In this document: positions 1-64,000 of the stretch, in pieces
Layout: each line of letters starts with the position of its first letter
How positions within the stretch are numbered: the first letter of the stretch is position 1
From: Acholeplasmataceae bacterium
GTDB taxonomy: Bacteria; Bacillota_I; Bacilli_A; Acholeplasmatales; Acholeplasmataceae
DNA length: 64,000 nucleotides
Assembly: GCA_021108415.1 (NCBI GenBank)
Contig: JAIOQX010000002.1
Location: 186,001 to 250,000, forward strand
Direction: 5' to 3'
Made by a program: the position numbers and the translations under genes
Notes under the pieces: generated by a model
Told to the model about the DNA's origin: nothing
The model's database searches: none
The model's input: the letters and a program-made list of their open reading frames with translations, nothing else

Positions 1-1282
1 CTTTAGCTCCTACATCTACACCTTGTGTAGGGTTATCAAATATAAAAATGTTTGATTCTGTTGACAACCATCTAGAAATAATTACTTTTTGTTGATTGCC
101 TCCACTGAGTGAGGTAATTAAATAATCCTTGTTTTCAGCTTTAATATTTAATAATTTTTTATACTCATTGTATATGATGTTTTCATATTTTTTCTTAATG
201 ACTTGACCTTTAAATAATCTAAATTTAGAAACGTTCATATTATCTTGAATTGATAAATCAGGTAATAATCCATTTTCTTTTCTATTTCTTGGAACCAATG
301 CAATCTTGTTTTTCATTGAATTATGTATATGTCCATTTCTTAACATTTGATTATTTGATTCTACACTTCCGCTTTTCCAAGGTTTAATTCCAAAAATCGA
401 TTCAATGACATCACTAGTTCCACTTCCCTCAAGACCGGTTAATACCAATACTTCGCCTTTTTGAACCGAAAAACTTACATCTTCAAATCCTTCGCCACAT
501 AAATTTTTAACATCTAAAACAACTTCACCTAATTTTCTTTGCTTATAGAATTTAGTATCTACAAATGCTCCACCGACCATTTTTTTAGTAATTTTTTCTG
601 TGTCAGTATCTTTGATAAATCCACTTTCTATGAGTAATCCATTACGTAATACAGTATATGTGTCACAAATTTCAAAAATCTCTGGCATTTTATGAGATAT
701 ATAGATGAAAGCTGTACCCTGCTTTTTAAGATTATTTATAATTGTGAACAATCTTTTAATTTCACTGGTATTTAGCGATGTTGTTGGTTCATCCAAAATA
801 ACTAATTTTGCGCTTTGATGCAAGACTTTTGCAATTTCAACTAATTGTTTGTTTGAAGCATCTAGTTGATCAACAAGAGTATTTGGATTTATATTTATCT
901 GTAGTCTATCAAAGAGTTTTTTTGTCTGTTTGACCATTTCGGTTTTATTCAATTTGATCCCATTTACAATTTCATTTCCAAAAAAAATGTTTTCATAGAC
1001 TAATAAATCATTTATTAAATTTAACTCTTGATGAACAAACCCAATACCAACACTATTTGCTAATTTTGGATTCATATTGTCGTAGGAAATTCCATCAAAA
1101 ACTAGTTCTCCACTATCTCGGTTTAATACACCACCCAAGACATTCATCAAAGTTGTTTTCCCTGCACCGTTTTCTCCTATTAGTGCATGTATTTCCCCTT
1201 CAGCTACTTCAAGGTTAACTTTATCTACAACAACGACGTCATAGAAAGATTTTACAATATTTTTCATTTCTAATAATTTCAT
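1..1282 (-). CDS. Sugar ABC transporter ATP-binding protein, RbsA/MglA type (3' end outside window)
   Basis: This is the cytoplasmic ATPase of a ribose/galactose-class sugar importer, with two ABC domains in one chain. About 427 residues are visible of a usual ~500; the C-terminus lies beyond the left edge. Domain 1 has Walker A GENGAGKTT (residues ~36-44) and VILDEPTTSLN. Domain 2 has the usual degenerate Walker A (GLEGSGTSD), signature SLSGGNQQKV and FDNPTQGVDVGAK. I chose the ATG at 1282 because AGGAG lies 7 bases upstream; the in-frame ATG at 1288 abuts that AGGAG. It follows the binding-protein gene after a hairpin, and a permease should follow outside the window. The substrate cannot be read from the sequence. 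Confidence 0.93.
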   Translation of the reverse strand, partial: MKLLEMKNIVKSFYDVVVVDKVNLEVAEGEIHALIGENGAGKTTLMNVLGGVLNRDSGELVFDGISYDNMNPKLANSVGIGFVHQELNLINDLLVYENIFFGNEIVNGIKLNKTEMVKQTKKLFDRLQININPNTLVDQLDASNKQLVEIAKVLHQSAKLVILDEPTTSLNTSEIKRLFTIINNLKKQGTAFIYISHKMPEIFEICDTYTVLRNGLLIESGFIKDTDTEKITKKMVGGAFVDTKFYKQRKLGEVVLDVKNLCGEGFEDVSFSVQKGEVLVLTGLEGSGTSDVIESIFGIKPWKSGSVESNNQMLRNGHIHNSMKNKIALVPRNRKENGLLPDLSIQDNMNVSKFRLFKGQVIKKKYENIIYNEYKKLLNIKAENKDYLITSLSGGNQQKVIISRWLSTESNIFIFDNPTQGVDVGAK

Positions 1283-1319
1283 ATACATGCTCCTAACAAC
1301 TATAATTTCATAAAAATAT

Positions 1320-1344
1320 AAGCTGGGGTTGTTCACCCCAGCTT
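1320..1344 (-). terminator. Intercistronic hairpin (attenuator or mRNA stabiliser)
   Basis: A perfect 9-bp stem, AAGCTGGGG/CCCCAGCTT with a 7-base loop, sits between the binding-protein stop (1356) and the ATPase start (1282). On the minus strand it is followed by ATATTTTTATG, a weak T-tract. Partial termination or 3' protection of the binding-protein message would raise binding protein over ATPase. The role is inferred from position. Confidence 0.7.
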
Positions 1345-1355
1345 ACGTAAGATTT

Positions 1356-2324
1356 TTAGAAAGGTGAGTCCGCGTCTAAATAATCTGCAACATTACTAGG
1401 ATTAACTTCTACTGTAGGTAAAACGATATATGTTTCTACAGTTTGTCCTAATAATAATTTTTCACAAGCACGGATTGCATCTTTAATCATACCAGGTGAA
1501 TAAGTCATTGAGAATAAATCATAAGTATCTTCTGTAACCATTCTGTTGTACATTAATTGTGCACCAGCACTTGAAGCAATAACTTGTAAGTTATCAAATG
1601 TTTTTGTAAATGTTGAATCTAATGCATAAGCATCTAGAGCATCTAGAATACCTAAAGCTAGTGGATCATCATGAGTATAGATAGCTTGAACAGCATCTAT
1701 TTCTGCTTGTGAAGATGAGTCAACCCAATTTTCAAATAATGATCTTGCTTCATCACGTTGCCAACCAGTAAATCCAACTCTTTCTTTAGTGAAATTAGCA
1801 TTAATAGTGTCATCATAACCAGCAGTACGTTGTGTAGGTACTGTTGATGTGTCTCCCATAAACTCTAATACATGAGTTCCATCAGGGAATGTAGCATTAA
1901 ATATTTTTGCTGTTTCTTCACCAATACCATAATTATCACCTTTAACAGTTACGTCTGGAGTGAAATCAGGAACTTCTCTATCAAAGATTACTAAATAGAT
2001 ATCATTATCCATGATGTCTTGAGCTGCAGCTTTTAAAGATGCACCATCAAAAGGAAGCATAACAATTGCGTCAACGCCTTCACTAATTAAAGTGTCAATT
2101 TGATTTGCTTGTTCAGCAGCAGTATCAGCAGTTACTAATGTGTATTCCCAACCATTTTCTTCTGCAACAGCTTTTACTTCATTTTCAGCATGATATACAA
2201 CACCTACTGGCCATCCATGTGTAGCACCAGGAATTGATACCGCGATTGTGATTGTGTCTTCTCCACAACCAACCATCATTAAACCTAAAGTTAATGCAAC
2301 TAATAAACTTAAAACTTTTTTCAT
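1356..2324 (-). CDS. Sugar-binding lipoprotein, RbsB-like (Peripla_BP_4)
   Basis: This is the extracellular binding protein of the RbsA-type importer, attached to the membrane by a lipid. The 322 residues start with a lipoprotein signal ending in the lipobox MVGC (Cys ~20). The rest matches the two-lobed type I periplasmic fold, with ISEGVDAIVMLPFDG, a first-lobe hinge near VIFDREVP and AIYTHDDPLALGILDAL in the second lobe. AAGGAGA lies 7 bases before the ATG. It is 16 bases from the upstream dehydrogenase gene and ahead of the ATPase gene. The ligand is a sugar or polyol by family; which one is unknown. Confidence 0.92.
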   Translation of the reverse strand: MKKVLSLLVALTLGLMMVGCGEDTITIAVSIPGATHGWPVGVVYHAENEVKAVAEENGWEYTLVTADTAAEQANQIDTLISEGVDAIVMLPFDGASLKAAAQDIMDNDIYLVIFDREVPDFTPDVTVKGDNYGIGEETAKIFNATFPDGTHVLEFMGDTSTVPTQRTAGYDDTINANFTKERVGFTGWQRDEARSLFENWVDSSSQAEIDAVQAIYTHDDPLALGILDALDAYALDSTFTKTFDNLQVIASSAGAQLMYNRMVTEDTYDLFSMTYSPGMIKDAIRACEKLLLGQTVETYIVLPTVEVNPSNVADYLDADSPF

Positions 2325-2340
2325 ACATTTTTCTCCTTTT

Positions 2341-3483
2341 TTATTTTATTTCTACCCAAGTAGAATTTTTACCATTACTTTCAACAACTGCATGTACAAA
2401 TTTAACACCTTCTGCACCATCACTTACAGATGGAAAATCAAGATCTGCATCTGTTAAATCAATACCTTGTTGTTTTTTTCTTAAAGCTCCAATATATGTT
2501 TTATAAACGTTAGCGAAAGCTTCATAGTATCCTTCAGGATGTCCTGCAGGAATTCTACTAAGTTCAGCAGCTCTGCCGTAAACATAACCATTTCCTCTAG
2601 ATAATCTCTCAAAACTTCCATTTCGTTTTGTGAAATTCAAGAAATCAGGAGTTTCTTGCCACCACTCTAACGATCCTTCTGTTCCATAAATTCTTACTCT
2701 CAACCCATTACCATGTCCAGCAGCAATTTGACTTGACCAATACATACCATTTACACCATTTTCATACTCTACTAACATGTTTGCGTTTAAGTCTAGTGCT
2801 TTTCCATAATTGTTCAGTTTAGCTGCGACACGTTTGATATTTAATCCCGTAATGTATTTAACTGTATTTTCTATATGTGTTCCGATATCTCCAACACAAT
2901 TTGATACACCAGAAAATTTAGGATCCATTCTCCATACTGATAAGTTTAATTTCGTTTCAGCGTTTGCAACTTCTCCTAATAACCAATCTTGTGGATATTC
3001 AGCATTTACGTTTAATATACTTCCGATTTTTCCGTCTTTAATCAATTGTTTTGCATATTTCACCATCGTATATCCACTATATGCATAAGTTACTGCAAAT
3101 AAAACACCTTTTTCTTTTGCTAAACTTTCTAATTCATTAGCTTGTTCTACAGTGAAGCATAAAGGTTTTTCGCAGACAACATTAAATCCATAACGTAAAA
3201 ATTCTTTAGCAACTTCAAAATGAAGAAAATTTGGAGTAACAATAACGACAAAGTTTATTTTATCTTCACGTTCTGATTCTTCTTTTGCCATTGTAGCAAA
3301 ATCTTTATAAACTCTTTGTCCATCTATATTATAGAAATCTCCAGTTTTTTTATTATCTTCCCAAATATTACTAAAGCATCCAGCAGTTAATTCTACGTTT
3401 TGTTCAAAATTAATTGCTTTTCTATGAACATCACCGATAAATGCATTAAGGTCGCCTCCGACCATTCCATATTTAATTTTCAT
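2341..3483 (-). CDS. Gfo/Idh/MocA family NAD(P)-dependent oxidoreductase
   Basis: This is a cytoplasmic sugar or polyol dehydrogenase of 380 aa. The N-terminal Rossmann domain starts at GMVGGDLNAFIGDVHR and includes the family's CEKP motif (~residues 94-97), whose Lys is catalytic. The C-terminal alpha/beta domain includes CVGDIGTHIENTVKYITG, where the conserved D-x-x-x-H lies. It sits between a TIM-barrel isomerase gene (11 bp upstream) and the sugar-binding protein gene. That pairing is typical of operons that oxidise a sugar or inositol ring and then isomerise or cleave the keto product. Substrate and cofactor preference are unknown. RBS is TAGGAG. Confidence 0.92.
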   Translation of the reverse strand: MKIKYGMVGGDLNAFIGDVHRKAINFEQNVELTAGCFSNIWEDNKKTGDFYNIDGQRVYKDFATMAKEESEREDKINFVVIVTPNFLHFEVAKEFLRYGFNVVCEKPLCFTVEQANELESLAKEKGVLFAVTYAYSGYTMVKYAKQLIKDGKIGSILNVNAEYPQDWLLGEVANAETKLNLSVWRMDPKFSGVSNCVGDIGTHIENTVKYITGLNIKRVAAKLNNYGKALDLNANMLVEYENGVNGMYWSSQIAAGHGNGLRVRIYGTEGSLEWWQETPDFLNFTKRNGSFERLSRGNGYVYGRAAELSRIPAGHPEGYYEAFANVYKTYIGALRKKQQGIDLTDADLDFPSVSDGAEGVKFVHAVVESNGKNSTWVEIK

Positions 3484-3493
3484 AATTTATCTC

Positions 3494-4483
3494 CTAACTT
3501 TTGATTGCGTCATCAAAATTTATATTTGAAGGTTGAAAATCAACTTTCTTAACAAAAGCAGCTGCTTCCTTGCCGCCATATTCACGTTCCATACCACTAT
3601 CTTCCCATTCAACTGACAATGGGCCTTGATAATTATGTGCATTTAACACACGAATAATTTCTTCAAAGTTCACATCACCATGACCTAAAGATCTAAAGTT
3701 CCATCCACGTTTTAAATCGCCAAAATCAATGTGTGATCCTAAAATACCAGTTCTTCCATCTAATGTAACTGCAACATCTTTCATGTGTACATGATAGACT
3801 CTATCCATAAAATCATTTAGGAAGATATGTGGTGTAATACCTTGCCATAATAAATGTGATGGATCAAAATTAAGTCCAAATGTTGGGTTATCTTTAAATT
3901 TATTTAATAACTTTTTAGTTGTATAATAATCAAATGCAATTTCTCCAGGATGAACTTCCAAAGCAAATAAAACATTATTTTCTTTGAAGACATCTAAGAT
4001 TGGCGTCCATAGTTCAACAATTTTATCAAATCCAGCTTCTACCATTTCTGGTGTAGTTTGAGGAAATGAATATAAATATTTCCAAATAGGTGAACCCGTA
4101 AATCCAGTTACAACTTTTGCTCCTAGTTTTCTAGCAGCTATAGCAGAATTCTTCATTTGCTCAATTGCCCATGAACGTATTTCTTCAGGTTTATTATGTA
4201 ATTTTGATGGTGCGAAATTATTTAATCTTATATCCCAAGCATCACCAACGCATTGTCCAATAATATGCGTACCTATAGCTTCACATTTTAAATCGTATTT
4301 CTTTAACATATCTAATATAAATTGTACATATGAATCATCTTCAACTGCTCTTGAAACATCTAAGTGTTCTCCCCACGTAGCAATCTCAAGACCATCATAT
4401 CCCATCTCTTTTGCTTTTTTGCACATTTCTTCAAATTCAAGATCTGCCCATTGGCCTGTAAATAAAGTCACTAGTCTACCCAT
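3494..4483 (-). CDS. Sugar phosphate isomerase/epimerase-like TIM-barrel protein
   Basis: The protein has 329 aa and belongs to the xylose-isomerase-like/AP-endonuclease-2 TIM-barrel family, cytoplasmic and metal-dependent. Likely metal ligands are in ALEVHPGE, FDPSHLLWQG, HVHMKDV and LSVEWEDSG. A longer reading to 4555 is possible, but I start at ATG 4483 because GGAGG lies 6 bases upstream and the extra 24 residues would overlie the promoter. It is first in the operon and is read divergently from a ROK regulator. Members act as ketose epimerases, IolE/IolI-type inositol enzymes or keto-glycoside-processing enzymes. The neighbouring dehydrogenase favours a keto-sugar or inositol intermediate (inference). 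Confidence 0.9.
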   Translation of the reverse strand: MGRLVTLFTGQWADLEFEEMCKKAKEMGYDGLEIATWGEHLDVSRAVEDDSYVQFILDMLKKYDLKCEAIGTHIIGQCVGDAWDIRLNNFAPSKLHNKPEEIRSWAIEQMKNSAIAARKLGAKVVTGFTGSPIWKYLYSFPQTTPEMVEAGFDKIVELWTPILDVFKENNVLFALEVHPGEIAFDYYTTKKLLNKFKDNPTFGLNFDPSHLLWQGITPHIFLNDFMDRVYHVHMKDVAVTLDGRTGILGSHIDFGDLKRGWNFRSLGHGDVNFEEIIRVLNAHNYQGPLSVEWEDSGMEREYGGKEAAAFVKKVDFQPSNINFDDAIKS

Positions 4484-4503
4484 TGTGTACCTCCGTTTTA
4501 AAA

Positions 4504-4518
4504 TGTATGCGTTTGCAT
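4504..4518 (-). promoter_or_regulatory. Catabolite responsive element (cre)-type operator
   Basis: The minus strand reads ATGCAAACGCATACA, which meets every position of the Bacillus cre consensus WTGNAANCGNWNNCW. It lies just after the predicted transcription start, between the -10 box (4527-4532) and the RBS, where a CcpA-type protein would block transcription. The divergent ROK protein is an alternative ligand. No ccpA gene is in the window. Confidence 0.65.
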
Positions 4519-4526
4519 CTATACAT

Positions 4527-4555
4527 AGTTTAACATCTAAATTAAGTGTTGTCAA
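4527..4555 (-). promoter_or_regulatory. Promoter of the sugar operon
   Basis: The -35 box TTGACA (4550-4555) is consensus, the spacer is 17 bp and the -10 box is TAAACT (4527-4532, 4 of 6). The expected start is near 4520, about 37 bases before the first ATG. Confidence 0.7.
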
Positions 4556-4569
4556 GAGAAAAATTGCAC

Positions 4570-4597
4570 TTGTAAAATTTTCTTAATTGTGTATAAT
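4570..4597 (+). promoter_or_regulatory. Promoter of the ROK regulator gene
   Basis: The -10 box TATAAT is at 4592-4597 and the -35-like TTGTAA at 4570-4575, with a 16-bp spacer. It is divergent from the operon promoter and about 15 bp from it. The leader would be very short, so a weaker upstream promoter cannot be excluded. Confidence 0.5.
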
Positions 4598-4615
4598 TAA
4601 ATTGAGGTGTTAAAT

Positions 4616-5773
4616 ATGACAAATCGAAGAATTAGCACAATAAGAGATTTAAATAAGCGACGTGTACTTGAATATATTGTTTCAAACCAACCAACATCAA
4701 GAGTCGCAATATCTAAATTAACAAAGTTGACAAAAGCCACTGTTTCAGCCATAGTATCGGATTTATTGGATTCAGGTTTTTTATTAGAAGCACAATTATT
4801 CGAGTCAACTGGTGGTAGAAAGCCGATGCAAATCATATTGAACAAAGACAGCTTCCATGTCGTTGCAATTGACTATTCAAGAGGCCTTATTAAGGGAGCG
4901 TTGGTTAATCTAAACGGGGATATAGTTAGTGAAAAAGTTATTGAAACCTCAAATGAAAAAGACTTTTTTTTGACTCTTTCTGAGACTTATAAACTTATAG
5001 ATAATTTAGTTTCAAAATTAAGTGCTCCTGAAAGCTTTAGAGCTGTTAGTATTTCTATTGATGGATCAGTAAAAAAGAATTCAAATATTAAATTAGCCCA
5101 TGCTAAAGGTTGGGAAGATATAAATATTAATAAATATATTACAGAAAAATACAAAGTAAAGTGTTTCACAAATAATGAAGCAAATCTAGCTGCTTTAGGT
5201 GAAAATAGTTTTTTTAGACAAATACCCGACTTATCAGTCATCTCAATGTATGCAGGTGTTGGACTTGGAACCATTCAAGATCGATCACTTATTGAAGGAT
5301 TTGATGGTCTTGCTGGAGAGTTAGGGCATACCATTGTAAATGTAAATGGAATCCCGTGTAGTTGCGGTAACAATGGATGTATTGAGCAATATGTATCTGT
5401 AAGTAGTGTTAGAAACAAGATTGCTCTCATTAAAAAAAGATCTATAAAGATTAGTGATATCGTACATCTTTATGATTCAGGTGATTCTGATGTAATTTCA
5501 GTACTCAATGAATATTCAAGATACTTAGGCGTTCTTATCACAAATACAATTAATATAGTAAACCCAAATGAATTAATCATCGCAAATGAACTATTAGACT
5601 GTATACCTGACTTGCTTCAAAAAGCACTAAAGTTTGTTAATCTTAAAGTCTCTTCTACTAATAGTATTAGATTATCTTCAAGTAAAAACATACAACTATT
5701 AGGTGCCTCTGTTGTCGCGATAGTTGATTACTTATCTATTCGATATTATTATCCTAGTAAACACATGAATTAA
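4616..5773 (+). CDS. ROK family transcriptional regulator (NagC/XylR-like)
   Basis: The 385-aa protein has an N-terminal winged helix-turn-helix (roughly residues 15-65, with SRVAISKLTKLTKATVSAIV) followed by a ROK domain. The ROK zinc motif CSCGNNGCIEQY is present near residue 250, with a preceding GELGH that supplies the His ligand. I start at ATG 4616, 8 bases after GAGG; the GTG at 4607 overlaps that RBS. It is divergent to the sugar operon and probably represses it, released by the sugar or its phosphate. The glucokinase-type catalytic DxG site seems replaced (GVGLGTIQD), so it is likely a pure regulator. Confidence 0.93.
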   Translation: MTNRRISTIRDLNKRRVLEYIVSNQPTSRVAISKLTKLTKATVSAIVSDLLDSGFLLEAQLFESTGGRKPMQIILNKDSFHVVAIDYSRGLIKGALVNLNGDIVSEKVIETSNEKDFFLTLSETYKLIDNLVSKLSAPESFRAVSISIDGSVKKNSNIKLAHAKGWEDININKYITEKYKVKCFTNNEANLAALGENSFFRQIPDLSVISMYAGVGLGTIQDRSLIEGFDGLAGELGHTIVNVNGIPCSCGNNGCIEQYVSVSSVRNKIALIKKRSIKISDIVHLYDSGDSDVISVLNEYSRYLGVLITNTINIVNPNELIIANELLDCIPDLLQKALKFVNLKVSSTNSIRLSSSKNIQLLGASVVAIVDYLSIRYYYPSKHMN

Positions 5774-5790
5774 CATGTTCTAAAATACAA

Positions 5791-5831
5791 AAAAATGGTG
5801 CAGATAAGATTTACTTATCTGCACCATTTTT
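5791..5831. terminator. Bidirectional terminator
   Basis: An 18-bp perfect stem (arms 5791-5808 and 5814-5831, core ATGGTGCAGATAAG) has a 5-base loop and T-rich ends on both strands. It separates the convergent ROK and response-regulator genes. Confidence 0.9.
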
Positions 5832-5852
5832 ATATTGTTATTTTAATGAGTT

Positions 5853-6551
5853 TTATTTGATTCCTACTTGACCTAATTTATAACCAAACCCCCACATTGT
5901 TATGACAATTTCCGGGTTTGATGGGTCATTTTCTATTTTCTTTCTCAACCGTCTGATATGAACATTGATGACATTATCATTGAAATAATATTCTTCATTC
6001 CAAATTTTTCGATACATTTCTTGTTTCGAAAAAGTCTGATCAGGATGCGTTAACAATAATTTTAGAATTTCAAATTCTTTTAATGTTAATTCTAAAACTT
6101 CACCCTTTTTTACAACTTGATAAGTTGATAAATTGATACTTAAATCATTGAAGTTATAAATATTTTTCTTAGGTTTTTCTTCTGATTGTCTACTTCTTCT
6201 TAACAATGCTTTTACACGCGCAAGCAATTCAAGCATTGAAAAAGGTTTAGAAAGGTAATCATCTGCACCTAATCCCAGATTAATTGCTTTCTCAACATCT
6301 GTATCTTTAGTAGAAATAATCATGACTGGTGTTTCACCCTTTGATCTAATAAACTTTAAAACGTCTTCTCCGCTGACTTTAGGCAACATTAAATCTAGTA
6401 ACACGCAATCATAAGTGTCTTTAGAGAATTGGTCAATTGCATCTTCACCATTGAATACTGCTTTGACATGATAGTTTTCATCTTTTAATTTTTGTTCTAT
6501 ACTTTTACTAATAAGAACATTGTCTTCTATAAGAAGTATTTTACTAGCCAT
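5853..6551 (-). CDS. OmpR/PhoB-family response regulator (orphan)
   Basis: The 232-aa cytoplasmic DNA-binding regulator has a receiver domain (~1-120) with acidic pair E9-D10, phospho-acceptor D53 (LLDLMLP), S80/T81 and K102 (LSKPFS). The C-terminal winged helix (~130-230) includes LTLKEFEILKLLL and VINVHIRRLRKKIE. All phosphorylation residues are intact, so a histidine kinase should exist, yet none is adjacent on either side. It stands as a single gene with its own extended -10 promoter and the shared terminator at 5791. Its position beside the glucan operon suggests a possible surface or carbohydrate signal, but this is not shown. Confidence 0.95.
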   Translation of the reverse strand: MASKILLIEDNVLISKSIEQKLKDENYHVKAVFNGEDAIDQFSKDTYDCVLLDLMLPKVSGEDVLKFIRSKGETPVMIISTKDTDVEKAINLGLGADDYLSKPFSMLELLARVKALLRRSRQSEEKPKKNIYNFNDLSINLSTYQVVKKGEVLELTLKEFEILKLLLTHPDQTFSKQEMYRKIWNEEYYFNDNVINVHIRRLRKKIENDPSNPEIVITMWGFGYKLGQVGIK

Positions 6552-6584
6552 AATGGCACCCCTTTGCTTAAATCTTATATTTCA

Positions 6585-6593
6585 ATTATATCA
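6585..6593 (-). promoter_or_regulatory. Extended -10 promoter of the response regulator
   Basis: The minus strand reads TGATATAAT, a full TGn extension and -10 consensus, 34 bases before the ATG. No good -35 is seen, as usual for extended -10 promoters. Confidence 0.6.
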
Positions 6594-6620
6594 CAACATG
6601 AAGCAATTAATTACAATTAT

Positions 6621-6666
6621 TAAAAAAAATGAGCCCTAGTGATTGGGGGGGAGTTATCACTAGGGC
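6621..6666 (-). terminator. Terminator of the beta-glucan operon, with a C-rich loop
   Basis: An 11-bp stem, GCCCTAGTGAT/ATCACTAGGGC (6633-6643 and 6656-6666), is followed on the minus strand by ATTTTTTTTAAT. The 12-base loop holds seven consecutive C on the transcript. It lies 128 bases after the GH16 stop. A weaker AT hairpin (ATTTTTAC/GTAAAAAT, ~6693-6715) precedes it. Confidence 0.85.
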
Positions 6667-6794
6667 ATTATTAACAATCCACAAGATAAGCAATTTTTAC
6701 ATAAAGGTAAAAATCACTTTTATATCTAGCAATTATTAATACATTATTATTATACACAACTTTATCAAAAAATTCATTAAAAATGATTCTTTTT

Positions 6795-7919
6795 TTATAA
6801 ATATGTGAAAGAAAGTATTTGACTAGTCTCAGAAGCATTTCCTACAAAATCTATTGCTTGAACTTTTATCTGATACGATTGTCCTTTTATTAGACGATCA
6901 AAAGTATATTGATTAAGATTGGCAAAATCATAAAGCTCATCATCCACATAAATCGCATACTTTTCTACACCATAGTCATCACTAGATGGATCCCAAAAAA
7001 TAGTGTTTTTTAATTGCGCAATCTGTAAACCCTCGACTTGAGAAGGAATTTCTTTATCTATAGTTCCATAGTCATACTTATAAACTCTCACATAATCAAT
7101 TTCAAAAGCTGTTGGAAAGATTGAATCATCAACTGTTCCACCAAATCCACCACCTAATGCTAAATTCAAAATCAAGAAAAAATCTTGATCAAAAGGAAAT
7201 GCTTCGTAATATGCTACATCTTGATTAAATTGTGCTGTATATCTAAATGTAGCAAATGAAACACCATCTACGTAAGTAATGATTTCTCCTGGGTTCCAAA
7301 TAATTTCATATGTGTGGAACTCAGTTTCAGCGGTTGGTACAGTGATATCATATCCGATTTGTGTACCAGTTTGATGATTGAATTTTTCAGTATGAATAGT
7401 TGAAAATACATTTTGTGGATTTCTACCAACATATTCCATGATGTCTATTTCACCACTATTTGGCCAACCTCCATAAGCATTCATTGTTGGCATCATCCAA
7501 ATTGCTGGCCATGTGCCTGCACCAGTTGGCATTTTTGCTGAAACAACAACTCTACCATAACGAAAATCACCTTTATATTTAGTGGTTAATCTACTAGATG
7601 TATAACTTCTAGTTAAATAGTCTTCTTTTATTGCTGTTATAACTAGTTTTCCATCAACAATTTCAGCATTTTTATCTGTGTAGTATTGAACTTCATTATT
7701 ACCACCACCATAATCATTGATTTCAAAATTCCATTTATCTAAATTGATTTCCTCTTCCTCAAATTCATCAGCCCAAATACATACCCAACCGCCTTCTAAA
7801 GTTGGTTGATTACATCCTTCTACTGGTAGAATTGGGTCTATTTGATTGTTTATTTCTTCTGTTGGATTACATCCAACTAAAATAAATAACACAAAAATTA
7901 TATTTAAAAATTTTTTCAT
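6795..7919 (-). CDS. Secreted GH16 beta-glucanase lipoprotein (laminarinase-type)
   Basis: This enzyme hydrolyses internal beta-1,3- (or 1,3-1,4-) glucosidic bonds outside the cell. It has 374 aa: a lipoprotein signal with lipobox LVGC (Cys17), a GH16 jelly-roll (~40-285) and a C-terminal fibronectin-III-like domain (~290-374). The catalytic signature GEIDIME is intact, with E157 as nucleophile and E162 as acid/base. Aromatic GTWPAIWM and the GWPNS lead-in are typical of laminarinase-like members. It is the last gene of the glucan operon, 2 bases after a permease gene, and ends before the terminator at 6621-6666. Exact linkage preference cannot be read from sequence. Confidence 0.94.
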   Translation of the reverse strand: MKKFLNIIFVLFILVGCNPTEEINNQIDPILPVEGCNQPTLEGGWVCIWADEFEEEEINLDKWNFEINDYGGGNNEVQYYTDKNAEIVDGKLVITAIKEDYLTRSYTSSRLTTKYKGDFRYGRVVVSAKMPTGAGTWPAIWMMPTMNAYGGWPNSGEIDIMEYVGRNPQNVFSTIHTEKFNHQTGTQIGYDITVPTAETEFHTYEIIWNPGEIITYVDGVSFATFRYTAQFNQDVAYYEAFPFDQDFFLILNLALGGGFGGTVDDSIFPTAFEIDYVRVYKYDYGTIDKEIPSQVEGLQIAQLKNTIFWDPSSDDYGVEKYAIYVDDELYDFANLNQYTFDRLIKGQSYQIKVQAIDFVGNASETSQILSFTYL

Positions 7920-7921
7920 AA

Positions 7922-8854
7922 TTATTCTCCTGTAATTCCAGTTCTATCGATACTTTCTACAAAGAACCTTTGTGCAACAAAGTATAACACAAGAAGTGGT
8001 AATATCGTTAACATATTGCCAGCTAACATAATTGCTTCGTTTAATTCCGCACCAGATGTTCCGGGAGGGAACAGTGTTTCATAACTTGATCTAAATGCCT
8101 GTAATTTAAGCGGTAAAGTAATTCTACCACCAACATAAAGTGAAGTTATGAAAGTTTCATTCCAATACCATACAAAGCTAAATAAGAAAACAATTAAAAA
8201 CGATGGTATTGCCAACGGAATTGCAATTCTTGTAAAAATCTTTAGTTGTGATGCTCCATCCACTTCTGCTGATTCCATTAAAACACTTGGAATCGTTTTA
8301 AAGAATTGATAGAAAATCAATATGTAAATTGCTGCATTGACACCTTGTCCAAAGATAGCAGGATAAATCATGGATTTTTGTGTGCTCATAAGTCCTAAAT
8401 TCTTAAAAATGACCATGTTTGCAACCATCGTTACTTGTGATGGTAGAATAAATGTTGCTAACATTAAAACAAATAATATATTTTTAAGGGGAAATCTATA
8501 TTTTGCAAACCCATATCCAATAATTGCTGATGATATCGTTACAGATATTGAAACTTTTAAAACATATGAAGTTGTTCCAATAATAGATCCTGGCAATTCT
8601 AAGACTTGTAATGCTCTACCATAATTTTGAAATTGTAGGCTCGATGGTATCCATTTTACACCTGGATTAATCAAATCATCTACACTCATGAAACTATTCA
8701 CTGTCATAAATAAAACTGGATATAAATAAATATAACTAAAACTGATTAATAATGTATATATAACAAATTTATAAATAAATCCATCCGTAAAATTCATCCC
8801 AAAAAGGAAATGTCTAGATTTAGATTTTAAAATTTTATAGTCGAGTTTATTCAT
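7922..8854 (-). CDS. Carbohydrate ABC permease, MalG-like (pair 2)
   Basis: This 310-aa integral membrane protein has about six helices. The EAA loop that contacts the ATPase is MESAEVDGASQLKIF through PLAIPSF (~193-217). It is the MalG/LplC-type half of a heterodimeric sugar channel. It overlaps the MalF-like gene at base 8854, so translation is coupled. The RBS is AGAAAGGAG. It belongs to the oligosaccharide-type CUT1 permeases. No ATPase gene lies in the operon, so a shared MsmX/MsmK-type ATPase from elsewhere in the genome is expected (inference from CUT1 systems). Confidence 0.92.
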   Translation of the reverse strand: MNKLDYKILKSKSRHFLFGMNFTDGFIYKFVIYTLLISFSYIYLYPVLFMTVNSFMSVDDLINPGVKWIPSSLQFQNYGRALQVLELPGSIIGTTSYVLKVSISVTISSAIIGYGFAKYRFPLKNILFVLMLATFILPSQVTMVANMVIFKNLGLMSTQKSMIYPAIFGQGVNAAIYILIFYQFFKTIPSVLMESAEVDGASQLKIFTRIAIPLAIPSFLIVFLFSFVWYWNETFITSLYVGGRITLPLKLQAFRSSYETLFPPGTSGAELNEAIMLAGNMLTILPLLVLYFVAQRFFVESIDRTGITGE

Positions 8855-9909
8855 TATCTATTCTCCTTTCTTCTTGCTGAAAGGATTAAAATGAAAATAC
8901 CCATAATAATTACCATGAGTATAAAATATACCCAAGCAATTGCTGCTGCATAACCATATCCAAACCAAAAGTTTGAATCTGGTGCACCCACTAACATATG
9001 TTGTCTTGCTAAATCTAAAATGCTACCTGGTTCAACAAATAAGCTCATTGAAACAACGATATAAATTACGCTGACGCTAATTAAAGGTTTAATCGATGGT
9101 AGAGTGATTTTCCAAAAACGATCCCATGGTGATGCACCATCAATTGATGCAGCTTCATAAATTGATGGATCAATTTTTTGAAGCCCAGCTAAAAAGATAA
9201 GTATTGGAATACCTGCATACCATAAAATAAGTAACATAGATGTCAATATTGCTTCTATAGGATTGGCTATCCATGGTCCTAAATTTTGAGAAATATATGC
9301 AATAACAGAACTATCTTCTAATGCTGGGATCGATGTTGCATTTTGATTATTCAATTCAACAATAACTGGACCTGTAGAAATGATTACTGGAAGAAAGAAA
9401 ATTGTTCTCCAAATACCTTTTAATTTAATAGGATTATTGATTAGTACAGCGATTAAAATTGAAAACACAACAATCAAAGGAACTGCGATAACCATTTTAC
9501 CTACATAAGTACCAAATAAAGGTAGTAATGATTGACTTCTAAATACGTTTAAATAGTTCGTAAAGCCTATGAATGTTGTTTCAACACCGGTTTCTAAACT
9601 ATAATAAGCTTCATTTAAACTTAAATATAGAGAATAAAACATAGGGTATAATGTGAAAATTAAAAATCCAATAATCCAAAGCATAATAAACGTAATACCA
9701 TAGAAAGCTTCTCTTCTTTTTCTTGTTACATTAATTTTTAAAAAACTAAATAGTGTTAAAGTTAACCCCTCTCTTCTAATTAGAAAATTATGTTCTAAAA
9801 TATATTTTGTTTTGTCAATAAGTTTTGATAATTTTCTTGTGTGGAAATTTCTTAAGACTTCCAAAATCTTATGATATGATTGTGCTATATTTTTTAATAT
9901 ATTTTTCAT
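8854..9909 (-). CDS. Sugar ABC permease, MalF/LplB-like (pair 2), with N-terminal extension
   Basis: The 351-aa permease has its first membrane helix only at ~70-95 (starting after KRREAFYG), preceded by about 65 charged, non-membrane residues that typical LplB-type permeases lack. The EAA loop is YEAASIDGASPWDRFW through PSIKPLI (~251-277). Start and stop overlap its neighbours (ATGA with the upstream gene at 9906-9909), so it is translated in a coupled row. With the MalG-like protein it forms the second channel of this operon. The N-terminal extension may contact a partner such as the upstream DUF5696-like protein (speculative). Confidence 0.92.
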   Translation of the reverse strand: MKNILKNIAQSYHKILEVLRNFHTRKLSKLIDKTKYILEHNFLIRREGLTLTLFSFLKINVTRKRREAFYGITFIMLWIIGFLIFTLYPMFYSLYLSLNEAYYSLETGVETTFIGFTNYLNVFRSQSLLPLFGTYVGKMVIAVPLIVVFSILIAVLINNPIKLKGIWRTIFFLPVIISTGPVIVELNNQNATSIPALEDSSVIAYISQNLGPWIANPIEAILTSMLLILWYAGIPILIFLAGLQKIDPSIYEAASIDGASPWDRFWKITLPSIKPLISVSVIYIVVSMSLFVEPGSILDLARQHMLVGAPDSNFWFGYGYAAAIAWVYFILMVIIMGIFILILSARRKENR

Positions 9910-12296
9910 CCTAGCACCACCTTATAATCTCTCATATCAACTGTTTGGCCATCTATGGTCTTTTCTTCAAAATTATAATTAATATAGATGATAACATTAT
10001 TTGAATATGAAACTTTTACAAATCCAGTATCCAACACTTCACGATTTGATATTGATGCTCCGATGACGTGTGATAAAGCTTCATTAATATAATCATATGT
10101 TTGAATAATTTCTTCTTCATAATCTGATCTTGTTGTAGTGTAAAACATTGAAGCATTAGTATATCTCATTTTATATGTATCCTCTTCTGTTAATAAATAA
10201 CTTGGATTCATACCAAAATCAACCATAGTAAGTAATCTATCTTGTCCCATAGCATTGAAATTAAGATATGGTATGTAATAAGATATACTACCCTTTAAAA
10301 TTAGTGGAATCAGAGGAATTAAATCTGAATAGTAATCATATTGTGCATTTGTTATTGGCATATCCAGATATCCACTCAAATTATCATAAAAATATTGGTT
10401 TGGTCTACTTAGTAATACTTGATCATACATTGATACAATATCTTCATAATAGCTCAAAGATTGCGATCTTTCATAATTCTGGCCATCATAATAACTAAAT
10501 AATGTTGAGCCTATTGTGTTTAAATATAATCCTGATATACCTAAATCTTCATAGAAATCATTATCACTAACTGAGAACTTATAACTTTCTTCTGGATATA
10601 TATAGTATACTTCAGTCAATTGAGCATTCAGACTACGGTAATTTCTCTCCATCTTAAGTCTTGATAATGTTTTTGAAACATCTTGAGCATATGATAATCT
10701 GTTGGTTAATTCTGAACCTTGAACATAATCATTATCAAGATATACAGTATTATTATCTGATTTTATAGTTTCAAATAAATCTTGATAATCACCTTTGTTG
10801 GATATTTTAGAGCGGTATGGAGCTTGAAAAACAAAACCATCTTTGCTCCATCCATTTAATTGTACTTGCTGATTATTGATACCAGCTGTTTTAAATGATT
10901 GATAACTATTGTAGACATCATTAACAGTGGTCATGACAACAGTAGTTGTGCCAATAAATGATTTTTCAGTATCATTCATGATGTAACTTAAATGTAGCGG
11001 AATTTGATTGCCCACAATTTTTTCATTATCAGTTAAGATACCTCTTTCAATTAAAATATCACGATATGCTTTTGCCATGCCTACATAACTAGCATCTTCA
11101 TCTGATAGGAAATTATAATTAATTTTAAAATTACTTTCCGTCAAAGCCTCATTTATTGTATCATTACCATCACCGGCTTTATTAATAATATATCTATATA
11201 TACGTCTAACATTATATTTAGCACCTATTCGATGATATCTTGAATTATTACCCCAATACTGTGCCTGTAAACTCGTTACTTCTGCACCTTCTTCAATTTC
11301 TACAAGATAACCGTTTTCATTTTGTGCATGAACCATGCCAAAAATAGGAACTGATAATTGTGCAATAGAACTAGTGCCATATCCAAAATCAGCACCATAA
11401 AATTGAGCTTGAAATGTTGTATTATGTGCCTTGTCCATTCTAACTAATGCTCCAATCCCATCTGGAATCATCATGTATCCTGGAATATTATCTTCTCTTG
11501 CTGCACCTAAATATGGAAATATAGAAATTGAAAGCAGTCTATAAATATCTCCATATTCTTCGATTGTTTCAACGGGAATATAGATGCTTAAAATACCATT
11601 AATTAAAGAAATTTCAACTTCTAATTTTATATCAATTTCTTTTAAATCTAGAAAGACTGTAAATTGAGTATTACTGTTTTTTTGAACTAACGTTGATACT
11701 CTTCGATTTGAATAACTTCCTGCTTCTAATTGATAAGGACTTAAAGGATCAGTTTGACCTTCTCTTATAGACCCATCTGTTATATACTTAGCCTCAGCTA
11801 AAGTATACAAAGAAGCTGTAGTAATCGTTGATGAGGATACATTTTGACTTCTTACATAATCAACCCATAGCCCGGAATTCATCAAATTTCTAGTTGCAGT
11901 GTTATCTTCTCTTAAACCGCTTAAACCTTGAAATTCTGGTCGTGAAGACCATAGGTAACTTGTTTCTTTATTATAAACCATCATAGAAAAGGAATCTTTT
12001 TCAAAATAGACAGTTAATTCAGGCGTGTCAAACATTTGTTCGAATCCTAAATCAAATATATCTTGACTATCAAAACCTAAAATAAAATCATCATGGTATA
12101 TATCTAGCACTGCTTGATCTACTTGATCTTTTTGTGTATATCTTGAAGATTCTAAAAATATTTGATTAATATAATTAAAATTAGACTCCACTTCTTGTTG
12201 GTTTCCTACTATAGGATGGTTATATCCATAGGTTATAACTAGAAGACTCATGATAAACAAAAATATGATAAGTATATATTTAGCATATTTAACCAC
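9906..12296 (-). CDS. DUF5696-like membrane-anchored extracellular protein
   Basis: The 796-aa protein has one N-terminal membrane helix (~5-24) and a large outside part, so it is anchored rather than lipidated. The segment MMIPDGIGALVRMDKAH (~270-290) resembles the hallmark of DUF5696 proteins, which occur in Firmicutes carbohydrate ABC operons; this is a recollection without a search. The N-terminal half is beta-rich and the C-terminal half (~390-750) has features that could form a TIM-barrel, as in glycoside-hydrolase-like folds, with no catalytic pair I can assign. It starts at GTG with AAGGGAG 10 bases upstream and overlaps its neighbours. Function unknown; the context points to glucan handling or uptake. 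Confidence 0.75.
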   Translation of the reverse strand: MVKYAKYILIIFLFIMSLLVITYGYNHPIVGNQQEVESNFNYINQIFLESSRYTQKDQVDQAVLDIYHDDFILGFDSQDIFDLGFEQMFDTPELTVYFEKDSFSMMVYNKETSYLWSSRPEFQGLSGLREDNTATRNLMNSGLWVDYVRSQNVSSSTITTASLYTLAEAKYITDGSIREGQTDPLSPYQLEAGSYSNRRVSTLVQKNSNTQFTVFLDLKEIDIKLEVEISLINGILSIYIPVETIEEYGDIYRLLSISIFPYLGAAREDNIPGYMMIPDGIGALVRMDKAHNTTFQAQFYGADFGYGTSSIAQLSVPIFGMVHAQNENGYLVEIEEGAEVTSLQAQYWGNNSRYHRIGAKYNVRRIYRYIINKAGDGNDTINEALTESNFKINYNFLSDEDASYVGMAKAYRDILIERGILTDNEKIVGNQIPLHLSYIMNDTEKSFIGTTTVVMTTVNDVYNSYQSFKTAGINNQQVQLNGWSKDGFVFQAPYRSKISNKGDYQDLFETIKSDNNTVYLDNDYVQGSELTNRLSYAQDVSKTLSRLKMERNYRSLNAQLTEVYYIYPEESYKFSVSDNDFYEDLGISGLYLNTIGSTLFSYYDGQNYERSQSLSYYEDIVSMYDQVLLSRPNQYFYDNLSGYLDMPITNAQYDYYSDLIPLIPLILKGSISYYIPYLNFNAMGQDRLLTMVDFGMNPSYLLTEEDTYKMRYTNASMFYTTTRSDYEEEIIQTYDYINEALSHVIGASISNREVLDTGFVKVSYSNNVIIYINYNFEEKTIDGQTVDMRDYKVVLG

Positions 12297-14322
12297 GGTT
12301 AATCAACTCCCTTAAAATGTCTGCAAATAGTCCATAAACTTCATTTAATAACAAATAAACAATGAACAGTACTGCAACAATCATTAATGCAGTAAATATT
12401 GAGATTAAAATATTACCAATGGTTGGTTTCATATCATAGAAATGAATTTCTTTAACCATTGCGATGAAATAAATAGCAGTAACAGCTAACCCTATAATCA
12501 ATATAGTGTCATATATGAATGATTCATTATAAGTCAATCCATTAGAAATAATTGCCAGAATTGGGAGTGTAATAATCATTGGTAATAATGTATATGCAGA
12601 TGCTTGATAAACATCACTTAATTTACCTTCTCCATCACGAATACTAGAAACTAGATAATTAGCCACAACCCAAAGTATGAATGGTACGAAAATTGTAACC
12701 ATTTGTTCAAATAGATTTATTTCTGATGGTATTTGATTATTAAATAAGAAACTTGTTCTATAAATCCATAAAATATAAGCTAAGAAAAATAATAGTAAAT
12801 AGATGGTTGCAGTAAAATTAGATCCTTTTTTCTCTCTTTTTATACCATAATAACCATCAGCTGGATTTTTGAATATATAAAACGGGAATACCAATTCTTG
12901 ATAAATCTTATATTTATTTATATATATTTTTAATTTTTTAATCGGAGATGTTAAAAATCTCATAAAATGTGTGAAATAATTTACAAAGTATAAAGCAATA
13001 CTAATCAATAAAATTGAAATAATAATTTCACCACTACCTAATAACATCTCATTTCTAACTTCCCAAAAGGCATTAGAAAAACCGTCTTGATCTCTTGCAA
13101 CTTGATAATATTCCATTGCTTGTTTATAATCCTCATTAGCAAAATATGCATTTCCTATTCCTTTATTTGCTAAATCAAATAGACCGTTCATTTTTAGAAC
13201 TTCTTGCCAAGGTTCCAATGATTCACTATATTTACCCTCTTGATAAAGACTAATCGCAAAATGAACTAAATCCGAAAATTCAGTTGGGATAAATATTTGT
13301 AATGCTGATGTTTCTTGATCAAGTGCATAAATATTATTTTTTGAATCAACGGCAATACTTGTAGGAGATTTAAATAAACCTTTTTGATTACTAACATCTT
13401 GACCACTAAAAACAAATAACACAGATCCATCTGGAGCATATTCAGTAATATATCCTTCTGATGTTATTGTAAACACTGTGTCATATGGACCAACAAATAA
13501 ATCTTCTGTTGAATCAAATCCCCATACTGACTCATTGTAAACAAAATTAGCTATATTTAATTTTAAATAACCATCACTACCTTTAGTAGTTGTTAAAATA
13601 AGACCATCATGATCTACTGCTATATTGTAGACAGGATCTGGAATCATTTGGAACCATTGACGTCTTTGTTCTTCATCAAATAACATATATTTTAATATGT
13701 TATCCCAAGTATTTGGAATGGTATTACCCCCAAAGAAGCCAAAGAACATACCAGAATTTTCATATTCTGCAAGTCCATTAATGTTACCAGCAAGTAGCAT
13801 ATAAACATTATCGCCTTTATCGGTAATAATTTTTGTAGGATCAAATGCATCTTGATCTGTGAAATATGGAGTATTTGTAGGTTTTTCATATGTGTTTTCT
13901 ACAATGTAAGTTGCTTGAATTTCATCATAAACAAATTTCAAGCCCATTTTTAATCCAAAATCTGCAACATACAAACTTCCATCTTCACCAACATGAACTC
14001 CTGTTGGTTCATCTAATATGTCTTCACCAATAACTGTAACTACATCATCTTGCAAACTATATTTAATAATACGATGATTTCCATAATCTGCGATATATAT
14101 GTTATCATTTTGATCAACTGTTAAATCTTTTGGTTCATTCAATTCATATCCAGCAAGTTGTTCTTGTATAGATAAGGGAATATAAGCATCTTGAGTCCAT
14201 ACCATACGATTTAGCGCACTACTATACGTATATGTAGAATATGGTAGTCCATTTGCTTCTACCTTAAATGATGGGATGAATACTAATGTAAATATAAAGA
14301 ATAATATAAATAGTTTTTTCAT
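12289..14322 (-). CDS. NHL-repeat / TPR / Yip1-domain membrane protein
   Basis: The 677-aa protein has a signal peptide (1-23), then an outside NHL beta-propeller with blades such as PKDLTVDQNDNIYIADYG (~64), PTGVHVGEDGSLYVADFG (~106) and PTSIAVDSKNNIYALDQ (~320). A TPR-like pair follows (~355-420), then one helix (~433-450) and a C-terminal multi-helix Yip1-like region (~480-677). It overlaps the permease gene by one base and the DUF5696-like gene by 8, so it is made together with the importers. The propeller could sense or hold glucan or an importer, with Yip1 as membrane scaffold. This is inference; no enzyme motif is seen. Confidence 0.78.
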   Translation of the reverse strand: MKKLFILFFIFTLVFIPSFKVEANGLPYSTYTYSSALNRMVWTQDAYIPLSIQEQLAGYELNEPKDLTVDQNDNIYIADYGNHRIIKYSLQDDVVTVIGEDILDEPTGVHVGEDGSLYVADFGLKMGLKFVYDEIQATYIVENTYEKPTNTPYFTDQDAFDPTKIITDKGDNVYMLLAGNINGLAEYENSGMFFGFFGGNTIPNTWDNILKYMLFDEEQRRQWFQMIPDPVYNIAVDHDGLILTTTKGSDGYLKLNIANFVYNESVWGFDSTEDLFVGPYDTVFTITSEGYITEYAPDGSVLFVFSGQDVSNQKGLFKSPTSIAVDSKNNIYALDQETSALQIFIPTEFSDLVHFAISLYQEGKYSESLEPWQEVLKMNGLFDLANKGIGNAYFANEDYKQAMEYYQVARDQDGFSNAFWEVRNEMLLGSGEIIISILLISIALYFVNYFTHFMRFLTSPIKKLKIYINKYKIYQELVFPFYIFKNPADGYYGIKREKKGSNFTATIYLLLFFLAYILWIYRTSFLFNNQIPSEINLFEQMVTIFVPFILWVVANYLVSSIRDGEGKLSDVYQASAYTLLPMIITLPILAIISNGLTYNESFIYDTILIIGLAVTAIYFIAMVKEIHFYDMKPTIGNILISIFTALMIVAVLFIVYLLLNEVYGLFADILRELINRG

Positions 14323-15203
14323 TATTTAATACCTGAATGGGCCATCGTATTCATGACCTTACCTTGTAAGAATATAAATAAAATTAAGTTTGGAACAAAC
14401 ATAATCAGTGAAGCTGCTGCAGCCATCCCTTGCCCAGCAACATTATTTCCTTGAATAGATGTCAAACTTTGCATATAAAATGCTAACGTTCTTTTTGATT
14501 CATCATTTATATATAAAACTGATGTTGATACATCATTCCATATAATTTGAAATGCTAAAATACCTACAGTTGCGATTGCAGGTGCGATGACAGGTAAAAC
14601 AATTTTCATAAAGATTTGCATTTCAGAAGCACCATCAATTTTAGCAGATTCTATAATTTCATTTGGTGTTTGATCGATAAATTGCTTGATTAAAAACATA
14701 GCAACTGGCATAACGATGACTGGTAAGATATGCGCTGCATATGTGTCAATTAAACCCGATCTGGCAATAATTAGATATCTAGGTATTTGAACCGCAATTG
14801 GTACAAACATTAAGGCTAGCGTATTGATTTCAAATAATACTTTCTTGCCTTTGAATTTTAATTTAGATAAAGCATATGCAGAAAATGCTGTTATAAAAAT
14901 TGCTAGAGTCACTCCAATAATTGTAACCAAAAGACTATTTACAAGATATCTAGAAAACGGAACTCCTGATGCAGAAACTAATCTTGATAACTCATTAAAA
15001 TTATCAAAAGTAGGATTTCTTACAAAAAATCTAGGTGGATATGCAAATAGTTCACTTCTTGGCTTAAATGCATGATTAAAGATAAACAATATCGGTAAAA
15101 GCATTAATGCTGCAAAAGGAATTAAGAACATAAAGAAAGGTAGTTGACTTCTATGAAGTCTAGTAGGATTTATTTTTGTACCTTGAAAACTAGCTGATGC
15201 CAT
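14322..15203 (-). CDS. Carbohydrate ABC permease, MalG-like (pair 1)
   Basis: This 293-aa CUT1 permease subunit has about six helices. Its EAA loop is IESAKIDGASEMQIF through PVIAPAI. The N-terminus carries a short cytoplasmic lead (RLHRSQLPFFMFLIPF). I start at ATG 15203, with AAGGAGTGATTTT upstream; a GTG at 15221 would lie inside the previous gene without a proper RBS. The AAGGAG also encodes the last residues of the upstream permease, so reinitiation is likely. It pairs with the 15208-16092 product. Confidence 0.92.
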   Translation of the reverse strand: MASASFQGTKINPTRLHRSQLPFFMFLIPFAALMLLPILFIFNHAFKPRSELFAYPPRFFVRNPTFDNFNELSRLVSASGVPFSRYLVNSLLVTIIGVTLAIFITAFSAYALSKLKFKGKKVLFEINTLALMFVPIAVQIPRYLIIARSGLIDTYAAHILPVIVMPVAMFLIKQFIDQTPNEIIESAKIDGASEMQIFMKIVLPVIAPAIATVGILAFQIIWNDVSTSVLYINDESKRTLAFYMQSLTSIQGNNVAGQGMAAAASLIMFVPNLILFIFLQGKVMNTMAHSGIK

Positions 15204-15207
15204 AAAA

Positions 15208-16092
15208 TCACTCCTTTTCACCTAATATGCGAAATGTTACTTTTGAAATAAAATAAACCATTAAGAGTAACACAACACTAACTGTTGCTGCATAACCCAT
15301 CATATACCTTATAAACCCAAAATCTTCAATGTGATTGACAATGAGTTGGCCAGCATATTGTGGTGTTGGATTTGATCCGGATAATTGAACTCCAATACCT
15401 CCAGCTTGAAATGTTGTAACAACTGCCATAACAGCGCCAAATAACATTTGTGGCTTCATCGATGGAATCGTAATATAAAATATTTCTTGTGCACGATTTC
15501 GAATGCCGTCTACATAAGCAGCTTCATACAATGTTTGATCAATATTTAATACACCTGCAAGCATTGCCAAAAAGCCAACACCCATAGAACTCCATAAACT
15601 TACGACAATCATAATTGTCATTAAATAATCTGGTGATTGCAAAAATTGAATAGGCTCTAATATAACGCCCCAATTTAGAAGTATACTGTTTAAATACCCT
15701 TGAGAATCACCAGAAAAAATGATTCGCCACATAGATGCCATTGCAACCCCCATCGTAAGTGATGGAGAGTATAAAATAATTGCAAAAACTGTGCGGTATT
15801 TTTGTGGAATTTGTGCCAAAACCCACGCAAGCACAAATGATAATAAATATCCAACTGGTCCTACAATTAAAGCAAACTTTAATGTATTTGATAAAACGTA
15901 TTGCATGAATACTGTATCCATAGTAATCAATTCGATATAATTGGTAATGCCAATAATTGTTGGGGCTTGAATAGCATTAAAATATGTAAATGATAAGAAA
16001 ATTGCAGCAATTACTGGAACAATAATAAATATAAAAAACAGAGTCCAGTAAGGTAATATAAACCAAGCTGGATGATTCATACGTCTAGTCAT
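15208..16092 (-). CDS. Sugar ABC permease, MalF-like (pair 1)
   Basis: The 294-aa protein has six predicted helices. Its EAA loop [17 protein letters not shown] through PSMKPQM lacks the usual Ala-Ser of the DGAS motif (it reads DGIRN), a small deviation at the ATPase contact. It overlaps the end of the 1022-aa binding-protein gene by 8 bases and has GGAGG 6 bases before the ATG. The gene ends with TGA just before the next permease. It forms the first channel of the operon and probably takes sugar from one of the two binding proteins encoded directly upstream. Confidence 0.92.
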
Positions 16093-19000
16093 GATCCACC
16101 TCCGTCAGCCATTGTTCTATATTATAAATGCTTGGAACAATATATTCTTTAATAATTTCTCCGTTTTTTGTATATCCAAATTCAGCCATCTTATAAATAA
16201 TTTCTCTATTAGATACTCTCACTGCTTCATCTAATGCTTGTCGTGGATTTGTTCCATCAAAAACAATAGATGTCCAGGCATTACTAATAGAACGCTCAAC
16301 CATATATGCACCAGGTATTCTTGATGCTTCAACTCCATATTCCCATTGCTTTAAAATTACATTTTTATATTCATCTGGCATAGAAATACTTTTAAATGCT
16401 TCTATATTAGCGGTATTCCAAAAATAAGCTTGTCCATATGTAGATTGCAATAAAAATGAAAATTCACTTTGAACTGATGTTGACATCCACCATTTTAAGA
16501 AATCCCAAGACTCTTCAGGATATTCAGTAGAACTCATAATCATAGATGATTGCCCTCCTACAGAAGAGTATCTTACGATTTCATCAAGTTCTTCGTTATA
16601 AACACCTGGATGTAAATCCATCTCCCATAGACCATCAAGTTCAACTGCTGCTGTTTCTAACAAAATATATGTTGATAAATTAGAAATACCAATAGGCAGT
16701 AAACCATATCTAAAATGATTATAAAAATTGGGAACATATTTCGGAAGGTTATATAAAGTGAATAAATCACTCATTAAAGTTACACCTTCTAGTGTTTCTT
16801 CAGAATTGATTGCTGTAGACATACCATCATCTGCATATAAATCTCCACCAAATTGATAAATAAATGGTAGTGTTGCAACAAATGGTTTAAGACCACTATA
16901 TTGAGCAATTGGAACAAAGTAATTCATACCATAACTTTGTAACAATGGTAAAATTTCAATGATTTCTTCCCATGTCTGAGGGATTTCAGTGATACCTATA
17001 CTATTTAAGATATCTTTTCTATAGTAGGTCACCCAAAAATCTTGTGTTTCTGGCAAACCAAAAACGCCATCTTCAAAAACATATGGGATCATTGCTCCTT
17101 TTGTGAAGTTAGTCACTGTATCTTCATATCCTTGAAATTGTCTTAAATCTAATGATGCATCTCTTATCGCAAACTCATAAGGAATCCAATGGTCTACACC
17201 AATAGCTAAATCTGGTGCTTGATTTGATGCATTAGCTAAAATTAATTTATTTTGATCAGGCATTTGTGATAAAGTAACTTTTCTATTACCTTGATAATAT
17301 TGATCAATTAATGCTTGCATAACTTCTATATATTGTCTTGGATGATTAACCCATACAGTAAGTTCATCATCATTTCTATCTGATGCAGAATATGGATTAT
17401 TAATAAATGATAATACTAAACGTTTTGCACCTTCAAAGAAACGAATAAATATATTTGCATATGGTTTTGCGATCTCGACATCACCATGGACAATCATACG
17501 TTCCATTTCTAGATTAGTTCTTAATAACCTTTGCATTAGATCGCCTAATATTTGATTGATAGATGAATCTCCATCAGAAAATTGAACCATCATTGAAGGT
17601 AGCTTGTTGATATCAGATGCAATATTATTCAATCTTTTTGCTGCAACCATTAAATTTGCTATTTCGGATGGTTGTTCAATATCAGATAATGATAATAAAG
17701 TAACATAAGTTTCTTCTAAAAGATTTGCCCAACTTATAATATTATCAGATGCTTCAGGGAAGTATGCTTCTATATCCCAGTCTCTATACTTATCAGTCCC
17801 ACCACTTGTATAACGTTTAACATCTAAAGCTAATGCTTGAATATTACTCATAACATATTGTACAGTTTCAATAGTGTCACGATAAGGATAATTTACTGAT
17901 TCTAATACGATTTCATTCATACCAGATTCTAAATAAACTTTTATAGCATCACCATTTGGATCCGCTAATGTACGATTAATAAAATTTGTTGTATATGGAA
18001 AAGCATAACTTTCAAATAAATCAAAAGGAACTTCGCCATTAATCTTTATTTTTCTAAACACTGTCATATCTTTAATCATATATTGTCTATATTTGAATGA
18101 TAAATGATAAAACCCAGCTTCTTCGACTTCTATTTCATAAGCAATTTCATCCCCTGAATTTTGCCATGAATCACCAAATATGGTATTCAATCTTAAAAAC
18201 TGAGTGTCATAGTATAAATTAGATGGATCTTGTTCTGTTCTAAGTCTTATTGAAGGATTATTACGATACAATATATCTCTAGCTGATATTGTAATTTGAT
18301 TATCTATAACTTTAGCATTAGGATACAAATCTAAATATGAATCATATGTTATAAATGTTTCGTTTTCTACATAATAAGCTTGACCAATCAATAGTTCTTG
18401 ATTTACAAATGAGATTGATATTTCATCGCCTTGTTCTAAATAAAAAGCAAAATATCCAGGATGCATCCCGCGATAGTCATAAATATTTTGATATGCCCAT
18501 TCTTTTACTTTATGAGAACTTGGCATTATTTCATTTTCGTAACGATCTAAAGTAAAATCATATGTGTCATATACCCATCTAGATTTTAATACAAGTGTTT
18601 GTGCTTCATAAAATTGTGGTACACCATTTATTGCAATCTCAATTTGTGCTTGATCAATATTATCTTGGAGTTCATAATAATCAATTGCCAAATAAAATAA
18701 TCCTGATTCACTTTCGTTATGTGTCCATGTTATATCACTATTTTCTCTTAGTAATAGAACATCATTGCTATTTGATTTAGATGCTTGATAATCTTGTACT
18801 ATTGCACCATAATCAGAGTCGTTTACGTCAATAAAATCACCAGACATCTCTAATGTGGTGACTGTATTTGTAATTTGAATGTCTTGAATATCATTTTCAA
18901 TATAAGCTTCTTTTAATTCGCTATATAAGGTTTGATTATAAGCTTGTGTTAGACTTTGATTTGTATAATCATAGGAAAGCTCTTGTGTTTCATAAAAATC

Positions 19001-19153
19001 ATGATTTGAAGATACCTTAAAAAAAGAAACCGTTATAATCGTGACCAGTAAGAGTGAAAACGTCAATATCAGCCATTTTTTTATAGTAAGCGTTTTAAAA
19101 AATGCACTAAGATTTACCATTCCTTTTTTTAAAATATCAATTGTTTTTTTCAT
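16085..19153 (-). CDS. Membrane-anchored fusion: carbohydrate-binding-like domains plus solute-binding protein
   Basis: The protein has 1022 aa, over twice the usual solute-binding size. A membrane anchor lies at ~26-46 with no lipobox. Two beta-sandwich-like regions (~140-265 and ~335-450, each with a GxFYx[11 protein letters not shown] start and an [16 protein letters not shown] strand) resemble CBM6/35-type modules. A helical linker (~465-590) leads to an MsmE-type binding domain (~596-1022), recognisable by LTVWVNHP and [17 protein letters not shown]. It precedes the first permease pair and overlaps it. It probably binds long glucan by the front modules and passes chains to the binding domain. 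This is inference; similar giant binding proteins exist in Firmicutes operons. Confidence 0.82.
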
Positions 19154-19178
19154 ATATCCTCCAAAATTATAGTATCAA

Positions 19179-19199
19179 GAGGAGATTTGCATCTCCTCT
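19179..19199 (-). other. Intercistronic hairpin after the binding-protein gene
   Basis: A 9-bp stem, AGAGGAGAT/ATCTCCTCT (19178-19186 and 19191-19199), has a 4-base loop and no T-tract behind it. It lies between the 490-aa binding-protein gene and the fusion gene. It probably stabilises the upstream message rather than ending transcription, like the hairpin at 1320-1344. Confidence 0.6.
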
Positions 19200-19216
19200 A
19201 TCAACTTAATATTATA

Positions 19217-20689
19217 CTATTCTGTGTCTGAACCTAATGTTTCTAGTTGTCCTTGGACAATTTCATTGGCTTTATTTTCCCACTGAACAGCATATGTTTC
19301 GACTGCTTGTGGTCCAGCTAGAACTAGATTTTCCCAATTATATGGATTTTCAGGATCACTAACCCATGCCCAAAAATCTTTATATCCAGGTAACCATTTA
19401 TCTAAATCTGGCTTAGCATATTCAATACGATTAAATGTATAATCAATACCTTCAATACCATCTACTAAATCATAAACTCTATCCCATACTCCAGGATAAT
19501 CTGCAACAGGGAAACGATCTAAATAAGAAGGAGTTTCTCCAGCTGCTTCAGCTGCAGCAAAATCATCTTCTAGTAGACTTAATCTAGCATCCCAACCATC
19601 TTCACCAAATGTCATCCATTTAGCAAGTAAATATGCTTCTTCAGGATGATCGGTTTGACTTGATACTGCTTGATAATCTAGTATTGTTGGTGGAAATAGT
19701 CCTGCGTCCCCGCTTGGATAAGGCCAAAAGCCTAGATTTATATCACTATCATCTTTAGCTGCATTGATCACCCAAAATTGCCATGAACCTTCAATATCCA
19801 TAGAAGCAACACCAAATTGAATAAGGTATTGTTGAAGAATTGTGTTTGCGTCATAAACTTCTTGAGTAAATCTTGTTGTAGTCCCATTTGTTAATTGGTG
19901 CATTTCTACTTTTTGTTCCATAGCATAAACCCAATCATCAGATGTGTAATTAAACTGTGTGCCATCCCATGTATCATATTGAACATTTTCATCTTCCATC
20001 ATCGGCCATACTTGTTGAAAATCAGGACTTCCATACCAAGTATCTAAACCAACAACTGTGTTAGCTGGATCAACTAATGTATCATCAGCAGGATTAATTT
20101 CAAAATTCTTTATTGCATTTGCAATTTCGATAAATTCTTCAAATGTCCAATCTTTTACTGGATAGCCATCATTATCTATACGATATTTACCATCAACTGT
20201 GATTAAGTTTGCTTCTTCAAAAATATCTAAGTTAATCATAATACCTTTTAGAAATTGGAAAGATGGAACTGCAAAACGTTTACCATTATAAACGCCTGTT
20301 AATGCTATATTTTCGTAAACTAAATCTGTATCAGCATCAGCATCCCAATATTCTGCAACATCTAATGTTAATCCAGCATTAATAATTGTAGGTACATTAT
20401 CAGTAGCAAATACATCTGGCAACAACCCAGCTTGAGCAGCAGTAATCAAATTACCAGTAAATGCATCACCACTACCTTCAATATCTGTTCTTAATTGAAC
20501 TTTTATATTAGGATATTTTTCTTCAAAGGCATCAATCATCTTTTGATTAAATACTGGATCACCCCAGTCAGCATATGATAATTGGATAGTTTGAACAGGA
20601 CCAGTTGGATTTAGTGGATCATCACCACCACATGCAACTAATACAAATCCCAATATGAATACCATTATTAGAGAAACTATTCTTTTCAT
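19217..20689 (-). CDS. Extracellular solute-binding lipoprotein, MsmE/UgpB-type
   Basis: The 490-aa CUT1 binding protein has a lipoprotein signal ending LVAC (Cys ~20). Typical features are the N-terminal strand IQLSYADWGDPVFNQKMIDAFEE, the DVFATDN hinge strand, and HPEEAYLLAKWMTFG near the C-terminus. AGGAGG precedes the ATG. It follows the multi-CBM lipoprotein by 17 bases and is followed by a hairpin. It likely delivers beta-gluco-oligosaccharides to one of the two permease pairs. Many Trp and Tyr residues (for example DTWYGSPDFQQVW) would suit stacking on glucan rings. Confidence 0.93.
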   Translation of the reverse strand: MKRIVSLIMVFILGFVLVACGGDDPLNPTGPVQTIQLSYADWGDPVFNQKMIDAFEEKYPNIKVQLRTDIEGSGDAFTGNLITAAQAGLLPDVFATDNVPTIINAGLTLDVAEYWDADADTDLVYENIALTGVYNGKRFAVPSFQFLKGIMINLDIFEEANLITVDGKYRIDNDGYPVKDWTFEEFIEIANAIKNFEINPADDTLVDPANTVVGLDTWYGSPDFQQVWPMMEDENVQYDTWDGTQFNYTSDDWVYAMEQKVEMHQLTNGTTTRFTQEVYDANTILQQYLIQFGVASMDIEGSWQFWVINAAKDDSDINLGFWPYPSGDAGLFPPTILDYQAVSSQTDHPEEAYLLAKWMTFGEDGWDARLSLLEDDFAAAEAAGETPSYLDRFPVADYPGVWDRVYDLVDGIEGIDYTFNRIEYAKPDLDKWLPGYKDFWAWVSDPENPYNWENLVLAGPQAVETYAVQWENKANEIVQGQLETLGSDTE

Positions 20690-20706
20690 TTATATTTCCT
20701 CCTTTA

Positions 20707-23226
20707 TTAGTTTAAATCTTGATATATTAACACTTCATGAATTGTAAACATACCAATTGTAGATATAAGATCTCCACCTAAAGTACCAAAGTCTAATTCT
20801 AATTTAACATTTGTTACTTCAGTTGTCACTGTAAATTCAACATAAATGACATTTGTTTCTGTAGAAACTACTGAGAAATCAACAAAACCATCAGCCAATA
20901 TTGAATTATATCCATCATTTGGTAATACTAAATTTACTCTTAAGTCTCTATCAACAGATGAATCAAGTGCAATTTTTAATACATATTTACCTGGAGCCAA
21001 ACTATCAATAAGTTGATAGAAATGAGGTGTATATGGTTGTGATCCTAATGCAGTTACATCAATAATAGCACTATTTTCACCTAAAACCATTGTCCCTGAA
21101 CCTTCACCAGCATTATCATACATAAAGTATGGAACTGTTGTAGCATCACCATTAACAATAAGTTCAACTGCTTCAGCATTATCTTTTTCTTTGATTGAAA
21201 TATTGTCAAGTGAAACAGTTCCAGCAGCAAATGATCCTGTAGCACCCATTTCAAAACTTAATTTCGATCCCATAATGGCATCAGTAATCATGACATCAAC
21301 AGTAAATGTTTGTACTGAAGTCGTTAAATCAAATGAACCTTTATTATCTCCTTCAAGAGGCGTTCCAATTAATTCAACATTAATATTTCTTGCTGCAGTT
21401 GCACTTGCATCAAATGAAAGTGTATAAGTTTTACCAGCTTCTAAATCAACTAATTGATTAAATTGAACAGCCCAGAAAGCTTCACCAGCTTTATCGATAG
21501 CTATATCAAATGAACCATTTGTGCGATCTAGAGTAACTGTTGGAGCATCACCCCAATTTTGGAACCATAATTCCCAACCATTGTTAAATTGACCATTCAT
21601 AATAGGTGCATCTAATAATGCTTGTTGTAATTTAACTTCACTAAAAGTAACTAGTCCATCAGCAAAACCATCTTGTGATCCTAATTCAAAATTTACTTTG
21701 ACTTCATGAGTAGCATTAGTAACTGTAAATAAAAACTCTAGAGTTGTTTCTTCAGTTAATAATTCTTGTCCATCAAATCTTGCATATTCTACCCATGGAT
21801 CACCGTAGCCAACAGCTACATTTATTTTTCTTGCAACTTCAGCTTGAGCAATAACTGTTAATCGATATGTGTTACCTTCAACAAGTTCAATACCTTCTTG
21901 GAAGAATTGAACAGCCCATGCAGCATCTCCACCACCAGTAATATCTAGTGAATAAGTTCCAGCTGTTGTATTAAGCTCAGTTACAACTACTGGAGCAGGA
22001 GTTGACCAATAACCATCTTGTTGCCAGAAACCCCATTCAGGTGTTTCAGTATTAAGTTCAGTTTCAAATGAAGGATTTACAATTAAATTAGTATCACTAA
22101 ATTGCATACCTACTACGTCAAGAACAACAACAAATTCAGCTTCATTTCCAGCAGCATCACTTACAGTATACGTTAGGGTATATGTAGCTGGAGCTGATGT
22201 ATCTACTGATTGTACGACTGCATCACTTGAATCTTTAATAACTACTACAATATCTTCTGTTAAGTCTTCGTCAACTACATCATATGCAGTAACGCCAGTC
22301 ATTGGATCAAATTCAGAATTAACTAATATTGATTTAGAATCAACTAATCCAGTAAATTCTGGAGCTGTTTCATCAAGATCAGGTGTAGATTCTGTTATTG
22401 CAATGTCATCAAACCATAAAGTTGCATTCACTGCATTACTCCCTATAGTACCCAATTCAAATAAGATACCACCAGCTTGATTATCTTGCTTCATAGTGAA
22501 TTTATAAGAATATGTAGCCCATTCAGTTGTAATTGTTTTAGTAACAGTTAAACCAGTTTTGAAATCATTCCAATAAGGAGCACCATCTAAGATTTCACCA
22601 ACTTGTAAATTGATTATTTTTTCTGCACTAGCTTTTGCTTTAAATGAAATTTCATAAGTAACTCCATTTTCAAAAGGTACATTCATTTGACCAAATCTTG
22701 GTGTCCAAACATTAGCACCAACAACAACTTCAGCTTTAAGTGCAAGATTTCCATCAAAATCTTCAGTAGATAAAGTCATTTCTGCTCCATCTGCAACATA
22801 AACTGCTTTGCCATCCCAACCTGCAGTACCTTGTGAGAAATCAGCATTGATTAGCATTTGTCCTTCAACAGCTGCTGGTTCACTAACCGTAACCATTCTA
22901 AACACTTGTGCTAATATACCTTCAACTTCTACTTCATACTTGATTGCGTGTTGCCCTGTCACTGTTGTATCTAATACATCATCTGTAATAATTGTTGTAG
23001 CTACGTGAGAATACGTAATTAAGTCTGAATAATCTACATCATTATTACCTGTCGCTGTAACGCCATCTAGGACATTGAAAGTTGAATCAAAATCTAGAGT
23101 AACATTCTCAACCCCGCTAAATGTAATGGCTGACAATACGACATCAGGTGTTTCGGTTTCACCACATGCAGCTAAAGTAAAAACAGCCAAGACCATTAAT
23201 ACGGTAAATATAAATCTTTTTTTCAT
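20707..23226 (-). CDS. Surface lipoprotein with four CBM4/9-like modules and Ig-like domains
   Basis: The 839-aa lipoprotein (lipobox LAAC, Cys ~21) has no catalytic domain. After an N-terminal Ig-like part (~30-118) come four CBM4/9-type jelly-roll modules, each opening with an N-x-x-F/D strand: LINADFSQGTAGW (~125), LIVNPSFETELN (~385), PIMNGQFNNGWELW (~545) and LIVNGDATTVPYF (~690). A DUF5011-type Ig-like domain (~285-375, AYDVVDEDLTEDI...SDAAGNEAEFVV) separates the first two. CBM4 members bind beta-1,3-glucan, which fits the locus. It probably tethers glucan to the cell. It overlaps the phosphorylase gene by 4 bases (ATGA). Confidence 0.88.
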   Translation of the reverse strand: MKKRFIFTVLMVLAVFTLAACGETETPDVVLSAITFSGVENVTLDFDSTFNVLDGVTATGNNDVDYSDLITYSHVATTIITDDVLDTTVTGQHAIKYEVEVEGILAQVFRMVTVSEPAAVEGQMLINADFSQGTAGWDGKAVYVADGAEMTLSTEDFDGNLALKAEVVVGANVWTPRFGQMNVPFENGVTYEISFKAKASAEKIINLQVGEILDGAPYWNDFKTGLTVTKTITTEWATYSYKFTMKQDNQAGGILFELGTIGSNAVNATLWFDDIAITESTPDLDETAPEFTGLVDSKSILVNSEFDPMTGVTAYDVVDEDLTEDIVVVIKDSSDAVVQSVDTSAPATYTLTYTVSDAAGNEAEFVVVLDVVGMQFSDTNLIVNPSFETELNTETPEWGFWQQDGYWSTPAPVVVTELNTTAGTYSLDITGGGDAAWAVQFFQEGIELVEGNTYRLTVIAQAEVARKINVAVGYGDPWVEYARFDGQELLTEETTLEFLFTVTNATHEVKVNFELGSQDGFADGLVTFSEVKLQQALLDAPIMNGQFNNGWELWFQNWGDAPTVTLDRTNGSFDIAIDKAGEAFWAVQFNQLVDLEAGKTYTLSFDASATAARNINVELIGTPLEGDNKGSFDLTTSVQTFTVDVMITDAIMGSKLSFEMGATGSFAAGTVSLDNISIKEKDNAEAVELIVNGDATTVPYFMYDNAGEGSGTMVLGENSAIIDVTALGSQPYTPHFYQLIDSLAPGKYVLKIALDSSVDRDLRVNLVLPNDGYNSILADGFVDFSVVSTETNVIYVEFTVTTEVTNVKLELDFGTLGGDLISTIGMFTIHEVLIYQDLN

Positions 23227-26200
23227 TTGTTTTCCTCCTTATTATAATAGACATCTATTTTTAAGACAGTTTTCTTACGAATGTCTTTTGCCCATTTTCC
23301 TTCAATAAATGATTGATCAAATTCAATGACTTGATCTTTTGTTGTTAATACTATCTTTTCGATATAAGCATCTTTATCATAAGTATTTATCAATAATTTA
23401 TTATGATATATTAGTTTAATATCTTTAAAAAGTGTTGTTTCAATTTTATGGTCTTTAAAAAAATCTTTATGTAGCTTCGGATTTAACTTGAATATCAATT
23501 TTCCATTTAAAAATTCAAATATATTTTTACCATAAAACATAAAACTAAACATTGATAACATTTCTGCTGTAGATCCAGATAGCCTAGAGACAAATCCTTG
23601 TCCATGTTTTTTAGAATCAGGATTTGAAGAAGTCACAATAAATGATGAGTTTTCTATAGGTGATCTTCCATAAACTTCAGGATCCATAAAACATGTATAG
23701 TTGGTTTTAATTTCTTCGTAAAATATGTCATATAAACCCGATTTTAGTAAGCCAAGTAAATATTTATAAGTCATATGTAAGAAATTTGATTCTCTTTCTA
23801 ACCATCCAGGTGTAAATGCTTTTAATCTACCAATTTCAAAAGATTCATCTTCTAAAGATATACTTGTTTGATAAAACTTATGTTTCTTATCATACAAATC
23901 TGAGCGCTTCACAGTATCATATATGGATTTTGCTTCTTCAGGTTTTGCTAAGTTTTTAAGATATCTAGCAGGGCCTTCTAAGAAACTAGGTAATGCTCTC
24001 ATTTTGAAACTTTTCACCTTAACTAAAGGTAAGCCATATTCTCCAATAATTTGATGATTATTTTCATCCATGATATCTTCAAACGATGTCGCCTCATATG
24101 TTAAATATGTTGGCATGATATCACTTAAGGATTTAGCTTTATGAACTGCTTTTTCTAATTCTTCTTCAATTTTAGAAATAACTTCAAATATTTCTTTTGA
24201 ACTCACTTGCGATATATTTGTATTTCTATTTAACCTTTTTTCTCGATATGATTCAATCGCATTCATTCTTAGATTCCAATGATTAAAATCATCTGTTTCA
24301 TTAATTACATATAAATTATTCATTAATGTTTTCGTATCTGTTAATATATCTAATTTATAATCTTGATATTTCTTAACGTTATTTCTTACATAAGAAACTA
24401 ATTTGATAAGTTCGAATGTTTCTGATATTCCTGAACCAAATAAACCTGGTATTCCATTACATGCATCATTCCATCCTGGTTTATTTCCCTCATAGGAAAG
24501 TCCAATACCTTTAGGATCTAAATGAGCATATTTATTTAGAATAAGTGTTAATAGTTTTGATATAACTGGAATTTCTATTAACTTATTTTTTTCGTTCAAC
24601 CATGGATCTATTTCATTTAAATGTTTTACTGATCCAAATTGTCTAATCGTATTTTTATGTGTTTTGACATGTTTTTGACTTCTAGGTAAGACATAAGCAT
24701 TTGATTGATAGATTGTAACTTTTTGATTAAACAGCAAGTCTTCAACTAAATCCGGATATATAGATTCGAATCCTTCGATTAAATCTAATAGATAAGTAAA
24801 ATGGTCTTCCCAATAACCTTCCCCAAATGATGCTTTATATATAACTTTACTTTCTGAAAGAATTTTTTTAAACAATAACTTATCTAGATTTAAATCTTCA
24901 ATCATCATAAGTAATTTCCCAGGTGTATATGGTTTTTCAATTAAATCTGTAAGTTTTTGATCTAGTTTATGAGTATCACCTTCATATCTAAACTCAACAC
25001 CTTCGATAGATAACGGATTATACCCATCATCTTGAATAAACGATGCAAACATTAAAACATTAAATGTTTTAATGTTTGGAAAGAAAACCAAATCATTTCT
25101 TCTATTTTGAAGTACATCTCTAAAATTTCCATTTCCTTGAGAATAATAAGCTGGTTCTAGATTAAAGAAATTATAATCTCTTTCTAAATCTCCATGTTTT
25201 CTTGAATATACATAGTAAGTAACTTCGTTATCCTTTGTTTCCAACTGAATTGGATATCCACCTCGTAATACATTATCTAAATAACATTGTTTTAAATATG
25301 CGTCATAAATTGGAAAATTCGTTTTCGTTTCAATAGAACTTGTTATTTCATCATGTATTTGTTTATTTTCTAATTCTTTGTCTAAAAAATAACGAATATT
25401 GGTTTTTTTAACAAATTCAATTAGTTTTTCTTCTGTTTCACTGTATCCAAACATAGAAACAAACTGAAATTCTTCTCTTAATTTAAAATTATAATGAACC
25501 ATAGCTGCTGGCACTTGATTAACATGAGTTTGTTTTTGGTCAAGTAATTTATGATGAATAAAAGCATATGGAGTTTCTAATGAACTATCTTCTAAAAACA
25601 AAGCTTTATAGTCATAAATATATGTTGGTTTAACAGATGCAATTGAATGAATAAAATTACCTTCACTTATTTCATTGACTTCTGCTTGATCACCTGTTGA
25701 TCCTCTTAATGTATAAAATGTGTAGTCTTCAGTATTTTTAGTTTCCATCCAACTTTGTAAAAGATTTGATACTGCTTTATACCCACCATAATCAATACCG
25801 GTAGGTAATATTTGTGCGAGACCATCAACAATTTCTATTTGTCTTTCATCATGCTGGTGATTGATGATTTCAACTTTTCTGAGTAATGCTGCCATTCTTT
25901 CATTAGGAAGTGTGAAATAAGTAATTTTTACTGTTATATTCAATTTTTCAAATTTTTGAGATATAGCTACTTGATCTTGAAAAACCTCTAATGTTTGATT
26001 TTCATCTTTTTCTTTAAAACATTCATATACTTTATCTTCAATTTTTATAAATGTTCTAAACCCAATCTTTGAAACATAATGATATGCTGCATTAGCTGGA
26101 AAAAATTCCATAATCGCACCATTCTTATTTCTAATACCAAAAGACGATATCAACTGTCCTCTATTAACATAAAACGCCCATAAAGGCAGCCCCTTTAGAC

Positions 26201-26276
26201 CGGAAACACCACTCAAAAAACTAGAAAACGGCTTTTGTTTTTGATATTCTTTTTGCTTAAAATGATAATTTGACAT
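23223..26276 (-). CDS. Cytoplasmic glycoside phosphorylase, probable beta-1,3-glucan phosphorylase (GH161/GH149-like)
   Basis: The protein has 1017 aa and no signal peptide. It has the GH94-clan layout: an N-terminal beta-sandwich (with LKGLPLWAFYVNRGQLISS near 30-47), a helical linker and an (alpha/alpha)6 barrel. Likely active-site segments are GNFRDVLQNRR (~386-396) and PGWNDACNG (~603-611), the counterpart of the DWND general acid of GH94. Family choice rests on length and remembered similarity, without a search. It would convert beta-1,3-oligoglucan plus phosphate to glucose-1-phosphate. I start at ATG 26276 (AGGTG 6 bases upstream) rather than GTG 26285. It is the first gene of the large operon. 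Confidence 0.78.
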   Translation of the reverse strand: MSNYHFKQKEYQKQKPFSSFLSGVSGLKGLPLWAFYVNRGQLISSFGIRNKNGAIMEFFPANAAYHYVSKIGFRTFIKIEDKVYECFKEKDENQTLEVFQDQVAISQKFEKLNITVKITYFTLPNERMAALLRKVEIINHQHDERQIEIVDGLAQILPTGIDYGGYKAVSNLLQSWMETKNTEDYTFYTLRGSTGDQAEVNEISEGNFIHSIASVKPTYIYDYKALFLEDSSLETPYAFIHHKLLDQKQTHVNQVPAAMVHYNFKLREEFQFVSMFGYSETEEKLIEFVKKTNIRYFLDKELENKQIHDEITSSIETKTNFPIYDAYLKQCYLDNVLRGGYPIQLETKDNEVTYYVYSRKHGDLERDYNFFNLEPAYYSQGNGNFRDVLQNRRNDLVFFPNIKTFNVLMFASFIQDDGYNPLSIEGVEFRYEGDTHKLDQKLTDLIEKPYTPGKLLMMIEDLNLDKLLFKKILSESKVIYKASFGEGYWEDHFTYLLDLIEGFESIYPDLVEDLLFNQKVTIYQSNAYVLPRSQKHVKTHKNTIRQFGSVKHLNEIDPWLNEKNKLIEIPVISKLLTLILNKYAHLDPKGIGLSYEGNKPGWNDACNGIPGLFGSGISETFELIKLVSYVRNNVKKYQDYKLDILTDTKTLMNNLYVINETDDFNHWNLRMNAIESYREKRLNRNTNISQVSSKEIFEVISKIEEELEKAVHKAKSLSDIMPTYLTYEATSFEDIMDENNHQIIGEYGLPLVKVKSFKMRALPSFLEGPARYLKNLAKPEEAKSIYDTVKRSDLYDKKHKFYQTSISLEDESFEIGRLKAFTPGWLERESNFLHMTYKYLLGLLKSGLYDIFYEEIKTNYTCFMDPEVYGRSPIENSSFIVTSSNPDSKKHGQGFVSRLSGSTAEMLSMFSFMFYGKNIFEFLNGKLIFKLNPKLHKDFFKDHKIETTLFKDIKLIYHNKLLINTYDKDAYIEKIVLTTKDQVIEFDQSFIEGKWAKDIRKKTVLKIDVYYNKEENK

Positions 26277-26293
26277 TTTGCTCACCTACTTTT

Positions 26294-26309
26294 AAGAAAT
26301 CGGTTTCTT
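26294..26309 (-). promoter_or_regulatory. LacI-type operator (proximal)
   Basis: The minus strand reads AAGAAACCGATTTCTT, a near-perfect palindrome, 18 bases before the phosphorylase ATG. Its centre is 22 bp from that of the next copy, so both face the same side of the helix. Confidence 0.75.
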
Positions 26310-26315
26310 TTTATA

Positions 26316-26331
26316 AGGAAATCGGTTTCTT
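26316..26331 (-). promoter_or_regulatory. LacI-type operator (distal copy)
   Basis: The minus strand reads AAGAAACCGATTTCCT, the same motif with one change. It begins about 16 bp after the -10 box, so bound repressor would block elongation. Confidence 0.75.
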
Positions 26332-26346
26332 TGCGTTTGTATTATT

Positions 26347-26375
26347 ATAATACCATATTAAGAAAACGTTTTCAA
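26347..26375 (-). promoter_or_regulatory. Promoter of the large beta-glucan operon
   Basis: The -35 box TTGAAA (26370-26375), a 17-bp spacer and the -10 box TATTAT (26347-26352) lie just after the LacI gene's stop. No terminator separates them, so read-through from the LacI operon is also possible. Confidence 0.78.
26361..26375 (-). promoter_or_regulatory. cre-type operator over the -35 box
   Basis: The minus strand reads TTGAAAACGTTTTCT, which satisfies all positions of WTGNAANCGNWNNCW and contains the perfect palindrome GAAAACGTTTTC. Overlap with the -35 box suits catabolite repression. The local LacI protein could also bind it. Confidence 0.7.
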
Positions 26376-26384
26376 CATAAAAAA

Positions 26385-27407
26385 TTATTTTTTTCCTGTT
26401 GATTCTCTTTTTATCAATTTAACTGGTAATTTTATAATTTCAGAGATATCTTTTTGGGGATTATTCATAAGTTCAATTAACCGTTTAGCTGCAGTCTCAC
26501 CCAATAGCTTTTTATCTTGTCTTATAGTTGTAAGCGAGGGTGTGAAATGTTTTGCAAACGCAATATCGTCAAATCCAATAACTTGTACATCTTCTGGTAC
26601 TTTATACTGCATATCAGCTAAAGCTTTTAAAACACCGAGTGCTATTTCATCACTTGCAACCATGATTAGATCTGGTTTTTGTTTAGAATTTTCTAATACT
26701 TTTTGTAGCGCATTATATCCACTAGTAAAACCAAAACTTTCTGCATAAACAACATCAGTAGTTTGATTCATTTTGTATTCATTTAAATATTTATGATAAG
26801 CATCTACACGCTCATTGAATGCTTTAGAAGATTTTGGACCTGATATATAAGCTACGTTTTCAAGATTTAACTCATCTTTAATATAATCAAATATTAACTT
26901 TACACCTTGATCATTATCACTGATTACCGTGTGAAGTTTTGGAAGAAGCATATCTGTTGATACAACTGGTATATCACTTTCAACCAGTTCAAACAATCCA
27001 CTGTCGTTATAATTACCTACAACTATATATACACCGTCAACTCTTTTATTCATGCACCATTCATAATATGATAATTCATGTTGTCCTAACTTTTTTACAA
27101 TAAAACTTAATTCATAACCTTCGATTTCAACATATGTTTTGAAATGTTGTAAAATACTAGAAAAAAAGGAATGTTCTAGTCCTACATCGGACTCCTCAGT
27201 AAAAACAATACCAACTGTGTAAGTTCTCTTTGATTTAAGCATTCTTGCGGAATTATTAGGTACATATCCAACTTTTTTTATATAAGTTAGCACTCTTTCT
27301 CTTGTTTGATCTGAAACATTTCCCGTATTGTTAATGACTTTGGAAATAGTTCCTGGAGCTAAACTCAATTCTTTTGCTATTGTGTATATCGTTCTTTTTT
27401 TATTCAT
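26385..27407 (-). CDS. LacI-family regulator of beta-glucan use
   Basis: The 340-aa regulator has an N-terminal LacI helix-turn-helix (TIYTIAKELSLAPGTISKVI, ~6-25), a hinge with the usual NNSARMLKSKRT, and a periplasmic-binding-like effector domain (~60-335, including VISDNDQGVKLIFDYI and VIGFDDIAFAKHFTPSLTTI). It is the last gene of the GH94 operon, overlapping GH16 by ATGA at 27404-27407. The palindromes at 26294, 26316 and 31041 are its likely targets, so it would control its own operon and the large one. The effector is probably an intracellular gluco-oligosaccharide or glucose phosphate (inference). Confidence 0.94.
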   Translation of the reverse strand: MNKKRTIYTIAKELSLAPGTISKVINNTGNVSDQTRERVLTYIKKVGYVPNNSARMLKSKRTYTVGIVFTEESDVGLEHSFFSSILQHFKTYVEIEGYELSFIVKKLGQHELSYYEWCMNKRVDGVYIVVGNYNDSGLFELVESDIPVVSTDMLLPKLHTVISDNDQGVKLIFDYIKDELNLENVAYISGPKSSKAFNERVDAYHKYLNEYKMNQTTDVVYAESFGFTSGYNALQKVLENSKQKPDLIMVASDEIALGVLKALADMQYKVPEDVQVIGFDDIAFAKHFTPSLTTIRQDKKLLGETAAKRLIELMNNPQKDISEIIKLPVKLIKRESTGKK

Positions 27408-28129
27408 TTTTTATCACTTCTCTCATATACTTTAACATGCTCTATTTTGAATGATATCGGAAACATACCATCATCAATATTTCCACCCCAATTACCACCA
27501 ATAGCTAGGTTTAAAATTATATAAAATGGTTGGTCGAATGGCCATTGCTCTTTTGATGCATCCTTTTGCTTTTTAAATGTCACCATATGCAAATCATCAA
27601 TAAAAAATGATATTTCATTTTCACACCATTCAATACTATACAAATGAAACCCGTCTAGTAACTTACTGTTTTCATAAACATATGTTGGTTGATTTTGAAT
27701 GTTATGGTTAAATGATTTTGAGTGAAGAGAAAAATGGAAAAAGCCTTTATGATTACCAACATGTTCCATAATATCTATTTCTCCACATAATGGCCAACCA
27801 TTTTCATTAATATTTTCACCTAAAAGCCAGATTGCTGGCCAAGTCCCCATTCCTTTTGGCACTTGTGCCATAACTTCAACACGACCATATTTAATGTGTT
27901 TTTTATTCTTTGTTGTTATTTTTGCTGATGTATAATTTCTATTTTCAAATTTCTCTTTATGTGCAACAATATTTAATACACGGTCTTGTATAAATATGTT
28001 TTTCTCTTGATTCGTGTAAAATTGATCTTCATTATTTCCAAATCCATGACCACCAGTTTCAATATTCCAAATACTGAGGTCTAGCTTATTTTGATCAAAT
28101 AGATCTTGCCATACAAGTTTATAATCCAT
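27404..28129 (-). CDS. Cytoplasmic GH16 beta-glucanase
   Basis: The 241-aa protein is a bare GH16 domain. The catalytic signature GEIDIME is intact (E117 nucleophile, E122 acid/base), with GTWPAIWLLG and GWPLC in front. It starts directly at the fold (DYKLVWQDLFDQNKL) and has no signal peptide or lipobox, so it should act in the cytoplasm. The ATG at 28129 follows AGGAG by 6 bases; a longer reading to 28177 would overlap the cupin gene. It probably trims imported beta-1,3-oligosaccharides for the phosphorylases. Cytosolic GH16 enzymes are uncommon, as most are secreted. Confidence 0.9.
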   Translation of the reverse strand: MDYKLVWQDLFDQNKLDLSIWNIETGGHGFGNNEDQFYTNQEKNIFIQDRVLNIVAHKEKFENRNYTSAKITTKNKKHIKYGRVEVMAQVPKGMGTWPAIWLLGENINENGWPLCGEIDIMEHVGNHKGFFHFSLHSKSFNHNIQNQPTYVYENSKLLDGFHLYSIEWCENEISFFIDDLHMVTFKKQKDASKEQWPFDQPFYIILNLAIGGNWGGNIDDGMFPISFKIEHVKVYERSDKK

Positions 28130-28139
28130 AAAATACTCC

Positions 28140-28535
28140 TCATTTTGTTGACTGTAAAACTTTAATCTCTTCTGCATTTAAATATATTCTATGAGAATTA
28201 CCATCACAAGTATTTTCTTCCTCTACAATAAGTATTTGTGCATCTTTAGACAGTGCGTGAGCATGATATACCCCTTTTGGAATACGATAAATATTTTGAG
28301 GCTCTAAAGAAATATGTTCATATGTCTTTGGAGACAATTCTTTTAGTAGATACATATCGCATTTCCCTTGAAGAAGTATAAAAATTTCATCTGTTTCATG
28401 ATGACATTCAATAAAATTAAGTTTTTTTAAGTCAAGTTCGTTAATATAATTTAATTTTGCAATTCTCCATGATTGAAAGTTTAATATTTTTTCATATCCA
28501 ATTCCTTCAACATCATAAGCCTCATACAATTTCAT
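28140..28535 (-). CDS. Cupin-like small protein
   Basis: The 131-aa cytoplasmic protein looks like a single cupin. ECHHETDEIFILLQGKCDMYLL (~43-64) matches the H-x-H...E...G motif 1, and PQNIYRIPKGVYHAHAL (~79-95) matches motif 2 with its His. It could bind a metal or a sugar. It lies between GH94 (overlap of 14 bases) and the cytosolic GH16, so a role in oligoglucan metabolism is expected: an isomerase, a mutarotase-like enzyme or a ligand sensor. No precise family was recognised. Confidence 0.7.
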   Translation of the reverse strand: MKLYEAYDVEGIGYEKILNFQSWRIAKLNYINELDLKKLNFIECHHETDEIFILLQGKCDMYLLKELSPKTYEHISLEPQNIYRIPKGVYHAHALSKDAQILIVEEENTCDGNSHRIYLNAEEIKVLQSTK

Positions 28536-31029
28536 CTAGATGCACCTCAATATTTCCATTAATTTTTGTAATTGGTAATTTTACGCGTTTTTTATTCATG
28601 AATATTTCTTTAATTTTATATTGACCAAAAGTTAAGTCTTTATGATTATAATATGTGATTTTTACCGTTTGATTAAATACATTCGTTACAATAGACGCAC
28701 TTTGATTGATAAAATCTTCTTTTGTCAATCTCGGATTAAATGTTAATGATCCTAAATTAAACTCTAACCCATAAACCTGTTTTCTGAGTAGTAGCAACAA
28801 CCAACTTGCTGAGCCTGTCAGATATGTATATTTTCCATGCCCTTTATCTGAAAAATATTCAGGTATACCAGCAAGTATTTGTGAATCTTCTTTTTGAGCT
28901 TGTTTCAATAATTCAAATACAGCTTCTCTTGCCTCATATATCAAATTATACTCATATAATCCATAGGCATACATCATAACCATGTGTGAAAATACTGCAC
29001 CATTTTCTTTATGATTATATGCAAAACCAAACGCTCTACCCATATTAGTTAATACTTTTTGATAATCCGTATTAAGATGATATCCTCCTACACTCTTGTC
29101 AAATAGTTTTGATTTCGTGTATGCTGCAATTTTTTTTGCTTGGGTGTGATTAGGTGTGTGTGATAACAATGCCATCGCTTGGCCGGTTAAAGCAACAGAG
29201 TTTTCATCATCTAATAATTCTCCGTTTTTATCATAATAACTTTGATATTTAAATTTTTCAAATGCTTTATCATTAATAAAACTCTTCTTTTCTTCAGATA
29301 TATTTAATAAAATACGACTTAAAGTATTTATGTCAAATGTTTTTTTGTATCCTTCAAATAACGATACTTTGTCAAAAAAATCATTTAGTTTTGCATGATC
29401 TACTAATAACATTTCAACATCAGCTAACAACTGTATCGATTCAACATCCAAATGTTTTATTAAACGTGCTATGATACTTAAATTTTCAGCGTACATGTGC
29501 GTGAAAGATATTGTTTCACCATTTTCATGTGCCATATCAAGTCCATCATTCCAGTCTGCGTCTTCTAATCTGGTAAATCCATTTTTTCCAATATTATGAA
29601 ATCCAACTAAATTTTCAATAAGTAAATGTTCTAATATAGACCCTTTATAAATTTTATTGTTTTTGTCGATTAATATGTTTGTATTATTAGATTTTTTAAT
29701 TCGTTTTGTATAATGTGTAAACTGATCAGAGAAATATGTTTGTTCTTTTAATAAAAAATCTATATCTCCAGTTTCATCGATGTATAGTTTAACCGTTATC
29801 AATGGCCACGCACCATGATCAGACCATACTCTAGTAATGTGATTTCGATCAGCTTTAAATTCTCCAGAATCTTCACCTATTATGGTTGCATTCGAACCAT
29901 CAATTCTAACTCCTTGAAAATTATTAAATAAAAGTTCATAAACACTGTCGTCATTCATCATGATTAATGCAAGTAAATCTTGCCATAAATCTCGCCATCC
30001 TCTTCCGCCTTTACCATAATCATGATGCGGCATAAAAGAATTTCCATAGTATCTTCTTAGTAATGGTTGCAATGAAACCCAGTTTAATTGCTTCGATGTT
30101 TCTTTTGAATCAATTTCAAATTTCAATTGATTTAAATAAGATTTAAAAAATGTTTTAACTTCATCTAATGCTTTGTTAAATCCAGATTCTGATAAATAGG
30201 ATTTAATAAATTTATTAGTGTCAATATCTTCTTTTTGTATAGATATTGCCATATAAAAAGTAACACTTTGATTTGGCTTTACAGTTATTTCATCAAATGA
30301 GATCCCACCCATTGCTTCATAACCATTTATCTGATATTTGTTATCTTTTAATCGATTTAAACCTTTAGGAAAATGAAAGGACCCCTGATTTATAAAATCT
30401 TCTACCGTTGGAATATAACCTTTGATATTCATTTCATCACTATGTGCAAAGAAATAATAAATTGTATCATTAAGTTGATGTCCTCTTTCATCAAAAGAAA
30501 GAGTAGGTTTCACTTTTATTGCTCCATCATTAGCATGAATTGTTTGAAGTAAAGATGTTACATGACGATGATCATGAATATTATCAACGCTTCGAGCATA
30601 TATCGGTGTTGCAGTTGTTATCCTTAAATTTTGATTTGATTTTGATTTGTTTGTATATGTTATTTGATGAACTTCTGCCATATCATTGAGTAGTACAAAA
30701 GATACTGTTGATATATCATGTTGTTTATTATGTCGATTTACTTTTTGATATAATGGTGCAACCTCGTAATCAATACTATCATCTTGTTGCAGATAGGTCT
30801 GTCCATTTAAGAAATATAAATTATTATCGATATCAAAAATTACATTTCTTGATTGTGTATGTTCAAAAAGTTCTAACTCTGAAGTAGGTTCGGTCGCATA
30901 ATGATGCATATCAGTTTTTATATCACCACCAAAAAAGGGAGTTATAGACGATCTAAACCCTTTTAAATTAAACATTGGGAAATAATATCCAATGTTCTGG
31001 TTATGTTTAATATGCTTTTTTATAATCAT
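28522..31029 (-). CDS. GH94-type glycoside phosphorylase
   Basis: The protein has 835 aa, close to cellobiose phosphorylase (~810), and no signal peptide. The N-terminal beta-sandwich (~10-270) begins with a substrate-lid-like stretch (FRSSITPFFGGDIKTD). The catalytic barrel has GGRGWRDLWQDLLALI (~341-356) and ADWNDGLD (~491-498), which holds the general-acid Asp of GH94. C-terminal GHGKYTYLTGSASWLLLLL matches the phosphate-binding GTGSASW region. It likely cleaves a beta-linked gluco-disaccharide or oligosaccharide (laminaribiose type given context) to glucose-1-phosphate. First gene of its operon, with GAGGTGG before the ATG. Confidence 0.85.
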   Translation of the reverse strand: MIIKKHIKHNQNIGYYFPMFNLKGFRSSITPFFGGDIKTDMHHYATEPTSELELFEHTQSRNVIFDIDNNLYFLNGQTYLQQDDSIDYEVAPLYQKVNRHNKQHDISTVSFVLLNDMAEVHQITYTNKSKSNQNLRITTATPIYARSVDNIHDHRHVTSLLQTIHANDGAIKVKPTLSFDERGHQLNDTIYYFFAHSDEMNIKGYIPTVEDFINQGSFHFPKGLNRLKDNKYQINGYEAMGGISFDEITVKPNQSVTFYMAISIQKEDIDTNKFIKSYLSESGFNKALDEVKTFFKSYLNQLKFEIDSKETSKQLNWVSLQPLLRRYYGNSFMPHHDYGKGGRGWRDLWQDLLALIMMNDDSVYELLFNNFQGVRIDGSNATIIGEDSGEFKADRNHITRVWSDHGAWPLITVKLYIDETGDIDFLLKEQTYFSDQFTHYTKRIKKSNNTNILIDKNNKIYKGSILEHLLIENLVGFHNIGKNGFTRLEDADWNDGLDMAHENGETISFTHMYAENLSIIARLIKHLDVESIQLLADVEMLLVDHAKLNDFFDKVSLFEGYKKTFDINTLSRILLNISEEKKSFINDKAFEKFKYQSYYDKNGELLDDENSVALTGQAMALLSHTPNHTQAKKIAAYTKSKLFDKSVGGYHLNTDYQKVLTNMGRAFGFAYNHKENGAVFSHMVMMYAYGLYEYNLIYEAREAVFELLKQAQKEDSQILAGIPEYFSDKGHGKYTYLTGSASWLLLLLRKQVYGLEFNLGSLTFNPRLTKEDFINQSASIVTNVFNQTVKITYYNHKDLTFGQYKIKEIFMNKKRVKLPITKINGNIEVHLDEIV

Positions 31030-31040
31030 TTTACCACCTC

Positions 31041-31056
31041 AAGAAATCGGTTTCCT
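31041..31056 (-). promoter_or_regulatory. LacI-type operator of the GH94 operon
   Basis: The minus strand reads AGGAAACCGATTTCTT, the same palindrome as at 26294 and 26316. It covers the expected transcription start just before the GH94 RBS. Confidence 0.75.
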
Positions 31057-31062
31057 ATTTCC

Positions 31063-31090
31063 ATTATAATAGAATTATCTCAAAAGTAAA
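31063..31090 (-). promoter_or_regulatory. Promoter of the GH94-cupin-GH16-LacI operon
   Basis: The -10 box TATAAT (31063-31068) has a -35-like TTTACT (31085-31090) at 16 bp. A cre-like element (minus ATGTAAGCGTTTCAT, 31108-31122, one mismatch to consensus) lies about 18 bp upstream of the -35. Confidence 0.65.
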
Positions 31091-31123
31091 GTTTTTTTTC
31101 AAAAAAAATGAAACGCTTACATA

Positions 31124-31147
31124 AAAAAAGAAGCTTATCACTTCTTT
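31124..31147 (-). terminator. Terminator of the GH30 gene
   Basis: The stem AAAGAAG/CTTCTTT (31127-31133 and 31141-31147) has a 7-base loop and is followed by a T-run on the minus strand. It starts 11 bases after the GH30 stop and separates it from the GH94 operon. Confidence 0.75.
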
Positions 31148-31157
31148 TCTTCGTAAT

Positions 31158-32462
31158 TTATATGATAATAGTTGAAATACTACGTGCTTTACTTAGTACT
31201 ATAACTTGTTCACTTAATCCTGATATTTCTATTTTGAAATCTTTTTCTTTTTCGTTTTGAATCACAATAGCATAACTGTTATCTGGGTTTTTAAAGGCAA
31301 TATAGAATAAATCTTGATCGCCTCTAGACTCTATTTGCACAGCACCTGGTTTGATGAATTTTGAAAAATGCCCAATATAATAGTAACTTAAATTTTTATA
31401 GATTTCTTCATTAAAGACTTTTATATGAATAGGTGCAGAACATAAATTGTTTACATGATTAGGTCCACCAACGTCATCTAAAAACAAATTCCAATCTAAA
31501 TATCCCTCATTATAATTTCTTAAGTCATTTAAAATATTCCTTCCATATCTCTCACCAATTTCATATTGGCCAAAATGTGGTCCATTTTCTTGACATCCTT
31601 CGGTAAAAAGTAAATGTTTATCAGGAAAAGCTTCATGTGTTTTTTTTACTTCATCATATTGTTCTTGATCATACCAATGAAATGCTGTTCCATATACGTA
31701 CTTAGCTGCTTCTTTATCATTTAAAACTTCTTGTGTTCTATTAAACATTTGATCTCTATTATGATCCCATATATAGATATTTTGATTAAGTCCATGTTGT
31801 TCAAAGGTTTTTCCTAATACTTTAACAAATCTAGCTTCATCTTTTGAATCATAAATACAAGAGTCCCATCTTTGTGCGGCCATGGGTTCATTTTGCACTG
31901 TAACTGAAAAAATATTAATGCCTTTTTCTTCATACGCTTTAATAAATTTTACAAAATAATTTGCCCATGTTTGATCATATTTAGGGAGCAATTTGCCACC
32001 TTTAATTGGCGAATTATTATCCTTCATCCAAAATGGAGGTGTCCAAGGTGAAGCTAAAATTTTTATATTTTGTTGACTTATAGTTTGAGCATCTTTTATC
32101 AAATCAATGATTGGTTGATCTCTTTTTATGGAAAACGAGTCAAGTGAGTCATCATAGTCATTGATATATAAATAACTATTTAAACTAAAGTCGCATCCAT
32201 GAATAGAAACTCTACCAATGTTGTAACCTAATCCATCAACTGGATCAAAATAAGTTTTTATTGCTTTCAACCTTTGTTCTTTGCTTATTCTTAGAAGATT
32301 ATATGCACTTGATTCTGTAAATGCTCCGCCAAAACCAATAATAGTTTGCATAGTCTTTTTTTTATCAAGAATAAGCTTCATTGTCAATCTTGGAAATTCT
32401 TCTTTGTTAATTACTACGTTTAATCTTTCATTATCATATTTACTTGTTCTAATATGTTTCAC
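31158..32462 (-). CDS. GH30-family beta-glycosidase (cytoplasmic)
   Basis: The 434-aa protein has no signal peptide. The (beta/alpha)8 barrel has IIGFGGAFTESSAYNL near the N-terminus, SPWTPPFWMK, TVQNEPMA (acid/base Glu ~192) and LLFTEGCQENG (nucleophile Glu ~288), all typical of GH30 subfamilies 1 and 3. A short C-terminal beta domain follows (~370-434). Family members are beta-glucosidases or beta-1,6-glucanases; removing beta-1,6 branches of laminarin would complement the 1,3-specific enzymes (inference). I start at GTG 32462 because AGAGG is 8 bases upstream; a GTG at 32471 abuts it. Confidence 0.88.
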   Translation of the reverse strand: MKHIRTSKYDNERLNVVINKEEFPRLTMKLILDKKKTMQTIIGFGGAFTESSAYNLLRISKEQRLKAIKTYFDPVDGLGYNIGRVSIHGCDFSLNSYLYINDYDDSLDSFSIKRDQPIIDLIKDAQTISQQNIKILASPWTPPFWMKDNNSPIKGGKLLPKYDQTWANYFVKFIKAYEEKGINIFSVTVQNEPMAAQRWDSCIYDSKDEARFVKVLGKTFEQHGLNQNIYIWDHNRDQMFNRTQEVLNDKEAAKYVYGTAFHWYDQEQYDEVKKTHEAFPDKHLLFTEGCQENGPHFGQYEIGERYGRNILNDLRNYNEGYLDWNLFLDDVGGPNHVNNLCSAPIHIKVFNEEIYKNLSYYYIGHFSKFIKPGAVQIESRGDQDLFYIAFKNPDNSYAIVIQNEKEKDFKIEISGLSEQVIVLSKARSISTIII

Positions 32463-32484
32463 TTTAATCACCTCTATTCTATTA

Positions 32485-32512
32485 ATTATAATTGATAAAT
32501 TAAAAAAATCAA
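32485..32512 (-). promoter_or_regulatory. Promoter of the GH30 gene
   Basis: The -35 box TTGATT (32507-32512), a 16-bp spacer and the -10 box TATAAT (32485-32490). Unlike its neighbours it has no LacI-type palindrome. Confidence 0.65.
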
Positions 32513-32534
32513 CAATAACTTTTACCTAAAAAGA

Positions 32535-32554
32535 AAAGAAGCTAGTGCTTCTTT
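32535..32554 (-). terminator. Terminator overlapping a stop codon
   Basis: The stem AAAGAAGC/GCTTCTTT (32535-32542 and 32547-32554) has a 4-base loop that includes two bases of the TAG stop (32542-32544) of the membrane-protein gene. A TTTTC tail follows on the minus strand. Confidence 0.75.
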
Positions 32555-33282
32555 CTCTTGATTAGAAAATATAGTACTGAACCAAAGACAATATCCAAGA
32601 CAATATATATTGTCATATTTCTGATTATTGATGGATAAACATAGGTATCTTGATCAATGAGTTCTTCCAAATAATCAGATTCCATCCCAGGGTTAAAATC
32701 GTCATCAATTTCGGGGTATGCTTGGGATGTAAAATTTTGATTAAAATTGGCAAACATATCACCATTATAGTCATATAATTCAAATTCAACTTCCAAATTT
32801 TCTTCAAAATTAACCGCATAAAAGTAAAATGACATTAGCGATAAACCATAACTTACAGCAGCGCCTTCATAATCTGGTTCTGTATAAGTTTCATAAATAG
32901 TTTCATTGGGCTGATCGCCATTTAATTTTATTACTCTAATACCTGTTTGATCATCTAAATCTTCTATGTCTTCCGCATAATCTACATCTGATGTTGGGAC
33001 AATAAATAAACCAAATTGATTGATATATTTCTCATCATCTTTTCCAATCACATGATATACATCAATGATATAATCATCAGTTTCTTCATGATGGATCATT
33101 TTATATGATATGGATTGCATACTAATAAAATCATCAAAGTCAAGTGTATTTACAGCTTCTTCAGCAAGTTCATAATAAACATCATAGACCCTTTGATTGT
33201 ATGAAAGTGTTAATGTGATAAAGTAAATACCAACACCTAGAACTAAACTTATGACGAAATAAATAATTATGAATTTTTTCAT
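32542..33282 (-). CDS. Hypothetical two-helix membrane protein
   Basis: The 246-aa protein has an N-terminal helix (~5-27, or signal anchor) and a C-terminal helix (~222-242) followed by KRKKH. The middle is an acidic outside domain rich in Asp, Glu and Tyr (for example DYAEDIEDLDDQTG). I recognise no family. It starts with AAAGGAG and overlaps the peptidase gene by ATGA, so it is the third gene of an esterase-peptidase operon. The terminator stem begins within its last codons. Confidence 0.8.
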   Translation of the reverse strand: MKKFIIIYFVISLVLGVGIYFITLTLSYNQRVYDVYYELAEEAVNTLDFDDFISMQSISYKMIHHEETDDYIIDVYHVIGKDDEKYINQFGLFIVPTSDVDYAEDIEDLDDQTGIRVIKLNGDQPNETIYETYTEPDYEGAAVSYGLSLMSFYFYAVNFEENLEVEFELYDYNGDMFANFNQNFTSQAYPEIDDDFNPGMESDYLEELIDQDTYVYPSIIRNMTIYIVLDIVFGSVLYFLIKRKKH

Positions 33283-33962
33283 TTTCTTATAACTCCTTTT
33301 TTGTTATATAATTGTAATGCTGTATTTATAGTTTTGATTTCTTTATTATGATAGATAATCGCTCCATCATCAGGTATTCCATAAATATTTTTATGTGTTA
33401 GTCTATGCATTTTTCTTAATGCACTTTTTTGTGTTTTCCTTCTTCTATAATGAACTTCAACAATGAATTCATTGATTAATGATAGACCTTCCTGAAGACT
33501 GAAACAGTCATAATCAACGTCTTTTGAAATATGATAATCATCAAATTGAATCATTGCACCCGCTGAAGATCCAATAAAAATTTTATCTTTTGATTCTAAA
33601 AGTTCTTTTAAATCAAATTCTATAATTCTTTTCATCATCAAATCTGGAGAACCACCTGGAAAATAGATAATTTCTACTTCATTAATTTTCTTATGAGCCA
33701 TCTCTTTTGTGTCATCATAATAATAAACCCATGAAATTTGATTTTCTTTGATACCATAAGGTGCAAAACTATCAATCATTTTTTGATAATATTCTCCACC
33801 TTTTTTGTAATATAGGTCGTATGCTTCTTTTGAATTAATATGCTTATCAAAAAAAGAAAACGCAATGATACAAACCCTAAACTCACTTTTGATAATGTCT
33901 TTTAATTCATCAACCATTTCAGCATTACCAATAATGCCTCTTGATAGTAATATATGTGTCAT
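33279..33962 (-). CDS. Peptidase S51 family protein (dipeptidase E-like)
   Basis: The 227-aa cytoplasmic protein is of the class I glutamine-amidotransferase-like fold. The nucleophile elbow is FIGSSAGAMI (Ser ~132), with YFPGGSPDLMMKRI ahead of it and the possible catalytic His in VEVHYRRR. Family members release N-terminal Asp dipeptides or process cyanophycin. The later GIPDDGA replaces a common EG(T/S)A element, so activity is likely but specificity is open. Both ends overlap neighbours by ATGA, which indicates coupled translation. Confidence 0.85.
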   Translation of the reverse strand: MTHILLSRGIIGNAEMVDELKDIIKSEFRVCIIAFSFFDKHINSKEAYDLYYKKGGEYYQKMIDSFAPYGIKENQISWVYYYDDTKEMAHKKINEVEIIYFPGGSPDLMMKRIIEFDLKELLESKDKIFIGSSAGAMIQFDDYHISKDVDYDCFSLQEGLSLINEFIVEVHYRRRKTQKSALRKMHRLTHKNIYGIPDDGAIIYHNKEIKTINTALQLYNKKGVIRK

Positions 33963-34693
33963 TTAATCCCTCTTTTTAAAAATTCTTTAGCTAATCTAGT
34001 CCAATCAGAAATATAGCCATATGTGTCTATATAATCTTTGTCGGTCATATCTTCATACTTTACCTCTAGGGTTGCTACTGATATACCATGTCTTCCTGTT
34101 GGATATAGATGACTTTCACAATAAACATTGTTTGCGCGAAGTGCTTCGATGAATAGTATACTATTTTCAACAGGCACACTCATGTCAGTCATTGTATGCA
34201 TAATAAATGTTGGTGGAAATTGAGAATGAATTCTCTTTTCCATAGATACAGCCTCTAATTCATCAGTTGTCGGTTTCTTTTTATATAAGTTAACAAATGA
34301 ATTATAGTGCATATACCTAGGATTTGTCGTAATAACTGGATAACATAATATCAGTTTATCTACATAATTAGCATATAAACTTGATATCATTGCACCAAAA
34401 TGTCCACCTGCACTAAAACCTATGATATATATTCTATTAATCATTTCATGTTCTTTTAATATTTCTAATAATTCTAAAGCTTCTTTGTGTATTTCAGGAT
34501 AAGCTATTTGTTCTTCTCGATAATAATAAATAGCTTGATGATAATCATCTGAAAAAGTGTTTGCAACTACACCTGCTTCTCTTTCTGATGCATATAAATA
34601 TCCACCACCAGGAAGGATTAAAACTAGATCTCTTTTTGTTTCATCAATTAGATTTAATTCATAGAAATTTTTACTCTTTAAATTGTATCTCAT
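33959..34693 (-). CDS. Alpha/beta hydrolase, BD-FAE-like esterase
   Basis: The 244-aa cytoplasmic protein has an oxyanion-type LILPGGGYLYAS (~26-37), nucleophile elbow GFSAGGHFG (Ser ~96), and MTDMSVPVENS and GRHGIS, which supply the Asp and His of the triad (~179 and ~212). The HGGGY-like loop reads PGGGY. Relatives are small carbohydrate esterases (acetyl or feruloyl). First gene of a three-gene operon with GAGGGG before the ATG. A possible role is deacylation of imported sugars (inference). Confidence 0.87.
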   Translation of the reverse strand: MRYNLKSKNFYELNLIDETKRDLVLILPGGGYLYASEREAGVVANTFSDDYHQAIYYYREEQIAYPEIHKEALELLEILKEHEMINRIYIIGFSAGGHFGAMISSLYANYVDKLILCYPVITTNPRYMHYNSFVNLYKKKPTTDELEAVSMEKRIHSQFPPTFIMHTMTDMSVPVENSILFIEALRANNVYCESHLYPTGRHGISVATLEVKYEDMTDKDYIDTYGYISDWTRLAKEFLKRGIK

Positions 34694-34714
34694 ATTATAC
34701 CCCTCGTCTATAGT

Positions 34715-34723
34715 ATTATAGCA
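34715..34723 (-). promoter_or_regulatory. Extended -10 promoter of the esterase operon
   Basis: The minus strand reads TGCTATAAT, a full extended -10, 22 bases before the ATG. Confidence 0.6.
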
Positions 34724-34740
34724 TAATTTAAAGATTAAAA

Positions 34741-34763
34741 AAAACTGTCTTATAGACAGTTTT
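34741..34763 (-). terminator. Terminator of the GGDEF-EAL gene
   Basis: A 10-bp perfect stem, AAAACTGTCT/AGACAGTTTT (34741-34750 and 34754-34763), has a 3-base loop and an eight-T tail on the minus strand. The arm touches the TAA stop at 34763. Confidence 0.88.
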
Positions 34764-37132
34764 TAAATGAGTTTCTGCGGTTTATGGAAATAATATCCTT
34801 GTTGTAAATAAACGTTCGCATTTAATAATATTTTACTTTCGTCTTCTGTCTCAACCATTTCTGCAACAATGATTTTATTTGATAGACTACCAATTCTACT
34901 AATCATCTCAACAATTGCATAATTTTTTCTTGATTCAAGATGATTTATAAAACTACCATCTATTTTAATCATGTCGTATTCTATGTTTTCTAATACAGCT
35001 AAAGATGAATACTCTGATCCAAAATCATCAATTGCGATAAAATAGCCTAATGCTTTAAATTTTTTGATCATCTCATTACAATGCACTTTATTATGCACAA
35101 AAGTGTTTTCTGACACTTCTACAAAAACATCATTTGGATTAACCAAGCATTCTAATGCAATTTTATGAAATCTATCAACAAAACCTTCTTTTAAGAAAAT
35201 CTCAGGAGATAAATTAATCGTCAATTTTATATCCTCATGTCCTTCTTTTTCTTTTAATAATCTAAAACTTGATAAACTTTTTTGTACTAAATGGAGTTCT
35301 AACATTTCAAGTAAATTAGATTTTCTAGCAACTCCAAAGAATTCATCAGGACTGATAAATCCCAATTTTTCATCATTCCATCTGGCTAAAGCTTCAACAT
35401 AAACAGCTTTTTGAGTTGACGCATCCATTATATATTGCATATGAATATCAATCTTTTTTTGTTTGATGGCGTCGACTAATCTATTACCTAAGAAAATATT
35501 TTTTTCTAGATTTGATTTCATAATTGGTTGATATTTTGTGACTTGATTGTATTGAGATTCAGGTTTATGATAAGAAGCTAATCTTGCATAGTTGATTAAA
35601 TCCTTAAAATCCTTAGTATCATCTTTATAGAGTGCATATCCGATTCGTTTTTTAACTTGGATATGCAAATCATCTATGACATATGTTTTAATGATTTGTT
35701 CTTCCAAAAGTTCCTTTGTTTTTTCAATTAAGACTTTTGATGGATTGATTAACAACACAATAAAATGATCTTCACTTTGATTTGCGATTATATCTTGACC
35801 TGTGACCAGTGTTTTTAATTCATTTGTAATTAACTTTAGTACTTTTTTAGATATATCAACACCATAATAATCTAAAATAGTGTAGAATTCATCAATATCA
35901 ATCATAAAACATGCAGCTGATCTAACATCTTTAATGTCTTTAATTAACTTGTTAATACCGTTTGTATTGAGTAGACCCGTTGTTTGATCATAATTAGCTT
36001 GATATTCAAGTGATTGCGTTAAAGCAGTCACTTCTGTAATATCTTCTCCCATAGATATGACTGAAGATGGCTGGCCATATCCATCAGTTAACAATACATT
36101 TTTCCATGAAATAATGAATTTTTTGTTATCTTTAATATATTCAGTAACTGCTATAGAGATTTTTTTTGAAACTGCTTGATCAAACCATTCATTCTTATCT
36201 TTTCGAAATTTATGACCAATTTCACTAACATATGTGCCTGAAATATCCTTAGGATCAAGATCAAAGATTTCACAATATTTGTTGGATGCTTGTAAAACAT
36301 ATCCGTTAACATCAAAAATAACCATCAATTCATTTGTGTTTTCAATTATTTTTTTACTTGCTAAAGATAATTCCTTTAGTTGATTTTTAGTTAGTGCTAA
36401 CTGCTTTTTCATCGTGTCCATATCTGTGACGTCAAAAGCAATCCACGTTGATTGATCATTATGCTTTGTTGCATAAAAATAAAAAGTTAAATATCTTTTT
36501 AAATCAGGTAGTTGCATACTAAGTTTGATGACTTCATCAAAATGATTATCTTTAAAAACTTTATTCATCGTTTCATAATCTTTTTCTCTAATAAAAGATT
36601 TAATATCTTCAAATGTGTAATTTCTAATAACTGATGCTATATGATGTGATTTTGAAAATCTTTTTGAATATTGAAAGGTAAAGTTTTCTAATGATTTATC
36701 ATATTCAACATATATTGCACTACTATTTTCAAAAGCCAAGTTATGTATATTTTTTCGCTTTTGCATGTACACAAAGAAATCCAGAATACCTAAACCAAAC
36801 AAATAGAGCGCGCTTGCAAAAAAGGCATGATAAATCACATCAATTGTATAATTGATTAACATATGGTCGTATTCAGATAGAATAGTTCTCAGTAAAAACT
36901 CTACTGTAAATAATGATGTAAAAATAATTGATGATACGATCAGTAGTTTTCTCTTCTCAACGATCGAAATAAACATTAGTATTAATGAAATAAAGGCTAA
37001 TGCCAATGAAGTAATCGAAAAATGTAAGAACAAAAAGTTCTTATTCAGTAATATAAAAGCAACATATACAACATATACAAACAAGAGTATATATCCTATT
37101 TTTACGAAAAACTTATATTTAGTTTGATTCAC
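34763..37132 (-). CDS. Membrane PAS-GGDEF(degenerate)-EAL protein
   Basis: The 789-aa inner-membrane protein has about four helices (~10-122), a PAS domain (~260-365), a GGDEF domain (~375-530) and an EAL domain (~545-789). The GGDEF site reads NQSEDHF (~451), so cyclase activity is probably lost. The EAL site looks intact: VEALARW (Glu ~580), INLSPEIF, VSENTF, AIDDFGSEYSS, IKIDGSF and the late EMVET...QQGYYFHKP. It should therefore degrade c-di-GMP, perhaps with the GGDEF part as GTP sensor. It starts at GTG, 9 bases after GAGGGG; an upstream ATGATG runs into TAG. Confidence 0.9.
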   Translation of the reverse strand: MNQTKYKFFVKIGYILLFVYVVYVAFILLNKNFLFLHFSITSLALAFISLILMFISIVEKRKLLIVSSIIFTSLFTVEFLLRTILSEYDHMLINYTIDVIYHAFFASALYLFGLGILDFFVYMQKRKNIHNLAFENSSAIYVEYDKSLENFTFQYSKRFSKSHHIASVIRNYTFEDIKSFIREKDYETMNKVFKDNHFDEVIKLSMQLPDLKRYLTFYFYATKHNDQSTWIAFDVTDMDTMKKQLALTKNQLKELSLASKKIIENTNELMVIFDVNGYVLQASNKYCEIFDLDPKDISGTYVSEIGHKFRKDKNEWFDQAVSKKISIAVTEYIKDNKKFIISWKNVLLTDGYGQPSSVISMGEDITEVTALTQSLEYQANYDQTTGLLNTNGINKLIKDIKDVRSAACFMIDIDEFYTILDYYGVDISKKVLKLITNELKTLVTGQDIIANQSEDHFIVLLINPSKVLIEKTKELLEEQIIKTYVIDDLHIQVKKRIGYALYKDDTKDFKDLINYARLASYHKPESQYNQVTKYQPIMKSNLEKNIFLGNRLVDAIKQKKIDIHMQYIMDASTQKAVYVEALARWNDEKLGFISPDEFFGVARKSNLLEMLELHLVQKSLSSFRLLKEKEGHEDIKLTINLSPEIFLKEGFVDRFHKIALECLVNPNDVFVEVSENTFVHNKVHCNEMIKKFKALGYFIAIDDFGSEYSSLAVLENIEYDMIKIDGSFINHLESRKNYAIVEMISRIGSLSNKIIVAEMVETEDESKILLNANVYLQQGYYFHKPQKLI

Positions 37133-37153
37133 CTACATCATCCCCTCAATATC

Positions 37154-37162
37154 ATTATAACA
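37154..37162 (-). promoter_or_regulatory. Extended -10 promoter of the GGDEF-EAL gene
   Basis: The minus strand reads TGTTATAAT, followed about 8 bases later by GAGGGG. No clear -35 is present. Confidence 0.6.
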
Positions 37163-37236
37163 AATTGTTGTTTCTAATATAAGTTACTTAAGTAAAACTT
37201 AATAATTGACTAAACTATGCTCGTCATGTTGAAACT

Positions 37237-37264
37237 AAAAAAACACTCCATTAAATAGGAGTGT
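37237..37264 (-). terminator. Terminator downstream of the small membrane-protein gene
   Basis: The stem ACACTCC/GGAGTGT (37243-37249 and 37258-37264) has an 8-base loop and a TTTTTTT tail on the minus strand. It lies about 225 bases after the stop at 37490. Confidence 0.85.
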
Positions 37265-37489
37265 CTTTCGTGATTAAGTTTCTTTATTTCTGATTAATGA
37301 TTATCGAATAATAACTGTGCGAAAGATTCACATAACTTTTATATAATCTGGAATAAATGCTAATACATCAAATGTATAAAAATAAGATAAAATCATTAAA
37401 ACTTCATTCAAAACATATTAAACAGTAATAGTTTTCTCCACTATACTTATTAAAAGGCCATTTAGTTTTTTACTTTATTGGACAATATA

Positions 37490-37864
37490 TCAAGTTCCTA
37501 CGAGAATACCTGCGAAATATAGTAGAGTAGCTACTAGTATAAAGAGCATTCCACTGCCTATATTTGATGCTAGTAAAAACATTAAATATTTCTTTTTAGA
37601 TTCGTAATCAAAATGCCGCTTATAAAACAACAAATATTCAAGCGTGAAAACAAATGAAATATAAACTAAAAATATGATTCCCAATAGATTTTCTGGAATA
37701 AACACAATTGTACTTAAAACAATTATTGATAAAACTACATTAAATATTAAATATTCGATAAATACTTTTTTAGATGCTTGGAAATCAAAAAATCGATGCA
37801 TCGCAAATTTCAATCCCGTCAATGAGATTGTTAAAACTAAAAATGAAAAAATTAAAAATGGCAT
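37490..37864 (-). CDS. Small hypothetical integral membrane protein
   Basis: The 124-aa protein is almost entirely membrane-embedded, with four predicted helices (~1-17, ~33-53, ~57-78 and ~95-122) and charged turns such as HRFFDFQASKK and FYKRHFDYESKKK. It has no recognised family. AAAGGAGGGG precedes the ATG, a strong site that supports expression. It follows the cysteine-desulfurase cluster on the same strand with 43 bases to the next upstream gene. Confidence 0.75.
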   Translation of the reverse strand: MPFLIFSFLVLTISLTGLKFAMHRFFDFQASKKVFIEYLIFNVVLSIIVLSTIVFIPENLLGIIFLVYISFVFTLEYLLFYKRHFDYESKKKYLMFLLASNIGSGMLFILVATLLYFAGILVGT

Positions 37865-37907
37865 AGTCCCCTCCTTTTATTAACAATAAAAACTTGTTTC
37901 TATTTTA

Positions 37908-38348
37908 TCATGAATATAACACTTTGATAATTGCTTTTTTATGTGCATTACTTTTTACAAGTAAATCTACTTCTTGTTCTTTTTGAAATGATTTTGTATA
38001 TTTCGTTTTCATAATAGCCATGCCTCTTTTAAAAAGCATGTCATCAATTTGATAAACATAAGTAACTCGTCCACGATCTCTATAAAACCATATATCTATA
38101 ATCTTACCTTTAGATTCGAGACTATTTTTAAAAAATGAAGCAAGATAGCTGAATCTGATAGCCCATAAGCACATAAAAACTAATTCAATACTTACTAAAA
38201 TGATAAGCATTTTCATATCATTTATGAAAGCTGAATAAATTATTAAAATGAGTAAAAAAACAGAAAAAATGGTGCTCCCTAGTAGAGCATAATCGTGCTT
38301 TAAAGCATTTATTAATTTGATCTTGTTATTACATTTCTCATTTTTCAT
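37908..38348 (-). CDS. Hypothetical membrane protein
   Basis: The 146-aa protein has two membrane helices (~23-43 and ~49-70) and a basic cytoplasmic or outside tail that forms beta strands (KGKIIDIWFYRDRGRVTYVY). The family is unknown. A longer reading to 38408 would overlap the desulfurase gene by 53 bases; I start at the ATG at 38348, 8 bases after the desulfurase stop, although its RBS is weak. The short gap suggests co-transcription with the desulfurase. Confidence 0.65.
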   Translation of the reverse strand: MKNEKCNNKIKLINALKHDYALLGSTIFSVFLLILIIYSAFINDMKMLIILVSIELVFMCLWAIRFSYLASFFKNSLESKGKIIDIWFYRDRGRVTYVYQIDDMLFKRGMAIMKTKYTKSFQKEQEVDLLVKSNAHKKAIIKVLYS

Positions 38349-38355
38349 TTCTATA

Positions 38356-39498
38356 TTAGTCTCTGACCTCGTCGTAAGCCTCTTTGAAAAGTTTAATAAT
38401 CTCATCATTATCTTTTAATTTAGAATATTTCCCAAATGAAATTCTAATCACACATGGCTGATAGTCTTCTTCTAGCCCAATTGCCATGATTACATGTGAA
38501 GGTTCAATGGAATGTGCACTGCATGCACTTCCTGTTGAAACATAAACACCTAATTTATTAAGTTGAAAATGAAGTTCATGTCCTAAAACATATTTAAACG
38601 AATAAGATAGATTATTATATGAGCGATTAGATCCACAAGTGGTTCCATTTAATCTTACATCTTCAAAAGTGTCCATCATTTTTTGATGAAAATCGATTTG
38701 AAGCATTTGATAATGTGCTCTATTTTTTTCTAGTTCAGCTTTTGCGATACGCGCAGCTTCACCCATACCTACTACACCATATAAGTTTTCAGTACCTGCA
38801 CGATGCTTGCTTTCATGAGAACCCCCATGAATTAATGGCTCAAGATCAAGTCCTTTTTTAACGTAAAGTGCGCCTGCGCCTTTAGGTCCATAAAATTTAT
38901 GACTAGAAATTGTTAAAAAATCAACATCTAATTCATGAAGATCGATTTCAATTTGTGCAAATGCTTGAACTGCATCTAAATGAAGTTTAGTCTGATGCTT
39001 TCTACATATTTTAGATATAGATCTAACATCTTGGATTGTACCAATTTCATTATTTGAATAAATGATTGAAACCATTAATGTGTTTTCATTAATTGCTTGG
39101 TCTAATTGTTTCAAATCAATTAATCCATATGCATCAACATCTAAATAAGTTACTTTATATCCTTGAGTTTCTAAATAGTGCAGAGTATTTAGTGTTGCTT
39201 TATGTTCTATTTTAGTTGTGATAATTTCTTTTTTATTCCTGTTTTTAGCAGCGTAGCCCTTAATTGCCCAATTAATAGATTCAGTGCCACCAGAGGTGAA
39301 AAAAACCTCTTCTGGAAGTGCATTTAATGCATCAGCAACTTTTTTCCTTGCTAGATTGATGGCTTTTTTGTTTTCAATTGCATGAATATGCATTGATGAT
39401 GGATTTTCAAACTTGCTTTCTAAAAATGGTCTAATATACTCAAGTACACGTTCATCGATAGGTGTTGTTGCTGCATAATCTAAGTAAAATTCTTTCAT
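38356..39498 (-). CDS. Cysteine desulfurase (NifS/IscS family)
   Basis: The 380-aa PLP enzyme takes sulfur from cysteine for Fe-S clusters or tRNA thiolation. The PLP-binding Lys is in TISSHKFYGPKGAGALY (~197-213) and the active-site Cys in VSTGSACSAHS (~325). The N-terminal YLDYAATTPID is typical. It is a group I (IscS-like) enzyme with the Cys-containing loop. It lies in a row with a 97-aa protein gene and a thioredoxin-like/CcdA-like membrane protein gene, suggesting a sulfur-redox unit. No scaffold or ThiI gene is adjacent in the window. Confidence 0.94.
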   Translation of the reverse strand: MKEFYLDYAATTPIDERVLEYIRPFLESKFENPSSMHIHAIENKKAINLARKKVADALNALPEEVFFTSGGTESINWAIKGYAAKNRNKKEIITTKIEHKATLNTLHYLETQGYKVTYLDVDAYGLIDLKQLDQAINENTLMVSIIYSNNEIGTIQDVRSISKICRKHQTKLHLDAVQAFAQIEIDLHELDVDFLTISSHKFYGPKGAGALYVKKGLDLEPLIHGGSHESKHRAGTENLYGVVGMGEAARIAKAELEKNRAHYQMLQIDFHQKMMDTFEDVRLNGTTCGSNRSYNNLSYSFKYVLGHELHFQLNKLGVYVSTGSACSAHSIEPSHVIMAIGLEEDYQPCVIRISFGKYSKLKDNDEIIKLFKEAYDEVRD

Positions 39499-39500
39499 AA

Positions 39501-39794
39501 TTATTTTCTCCTTAAAATTAAAGTCATTTGATCTATATGTTCTATATCAATAAATTTAATTTCATCTATATCATCACTTAATTTTATTTCTTGATCTAAA
39601 TCTTTTTTAAATCTTGAAACAAGTTCATCGCAAAACGTCTCAATTGCATAAGTTTGATGAATAATACATGGATCACTATCTGCAAACATCTCAATCGTTT
39701 TTTGTTTTAAAATCTCTTTTTTAATTGGCAGATGTATTAATCTATCATCAAAGATGATTTCATCGTCTTTTTTTAATATCATTTTATATTTCAT
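39501..39794 (-). CDS. Small hypothetical protein in the desulfurase cluster
   Basis: The 97-aa soluble, acidic and lysine-rich protein has alternating beta strands and a helix, and one Cys in each of DPCIIHQ and IETFCDEL. No family is recognised. GAGG lies 6 bases before the ATG. It is 8 bases after the CcdA-like gene and 2 bases before the desulfurase gene, so co-translation with both is likely, and a role in sulfur transfer or redox is possible but unproven. Confidence 0.75.
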   Translation of the reverse strand: MKYKMILKKDDEIIFDDRLIHLPIKKEILKQKTIEMFADSDPCIIHQTYAIETFCDELVSRFKKDLDQEIKLSDDIDEIKFIDIEHIDQMTLILRRK

Positions 39795-39801
39795 ATATAC
39801 C

Positions 39802-40962
39802 TCACAATACGAAGAAAATGTAATAAATAATTATAGCTGAGAATACGATAACATTAAATAGTTTAATCCAATGTAGTTTTTCTCTCATAAACACGGATAC
39901 ACCCATTATAGTTTTCGTTTTTGCAGCAATTAAAGCAATTATAATTAATGGGAGCACAAAAATAAAATTATAAATCGCAAGCAAAATCAATCCACGTTCG
40001 ACATGGCTAGAAAAATGTATTAGATGAAGGATTGCAGTAAAATATGCTTGTCCAGTACATAAAAATTCAGTAAATGATATCACTACCCCTATGAAAAAAG
40101 CAATAACATAAATCATTAAACTACCTTCTTCTAGTTTTTGTGTAAACTTAGTCATCATTTTTTTATTAAACCGTTGAATTCGACTTGGTAATTGGTTCTT
40201 AACCTTATCATATCTTTTTAACATGGTTACTATGAAATCATATAAATTTAGGATAACTACAATTATAGAAATTCCGATAATAATCCAGGGTATGAACTCT
40301 AATATTGGAGCTAGTCCACTTAAAGATGCAAGTGTTGAATACAAGATTGTTCCAAATAAGAAATAGGATACATAAATCGCTGAAATAAAGATGAAACTAA
40401 TTTTTAATAAAGTTTTTGAGTTGTCAGAAAAACTTAGCATAGATATAAATAGTAACAACATCGCAATGGCACATGGATTTACCCCATCTACAAATCCTAA
40501 TAAAACAAATGTAATTAGTGAAAAATCAGCGTCAGGTGCAGTATTGATTTCAAGTAGATTTTGTGTGTCCATAAGGCTTTGTAATGTATTTGAATCTACA
40601 CTATCCTTAATATCAGTATATCCAACAAAATATGTGTCTCCTGCAAATAGAGCAGGCGTGAGTAGTGTCCCTAAAAAATCGACATCATAAGCAAACTGAA
40701 CATCATATAAAATTTTTGTATATTCTGTATCATCCTCTAAATAAAAGATCCTTATGTCATAACCTTGATCTATTAAATCTAGAATTATTCTTTCATCTGC
40801 AACTCTTTGGCATGCACCACACACTCTTGATGCGAAATATAGAGCATCAGCAGATGAAATATCATCTTGATCATAGGCTTGAACATTGATATTGGGAATA
40901 GCAAAAAACGCAATCAAAAAGATAATCATGACTGTATAAAAATATGCAATAGACTTTTTCAA
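39802..40962 (-). CDS. Thioredoxin-like/CcdA-type transmembrane redox protein
   Basis: The 386-aa protein has a signal anchor (~7-28), an outside thioredoxin-like domain (~35-140) with CGAC active site (Cys ~48 and ~51), and about six helices (~150-386) of DsbD/CcdA type. Membrane cysteines lie in VNPCAIAM and EFLCTGQAYF, as expected for a carrier of electrons across the membrane. It starts at TTG, with AGGAGG 6 bases upstream, and no better start exists nearby. It is the first gene of the desulfurase cluster and probably keeps an outside thiol substrate reduced. Confidence 0.8.
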   Translation of the reverse strand: MKKSIAYFYTVMIIFLIAFFAIPNINVQAYDQDDISSADALYFASRVCGACQRVADERIILDLIDQGYDIRIFYLEDDTEYTKILYDVQFAYDVDFLGTLLTPALFAGDTYFVGYTDIKDSVDSNTLQSLMDTQNLLEINTAPDADFSLITFVLLGFVDGVNPCAIAMLLLFISMLSFSDNSKTLLKISFIFISAIYVSYFLFGTILYSTLASLSGLAPILEFIPWIIIGISIIVVILNLYDFIVTMLKRYDKVKNQLPSRIQRFNKKMMTKFTQKLEEGSLMIYVIAFFIGVVISFTEFLCTGQAYFTAILHLIHFSSHVERGLILLAIYNFIFVLPLIIIALIAAKTKTIMGVSVFMREKLHWIKLFNVIVFSAIIIYYIFFVL

Positions 40963-40993
40963 TGGCTGCCTCCTAAAGATGTCCTATACTTCT

Positions 40994-41021
40994 ATTATAA
41001 ACACAATTTCGAGTATGTCAA
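40994..41021 (-). promoter_or_regulatory. Promoter of the CcdA-like/desulfurase cluster
   Basis: Consensus boxes on the minus strand: TTGACA (41016-41021), a 16-bp spacer and TATAAT (40994-40999). This is the best sigma-A promoter in the window by match to consensus. Confidence 0.85.
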
Positions 41022-41033
41022 TTTGTAACAAAA

Positions 41034-41058
41034 AAACTTAACGAATTTCGTTAAGTTT
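41034..41058 (-). terminator. Terminator of the glycerophosphodiesterase gene
   Basis: An 11-bp stem, AAACTTAACGA/TCGTTAAGTTT (41034-41044 and 41048-41058), has a T-run tail on the minus strand. It starts inside the TAA stop (41057-41059). Confidence 0.88.
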
Positions 41059-41728
41059 ATAGCTTATCAGTTGTGATAAAATCAATTTTTAAATCTTTAA
41101 ATTCAGTTTCTTGTTTTTTACTATTAACTGTAAATGCACCTATAATAAAACCTTTTTTCTTTAATTTAGTTACTAGTGTTTTATGAATAGTTTTCTTATC
41201 TAAATTAAAATTAATCTCATTTACTCTACAATCATAAATGATTTGATCATCTATTGAAGCTGTTAATAAAAATAAGTCAATTTCAGATAATGCTCTTAAG
41301 TACTTTAAATAATCAATATTATATGAGATAACAATAGGCTTTAACATCATAAAATCTTCTAATAGAGCTAAAAACTCATGTAGATTTGTAATGCTATGCA
41401 TTTTTTTAATTTCAATAACTGGCTGTTTTTGATAAGTTTTGCAAATATTTAAAAATTCTATGAGATGTGGAATTTCATATACTTGATTTGTTTTATCAAT
41501 AAGTTTAATTTGTTTTAGTTCGTCAAAAGATAAATCCATGACTAAATGCTTAGTCTTAGATAGTCTTTTTGTTGATTCATCATGAAAACAAAAGAACTCT
41601 TTATCTTTTGATGTATAGATATCACATTCGATACCATCATAATGAGAATCACTTGCTGCAGCAAGAAATGCTTCTTTTGTATTTTCTAATGCATGAATTG
41701 TTTTTCCTCTATGCGCGATGTATTTCAT
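41057..41728 (-). CDS. Glycerophosphodiester phosphodiesterase (GDPD)
   Basis: The 223-aa cytoplasmic TIM-barrel enzyme cleaves glycerophosphodiesters to glycerol-3-phosphate and an alcohol. IAHRGKTIHALENTKEAF (~3-20) supplies the His-Arg and Glu of the active site, GIECDIYTSKD the metal-binding Glu and Asp, and FHDESTKRL the second His. It is at the short end of the family. I start at ATG 41728 (AAGGAG 6 bases before); a longer start seven codons upstream overlaps the RBS. It likely recycles lipid head groups. Confidence 0.9.
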   Translation of the reverse strand: MKYIAHRGKTIHALENTKEAFLAAASDSHYDGIECDIYTSKDKEFFCFHDESTKRLSKTKHLVMDLSFDELKQIKLIDKTNQVYEIPHLIEFLNICKTYQKQPVIEIKKMHSITNLHEFLALLEDFMMLKPIVISYNIDYLKYLRALSEIDLFLLTASIDDQIIYDCRVNEINFNLDKKTIHKTLVTKLKKKGFIIGAFTVNSKKQETEFKDLKIDFITTDKL

Positions 41729-41794
41729 GTCTTCTCCTTGATTCCCCATATCATTATAACAAATATATGCTTACTTTATACTTAATATTTGTAT

Positions 41795-42142
41795 TTATAT
41801 CTTTTTTATTAAAAATTGAACATGTGCTTGATCTCCAATGAGTCTCAATCTCATATATCCCTTTTTAAATGGGAGGGTAACATAAGAATTGAAATTTTCT
41901 TGGGTTATTATCTTTGTTTCATCATTTTGAATAGCTACTAAAGCAGCCTGACCTTCAAGTATCTCAAAATTTATATGTAGATTTTGCATTTCATTAATTT
42001 TGAAACGTCCAATATTAGCATATCCCGTAAACTTTTTAATCCGACCTTTATAACTTTTATCTCTTAGTTTTCTTGTGACTATAAATACTAATGCTTTTTT
42101 ATAGTTTATTTTTGATTTTACTTTTTGACTTGTTAAATCCAT
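41795..42142 (-). CDS. Hypothetical small basic protein
   Basis: The 115-aa soluble protein is basic at the N-terminus (VTRKLRDKSYKGRIKKF) and beta-rich after residue ~45, ending in strands like GYMRLRLIGDQAHVQFLI. No signal, membrane segment or known motif. GAGGTGG is 5 bases before the ATG. Function unknown; it stands between the MerR-TipAS and phosphodiesterase genes on the same strand. Confidence 0.65.
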   Translation of the reverse strand: MDLTSQKVKSKINYKKALVFIVTRKLRDKSYKGRIKKFTGYANIGRFKINEMQNLHINFEILEGQAALVAIQNDETKIITQENFNSYVTLPFKKGYMRLRLIGDQAHVQFLIKKI

Positions 42143-42193
42143 GTAACCACCTCAATCTTTAACTTATTGTATCACTAAATATTCAGAAAGAAA

Positions 42194-42214
42194 AGAACTC
42201 ATTTTATGAGTTCT
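42194..42214 (-). terminator. Terminator of the MerR-TipAS gene
   Basis: A 9-bp stem, AGAACTCAT/ATGAGTTCT (42194-42202 and 42206-42214), has a 3-base loop; the TAA stop falls in the loop and stem. The tail on the minus strand is TTTTC. Confidence 0.75.
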
Positions 42215-42965
42215 CTAAATATATAGTCATCGCTTTAAGTAAAAAATCTGCCAGCCCTGGAATAATATCATCATAATATTTTTTGAATCTTTCATCTTCA
42301 ACATAAGTTTTCACTAACGACAAGTGTGCTTCTTTTGTATAAAAAGTCCAATAATTTAACAACCACTCTTTATGCATTTGACAAGCTTGTTGAGATATTT
42401 CATTGCTTGGATCACCACTTAAATATGCTTTTTTTAAAAGTTTATTAAGATCAATAGTTTGTTTTTGTACCTGTTCATATTGATACTTACTCATTTGTTT
42501 TATTTTATGATTTGATTCATCAAATACCTTTTTGCCATATTTTTCTTTAATTTCTTTAGCATATTGAACCTCATTTTCTTTAATGAGATTATCCTTAAAA
42601 CCTTCAAACTTTTCTTTTTCATTCATGATATATGCTCCTTTTTTTGATTGAATTGTTTTTTCAACTGTTCTCATGAGCTTTACTACTCTTAATTTTTCGT
42701 CTTTTAGTTTTGCTAGATGATGTTTAAGTGCCTCAAGTTCATTAAAATCAGATTTGTTGATAATGTTTTTGATCTCTATAAGCTTAAATCCCAAAACTTT
42801 ATAAAATAAAATTAGTTGAAGTCTATCAATTTGATCTTCAGCATATACTCTATATCCTGAATCTTTAATTTGATAAGGGATTAATATACCTATTTGATGA
42901 TAATATCTAAGTGTTCTTGTTGAAACATCTGCTAGTTTTGCAAGTTCGTGTATTGTGTATGTCAT
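42204..42965 (-). CDS. MerR-family regulator with TipAS drug-binding domain
   Basis: The 253-aa regulator has an N-terminal MerR winged helix (TIHELAKLADVSTRTLRYY, ~4-22, and SGYRVYAEDQIDRLQLI), a coiled-coil (~75-110) and a TipAS antibiotic-recognition domain (~120-250). TipAL/Mta relatives activate drug-response genes on binding a ligand. ATG 42965 is chosen, 8 bases after AGGAGG; a GTG at 42974 is too close to it. Its own promoter holds an Mta-like operator, so autoregulation is likely. No efflux gene is adjacent. Confidence 0.9.
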   Translation of the reverse strand: MTYTIHELAKLADVSTRTLRYYHQIGILIPYQIKDSGYRVYAEDQIDRLQLILFYKVLGFKLIEIKNIINKSDFNELEALKHHLAKLKDEKLRVVKLMRTVEKTIQSKKGAYIMNEKEKFEGFKDNLIKENEVQYAKEIKEKYGKKVFDESNHKIKQMSKYQYEQVQKQTIDLNKLLKKAYLSGDPSNEISQQACQMHKEWLLNYWTFYTKEAHLSLVKTYVEDERFKKYYDDIIPGLADFLLKAMTIYLENS

Positions 42966-42989
42966 GTTATTCACCTCCTAGATAATTCT

Positions 42990-43020
42990 ATTTTACCAGT
43001 TTACGTTGCGTCAATGTCAA
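42990..43020 (-). promoter_or_regulatory. MerR-type promoter with 19-bp spacer and Mta-like operator
   Basis: The minus strand has TTGACA (43015-43020), a 19-bp spacer and TAAAAT (42990-42995). The spacer contains the dyad TTGACGCAACGTAA, close to the ACGTTGCGTC core of Mta/TipA operators. The over-long spacer is the hallmark of MerR activation by DNA distortion. Confidence 0.8.
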
Positions 43021-43102
43021 GAAAAAATATAAATACTTTTATTTTATCAAATGAATATAATTTACATTTCATGAAACAAAGTTCTAATAAACTGATGTTT
43101 TT

Positions 43103-43131
43103 TTGTTATTATCATAATTATAATGTATAAT
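43103..43131 (+). promoter_or_regulatory. Promoter of the large Ig/GLUG lipoprotein gene
   Basis: -35 TTGTTA (43103-43108), 17-bp spacer, -10 TATAAT (43126-43131), 45 bases before the ATG; RBS AAAGGGG. Confidence 0.65.
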
Positions 43132-43175
43132 TAAGTATCAAAGTTATTACAAACTAAATAAAAAAAGGGGACTCT

Positions 43176-46100
43176 ATGAAAAACATTTTAAAATTTGGAG
43201 TGTTATTATTTACACTTTTTCTTTTTGTTGCTTGCGATAAAACTCCAGAAGAAATTTCAGATTTATTACCTGATATCGCATTATCAGGCGATGTATTGAC
43301 GACTATTGAGGTCGGTAGTACATATGTTGATCCAGGTGCAATCATTCTTGGAGAGTTTGATTTAGACTATACAACCACTTCAGATCTTGATACCAATACA
43401 GTTGGTAGTTATACCATTACTTATTCTATTGAGTATTTAGGGGTTGACTATTCAGTTGATAGAACAGTAATTGTTGTTGATTCAGTTATATTTAATTTGA
43501 ATATAACCATATCAGATGTAGCAGTAACTGCTACTCAAATCAGTTTCACTGTATCTTTTGATGATCCAAATAACGATTTAAATAATCCTCGTGTTGTCTT
43601 ATATCAAGATGATGATTTGATTAGATCTTATGTTTTGACAACTGGAAGTAATGTTATTACAATTGATACTTTCTTTGCTAATACAACCTATCGAGTAGCT
43701 GTTGAAGGCAGTTATATGTATGATGAAGTTCTATATAATATTGAAGGCTATGAAGTAAGTTTTAAATCTGGTAATCAAGATGTTTTTGCTCAAGTGCCTA
43801 CTTTGACTTTTATAGATGTTGAAGCAACTCATGATAGCATCTCTTATGATTTTTCAATTACAGATCCTGATTCAATCGGTTCTATTACTAATGTTTCACT
43901 TTATGAAGGTGAGACTTTATTAAACGATAACTTATTGCTTCTTGGTGCAAGATATCTTTCTGGCTTAGCAAGTGATACTACATATACACTTTCTGCAACT
44001 TATACATATGATATAGGTGATGGAAATGGTGTGCAGACTATTGTTGCTACAAGTACAATTAAAACTTTAGTTGAAGTTGTTCCAATTCTAGAACTTAATG
44101 GTGACCCTTTATTGATAGTCCATAAAGATAGTATATTCTCTGATCCAGGTGCTATGATTACAAATGGATTTGATTTAACGATTACACCTACTTCAAATGT
44201 AGATACATCAACTATTGGTAGTTATATTATGACTTATACAGTTCAATATAATTCTCAATCATATGGACTTTTAAGATACGTTTTAGTTGTTGATTTGAGT
44301 TTGACAGAACAAACAACCAACTCATTAACTTATACTGTTGATTTCATGGATGAATTTGATGATTTAGATAATGAAAAATTATCTTTATATCAAGGAGAAA
44401 CACTTATTGAGAGTGTTGCATTAACTAATGGAATGAATACAATTACTTTTTCTTCTCTTACAGATGATACTGACTACATGGTAGTTATAGAAGGTAGCTA
44501 TACTGATTATGAACAAACATTAGACATTAGTGAACTAAGTAATTCAGCAAGTACACTTTTAGATGAGCCACTCATGTTTACCAATACATTAGAAGAAATT
44601 GGTGTTGACTATTATAGTTCTACGATTAATGTTGTAGATACTGATGCCATCTTAACTTCTGCTGTCTTAACCTTATACAATGATGATTACATTGCAAGTT
44701 TTGTAGATTTGCAAGTCGGGGACAATGTTTTTTACCAAGGTTCTCTTAATCTTGAAACGGGTTACACGTTAAAAGTGGATTATTCATATATACCAATAGG
44801 ATCTAGTGAACCTGTTAATGAAACACAAATCTTATCAACATTTGAAACCTTACCAATACCAAAACCAAAACTTGATCTAGCAACAGTTATGGTTGATTAT
44901 ACGTATGGATTTGACTATATGTATGGCATAGATGAAACTGGTTTTGAAAGCGTTAGTGTTTTTGTTGAAATACGATTAGATGATATTTTAATTGGAACTT
45001 ATCAGCCATCTACACTTAATTTTATAGAAATTACTGGTCTTGATGAAGGGAGAACTTATACAATTGAGTTGTATGTCGATTATACGCACACAGCTTCTGG
45101 AGATTATTATAGTGATGTCTTGTTAGATTCTATGACAAGAACTACACTTGGTACACTTAGTTATTCTCTACCTACTATCGATAACTTAGTAATTACACAA
45201 GTTCTTGATACAGACAACAGCATTACACTTAATTTTGATTATACTGATGTTGATGACACAGTTTTTGGAACTTCCTACTTAAATATTTATAATCAAAGCA
45301 ATCAAAGCAAGGCTAGTCAGTTAATTACAGTAGGTTCTGATCAAGAAGTTACATTTTCTGGATATTATATCTATCCAAATCAAGTTTATACTATTAAGTT
45401 ACGAACAGATTACAAAGTTGATGAGATAGAAGCAAATAACCAATGGAGTTCTATTGTTTATGAATATTCCTTTGTTATGAAACCTGATGTTGAAGTAACC
45501 TCATTAGATTTTGAGCAGTCTTTATATTTTCATGGTGATCAAATCATCATGAAACTTGAATTAGATAATGGTAGTATCCGAAATGGTGAATATTATGATG
45601 ATGTAAACGTTGAATACGTGACAGTAAATAATATTAAATATTACAAAGATGATTTCATGTTTCCTAGTAGTAACCAAACTATCTATTTAAATATGGGTGT
45701 TGAAACTGATTATACTGATTATTACTACCACATGACTGACTTTGCAGTGACTTTAGTTGATGAATCATCTTATGTGATTGAATATGATCAAACACTAACC
45801 TTTAGACTTCAACAACCTGGCTCAGTTTTACCAGATGAAGCTACTGTAAGTGTTTTAAGTATAACAACTACAAATCAAACTAGAGTGGTTAGTGAAAGTG
45901 AGACTAGATATGCAACACTTACTATAAAACTAGATAACCCATTTGATTTAGATGTTTATAGTATTACAGTTAGAAATACTACTTATTTATCAAATGAATT
46001 TATTACAGCAGGTACAACATCTAAACAGATCCAAATACCTATAGAATTAGAACATGGCACAAGATCTTATTCAGTCTCTGAATTAGTTTATCTAAAAGAT

Positions 46101-47321
46101 AGTGTGCAAGTTGTTGCCCAAAATGAACATTATGTACCTTCTCTTATGATTTATGGGTATTATCTTGAAGATAGAGTTGAAGTTTATACAGCAAACCAAT
46201 TAAATACTTTGAATACAGCTGATTATGACAAATTTGTCATCCTTATGGCAGATATCGATTTAACAGGAGTAACTTTTATTCCGATTACTTCTCTAGCTGC
46301 ATTTGATGGCAATGGTTTTACGATTTCTAATTTGACTATAAATTCTATAACTGCTAATCAATCGAGTGAAGAATTTATTGGATTGTTTGGATATACTTTC
46401 GGATTCATCTATGATGTAACACTTTCTAATGTAGTTATCAATGTCACAACTGATGACACAAAAGAGTTATACATTGGTGGGCTTGCTGGTAAAACAAGTG
46501 GATATGTAGTTGATTCACACGTTATTGGTAATAGCTCAATTACCATTAATGGATTGAACCATGGTCACATTGGAGGACTTATCGGAAAGGTTGAAGGTAC
46601 TGTTGATGGATCATCTGCACACATGACTATTAGTATTGATGGTAATGATACTGCAGCACACTCATATTTATCACCAACTGTTGGAGGTTTAGTAGGAACT
46701 TATGGATATTACAGCCTTAATACATCAAGTGCAACTGGTTCTATAACCATCACAAACACTAGTACAGTACAATACTTTGTTGGTGGCCTAGTTGGTGTAT
46801 TTAGTAATTACGATTCATTTAACGCACCAATGAATTATATCTTTAATTCATATGCACAAGTCGATATATCTTCTACAAATTATGGCAATGGTGCAGCAGG
46901 TGGACTGGTTGGTAAAATCATTACATATTATAATCAAACAACAATTTTAAACTCTTATGCTTCAGGTGATGTTTTCACAACAAGAAGATATGTTGGTGGG
47001 CTTGTCGGTGTTGGTGGAGCTTGGATTGAAAATAGTTTTACAGTGGGCTCTATATCCAATTCACTTGGATATGCTGATCGATTTAGAACTCATGAGTACT
47101 ATTTAGGTTACATTTTCTTAGTTAATTGTTATTCATATGATGGTCAGTTAATAAATGGAATATCAATTGAGTTTAATGATTCTCCAAATAGATTAGTCGA
47201 AGGATCTCAAGCTGAATATAATGATCAAGACTTTTATATTAGAGTTCTTCAATGGAATAACACATTTTATGATTTTAGCAATCTAGACATTGAAAATGGC
47301 TTACTTCCAACATTAAAGTAA
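43176..47321 (+). CDS. Giant surface lipoprotein with Ig-like units and GLUG repeats
   Basis: The 1381-aa protein is a lipoprotein (lipobox FVAC, Cys20) with no enzymatic motif. Its N-terminal half contains two copies of a unit: a DUF5011/HYR-like Ig domain (~35-102 and ~303-374, each with DPGA and a GSYTITY-type strand) followed by one or two beta-sandwich domains (~105-300 and ~375-560). More beta-sandwiches follow (~560-1010), then a GLUG-like region (~1040-1290) with five repeats of the pattern GGLxGK/GGLVGxx. GLUG proteins are adhesins or beta-helix proteins. It is convergent with another large lipoprotein gene. A host or matrix attachment role is inferred. Confidence 0.85.
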   Translation: MKNILKFGVLLFTLFLFVACDKTPEEISDLLPDIALSGDVLTTIEVGSTYVDPGAIILGEFDLDYTTTSDLDTNTVGSYTITYSIEYLGVDYSVDRTVIVVDSVIFNLNITISDVAVTATQISFTVSFDDPNNDLNNPRVVLYQDDDLIRSYVLTTGSNVITIDTFFANTTYRVAVEGSYMYDEVLYNIEGYEVSFKSGNQDVFAQVPTLTFIDVEATHDSISYDFSITDPDSIGSITNVSLYEGETLLNDNLLLLGARYLSGLASDTTYTLSATYTYDIGDGNGVQTIVATSTIKTLVEVVPILELNGDPLLIVHKDSIFSDPGAMITNGFDLTITPTSNVDTSTIGSYIMTYTVQYNSQSYGLLRYVLVVDLSLTEQTTNSLTYTVDFMDEFDDLDNEKLSLYQGETLIESVALTNGMNTITFSSLTDDTDYMVVIEGSYTDYEQTLDISELSNSASTLLDEPLMFTNTLEEIGVDYYSSTINVVDTDAILTSAVLTLYNDDYIASFVDLQVGDNVFYQGSLNLETGYTLKVDYSYIPIGSSEPVNETQILSTFETLPIPKPKLDLATVMVDYTYGFDYMYGIDETGFESVSVFVEIRLDDILIGTYQPSTLNFIEITGLDEGRTYTIELYVDYTHTASGDYYSDVLLDSMTRTTLGTLSYSLPTIDNLVITQVLDTDNSITLNFDYTDVDDTVFGTSYLNIYNQSNQSKASQLITVGSDQEVTFSGYYIYPNQVYTIKLRTDYKVDEIEANNQWSSIVYEYSFVMKPDVEVTSLDFEQSLYFHGDQIIMKLELDNGSIRNGEYYDDVNVEYVTVNNIKYYKDDFMFPSSNQTIYLNMGVETDYTDYYYHMTDFAVTLVDESSYVIEYDQTLTFRLQQPGSVLPDEATVSVLSITTTNQTRVVSESETRYATLTIKLDNPFDLDVYSITVRNTTYLSNEFITAGTTSKQIQIPIELEHGTRSYSVSELVYLKDSVQVVAQNEHYVPSLMIYGYYLEDRVEVYTANQLNTLNTADYDKFVILMADIDLTGVTFIPITSLAAFDGNGFTISNLTINSITANQSSEEFIGLFGYTFGFIYDVTLSNVVINVTTDDTKELYIGGLAGKTSGYVVDSHVIGNSSITINGLNHGHIGGLIGKVEGTVDGSSAHMTISIDGNDTAAHSYLSPTVGGLVGTYGYYSLNTSSATGSITITNTSTVQYFVGGLVGVFSNYDSFNAPMNYIFNSYAQVDISSTNYGNGAAGGLVGKIITYYNQTTILNSYASGDVFTTRRYVGGLVGVGGAWIENSFTVGSISNSLGYADRFRTHEYYLGYIFLVNCYSYDGQLINGISIEFNDSPNRLVEGSQAEYNDQDFYIRVLQWNNTFYDFSNLDIENGLLPTLK

Positions 47322-47335
47322 GTTTAACTATAAAT

Positions 47336-47370
47336 AAAAATGATATGAGGAATTAACTCATATCATTTTT
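47336..47370. terminator. Bidirectional terminator between two lipoprotein genes
   Basis: A 14-bp perfect stem with core TGATATGAG (47336-47349 and 47357-47370), a 7-base loop, and A/T runs at both ends. It serves the convergent genes. Confidence 0.88.
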
Positions 47371-47393
47371 TTGTTCTTTTAGTCTCTTAAATT

Positions 47394-49511
47394 CTATGGA
47401 GCTGTTGTAATGGTTATATCTTGTAAAAGACCAATAAACAACACTTTATTATCTATATCTATAATTATTGATAATTCTATGTATTGTCCATCATATTCCA
47501 TTAATAATTCATCATTAGTTGAAGCATTGACAACTAAATATGCAACATCATCTTCATGATGTTTCAACCATACTTCACCTAGTTCTTCGTGATATTCGAT
47601 ATAAGCTGAAGTAGAAATAATTGTTCCATAACCAAAATCATAATTTATAATTTGTGTGATTGTTTTATCGAGGGGCACAATAAGTTCATCAGATGGAATT
47701 GTAGAAAAATAAGTGACTAACTCAATTTCAAATGCATTTAAAATATGGTCTTCCCATAAACCCATAATTTCAATATAATCATTAACGCTAAGATCTATAT
47801 CTAAATCACTTAAATCAACATATATAAGTTTATCCCCAAAAAGATCTCCAATATAAGCTCCATCTTCTACAACTGTATAAACCACGCCTAATGTAGAAAC
47901 ATATTCTGACGTCTCTAAGTTTGTTAGAGATTCTATATCAACTTTTACTACATATCTAACTTCATGTGATATTTCTTGAGTTAAATCGCCTTTCGTTATT
48001 TGTAGTGTAACTGTCATTATAAGACCATTTTCAGGTTGAGATATAATATAATTTCGATCACTAATATATTGTGGATGAGACCACGATTTTAGTATTATTT
48101 CTGAACCGTTTATTGCAAACCTCGGAATACTATAGCCTCTATAACTTATAAAACTAGAAAGATAATTCTCTAACCAAACGATATCTTCATCAAAACTATC
48201 TTGCTCATCTTTTGTTTCAACAATCACAATCTCTTCTATGGTTTGTTTACTATTTACTACTAAATAATCTTGATAATAATCATCAACAATAACATCAAGA
48301 GTTACAATATATCCTGCTAAATCAAATAGTTCTTGATATATTAATATATATTGAGATCGTAGTTGTACATGATTTCCTGATGTATCAGATATTCCAATTC
48401 TCTCTCCATCTTCAAATTGTAAGCGACCAGTTATTGTAAACTGATATCCCATGTAATCATTTAATACGCCATCAGTTGATATAATGTCTGCAATGGTAGA
48501 TGTTGTTAAACTTAACGGGTTTCCAACGTTAGTATCTATGACTTCAGATTCCAATAATTGATCAATTGTCATCGATGTTATTGATTTTTTTAATCGACCT
48601 ACAACTCTAATTTCTGTACCTATATCATAAATCTCTGTCGCTACTACTTTGATTGCTCTTTGGCCATCTGTGATATATACATAATACTGAAAGGTAGATG
48701 TTACTATACCTGTAACTTCAACAAATTCTTGTTGCTGCCCCATTTCAAACATTAGATCATAACTTGCATATGATCTGTAAGTAACATTAATATGGGTTTC
48801 ACCATATAGTGTAACATCTTCATCAGGCATTAAAAATAAATCAAATGCTGAAACATGCTCTTGATCTAAATACCATCCATCAAAAGTTATATAATATTTC
48901 TCTGTATAATATAGATCTAGTGGTTGCCCATATTCTATATCCCTTTGATAAATAATTTCTCCATCAACAATTTTAGTAAATGTATGTGTGTTAATTTCAT
49001 ATTTGGCATAAACTTTATAATTTTGAGATTCTGCTGTATTTACAAAAGGATTATCTTCTATGGATTGAGTGAATTCCTTATCGTGATACCAACCAACAAA
49101 TGTATGTCCCTCTAATTCAGGAATGAGGTGAGTCGTTTGGTTTGGGTCATAAATATTGTTTTTGATTTCATAAAGATTATCATAGAAAAATTTATTTGCA
49201 CCTCGATATTCGATTGTATCAAATAAATCACTAAATAAATATAAAGTGATATCTTTTGTAATTTGCTTAGATGGATCAAAGATAGTTTCAAAATTGCTAT
49301 CTTCATACCATTGATATGAATCTAATCCATCAATTTGCGGTAATGTTAAAGCTTCTCCTTGTACTACTGATATAGATGAAATATCAGTCATTCCTTCTGG
49401 TAAAACAAAAGAAACATCAACGGTTTCTTCATCAACCTCAACGTCTGGTTTACAGCTAGATAATGTAAATAGTAAAACAAATACTCCAATTACTTTAAAT
49501 ATATTCTTCAT
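47394..49511 (-). CDS. Surface lipoprotein with InlB-type repeats and OB-like domains
   Basis: The 705-aa lipoprotein has lipobox LSSC (Cys20). Two InlB/Listeria-Bacteroides-type beta-grasp repeats are visible (LEGHTFVGWYHDKEF near 128 and ITFDGWYLDQEHVSAF near 203). The following ~450 residues hold repeated OB-fold-like strands (VEVTGIVTSTFQYYVYITDG, ITGRLQFEDGERIGISDT, and later IEIMGLWEDHILNAFEI), as in large Firmicutes surface proteins. There is no enzyme motif. RBS is AGGGGGC. It has its own minus-strand promoter-like TATAAT near 49550. Role in surface contact is inferred. Confidence 0.82.
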   Translation of the reverse strand: MKNIFKVIGVFVLLFTLSSCKPDVEVDEETVDVSFVLPEGMTDISSISVVQGEALTLPQIDGLDSYQWYEDSNFETIFDPSKQITKDITLYLFSDLFDTIEYRGANKFFYDNLYEIKNNIYDPNQTTHLIPELEGHTFVGWYHDKEFTQSIEDNPFVNTAESQNYKVYAKYEINTHTFTKIVDGEIIYQRDIEYGQPLDLYYTEKYYITFDGWYLDQEHVSAFDLFLMPDEDVTLYGETHINVTYRSYASYDLMFEMGQQQEFVEVTGIVTSTFQYYVYITDGQRAIKVVATEIYDIGTEIRVVGRLKKSITSMTIDQLLESEVIDTNVGNPLSLTTSTIADIISTDGVLNDYMGYQFTITGRLQFEDGERIGISDTSGNHVQLRSQYILIYQELFDLAGYIVTLDVIVDDYYQDYLVVNSKQTIEEIVIVETKDEQDSFDEDIVWLENYLSSFISYRGYSIPRFAINGSEIILKSWSHPQYISDRNYIISQPENGLIMTVTLQITKGDLTQEISHEVRYVVKVDIESLTNLETSEYVSTLGVVYTVVEDGAYIGDLFGDKLIYVDLSDLDIDLSVNDYIEIMGLWEDHILNAFEIELVTYFSTIPSDELIVPLDKTITQIINYDFGYGTIISTSAYIEYHEELGEVWLKHHEDDVAYLVVNASTNDELLMEYDGQYIELSIIIDIDNKVLFIGLLQDITITTAP

Positions 49512-49611
49512 AAAAGCCCCCTGTTTATAAATATATGATAGGTATATTATACCATGTTAATTATTAAATGAAAACAAAGCATCAGTCTATTATTCTTTTT
49601 TTCTTATATAT

Positions 49612-49620
49612 GATATAATC
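49612..49620 (+). promoter_or_regulatory. Extended -10 promoter of the glycine-zipper protein gene
   Basis: TGATATAAT (49612-49620), 28 bases before the ATG; no clear -35. Confidence 0.6.
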
Positions 49621-49647
49621 AAGCCATATTGGTAAAAGAGGTGTTTT

Positions 49648-50088
49648 ATGGATAAATCAGTGAATAAAATCAAAGAATTAACTGGAAATCTTAGCGTTAA
49701 GCAAAATGAAAAATTGCACATAAACTCTTTGTTATCTTTGTTTGAAAAGATAGCAAATATTAAAGATGAAGAATTAGAAAAAATAACTGCACAGATTGCT
49801 GATTCACTAGAAACTGTTAATGAATCAAGTTTTGATGTTAGTAATTACAAAAAAAGTTTTGAATTCTTAAGAAGATATGTTAAACAAAAACACGGTTTTA
49901 TCGCAAAAGGTGAACTGATCGGACAAGCGATGGCTATCGGATCTGGTCTTGGTGTCGCAATTGGTGCTGGATTAATGACAATAAATACTATTTGTCTAGC
50001 AATAGGAATCCCAATTGGTATCTCAATTGGAGTTACTATAGGTGCCCTTCAAGAACAAAAAGCTAAAGAAAAAGGATTGCTCTATTAA
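49648..50088 (+). CDS. Small protein with glycine-zipper membrane segment
   Basis: The 146-aa protein has a charged, helical N-terminal two thirds (~1-90) and a C-terminal glycine-rich hydrophobic part (~94-135) with GLGVAIGAG and IGIPIGISIGVTIGAL, a GxxxG-type zipper that would form one or two membrane helices. It has no signal peptide, so it is likely tail-anchored, facing the cytoplasm. RBS is AAAGAGG. Family unknown; it is isolated, with its own promoter and a strong terminator. Confidence 0.8.
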   Translation: MDKSVNKIKELTGNLSVKQNEKLHINSLLSLFEKIANIKDEELEKITAQIADSLETVNESSFDVSNYKKSFEFLRRYVKQKHGFIAKGELIGQAMAIGSGLGVAIGAGLMTINTICLAIGIPIGISIGVTIGALQEQKAKEKGLLY

Positions 50089-50093
50089 AATAT

Positions 50094-50120
50094 AAAAGGA
50101 CTCTGCGGAGTCCTTTTTTT
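50094..50120 (+). terminator. Terminator of the glycine-zipper protein gene
   Basis: A 10-bp stem, AAAAGGACTC/GAGTCCTTTT (50094-50103 and 50108-50117), with tetraloop TGCG and a TTTTTTT tail, six bases after the stop. It also reads as a terminator in the opposite direction. Confidence 0.9.
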
Positions 50121-50126
50121 ATGGGT

Positions 50127-50783
50127 TTAAACTTTAATCTGCATTAATTTTTCTTTTTCATTTAAAGGTAGTTTTTCTAAAGCATATCTAAATGCTGTTC
50201 TACTCATATGTGATACATTTTTTTCTAAATAATCAATCACATCATCATGATATTTGATACTTGCTTCTTTTAACAACCAGCCATATCCCTTTTGAACTAA
50301 ATAATGCTCATCATTCATTAGAAGATCGCAAACTTCAAATATAATTGATTTATCAATTAGTCTTTTCTTAGATGGCATAATTAATATGACTGCAGAACTT
50401 CTTCTTACTGCAAATCTTTCATGATTAATCCATTTTTTAATTCTTTTGATTTTATTTGGAAACATTAAGAGTACATGTTTAAATGCATGGGTCATGAAAT
50501 CATCACAATCCCACCAATCACTAATATACTTATACATCCATGTTTCAAAAACATCAAAAGTATCCTCATCATATTTGTCCTTTTGATCGTATATGATTTG
50601 ATATGCAATAATAGTTGTTGCTGTTTTATTTAACTCTAGAAGTGATTCGCATATCTGATATATGCTTTGGATGTCTAGAGGTTTCATCTCTTTTTTATAA
50701 GTTTTAGCTATTGCTCGATACATGTTTGTTCGCTTAATTTTAAGTTGATTAACATCTAGTTTAATACGTTCAATAATCTCCAT
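50127..50783 (-). CDS. alkD: DNA alkylation repair glycosylase, AlkD-like
   Basis: The 218-aa HEAT-repeat protein is of the AlkD family, which removes alkylated purines. DWWDCDDFMTHAFKH (~84-99) matches the conserved W-D-x-C-D-x-F element, RFAVRRSSAVILIM matches the RR-A-A-V repeat and VQKGYGWLLKEAS with LSRTAFRYALEKL-like MSRTAFRYALEKL ends the repeat array. The start is ATG 50783, 6 bases after GGAG; a start 4 codons upstream overlies that GGAG. It is a single gene between convergent and codirectional neighbours. Confidence 0.83.
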   Translation of the reverse strand: MEIIERIKLDVNQLKIKRTNMYRAIAKTYKKEMKPLDIQSIYQICESLLELNKTATTIIAYQIIYDQKDKYDEDTFDVFETWMYKYISDWWDCDDFMTHAFKHVLLMFPNKIKRIKKWINHERFAVRRSSAVILIMPSKKRLIDKSIIFEVCDLLMNDEHYLVQKGYGWLLKEASIKYHDDVIDYLEKNVSHMSRTAFRYALEKLPLNEKEKLMQIKV

Positions 50784-50816
50784 AAATTTCTCCATCTTTT
50801 TATTATCTTTCTATGA

Positions 50817-50837
50817 AAAAAGCCCTGTTGGGCTTTT
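50817..50837 (-). terminator. Terminator of the PfkB kinase gene
   Basis: The stem AAAAAGCCC/GGGCTTTT (50817-50825 and 50830-50837) with a 4-base loop and TTTTTT tail on the minus strand, 9 bases after the stop. Confidence 0.85.
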
Positions 50838-50845
50838 CTTAACAT

Positions 50846-51973
50846 TTACATTTTATCGATTGCCCAATCATTCATAAAAGTATATAACTCTTTAAAATTT
50901 GGACTGTGTGCATTTCTTACATAAAATCCTGATGTAGACATTCCTGTTAATAATGCTTGATCAGGTGTTAAACCTAGCATTAAACCTAGCATAAATCCTG
51001 AATTAAAATTATCCCCTGCACCAGTAGATAATTTAGGTTTAGTTATATATGGACCTTTTTCTAAATAAAATTGATTATTAATAACGCAACAAGATCTATC
51101 TACAGGATGAATTACAACACAATCAATATCTAAATACTTTTGAATTGCTAGATTGACTTCTTCTAAAGATATATCTCCACTTTTATTTAACCTTGCATCA
51201 AATAATTCTAGGACATCTGCAACATCATAGGCTTCTTTTTTATTTAAACCTAAGACTACAAAGAAGTTTTTAGTATATTGTTTTAATAGTTCTAATGCTT
51301 TTTTAATTTCATGTGCTTCTCTTTTTTCTGGATCTGCAAGATCTACAAAAAAGTAAGGCTTTTTATCTCTTTTAGGTAGTTTTGGTAAAATATTAACTGC
51401 AACTTTTTCCCATAAATCTGTTAAGTTAGGCAACATACTCCAATTCACATTTGCAAACAAATCTGTTTTGCTTAATAAATCAATAAAATTTTGCATCCCT
51501 ACTTCTTTTATTAATTTTTCATATGTAACATCATTTAATGACTGCATCTTTCCTAGCATTAATTTTCCATCATCAAATTCAAGCGCATCCGTATGACCGT
51601 TAGTCGCAAAAGAATAAAGTTTCACCTTATCTTCCATCACTTTAAAGACATCATCAATTGAAGGATAACCTAATGCACCCATATATGTGATCGTTGCATT
51701 ATGTTGTGATAAAGCATTACACATAATCGGTCCATTACCACCAATTTTTTTTAGTGTTGGTACTAATTCAATATTTGTTGATAGGCCACTAGCTTTAACT
51801 ATTCTAGTTCCAAGTGCTTCAATGGTATTGATTCTACTAAAATTTTTAGAATCCATTCTTTTGTCTACAACATGGATGATTTCATCTACAAATCCGTCAA
51901 ATCCAATGATCATATTTAAATTTTCAGGATTTTTTTTACTCAATATTTTTGACAATTCTACACGTTTATCCAT
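50846..51973 (-). CDS. PfkB-family carbohydrate kinase
   Basis: The 375-aa cytoplasmic kinase has the PfkB fold. IGGNGPIMCNAL (~77-88) matches the N-terminal GGN signature and LSTGAGDNFNSGFMLG (~318-333) matches signature 2, with Asp of GAGDN as catalytic base. Substrate is a sugar or nucleoside; it is not identified. GAGG precedes the ATG. Transcribed after the Gfo/Idh/MocA and flavin-reductase genes on the same strand but with its own extended -10 promoter (52005-52013). Confidence 0.9.
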   Translation of the reverse strand: MDKRVELSKILSKKNPENLNMIIGFDGFVDEIIHVVDKRMDSKNFSRINTIEALGTRIVKASGLSTNIELVPTLKKIGGNGPIMCNALSQHNATITYMGALGYPSIDDVFKVMEDKVKLYSFATNGHTDALEFDDGKLMLGKMQSLNDVTYEKLIKEVGMQNFIDLLSKTDLFANVNWSMLPNLTDLWEKVAVNILPKLPKRDKKPYFFVDLADPEKREAHEIKKALELLKQYTKNFFVVLGLNKKEAYDVADVLELFDARLNKSGDISLEEVNLAIQKYLDIDCVVIHPVDRSCCVINNQFYLEKGPYITKPKLSTGAGDNFNSGFMLGLMLGLTPDQALLTGMSTSGFYVRNAHSPNFKELYTFMNDWAIDKM

Positions 51974-52004
51974 ACAACACCTCTTTTTATAAGTTTCTAA
52001 ATTT

Positions 52005-52013
52005 ATTATAACA
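52005..52013 (-). promoter_or_regulatory. Extended -10 promoter of the PfkB kinase gene
   Basis: Minus strand TGTTATAAT, 32 bases before the kinase ATG. Confidence 0.55.
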
Positions 52014-52026
52014 CATTCACATATCT

Positions 52027-52998
52027 TTATTTGTCTTCAAATGGATATTTAATGCCTAATACTTTTCTAGTCTCATCAAGCAAATTCATACTCAACCTTG
52101 TTTGTTCATGTGTCATGATTTGATTTTCTAAAAGATTTTCTTCTATGGTTTTTGCAAAACTATCTATTTCATAAACGAATCCTTCTCCATGATGAGTGTA
52201 TTCAAAGATTTCATCATTAACTACTATTTTTTGACTTTGATGGAAATGATCTACAACCATCACCCCATTTTCAAACTCAAAAACACTTGGTGCGTCTAAA
52301 ACTTCCATAAAAGAAGTGATTAATGTTGCCTGTGCACCATTTGGATAACTCAGTTCTACAATAGATTCTATGTCTACCCCCGTATGGAAATACTCTGCTC
52401 TTGCAGTTAATGTTTTATGTTTCATATCTGTTACATTTAACATGTAAGACAGAGGATAAATCCCCATATCTAGTAAAGCTCCGCCAGCAAGATTCATGTT
52501 AAACAATCTTCCATTATCTCCACCACGACCTCTTAAATCTTGTCCAAATTCAATATATGCGCTTTTTAGAGCTCCTAATTTACCTGATTGAACTACTTCT
52601 CTAACTTTAATTGTAGCTGGTAAGAATTTGGTCCACATCGCTTCCATCAATAAGACTTTATTTTCTTTTGAAGAAATAACCATTTCTTCAAACTCTTTTG
52701 TATTAACAGCAATTGGTTTTTCACATAATACATGTTTCTTATGATTCATAAATAAAATAGATTGTTCTTTATGAAAACTATGTGGCGTTGCAATATATAC
52801 TGCATCGATCAAATCACTTTGAGCAAGTTCTTCATAACTGCCAAAAGCATGCTTGATATCAAACTTATCTTTAAATTCTTCTGCTCTTTTTAAATCTCTT
52901 GATGCAATTGCAACCGCTGTTGCATGCTTAGATAATTTTATATCTCTAGCAAATTTTTCTGCGATGCTTCCTGCACCTATAATTCCAAATCTAATCAT
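52027..52998 (-). CDS. Gfo/Idh/MocA family oxidoreductase (dihydrodiol dehydrogenase-like)
   Basis: The 323-aa cytoplasmic NAD(P)-dependent oxidoreductase has a GIIGAGSIAEKFARDI dinucleotide motif (~5-20), VLCEKPIAVN (EKP ~93-95, catalytic Lys) and GGALLDMGIYPLSYML (~173-188), the D-x-G-x-Y/H element of the dimeric dihydrodiol and glucose-fructose oxidoreductase subgroup. It is shorter than the paralogue at 2341-3483 and not closely alike. The RBS is weak (AGGT). Substrate unknown. Confidence 0.92.
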   Translation of the reverse strand: MIRFGIIGAGSIAEKFARDIKLSKHATAVAIASRDLKRAEEFKDKFDIKHAFGSYEELAQSDLIDAVYIATPHSFHKEQSILFMNHKKHVLCEKPIAVNTKEFEEMVISSKENKVLLMEAMWTKFLPATIKVREVVQSGKLGALKSAYIEFGQDLRGRGGDNGRLFNMNLAGGALLDMGIYPLSYMLNVTDMKHKTLTARAEYFHTGVDIESIVELSYPNGAQATLITSFMEVLDAPSVFEFENGVMVVDHFHQSQKIVVNDEIFEYTHHGEGFVYEIDSFAKTIEENLLENQIMTHEQTRLSMNLLDETRKVLGIKYPFEDK

Positions 52999-53016
52999 AA
53001 CAATACCTATACCTTT

Positions 53017-53754
53017 CTAAACTGTTTTATTTTTTGATATGATATTACTTAAAAACTTGTAATATAAAAATCCTAAAAATCTTGTCCATAGGTGAATCTT
53101 GCATTTAAAAAAATATGGTTTATCTACATATCCTTTTTCTTCCCAATAGATTTTATCTAGTGGAAGAATCTCTTGAGCAAGAACTTTTTGCGTATGAAAT
53201 TCAAATATTTGTTTCATAGAAGGTCTATATGTTAATAGATTTTCGTGATCAAGGTACTTCTTAAATTTATTAAATATACTTGATTTAAAAGGTTTATCTA
53301 AATTAAATAGTGTTTTGTTTAACTTACCTGCATAGACCATTCCCCATTGAACAGATAAATCTTTAAGATATTTTATAGCATTTTTAGTACCTGTAACTTG
53401 AGTTGTTGTTACAAAAAAGATGGGTTTACCAACTAGTGGTGATCGGTGATACCAAGCACATCCTCGATCAAAGATAACTTTTAAAAGACCCGGGATTTGT
53501 CTTAAATAAATAGGTGTTCCAATGATAATACCATCAGATTCAACCATTTTATCTAATATCATTTGACCATCATCTTTTAGATGACAATCGCCTTTTCTTA
53601 AGCATTGTTCACATCCAGTGCAAGCTTTAATCTCAAATTCTGAGATGTTGACAAAATCAATCTCATCATCTATAAATTCTTCTTGAACTCTTTTTAATAA
53701 ACCATATGTATTTTTCTTTCTTTGACTACCATTAATGATTAATATTTTTGCCAT
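53017..53754 (-). CDS. NAD(P)H-dependent FMN reductase, flavodoxin-like
   Basis: The 245-aa flavoprotein has the flavodoxin fold. The phosphate loop is IINGSQRKKNTYGLL (~5-19), and GTPIYLRQIPGLLKVIFDR (~79-97) is the flavin-contact strand. A Cys-rich insertion CTGCEQCLRKGDC (~46-58) is typical of iron-sulfur flavoprotein relatives and could bind a cluster; the C-terminal ~60 residues are extra. RBS AAAGGAG. It shares strand with the oxidoreductase gene downstream (18-base gap), suggesting a redox pair. Confidence 0.85.
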   Translation of the reverse strand: MAKILIINGSQRKKNTYGLLKRVQEEFIDDEIDFVNISEFEIKACTGCEQCLRKGDCHLKDDGQMILDKMVESDGIIIGTPIYLRQIPGLLKVIFDRGCAWYHRSPLVGKPIFFVTTTQVTGTKNAIKYLKDLSVQWGMVYAGKLNKTLFNLDKPFKSSIFNKFKKYLDHENLLTYRPSMKQIFEFHTQKVLAQEILPLDKIYWEEKGYVDKPYFFKCKIHLWTRFLGFLYYKFLSNIISKNKTV

Positions 53755-53906
53755 CTATATGCTCCTTTGGTTTATCTATACATTTATTATATATCAATTT
53801 ATTCGGTTTTTAAATATTTAATTGATGTCATTTTTAATTGCTTCATTGTTACACTTTATTATTTATGGTAATATATAATCAATTATAAATCTCGGGGTAT
53901 AAGTAT

Positions 53907-54632
53907 ATGATGATTAAAAAAGGAGTCACATTAATTGAATTACTTGCAGTTTTAGTATTAATTGGCATCATTGCTCCAATTTCTGTCGTACTTATTGGAA
54001 ATTTAGTTGAAAACACTCGATTAAAAGCTGATATAAGAACTGTAGAAAACATAAATTATGCAATTAGTTTATATGATGTTGACTATCCTGAAAATAGAAT
54101 TAGTGATCATAGTTATACAAATGAAGAGATATTTAATTTGATCGTTGAGCATGGATATCTATCAGATTATCCTACGATCTCAAGTAAAAACAGCATACTA
54201 GAATGGGATGAAACACTAAAAGTATTTAAATTAAATGTGAGTGGGACTTATATTCCTTTATCTCCATTAGGAGACACTTATGAAGAAATCGCACCTGAGA
54301 TGATAATCTTGATGCAAGAAAAATTCAGTACAACAGGAAGTTATGGAAGAACATGGGGAGATTATCAATATACCGATGTTGGCCTTGATCCAGAAGATTG
54401 GGATGGATATATTCTTCATATCAATTATAGACCTTCTGGTAGCTTATTAAGATTAACACTTGAACCTGGTTATCAATTTGTTTTTGATACTATAGCAGGA
54501 ACAACCATTACCATTCGCTCAAGTTTCAATTGGTCAATCATCTATAATGATCTTGACTCAAATTGGTATTATCATTCTGTGACTCCAGAAAATCAAATAG
54601 ATATAGATACACTTATAGTTGAATTAACATAA
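53907..54632 (+). CDS. Type IV prepilin-like protein (isolated)
   Basis: The 241-aa protein begins with a class III signal: basic KKG then VTLIELLAVLVLIGIIAP (~7-24). Cleavage is expected after Gly6, with the conserved mature Glu5 (Glu11 here), then a membrane helix. The globular part has no disulfide cysteines. Type IV pilin, competence or secretion pseudopilins share this start. No prepilin peptidase, ATPase or platform gene is adjacent. CGGGG lies 9 bases before ATG 53907. A hairpin terminator follows at 54643-54664. Confidence 0.85.
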   Translation: MMIKKGVTLIELLAVLVLIGIIAPISVVLIGNLVENTRLKADIRTVENINYAISLYDVDYPENRISDHSYTNEEIFNLIVEHGYLSDYPTISSKNSILEWDETLKVFKLNVSGTYIPLSPLGDTYEEIAPEMIILMQEKFSTTGSYGRTWGDYQYTDVGLDPEDWDGYILHINYRPSGSLLRLTLEPGYQFVFDTIAGTTITIRSSFNWSIIYNDLDSNWYYHSVTPENQIDIDTLIVELT

Positions 54633-54642
54633 GAAAATAAAT

Positions 54643-54664
54643 AAAAAGCCCAGTAGGGCTTTTT
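54643..54664 (+). terminator. Terminator of the prepilin-like gene
   Basis: Perfect stem AAAAAGCCC/GGGCTTTTT (54643-54651 and 54656-54664) with loop AGTA, ten bases after the stop. The A/T ends let it work on both strands, so it may also serve the convergent gene at 54676. Confidence 0.88.
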
Positions 54665-54675
54665 ATTTGCCTATT

Positions 54676-55077
54676 TTATTTAATTAATTTTTTAAACTCA
54701 TGCACACATTTCTTGTTTTTTACTGCTTGGATATGTGTGATTTTTCCATCTTTATCAATAATTTCAATACTTGGATAAATTAAATTTCTATAAATCTTAA
54801 TGCGATATTTATCTTCAACTTTTCCTAAAATTGAAAGATCAAATACATTTTTCTTATGTTTTAAAAAATAGATGACATCATCTTTAATACAAACTATTTC
54901 AAGGTTTTTTATTTTGCTAAATAAATTTGCAGCTACAGCATTTCTGCCATCTCTAGTCTTATCATTATACCCAGCATACCAGATTTTTCTCTCATCTAAT
55001 AAATCATTACTTATTAAATAATTTTCTAGATCATCGTAATCTGATTTTTCTGATGCGATACTTTTAATAAACTCCAT
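54676..55077 (-). CDS. Hypothetical small cytoplasmic protein
   Basis: The 133-aa acidic-then-basic protein has a helical N-terminus and a beta-rich C-terminus (VCIKDDVIYFLKHKKNVFDL, IKIYRNLIYPSIEII), which could be a PH-like or small barrel fold. No family recognised, no signal or membrane segment. RBS AAAGGGAG is strong. Between the prepilin-like gene (convergent) and the SOUL gene. Confidence 0.65.
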   Translation of the reverse strand: MEFIKSIASEKSDYDDLENYLISNDLLDERKIWYAGYNDKTRDGRNAVAANLFSKIKNLEIVCIKDDVIYFLKHKKNVFDLSILGKVEDKYRIKIYRNLIYPSIEIIDKDGKITHIQAVKNKKCVHEFKKLIK

Positions 55078-55145
55078 AAACTTTCTCCCTTTATGTCTTG
55101 TTTATAAGTATTCTATCATAATTTGCTAAAAAGATAAAACTGTAC

Positions 55146-55658
55146 TTATGATTGTTCAATTTGATATGCTATTTCATTTCGTCTAAACATACCTGGAATA
55201 ATAGGTGGACTATATCTTAAAATATAGCGTCTTGAAATAATTGTTATATTTTCATTTTTCAAGTATTCAATTAACTTTTGATCATACTTTTGATAATTTT
55301 TCTCGATCCATTTACCTCTAAATCTTATAACTGCATATGTTGATGCATTCATTTCATTAATAAACACTTTTTCATCACTTGGCTTTGGTACGTTGTTTTT
55401 ATCATATTTAGAAGGTACATAAAAACCAGTAACCAATGTATCTTTTTCTTCATATGTAACAACTGGTGTTGTCATTGAAATCTTCGTATGTTCTTGATTT
55501 TGACCAGAAATATAGTTAAAAACATTATTAAATCCTGAGTCTTGTCTGATGTTTTGTGTGGTTTGTGTACTTGCTAGTAAAAAATCCTTATACGATCTAA
55601 GTTCAATTTTACCTTCTTTTTTTAGAACCTTATAAGGTAGGGTTTCAATAAAAGCCAT
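55146..55658 (-). CDS. SOUL heme-binding family protein
   Basis: The 170-aa cytoplasmic protein has the SOUL/HBP-type beta barrel: YKVLKKEGKIELRSYKDFL (~8-26), FNNVFNYISGQN (~43-54), KISMTTPVVTYEE (~59-71, the conserved T-P loop) and VPKPSDEKVFINEM (~90-103). Relatives bind heme or other porphyrins and hydrophobic ligands. Single gene with GGAG 8 bases before the ATG. Biological role in this organism unknown. Confidence 0.88.
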   Translation of the reverse strand: MAFIETLPYKVLKKEGKIELRSYKDFLLASTQTTQNIRQDSGFNNVFNYISGQNQEHTKISMTTPVVTYEEKDTLVTGFYVPSKYDKNNVPKPSDEKVFINEMNASTYAVIRFRGKWIEKNYQKYDQKLIEYLKNENITIISRRYILRYSPPIIPGMFRRNEIAYQIEQS

Positions 55659-55751
55659 GACATGATCTCCTTTATAAAGAATTTTGTTTATTTCAATAGT
55701 TTTTTTTGTATATGATTTATCTATTTTAATTATACCACTATATACCTAAAA

Positions 55752-55784
55752 AAAGGCTTAATCCAAATTTTGGATTAAGCCTTT
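55752..55784 (-). terminator. Terminator of the NfeD-flotillin operon
   Basis: A 16-bp perfect stem with core GGCTTAATCC (55752-55767 and 55769-55784) and T-run on the minus strand, 7 bases after the flotillin stop. Confidence 0.88.
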
Positions 55785-55790
55785 GATTAT

Positions 55791-57248
55791 TTATTTCTTC
55801 TTAGTGTCTTTTTTTGTTTCTTCTTTAGGTTCTTCTTTTTTTTCTACTTGAACTTTTACTTCTTTAACCTCTTTTGGGATTTCTTTTCCAAGAAAAGATG
55901 GTAATTCCATACCAGTCATCTTAAATAGATCACTCATAGGAGGAACAGATTTTATTAAACCAGAAGCAAAGTTTGCAGTTGAAGATTTACCTTCAGCATT
56001 TGATCCATTATCCCAAACAGTTACATTATCAAATTTCAAGTTCTTAATAGCTTCTACTTGAATTTGTACTAACGTTTCTAATTTTTCAGCAATTAAGTAT
56101 TGAATTGCTGAATTAGGATCTTTACCTGCTGCTTGAACAAGAGCATTAAAACCTTGTGCTTGTTTAGATAGAATTTCTAATGTACCACGTGCTTCAGCTT
56201 CCATCTTAGAATAAGTACCATCAGCTAACCCTTTAGCTTCTCTTCTTGTTTGTTCAGCTACAGCTTCTGCTTCAATAACTTTCTTTTGCTTATCGATTTC
56301 AGATTTAACAATAACATCAGCTTCTAGAGATGCTTTTTCTCTACTTGCTCTTGCAAGTTCAGCGTTTTGTTCTGCTACATAAGATTCTTCTAATGCTCGT
56401 GCTGCTGCAGTTTTTTCAGCTGCTGTTGCTCTTCTTAATGATTCAGCTTCTGTTTCTCTACGACTTGCATTAGATTGTGATATTTCACCTAATGATTTAT
56501 TTTCACCTTCAATTGCTAGTGCATTTGCAGTTGCAACTCTAATTCTTTGATCTCTAACCGCTTCAGCTTCACCAATAGAACCATCACGATTCTTTTCAGC
56601 AACTGATTTCTTAGCATCATTAATCGCTTTAGCTGCCGCTTCTTTACCTAATGCTTCAATATATCCTGAATCATCGTTAATGTCTGTAACGTTAACATTG
56701 ATTAGACGTAAACCAATCTTCTTTAATTCAGTTTCAACATTATCGCTAACAGCTTCTAAGAACTTATCTCTGTTGGTATTGATTTCTTCAATATCCATTG
56801 TTGCAATAACTAAACGTAATTGACCAAAGATAATATCTTTTGCTAATTCTTGAATTTCAGGTAATTTTAATCCAAGTAAACGTTCTGCAGCATTTTGCAT
56901 TACATTTGATTCTGTAGAAATACCTACTGTAAATCTTGAAGGTACATCAATACGAATGTTTTGACGAGATAATGCTTTCGTTAAATCTACACTAATTGAT
57001 AATGGTGTAAGATCTAAATACTCATAAGCTTGAAAGAATGGATATACAAACTTAGCCCCACCATGAAGACAATTGGCAGACTTAGATGAACCATCTTTAT
57101 TATTACCAACTTTACCATAAATTACTAAAATTTTGTCTGAAGGACATTTTCTAATTCTAGTAACAATGAATACCAAAAACATAACAATAATAACAACTAC
57201 TGCGATAATTAAACCGATTGCGCCTGATGCACTGTAAATTCTAAACAT
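55791..57248 (-). CDS. Flotillin-like SPFH protein (YuaG/FloT-type)
   Basis: The 485-aa membrane-associated scaffold has an N-terminal helix (~10-30), an SPFH/band-7 domain (~35-230, with DKILVIYGKVG and IRIDVPSRFTVGISTE) and an Ala/Glu-rich coiled-coil (~230-400, with repeated EA-type motifs). The C-terminal tail is Lys/Glu-rich. Flotillins gather lipids and proteins in bacterial membrane domains. The gene follows the NfeD gene by 15 bases, the same order as YuaF-YuaG in Bacillus, and ends at a terminator. Confidence 0.93.
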   Translation of the reverse strand: MFRIYSASGAIGLIIAVVVIIVMFLVFIVTRIRKCPSDKILVIYGKVGNNKDGSSKSANCLHGGAKFVYPFFQAYEYLDLTPLSISVDLTKALSRQNIRIDVPSRFTVGISTESNVMQNAAERLLGLKLPEIQELAKDIIFGQLRLVIATMDIEEINTNRDKFLEAVSDNVETELKKIGLRLINVNVTDINDDSGYIEALGKEAAAKAINDAKKSVAEKNRDGSIGEAEAVRDQRIRVATANALAIEGENKSLGEISQSNASRRETEAESLRRATAAEKTAAARALEESYVAEQNAELARASREKASLEADVIVKSEIDKQKKVIEAEAVAEQTRREAKGLADGTYSKMEAEARGTLEILSKQAQGFNALVQAAGKDPNSAIQYLIAEKLETLVQIQVEAIKNLKFDNVTVWDNGSNAEGKSSTANFASGLIKSVPPMSDLFKMTGMELPSFLGKEIPKEVKEVKVQVEKKEEPKEETKKDTKKK

Positions 57249-57263
57249 ATTATTTCCCCTTTT

Positions 57264-57869
57264 TTATATTTTTTTAACAACTAATGTTGTTTCATCAATT
57301 AAATTAACAATTTCTACTTCACTTTTATTTAAAATATCTTCTAAATCATGTGTAATTGCATCAGCTTCAACAAATCGTCCCTGATGATTAAACGTTATTT
57401 TCCCTTTACCTTGAGCTTCTTTAGGAACTCTGATGTAAACAGTTGCAATCTTACCAATAGCTGTTGAATAATCAAGGTTTCCTGCAGATTCTAAATTTAA
57501 AACTGCTCTCATTGCATATGCGATTAAGACAGCCGCAATCATCCCAGAAACAATCCCAATTAATACTGCAACAACAGGATGCATAGATTCTGATAATAGA
57601 TAGACCATCCAAGAGCCAATACTAAAGAATGCTAGGCCACCTCTAATAGTTACAATTCTTAACCCACTAATAGACGCAAACGTATCAGCATTGTAAATAT
57701 CTAAATCTCCAGCATCAATATCACCGTCAAAATCAATATCTCCATCAAAACCTTCCCCACCATCCATACCAATCAACATTAAAATGATAAAAATAATCAT
57801 GATAATCGTTGAGACACTACCAATGACAAATGTTATTTGTTGAAGATCACTTAAGTTTTCCCACCACAT
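57264..57869 (-). CDS. NfeD-like membrane protein (YuaF-type)
   Basis: The 201-aa protein has three predicted helices (~12-32, ~76-96 and ~100-120), an acidic stretch between helix 1 and 2 (repeats of DGDID, ~35-55) and a C-terminal OB-like domain (~135-201, LDYSTAIGKIATVYIRVP). NfeD proteins are partners of flotillins. GAGGAGG precedes the ATG. The Gly-Asp repeats are a notable low-complexity segment; function in NfeD relatives is not known. Confidence 0.9.
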   Translation of the reverse strand: MWWENLSDLQQITFVIGSVSTIIMIIFIILMLIGMDGGEGFDGDIDFDGDIDAGDLDIYNADTFASISGLRIVTIRGGLAFFSIGSWMVYLLSESMHPVVAVLIGIVSGMIAAVLIAYAMRAVLNLESAGNLDYSTAIGKIATVYIRVPKEAQGKGKITFNHQGRFVEADAITHDLEDILNKSEVEIVNLIDETTLVVKKI

Positions 57870-57886
57870 AAAATCCCTCCTCAGTG

Positions 57887-57914
57887 TTTATACTATGTAT
57901 ATATTTTACCACAA
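57887..57914 (-). promoter_or_regulatory. Promoter of the NfeD-flotillin operon
   Basis: -35 TTGTGG, spacer 16 bp, -10 TATAAA on the minus strand; about 18 bases before the ATG. Confidence 0.55.
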
Positions 57915-58041
57915 ATCCTAAATTTATATATGCTTTTTTTATGTGTAATCATGTGATTATTTCTCTGATATAATAGATTTTTTTATGCTTTATTAACAAA
58001 GAAATTCTTTCTTTATATTTAACATATAAACGTTAAATTTT

Positions 58042-58144
58042 TTTTGATATTAGATTGATTTTAAATATCAAAAAAATGAAGTCCATTTTACTTTTGCTCA
58101 TTTAGATTATAAACTAAATAAGTTAAAATATATGACTTCATTTT
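58042..58144 (-). terminator. Tandem hairpins ending the GGDEF/HD-GYP gene
   Basis: An outer long imperfect hairpin pairs AAATGAAGTC with GACTTCATTT (58134-58144 and 58073-58083) and ends in a T-run. A second stem, TTTTTTGATATTT type (58064-58075 with 58042-58053), shares that T-run, so the two may be alternative. Confidence 0.65.
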
Positions 58145-58189
58145 CTGATATGTTCATAAATAATATAAATCAAATCACTTGTATATTAT

Positions 58190-61100
58190 TTATGAGGCTT
58201 TTATCCATGATTTCTTTAATACTTTTTCAACAAAGATTTTGGCTAAACGTTCATCAAACTGAGTTCCTGAACATTTAATAATTTCTTCAATTGCATCTTC
58301 TTGCGATATTTTATCTTTGTATACTCTTTCTGCTGTCATTGCTTCATAAGCATCAATAATACAAATGATTCTTGAAAACATTGGAATTTCAAGTCCTTTT
58401 TTACCACTTGGATATCCTTTTCCATCCCATCTCTCATGATGGTGTAGCGCATGAATAGCTAGATCTGAATATTCATCAGCGGCCCTTAAGATTTGATAAG
58501 ATATTTCAGGATGCGTTTTTATAACTTCATATTCCTCATTTGTTAATCTACCAGGCTTGTTTAATATAGCATCTGGTATGGATATCTTACCAATATCATG
58601 ATACATTCCAGCTTGTTCTAATTCTTTGACATCTTCTTCTTTAAGATTAAGTGCTTCACCCATTTTTTTACAAAGTTGACTAACTTTTATCGAATGAATT
58701 CTTTCTTCAGCATACTTATCTGTTAAAGTCTTTAAAATAGCTTTGATCGCATGATTTCTCATACTTACACCTTCTGTAAGTTTATGACGATACATATTAT
58801 TTTCAGCTGATTTCAATATCTTATCAAGTTCATCATCAACCATTTCACTCTTTATTTCATACCCTATAGCTAGAGATAGATTTACATTTCTGATTTTAAT
58901 TTGTTTAGCCTTATTTCTTATAACCTCTTTAATGTTTTCTAATTCATCTTTTTTAATATCTGGTAATAAGACAGCAAATTCGTCTCCTCCTATACGACAA
59001 GCGATATCTTGCTTACGAGTTGATTGGTTTAAAATATTTGATACTTCCTTTAATACAACATCTCCGATGTTATGTCCAAATGCATCATTAATTATCTTTA
59101 ATCCATTAACATCAACCATCATAACTCCTAATGAATATCTAGCCATTTGATTTAAATCTTTATAGCTTTGAGTGAAAAAACGACGATTATAAAGACCTGT
59201 TAAATAGTCATGGTTACTTAAATATATGACTTCATCTTGTTTTGTCTTTTCAACAGAAATATCAATAAAACTTATAACTACTTCCTTTATGCTTTCATCT
59301 TCATTAAATATAGGTACACCATTGACCTTGGCCCAAACTACTTGGTCATCATGTATATGTTTAATCCCTAATACATAGTCTTTTAGTCTACGCTTAGTCT
59401 TTAAAACGATATTGATTGGATATAAGGATCTCGATAAACTATCTTGATTTTGATCTAAAAATTGGAAATTTTTAGATGTAACTTTTTGACCATTAATTTC
59501 GTCAAATGCTAAACCTAAAAGCTCTTCAGATCGTTTATTAAACGAGATGATTGCTGTATTAGGTGCATGGACAACAACTGCTGCATCTAAATTATCTACT
59601 AGTTGGCGATATCTCATTTCACTTTCTCTTAACTTGTTATTTGCAATGTTAATCTCAGTTATATCACTCACTGTGCAATGAGTTTGCACAAAATCTTGAT
59701 TCGCATTGTATGCTATCGTCCCATCAAATCCGACATCAACTTGCTTACCATTTTTTGTAAGCATCATGAATTCAGAATGAATTGAACCGTTTTTCTTAAA
59801 TGTGCCAAATCTATTTTTAAATGCCTTTTTATATCCTGGAATTAAGAAATCCCCAAACCACTTACCTATAACTTCTTCTTTCTTATATCCAAAAATTTCA
59901 AGCCATTTTTTGTTGACTTCAATGAAGAAGCCTTCACTATTTAAAGATTGATATCCAAATGGAGCATTTTCAAATAAGTTTCTAAATCGTCTTTCACTTA
60001 TTTTTAATTGCTCATGTGCAATTTGCATCTCTGTGATGTCTTCTCCAGAACTCAAAATACCTTGTGTTTGACCATCACTATCAGATAATATGGCATTATA
60101 CCAAGAAATAATTCTTTTTTCACCTTTAGCATTAATAATTGGGTTTACATAATGTTCAATTAAATTATTCTTATCTACAAATACACTTTTAAATACTTCA
60201 TTAACCGATTTTATATTACTTTGAGGAATAAAATTATCGATCCAATTTTTACCAATAATATCTGCTTCATCTAATCCTAGGATCTCACATCCTTTTTTAT
60301 TAATTAATTTGACACAACCTTGATCGTCTAAAACCACAATCATAACACCAGCAATATCTAGATATTTTTGTGCTAGTTCCTTTTCATGCTTTAATAATTT
60401 TTGATTTAATACTCTTTCAGATATATCTCTAAATGTTACAACCACACCTGTTAACTTATCATCTATATACTGTGGATTTGCATTAAATTCAACTTCTAGT
60501 TGCGTTCCATCTTTCTTCCAAAGGACACTTTCCCCAAATCTTCCTTCTTTTCCTTTTAGAACTGCTTGTTCAAGTTCACACGATTTAACAGGATATTCTG
60601 TCCCGTCAGCATGATGATGATGAATTAATTCATGCATATGCTTGCCTATAAAATAGGATTCATTTTCATATCCTAATAGGTTTAAAAAACTTTTATTGAC
60701 AAAAGTACATTGTTGATTTATATCTACACCATATATGCCATCAGTAGTAGAATCTAGGATATGTCTATATTTAGCTTCACTTTCTTTTATTAGATTTAGA
60801 GCTCTTATTCGCTCTGATACATCTCTTGCATAAGCAGTAACACCAATGATATTATTATTTTCATCTTTAATTGGACTATATATAGTTTCAAAAGCCCTAA
60901 TTTCTTTATCTCCATATTCTTGTAGTGTTGTATGTGATATACCTGATAATCCTTTATCATAATTGATCTTAGCTTTAATGATATCTTCTTTAGAAGTCAT
61001 ATGATCAAATAAGTTATCTCCTATTTTAACGTCAGTACCATAAGCCAATTTCATTATATCTATATGTGCTTTATTGAAAAACAAATAATTATAGTTCTTA

Positions 61101-62350
61101 TCTAAAGACACAATAACGATGTCTGCTGGGCTATTTAGGCTTGCTTGTAATAAAACATGTGTATGTTTAAGTTCTTCTAATAAAGAATCAATTTGTTGTT
61201 CTTTTTTATATTTATCGCTATAATCTCTAAACACTAAGACAGCACCAATAATATCACCATTACTTAAAATAATTGGTGCGGCACTATCAGCTATTGGACG
61301 CTCCATTCCATCTTTTGCCTTTAAAATAGTATGATTTGCTAATTCTTGATTTAAGCCTTGTTTAATTACCTTTTCTACAATATTTTCACTTGCTAATCCT
61401 GTAGTCTCGTTATAAATCACAAAAACTTCTTCTATTTTTCTACCTATTGCATCTTCTTGAGTCCATCCTGTTAGATTTTCTGCAATTTTATTCACTAGGG
61501 TTATTTCTCCTAGTCTATTCGTACAAATAACGCCATCACCAACAGAAAGTAACGTAGCTTCAAATAGTAGTCTCTCTTTAGTTAATTGTTCTTTAATTTT
61601 CTTTTCTTCGGTAACATCAAATGCTACACTCATTGCAATTTTTTGATTATCAGAGGTTTCACCAATATATGCTGAATAAAAATCCCACCATAATTGCTTT
61701 TGATCTTTTGTGTGTATTAAAAACTCTCCATCATGTTGAGATTCATTTAAGTTATATAATTGATCGATGAAAGATTTTACGTCATCTTTTTTTGATTTAT
61801 ATGCAGCTTTTGTCCACTTAGTAATTGTAGAAATATCTTTGTGGGTATATCCTGAAAGATTTTGCCATGCTTCACTTAAGTTTAAGATTTTCCCATCATT
61901 ACTATGAATCATAATAGGAATAGGTGCTTTTTGAACCGCATTAAAAAATACATTCTCTAATTTTGAGAAATCTGTTTCTACTTTCATTTTTTGTGTAGTA
62001 TCTGTAAAAATAGTAATAAAGAAATTCTTTTTTAATGAGAATGCTTCTATTTTATACCATTTTTTTAGTGTTTGTGAGTAAGACTCGAAGGTTTTATGTT
62101 TTCCATTTAAAGCGATATCACCATAAACTGAGATCCAATCAAATGGATCTTCTACAATGTTTGGAAGAACATCTAAAACAGTCTTTCCTAAAATTTGTTT
62201 GTTTGAAAGACCGGTAAAAGATTCAAAAGCTGAATTAATTTCTATAAATTTATAATCACAAGGGTTTCCATTTTCATCTAAAATAATTTCATGATAAGCA
62301 TAGCCAATTGGTGAATTATAAAGTATTTCTTTATAAAAATCCTTACTCAT
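58190..62350 (-). CDS. Multi-PAS GGDEF/HD-GYP cyclic-di-GMP protein
   Basis: The 1386-aa cytoplasmic signalling protein has eight PAS-like domains in a row (~10-1030), recognisable by repeats such as LFENAPFGYQSLNSEGFF and ILDSTTDGIYGVD. GGDEF (~1045-1200) is intact with RIGGDEFAVLLPD, and HD-GYP (~1205-1386) has HDIGKISIPDAILNKPG and HHERWDGKGYPSG, the signature metal and GYP residues. It could both make and break c-di-GMP under PAS ligand control. No membrane segment. AAAAGGAG is 6 bases before ATG. It is the last gene before the ABC operon. Confidence 0.95.
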   Translation of the reverse strand: MSKDFYKEILYNSPIGYAYHEIILDENGNPCDYKFIEINSAFESFTGLSNKQILGKTVLDVLPNIVEDPFDWISVYGDIALNGKHKTFESYSQTLKKWYKIEAFSLKKNFFITIFTDTTQKMKVETDFSKLENVFFNAVQKAPIPIMIHSNDGKILNLSEAWQNLSGYTHKDISTITKWTKAAYKSKKDDVKSFIDQLYNLNESQHDGEFLIHTKDQKQLWWDFYSAYIGETSDNQKIAMSVAFDVTEEKKIKEQLTKERLLFEATLLSVGDGVICTNRLGEITLVNKIAENLTGWTQEDAIGRKIEEVFVIYNETTGLASENIVEKVIKQGLNQELANHTILKAKDGMERPIADSAAPIILSNGDIIGAVLVFRDYSDKYKKEQQIDSLLEELKHTHVLLQASLNSPADIVIVSLDKNYNYLFFNKAHIDIMKLAYGTDVKIGDNLFDHMTSKEDIIKAKINYDKGLSGISHTTLQEYGDKEIRAFETIYSPIKDENNNIIGVTAYARDVSERIRALNLIKESEAKYRHILDSTTDGIYGVDINQQCTFVNKSFLNLLGYENESYFIGKHMHELIHHHHADGTEYPVKSCELEQAVLKGKEGRFGESVLWKKDGTQLEVEFNANPQYIDDKLTGVVVTFRDISERVLNQKLLKHEKELAQKYLDIAGVMIVVLDDQGCVKLINKKGCEILGLDEADIIGKNWIDNFIPQSNIKSVNEVFKSVFVDKNNLIEHYVNPIINAKGEKRIISWYNAILSDSDGQTQGILSSGEDITEMQIAHEQLKISERRFRNLFENAPFGYQSLNSEGFFIEVNKKWLEIFGYKKEEVIGKWFGDFLIPGYKKAFKNRFGTFKKNGSIHSEFMMLTKNGKQVDVGFDGTIAYNANQDFVQTHCTVSDITEINIANNKLRESEMRYRQLVDNLDAAVVVHAPNTAIISFNKRSEELLGLAFDEINGQKVTSKNFQFLDQNQDSLSRSLYPINIVLKTKRRLKDYVLGIKHIHDDQVVWAKVNGVPIFNEDESIKEVVISFIDISVEKTKQDEVIYLSNHDYLTGLYNRRFFTQSYKDLNQMARYSLGVMMVDVNGLKIINDAFGHNIGDVVLKEVSNILNQSTRKQDIACRIGGDEFAVLLPDIKKDELENIKEVIRNKAKQIKIRNVNLSLAIGYEIKSEMVDDELDKILKSAENNMYRHKLTEGVSMRNHAIKAILKTLTDKYAEERIHSIKVSQLCKKMGEALNLKEEDVKELEQAGMYHDIGKISIPDAILNKPGRLTNEEYEVIKTHPEISYQILRAADEYSDLAIHALHHHERWDGKGYPSGKKGLEIPMFSRIICIIDAYEAMTAERVYKDKISQEDAIEEIIKCSGTQFDERLAKIFVEKVLKKSWIKAS

Positions 62351-62659
62351 TTTCTCACTCCTTTTTTATATAAAACAATTCATTATTATATACTTACAAA
62401 GACTTAAGATGAGGATCATAAATTGTATATGCATACCTAGCAATAAGCTATTAAATAGATTACTTTACTACTAATTACATATAAAAAAATTATTTTGATT
62501 ATTTTTTATATTTTACCATAATAAATTCTTTTTAAAAAACAATTCTTAGCATTCATGGAAGTTTCTATAATATTTTTAATCTATATTAAAGTTAAAATTT
62601 CTTATATTAAATGAAAAAAGTAGACTTTTTATACTTGTCTACTTTTAAAGTTTACTTCA
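62351..62659. other. Intergenic region upstream of the multi-PAS gene
   Basis: This 309-base AT-rich gap holds the terminator of the ABC operon (62616-62646) and a possible extended -10 (TGGTAAAAT, minus strand 62510-62518) which would leave a leader of about 150 bases for the multi-PAS gene. No ORF, riboswitch or repeat was recognised. Confidence 0.5.
62616..62646 (-). terminator. Terminator of the SsuB/TauB-type operon
   Basis: The stem AAAAGTAGAC/GTCTACTTTT (62616-62625 and 62637-62646) has an 11-base loop and a TTTTTTC tail on the minus strand, 13 bases after the stop. Confidence 0.85.
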
Positions 62660-63427
62660 TCACTCTTCTAATAACGATAGTATTTCTTCTTTTAATTTCA
62701 TATACATCTTTTCATCTACAACATGCTCTTTTGGGTTTTTTAATAATCTATGTGTATAATCTATATCATAATTGGCAATAATAGATTGTTCACCACGTCT
62801 CATCACATAGATCTTTGTGCCTAATAAAAGGGCTTCATCTATATCATGTGTGACAAAAAATATAGTTGATTTGTTTTTATCCCAAATCGTTCTGATCATC
62901 GATTGCATTTTCTTTCTTGTAAAACTATCTAAAGCTCCAAATGGTTCATCCATTAAAATAACTTCTGGATTGTTTGCAAGCGTTCTAGCGATTGCGACTC
63001 TTTGTTTTTGTCCACCAGATAATTCAAATACTTTTGAATCTTTATATTCATTTAATTCAACTTGATCTAAAAACTTATCACAAATCTCATTTATTTCGTC
63101 ATCTGGAAGGTTAGCTAATCTAGGGCCCATTGCTACATTTTTTTTGACATCAAACCAAGGAAACAAAGTTGTTTCTTGAAAAACTACACCTCTTGATTTA
63201 TCTGGTCCTTCAATAAGCTGATCATGCATTAAGACTTCACCTTCATTTGGGATGACAAAGCCTGCAATCGCTTTTAATAGCGTTGATTTCCCACATCCAG
63301 AAGGTCCTAGGATACAAACAAATTCATGTGTGTGAATGTCTAGTGATACGTTGTTAATTGCACCAATAGTCTCATCATCTAGATCATAGTCAACACTTGC
63401 ATTCTTAATTTTTATCAGTGTCTGCAT
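62660..63427 (-). CDS. ABC transporter ATP-binding protein, SsuB/TauB/ThiZ type
   Basis: The 255-aa ATPase has Walker A GPSGCGKST (~42-50), Q-loop FQETTLFPW, signature SGGQKQRVA (~139-147) and Walker B VILMDEPFGALDS (~160-172). This subgroup powers importers of sulfonate, nitrate, taurine or thiamine precursors. The upstream partial gene encodes the matching NMT1-type binding protein and overlaps it by 23 bases. A permease is expected upstream, outside the window. ATG follows AGGAG by 6 bases, inside the end of the binding-protein gene. Confidence 0.92.
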   Translation of the reverse strand: MQTLIKIKNASVDYDLDDETIGAINNVSLDIHTHEFVCILGPSGCGKSTLLKAIAGFVIPNEGEVLMHDQLIEGPDKSRGVVFQETTLFPWFDVKKNVAMGPRLANLPDDEINEICDKFLDQVELNEYKDSKVFELSGGQKQRVAIARTLANNPEVILMDEPFGALDSFTRKKMQSMIRTIWDKNKSTIFFVTHDIDEALLLGTKIYVMRRGEQSIIANYDIDYTHRLLKNPKEHVVDEKMYMKLKEEILSLLEE

Positions 63428-64000
63428 CTTCTGCTCCTATAGCATATGAATTATTCATAAATGTTGCAACCTCTGCTCTTGAGATGACTCTGTTGACAAA
63501 ATCTTGATCTAGCAAGAAAGCAGATTGGGCAAACATTGTATCAACATATCCTGATATAAATTCAGCATCTTGCATTTCATCTAAACTTGTCCAAATAGAT
63601 CCATCAACTTGAAGTTCAATTTCTGCAACAGATAATTCTAATTCAAGCGCTAGCATACTAAGCGCGTCTGCTCGGTTTGCTTCAAAATACATATACGCTT
63701 CATGCATACATTGAATATACGCTTTAACAACTTCAGGATTTTCTTGTGCAAATGATTTTCTAACCAATTCAACATTTGCAGTCATATATCCTTTTTCAAT
63801 CATATCTTCTGAAGAGACTAAAACAAATCCATCATTATCTAGCAAAGTGCCTAGTGTTGGTTGCCAAGTGTATGCTGCATCAATGTCTCCCCTAAGCCAT
63901 GCTGCAGATAGTTCACTAGTTCTCATATTAAGTAATTGCACCTGATCATCAATACCAGCTTCTTTTAATACATTTAAGAGTACATAATGAGCCGTAGATA
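63405..64000 (-). CDS. Substrate-binding protein of the SsuB/TauB-type importer (5' end outside window)
   Basis: The visible C-terminal ~198 residues match the NMT1/SsuA/TauA fold: STAHYVLLNVLKEAGID (from the window edge), VQLLNMRTSELSAAWLRGDIDAAYTWQPTLG and later AQENPEVVKAYIQCMHEAYMYF. The open frame continues beyond the right edge, so the true start lies outside. It binds a small nitrogenous, sulfonated or pyrimidine-like compound. The gene end overlaps the ATPase start; the coupled order fits an operon. Confidence 0.88.
   Translation of the reverse strand, partial: STAHYVLLNVLKEAGIDDQVQLLNMRTSELSAAWLRGDIDAAYTWQPTLGTLLDNDGFVLVSSEDMIEKGYMTANVELVRKSFAQENPEVVKAYIQCMHEAYMYFEANRADALSMLALELELSVAEIELQVDGSIWTSLDEMQDAEFISGYVDTMFAQSAFLLDQDFVNRVISRAEVATFMNNSYAIGAEDADTDKN

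Follow-up and report, generated by a model that had tools for sequence, protein, structure and literature searches.

Organization of the locus

The window, that is, the whole 64,000-nucleotide stretch of Acholeplasmataceae DNA that was analysed, carries a run of minus-strand genes that encode, in this order, an unknown protein of 1020 residues, a CBM4_9 lipoprotein, a solute-binding protein (SBP), a membrane-tethered SBP (SBPx), the ABC permeases P1a and P1b, an NHL-TPR-Yip1 protein (gene YIP), a DUF5696 protein, the permeases P2a and P2b, and a GH16 enzyme. Upstream of the run lie LacI, GH16, GH94-superfamily phosphorylase and GH30 genes; the enzymes neighbouring the module are of the beta-1,3-glucan kind, and the GH16, GH94-superfamily phosphorylase and GH30 genes suggest that beta-1,3-glucan is used here.

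The CBM4_9 lipoprotein (20707..23226, with three CBM4_9 domains by Pfam) is substrate-specific and the GH16 beta-glucanase lipoprotein that ends the run (6795..7919; Pfam GH16, 6.2e-23) is a substrate enzyme, and neither belongs to the core. The lipoprotein SBP (19217..20689), recognized from its sequence and its LVAC lipobox, has no Pfam match in this copy; homologues are found in 46 of the 48 complete loci, 39 of them with a lipobox. SBPx (16085..19153; Pfam SBP_bac_1, 6.5e-14) consists of an N-terminal transmembrane (TM) helix, an ectodomain of ~550 residues that has no Pfam match here, and an SBP domain at residues 611–895, and a lipobox is present in only 2 of its 48 homologues. The permeases make up two CUT1-type pairs: P1a (15208..16092) is UgpA-like (NCBIfam UgpA, 3.1e-14) and P1b (14322..15221) is of the UgpE/MalG-like CUT1 type (Pfam BPD_transp_1, NCBIfam UgpE), while P2a (8854..9909) and P2b (7922..8854) are assigned by Pfam BPD_transp_1. 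By a strict pattern, EAA loops were detected in 35, 45, 41 and 47 of 48 copies across the four permeases, and since they occur in both pairs, both would appear from their sequences to be ATPase-coupled. There is no ATPase gene within the module; one strong MalK-type ATPase is encoded in the source genome at C4:85185, on another contig.

The YIP gene occupies 12289..14322 on the minus strand and encodes 677 residues, and both its coordinates and its location in an ABC sugar-transport operon, with permease genes to both sides and SBP genes to one by Pfam and NCBIfam, agree with the initial annotation. Overlaps of 1 and 8 bp with permease genes had also been described: the sizes are correct, and the 1-bp overlap is indeed with the permease P1b, but the 8-bp overlap is with the DUF5696 gene (9906..12296) rather than with a permease.

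Domain architecture of the NHL-TPR-Yip1 protein

The domain order read from the sequence, an NHL propeller followed by TPRs and a Yip1 domain, was borne out by Pfam, AlphaFold2 and Foldseek and is complemented by hydropathy. After a signal peptide (about residues 4–22), a six-bladed NHL propeller (about residues 60–346) and two TPR hairpins (helix pairs, residues 348–409) are predicted to lie outside. These are followed by a TM helix (residues 426–444 by hydropathy, forming part of a long helix at 412–451 in the AlphaFold2 model), a basic linker predicted to lie inside (residues 445–502, with 11 K/R versus 3 D/E), and a Yip1 domain with five predicted TM helices (about residues 502–676, from AlphaFold2 and hydropathy). 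The ectodomain, placed outside by hydropathy and charge, contains 23 K/R and 62 D/E.

Structure prediction, which had been proposed as a check, shows the propeller to be present. The AlphaFold2 model, built from a 27-sequence alignment, has a mean pLDDT of 85.7, and its propeller is matched by Foldseek to TRIM71/Lin41, Thin, PknD and the designed six-bladed Pizza6 (best E 3.8e-14); solved propellers were also matched by sequence profile, and Pfam detects NHL repeats in the open reading frame with an E of 2.2e-17. The Pfam TPR_16 match (E 8.3e-6) is below its own cut-off. The Yip1 assignment likewise held: PF04893 matches residues 482–651 with an E of 4.5e-10 and 40.1 bits, over the curated cut-off of 28.6. 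No solved Yip1 structure was matched by sequence profile and the whole-model Foldseek matches shown are those of the propeller; the Yip1 fold of this protein is predicted from a Pfam match together with a modelled five-TM bundle. Conservation is highest in the TPR part and the link between it and the TM helix, as expected for a docking surface, and is lower in the cytosolic linker than in the outer TPR part.

YIP is a constant member of a seven-gene module

One genome per GTDB species was scanned with one conserved motif, which gave 515 loci with relatives, of which 80 were retained. Where the flank suffices, the order SBPx-P1a-P1b-YIP-DUF5696-P2a-P2b is near-invariant in these 80 loci; in two Lachnospiraceae loci the best P1b match lies at the cluster end. 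The module spans Acholeplasmatales, Izemoplasma, Haloplasma, Paenibacillus, Sutcliffiella, Halobacillus, Lachnospiraceae and Oscillospiraceae, so that its order is common to Mycoplasmatota and Bacillota (wall-less bacteria, Bacilli and Clostridia). In all 75 of 75 loci YIP runs into the DUF5696 gene, with a mode of -8 bp (45 loci), and the spacing between P1b and YIP has its mode at -1 bp (35/72 loci). LacI-type regulators are present or absent from locus to locus.

The 80 loci were found via YIP; an independent test begins at DUF5696, in a same-phylum sample. Here, 84 of 96 strong DUF5696 matches are preceded on the same strand by a YIP homologue, and the remaining 12 comprise nine in which YIP appeared on inspection of the flank, two contig ends and one real exception (locus L167, where YIP is absent and DUF5696 truncated). 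YIP therefore lies directly upstream of 93 of the 94 testable DUF5696 copies, and conversely all 64 testable full-length YIP genes adjoin DUF5696; by genome, DUF5696 occurs in 48, YIP in 47 and both in 47. In the genome search no more than three candidates were scored for each genome, and many loci are from metagenome-assembled genomes; the exceptions in the raw lists (9 YIP without DUF5696, 12 DUF5696 without YIP) were rejected as such, nearly all being due to the three-candidate scoring, split genes and contig ends. The evolutionary distances of YIP and DUF5696 correlate at 0.87 in a mirror-tree comparison that ignores shared ancestry, and this also holds for other module genes. The gene coupling counts likewise make no correction for shared ancestry, and other module genes are coupled too.

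Recurrent order and the DUF5696-based test together rule out a chance neighbourhood, and the import module, of seven genes, has the NHL-TPR-Yip1 protein as a constant member. The initial annotation had taken the overlaps as a sign of a stoichiometric partner, and a random context in homologues, which would have counted against it, was not seen. Tight gene coupling and a dedicated partnership are supported, far more by the fixed neighbourhood than by the two overlaps at this locus; the partnership may or may not be stoichiometric.

The YIP slot also exists in a split form. At locus L146 and ten other sampled loci it is filled by two adjoining genes, one for an NHL-TPR protein (about 480–935 residues, mostly near 490) and one for a Yip1 protein (about 213–253 residues; at L146 with a Pfam match of 1.3e-12 and 48.4 bits). 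In a 52-row DUF5696 tree the split loci form one deep clade and are separated from the fused ones by one change with 100/100 support. A single fission or fusion that kept the gene order is good evidence that both halves act together.

Modules beside different sugar enzymes

The source genome contains three DUF5696 modules, and its only three Yip1 domains all lie inside them. Besides the beta-1,3-glucan module of the window, the module at L145 adjoins a protein of the Glycoamylase family PF10091, which includes endo-beta-1,2-glucanases, and L146 is flanked by NamZ, GH3, a BadF-type kinase and a SIS-domain MurQ-like protein, a set for peptidoglycan-sugar salvage. NamZ-linked modules with a visible slot are all split, and some split modules are not NamZ-linked. 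Neighbours in other genomes include a phosphorylase with SOGP domains (of the beta-1,2-oligoglucan type, judged by Pfam names), GH35, GH43 and fucose isomerase. Carbohydrate enzymes are always near the module, and their variety argues that the module is general, with substrate choice presumably set by the SBPs and the enzymes. It is unlikely that the propeller is specific for one glucan, because the module also adjoins beta-1,2-glucan and peptidoglycan-sugar enzymes.

A glycosidase-like fold and probable loss of catalysis in DUF5696

The partner encoded directly after YIP is a 796-residue protein with an N-terminal TM anchor (Pfam DUF5696, 1.7e-129). Its AlphaFold2 model (pLDDT 90.1) comprises a beta domain, a barrel and a C-terminal beta domain and is matched by Foldseek to GH129 and GH101 glycosidases (E 1.4e-31, TM-score (target) 0.69); by sequence profile the match to GH129 is weak (E 0.011), and a single-sequence search returned no solved relatives. 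We surveyed acidic residues in an alignment of 61 DUF5696 sequences. Column 480, directly before a conserved GW motif, pairs in the weak profile alignment with an Asp mutated in a quadruple mutant of the GH129 enzyme NagBb, and no acidic residue occurs there in 59 sequences. The only column acidic in all clades is 692, in a helix. No conserved catalytic acid pattern is present across the 61 sequences, the nucleophile position having no direct alignment, and DUF5696 is probably non-catalytic in the GH129/GH101 manner, as far as these alignments tell; some subclades, which keep invariant barrel acids, could be active, as could an enzyme with unusual residues.

These observations bear on an alternative that casts DUF5696 as a working glycosidase, bound to the membrane and trimming glycans at the pore, with the NHL-TPR-Yip1 protein as its anchor or activator. 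The fold, the subclades with invariant barrel acids and the constant proximity of carbohydrate enzymes fit this scheme, whereas the NagBb Asp position and the single shared acidic column speak against it, DUF5696 carries a TM anchor of its own, and the neighbouring enzymes target beta-1,3-, beta-1,2- and peptidoglycan bonds, unlike GH129 and GH101. We consider it unlikely.

A candidate scaffold for two importers

We infer that the NHL-TPR-Yip1 protein and the probably non-catalytic DUF5696 may constitute a scaffold or receptor common to two CUT1-type importers, and regard the chances as evenly balanced that the former is a dedicated membrane scaffold of the glycan-import module. In such a mechanism, secreted enzymes such as GH16 would cut the glycan, and the lipoprotein SBP and the tethered SBPx would catch the oligosaccharides. 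The propeller/TPR ectodomain would bind the membrane-anchored DUF5696, which, probably no longer cutting, would hold or guide glycan chains, and the Yip1 helices would attach to one permease pair or to both, which would keep receptor and pores together. Both pairs would be powered by a common MsmX/MalK-type ATPase encoded elsewhere. The Yip1 family protein YknW of the Bacillus YknWXYZ system modulates ABC-transporter assembly (PMC4887032), a precedent that makes contact between Yip1 and an ABC transporter plausible by analogy.

The NHL-TPR-Yip1 protein would accordingly be a receptor-to-permease clamp, neither an enzyme nor a trafficking factor. The membrane-trafficking role raised initially finds no support in the gene context and was discarded; Yip1 domains also occur in the E. 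coli, B. subtilis and archaeal control genomes.

A large outer propeller fused to a multi-TM domain could suggest a glycan sensor that signals via the basic cytosolic linker or the Yip1 domain, and prokaryotic Yip1 homologues have been proposed as possible receptors (review, PMC6682643). This appears improbable: across the sampled loci no cytosolic signalling gene is conserved alongside the module, the LacI-type regulators vary, and the linker shows weaker conservation than the outer TPR part. The gene overlaps with both P1b and DUF5696, which suggest coupled translation, and the assembly role of YknW would suit a chaperone that inserts or pairs the permeases outside the working importer, but the conserved outer domain of ~400 residues exceeds what a membrane chaperone would seem to need, and we hold this to be quite improbable. 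A further idea is that the Yip1 domain forms a channel or transporter of its own, alongside the ABC permeases, for the glycan or for a coupling ion. Such a function has been proposed for Yip1-family proteins (review, PMC6682643), but it is very improbable here given the two complete-looking permease pairs already in the module.

If the scaffold reading is true, Bacillota and their wall-less relatives have a complex of two importers, the components of which have so far been recognized only one by one, as Yip1, DUF5696, SBP and permease families. The module offers bacterial Yip1 domains a concrete candidate role, in aiding ABC importers in glycan uptake, and its presence in culturable Paenibacillus and Bacillaceae makes this role open to experiment. 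A bolder version, which we find doubtful, is that the NHL-TPR-Yip1 protein and the retired glycosidase DUF5696 tie the two permease pairs into one surface supercomplex for long glycans, a single-membrane counterpart of SusCD-like systems, with clamping of ABC transporters as the ancestral task of bacterial Yip1 domains.

Comparison with known systems

In the literature searched, with most subscription journals outside its scope, DUF5696 is unmentioned and the assembled seven-gene dual-importer module is not described; within that literature, the parts are known families and the novelty lies in their assembly. Two candidate precedents were set aside: the table for the barley-glucan operon of Paenibacillus sp. 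JDR-2, considered as expression evidence, contains ordinary cassettes of SBP and permease genes that are not identified as this module, and the paper on the xanthan cluster of P. taichungensis makes no mention of Yip1, NHL or DUF.

DUF5696 has the same overall fold as GH129 and GH101 but differs in its ~10% identity, its N-terminal membrane anchor and the lack of their conserved catalytic acid pattern. The NHL-TPR-Yip1 protein resembles the Yip1 family PF04893 and eukaryotic YIPF proteins in its Pfam match over the cut-off and its five predicted TM helices, yet it has an extracellular propeller-TPR region and belongs to a bacterial glycan-import context, as opposed to the Golgi. As in Bacillus YknWXYZ, a Yip1-family protein is encoded with an ABC transporter; YknXYZ, by contrast, exports peptides and includes a membrane fusion protein, and the paper on it describes no propeller or TPRs in YknW (PMC4887032). 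Neither a membrane fusion protein nor a MacB-like permease with its own ATPase is encoded in the module. CUT1 importers such as UgpAE and MalFG with a common MsmX-type ATPase likewise combine an SBP with two EAA-loop permeases, and their ATPase is encoded elsewhere, as that of the module presumably is; unlike these, the module brings a second permease pair and a second SBP into the same unit, tethers one SBP to the membrane with a large extra ectodomain, and adds the NHL-TPR-Yip1 and DUF5696 proteins.

Components of the module and its surroundings

The membrane-tethered solute-binding protein SBPx (window 16085-19153), found in all complete modules at a length of 960-1040 aa, is composed of an N-terminal transmembrane segment, an ectodomain of ~550 aa and the solute-binding domain. 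The ectodomain has no Pfam match in the window copy, and gives weak CBM35/Golvesin_C matches in relatives. The run of genes is headed by a 1020-aa protein (window 23223-26285), likewise with no Pfam match, whose gene is kept upstream of that for the CBM lipoprotein in Acholeplasmatales modules. The same cluster contains a second GH16, a GH94-superfamily phosphorylase and a GH30 (window 27404-32471), an enzyme set consistent with beta-1,3/1,6-glucan breakdown.

Modules at other loci

At another site of the same genome, a module in which NHL-TPR and Yip1 are encoded by two adjacent genes (L146:1080-19667; G000:C3) adjoins NamZ, GH3, BadF-type kinase, MurQ-like and NagB-like genes. This module apparently imports peptidoglycan sugars from other bacteria; its host is Acholeplasma-like and presumably wall-less. 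A gene for a DUF624 (YesL-like) membrane protein follows P2b, the last permease gene (L146:6331-6972), with equivalents in NamZ-linked split modules.

A complete Acholeplasma-type module also occurs in a record titled as a Staphylococcus epidermidis MAG (L088), which is probably misnamed, since it groups with Acholeplasmataceae in the DUF5696 tree.

The sole real exception to the pairing of NHL-TPR-Yip1 with DUF5696 is L167 (L167:4586-9009; G041:C3), where GH30, a truncated DUF5696, P2a, P2b and GH16 are present and SBPx, the P1 permease pair and NHL-TPR-Yip1 are all missing. This locus looks like a decayed module that lost NHL-TPR-Yip1 and the DUF5696 N-terminus together.
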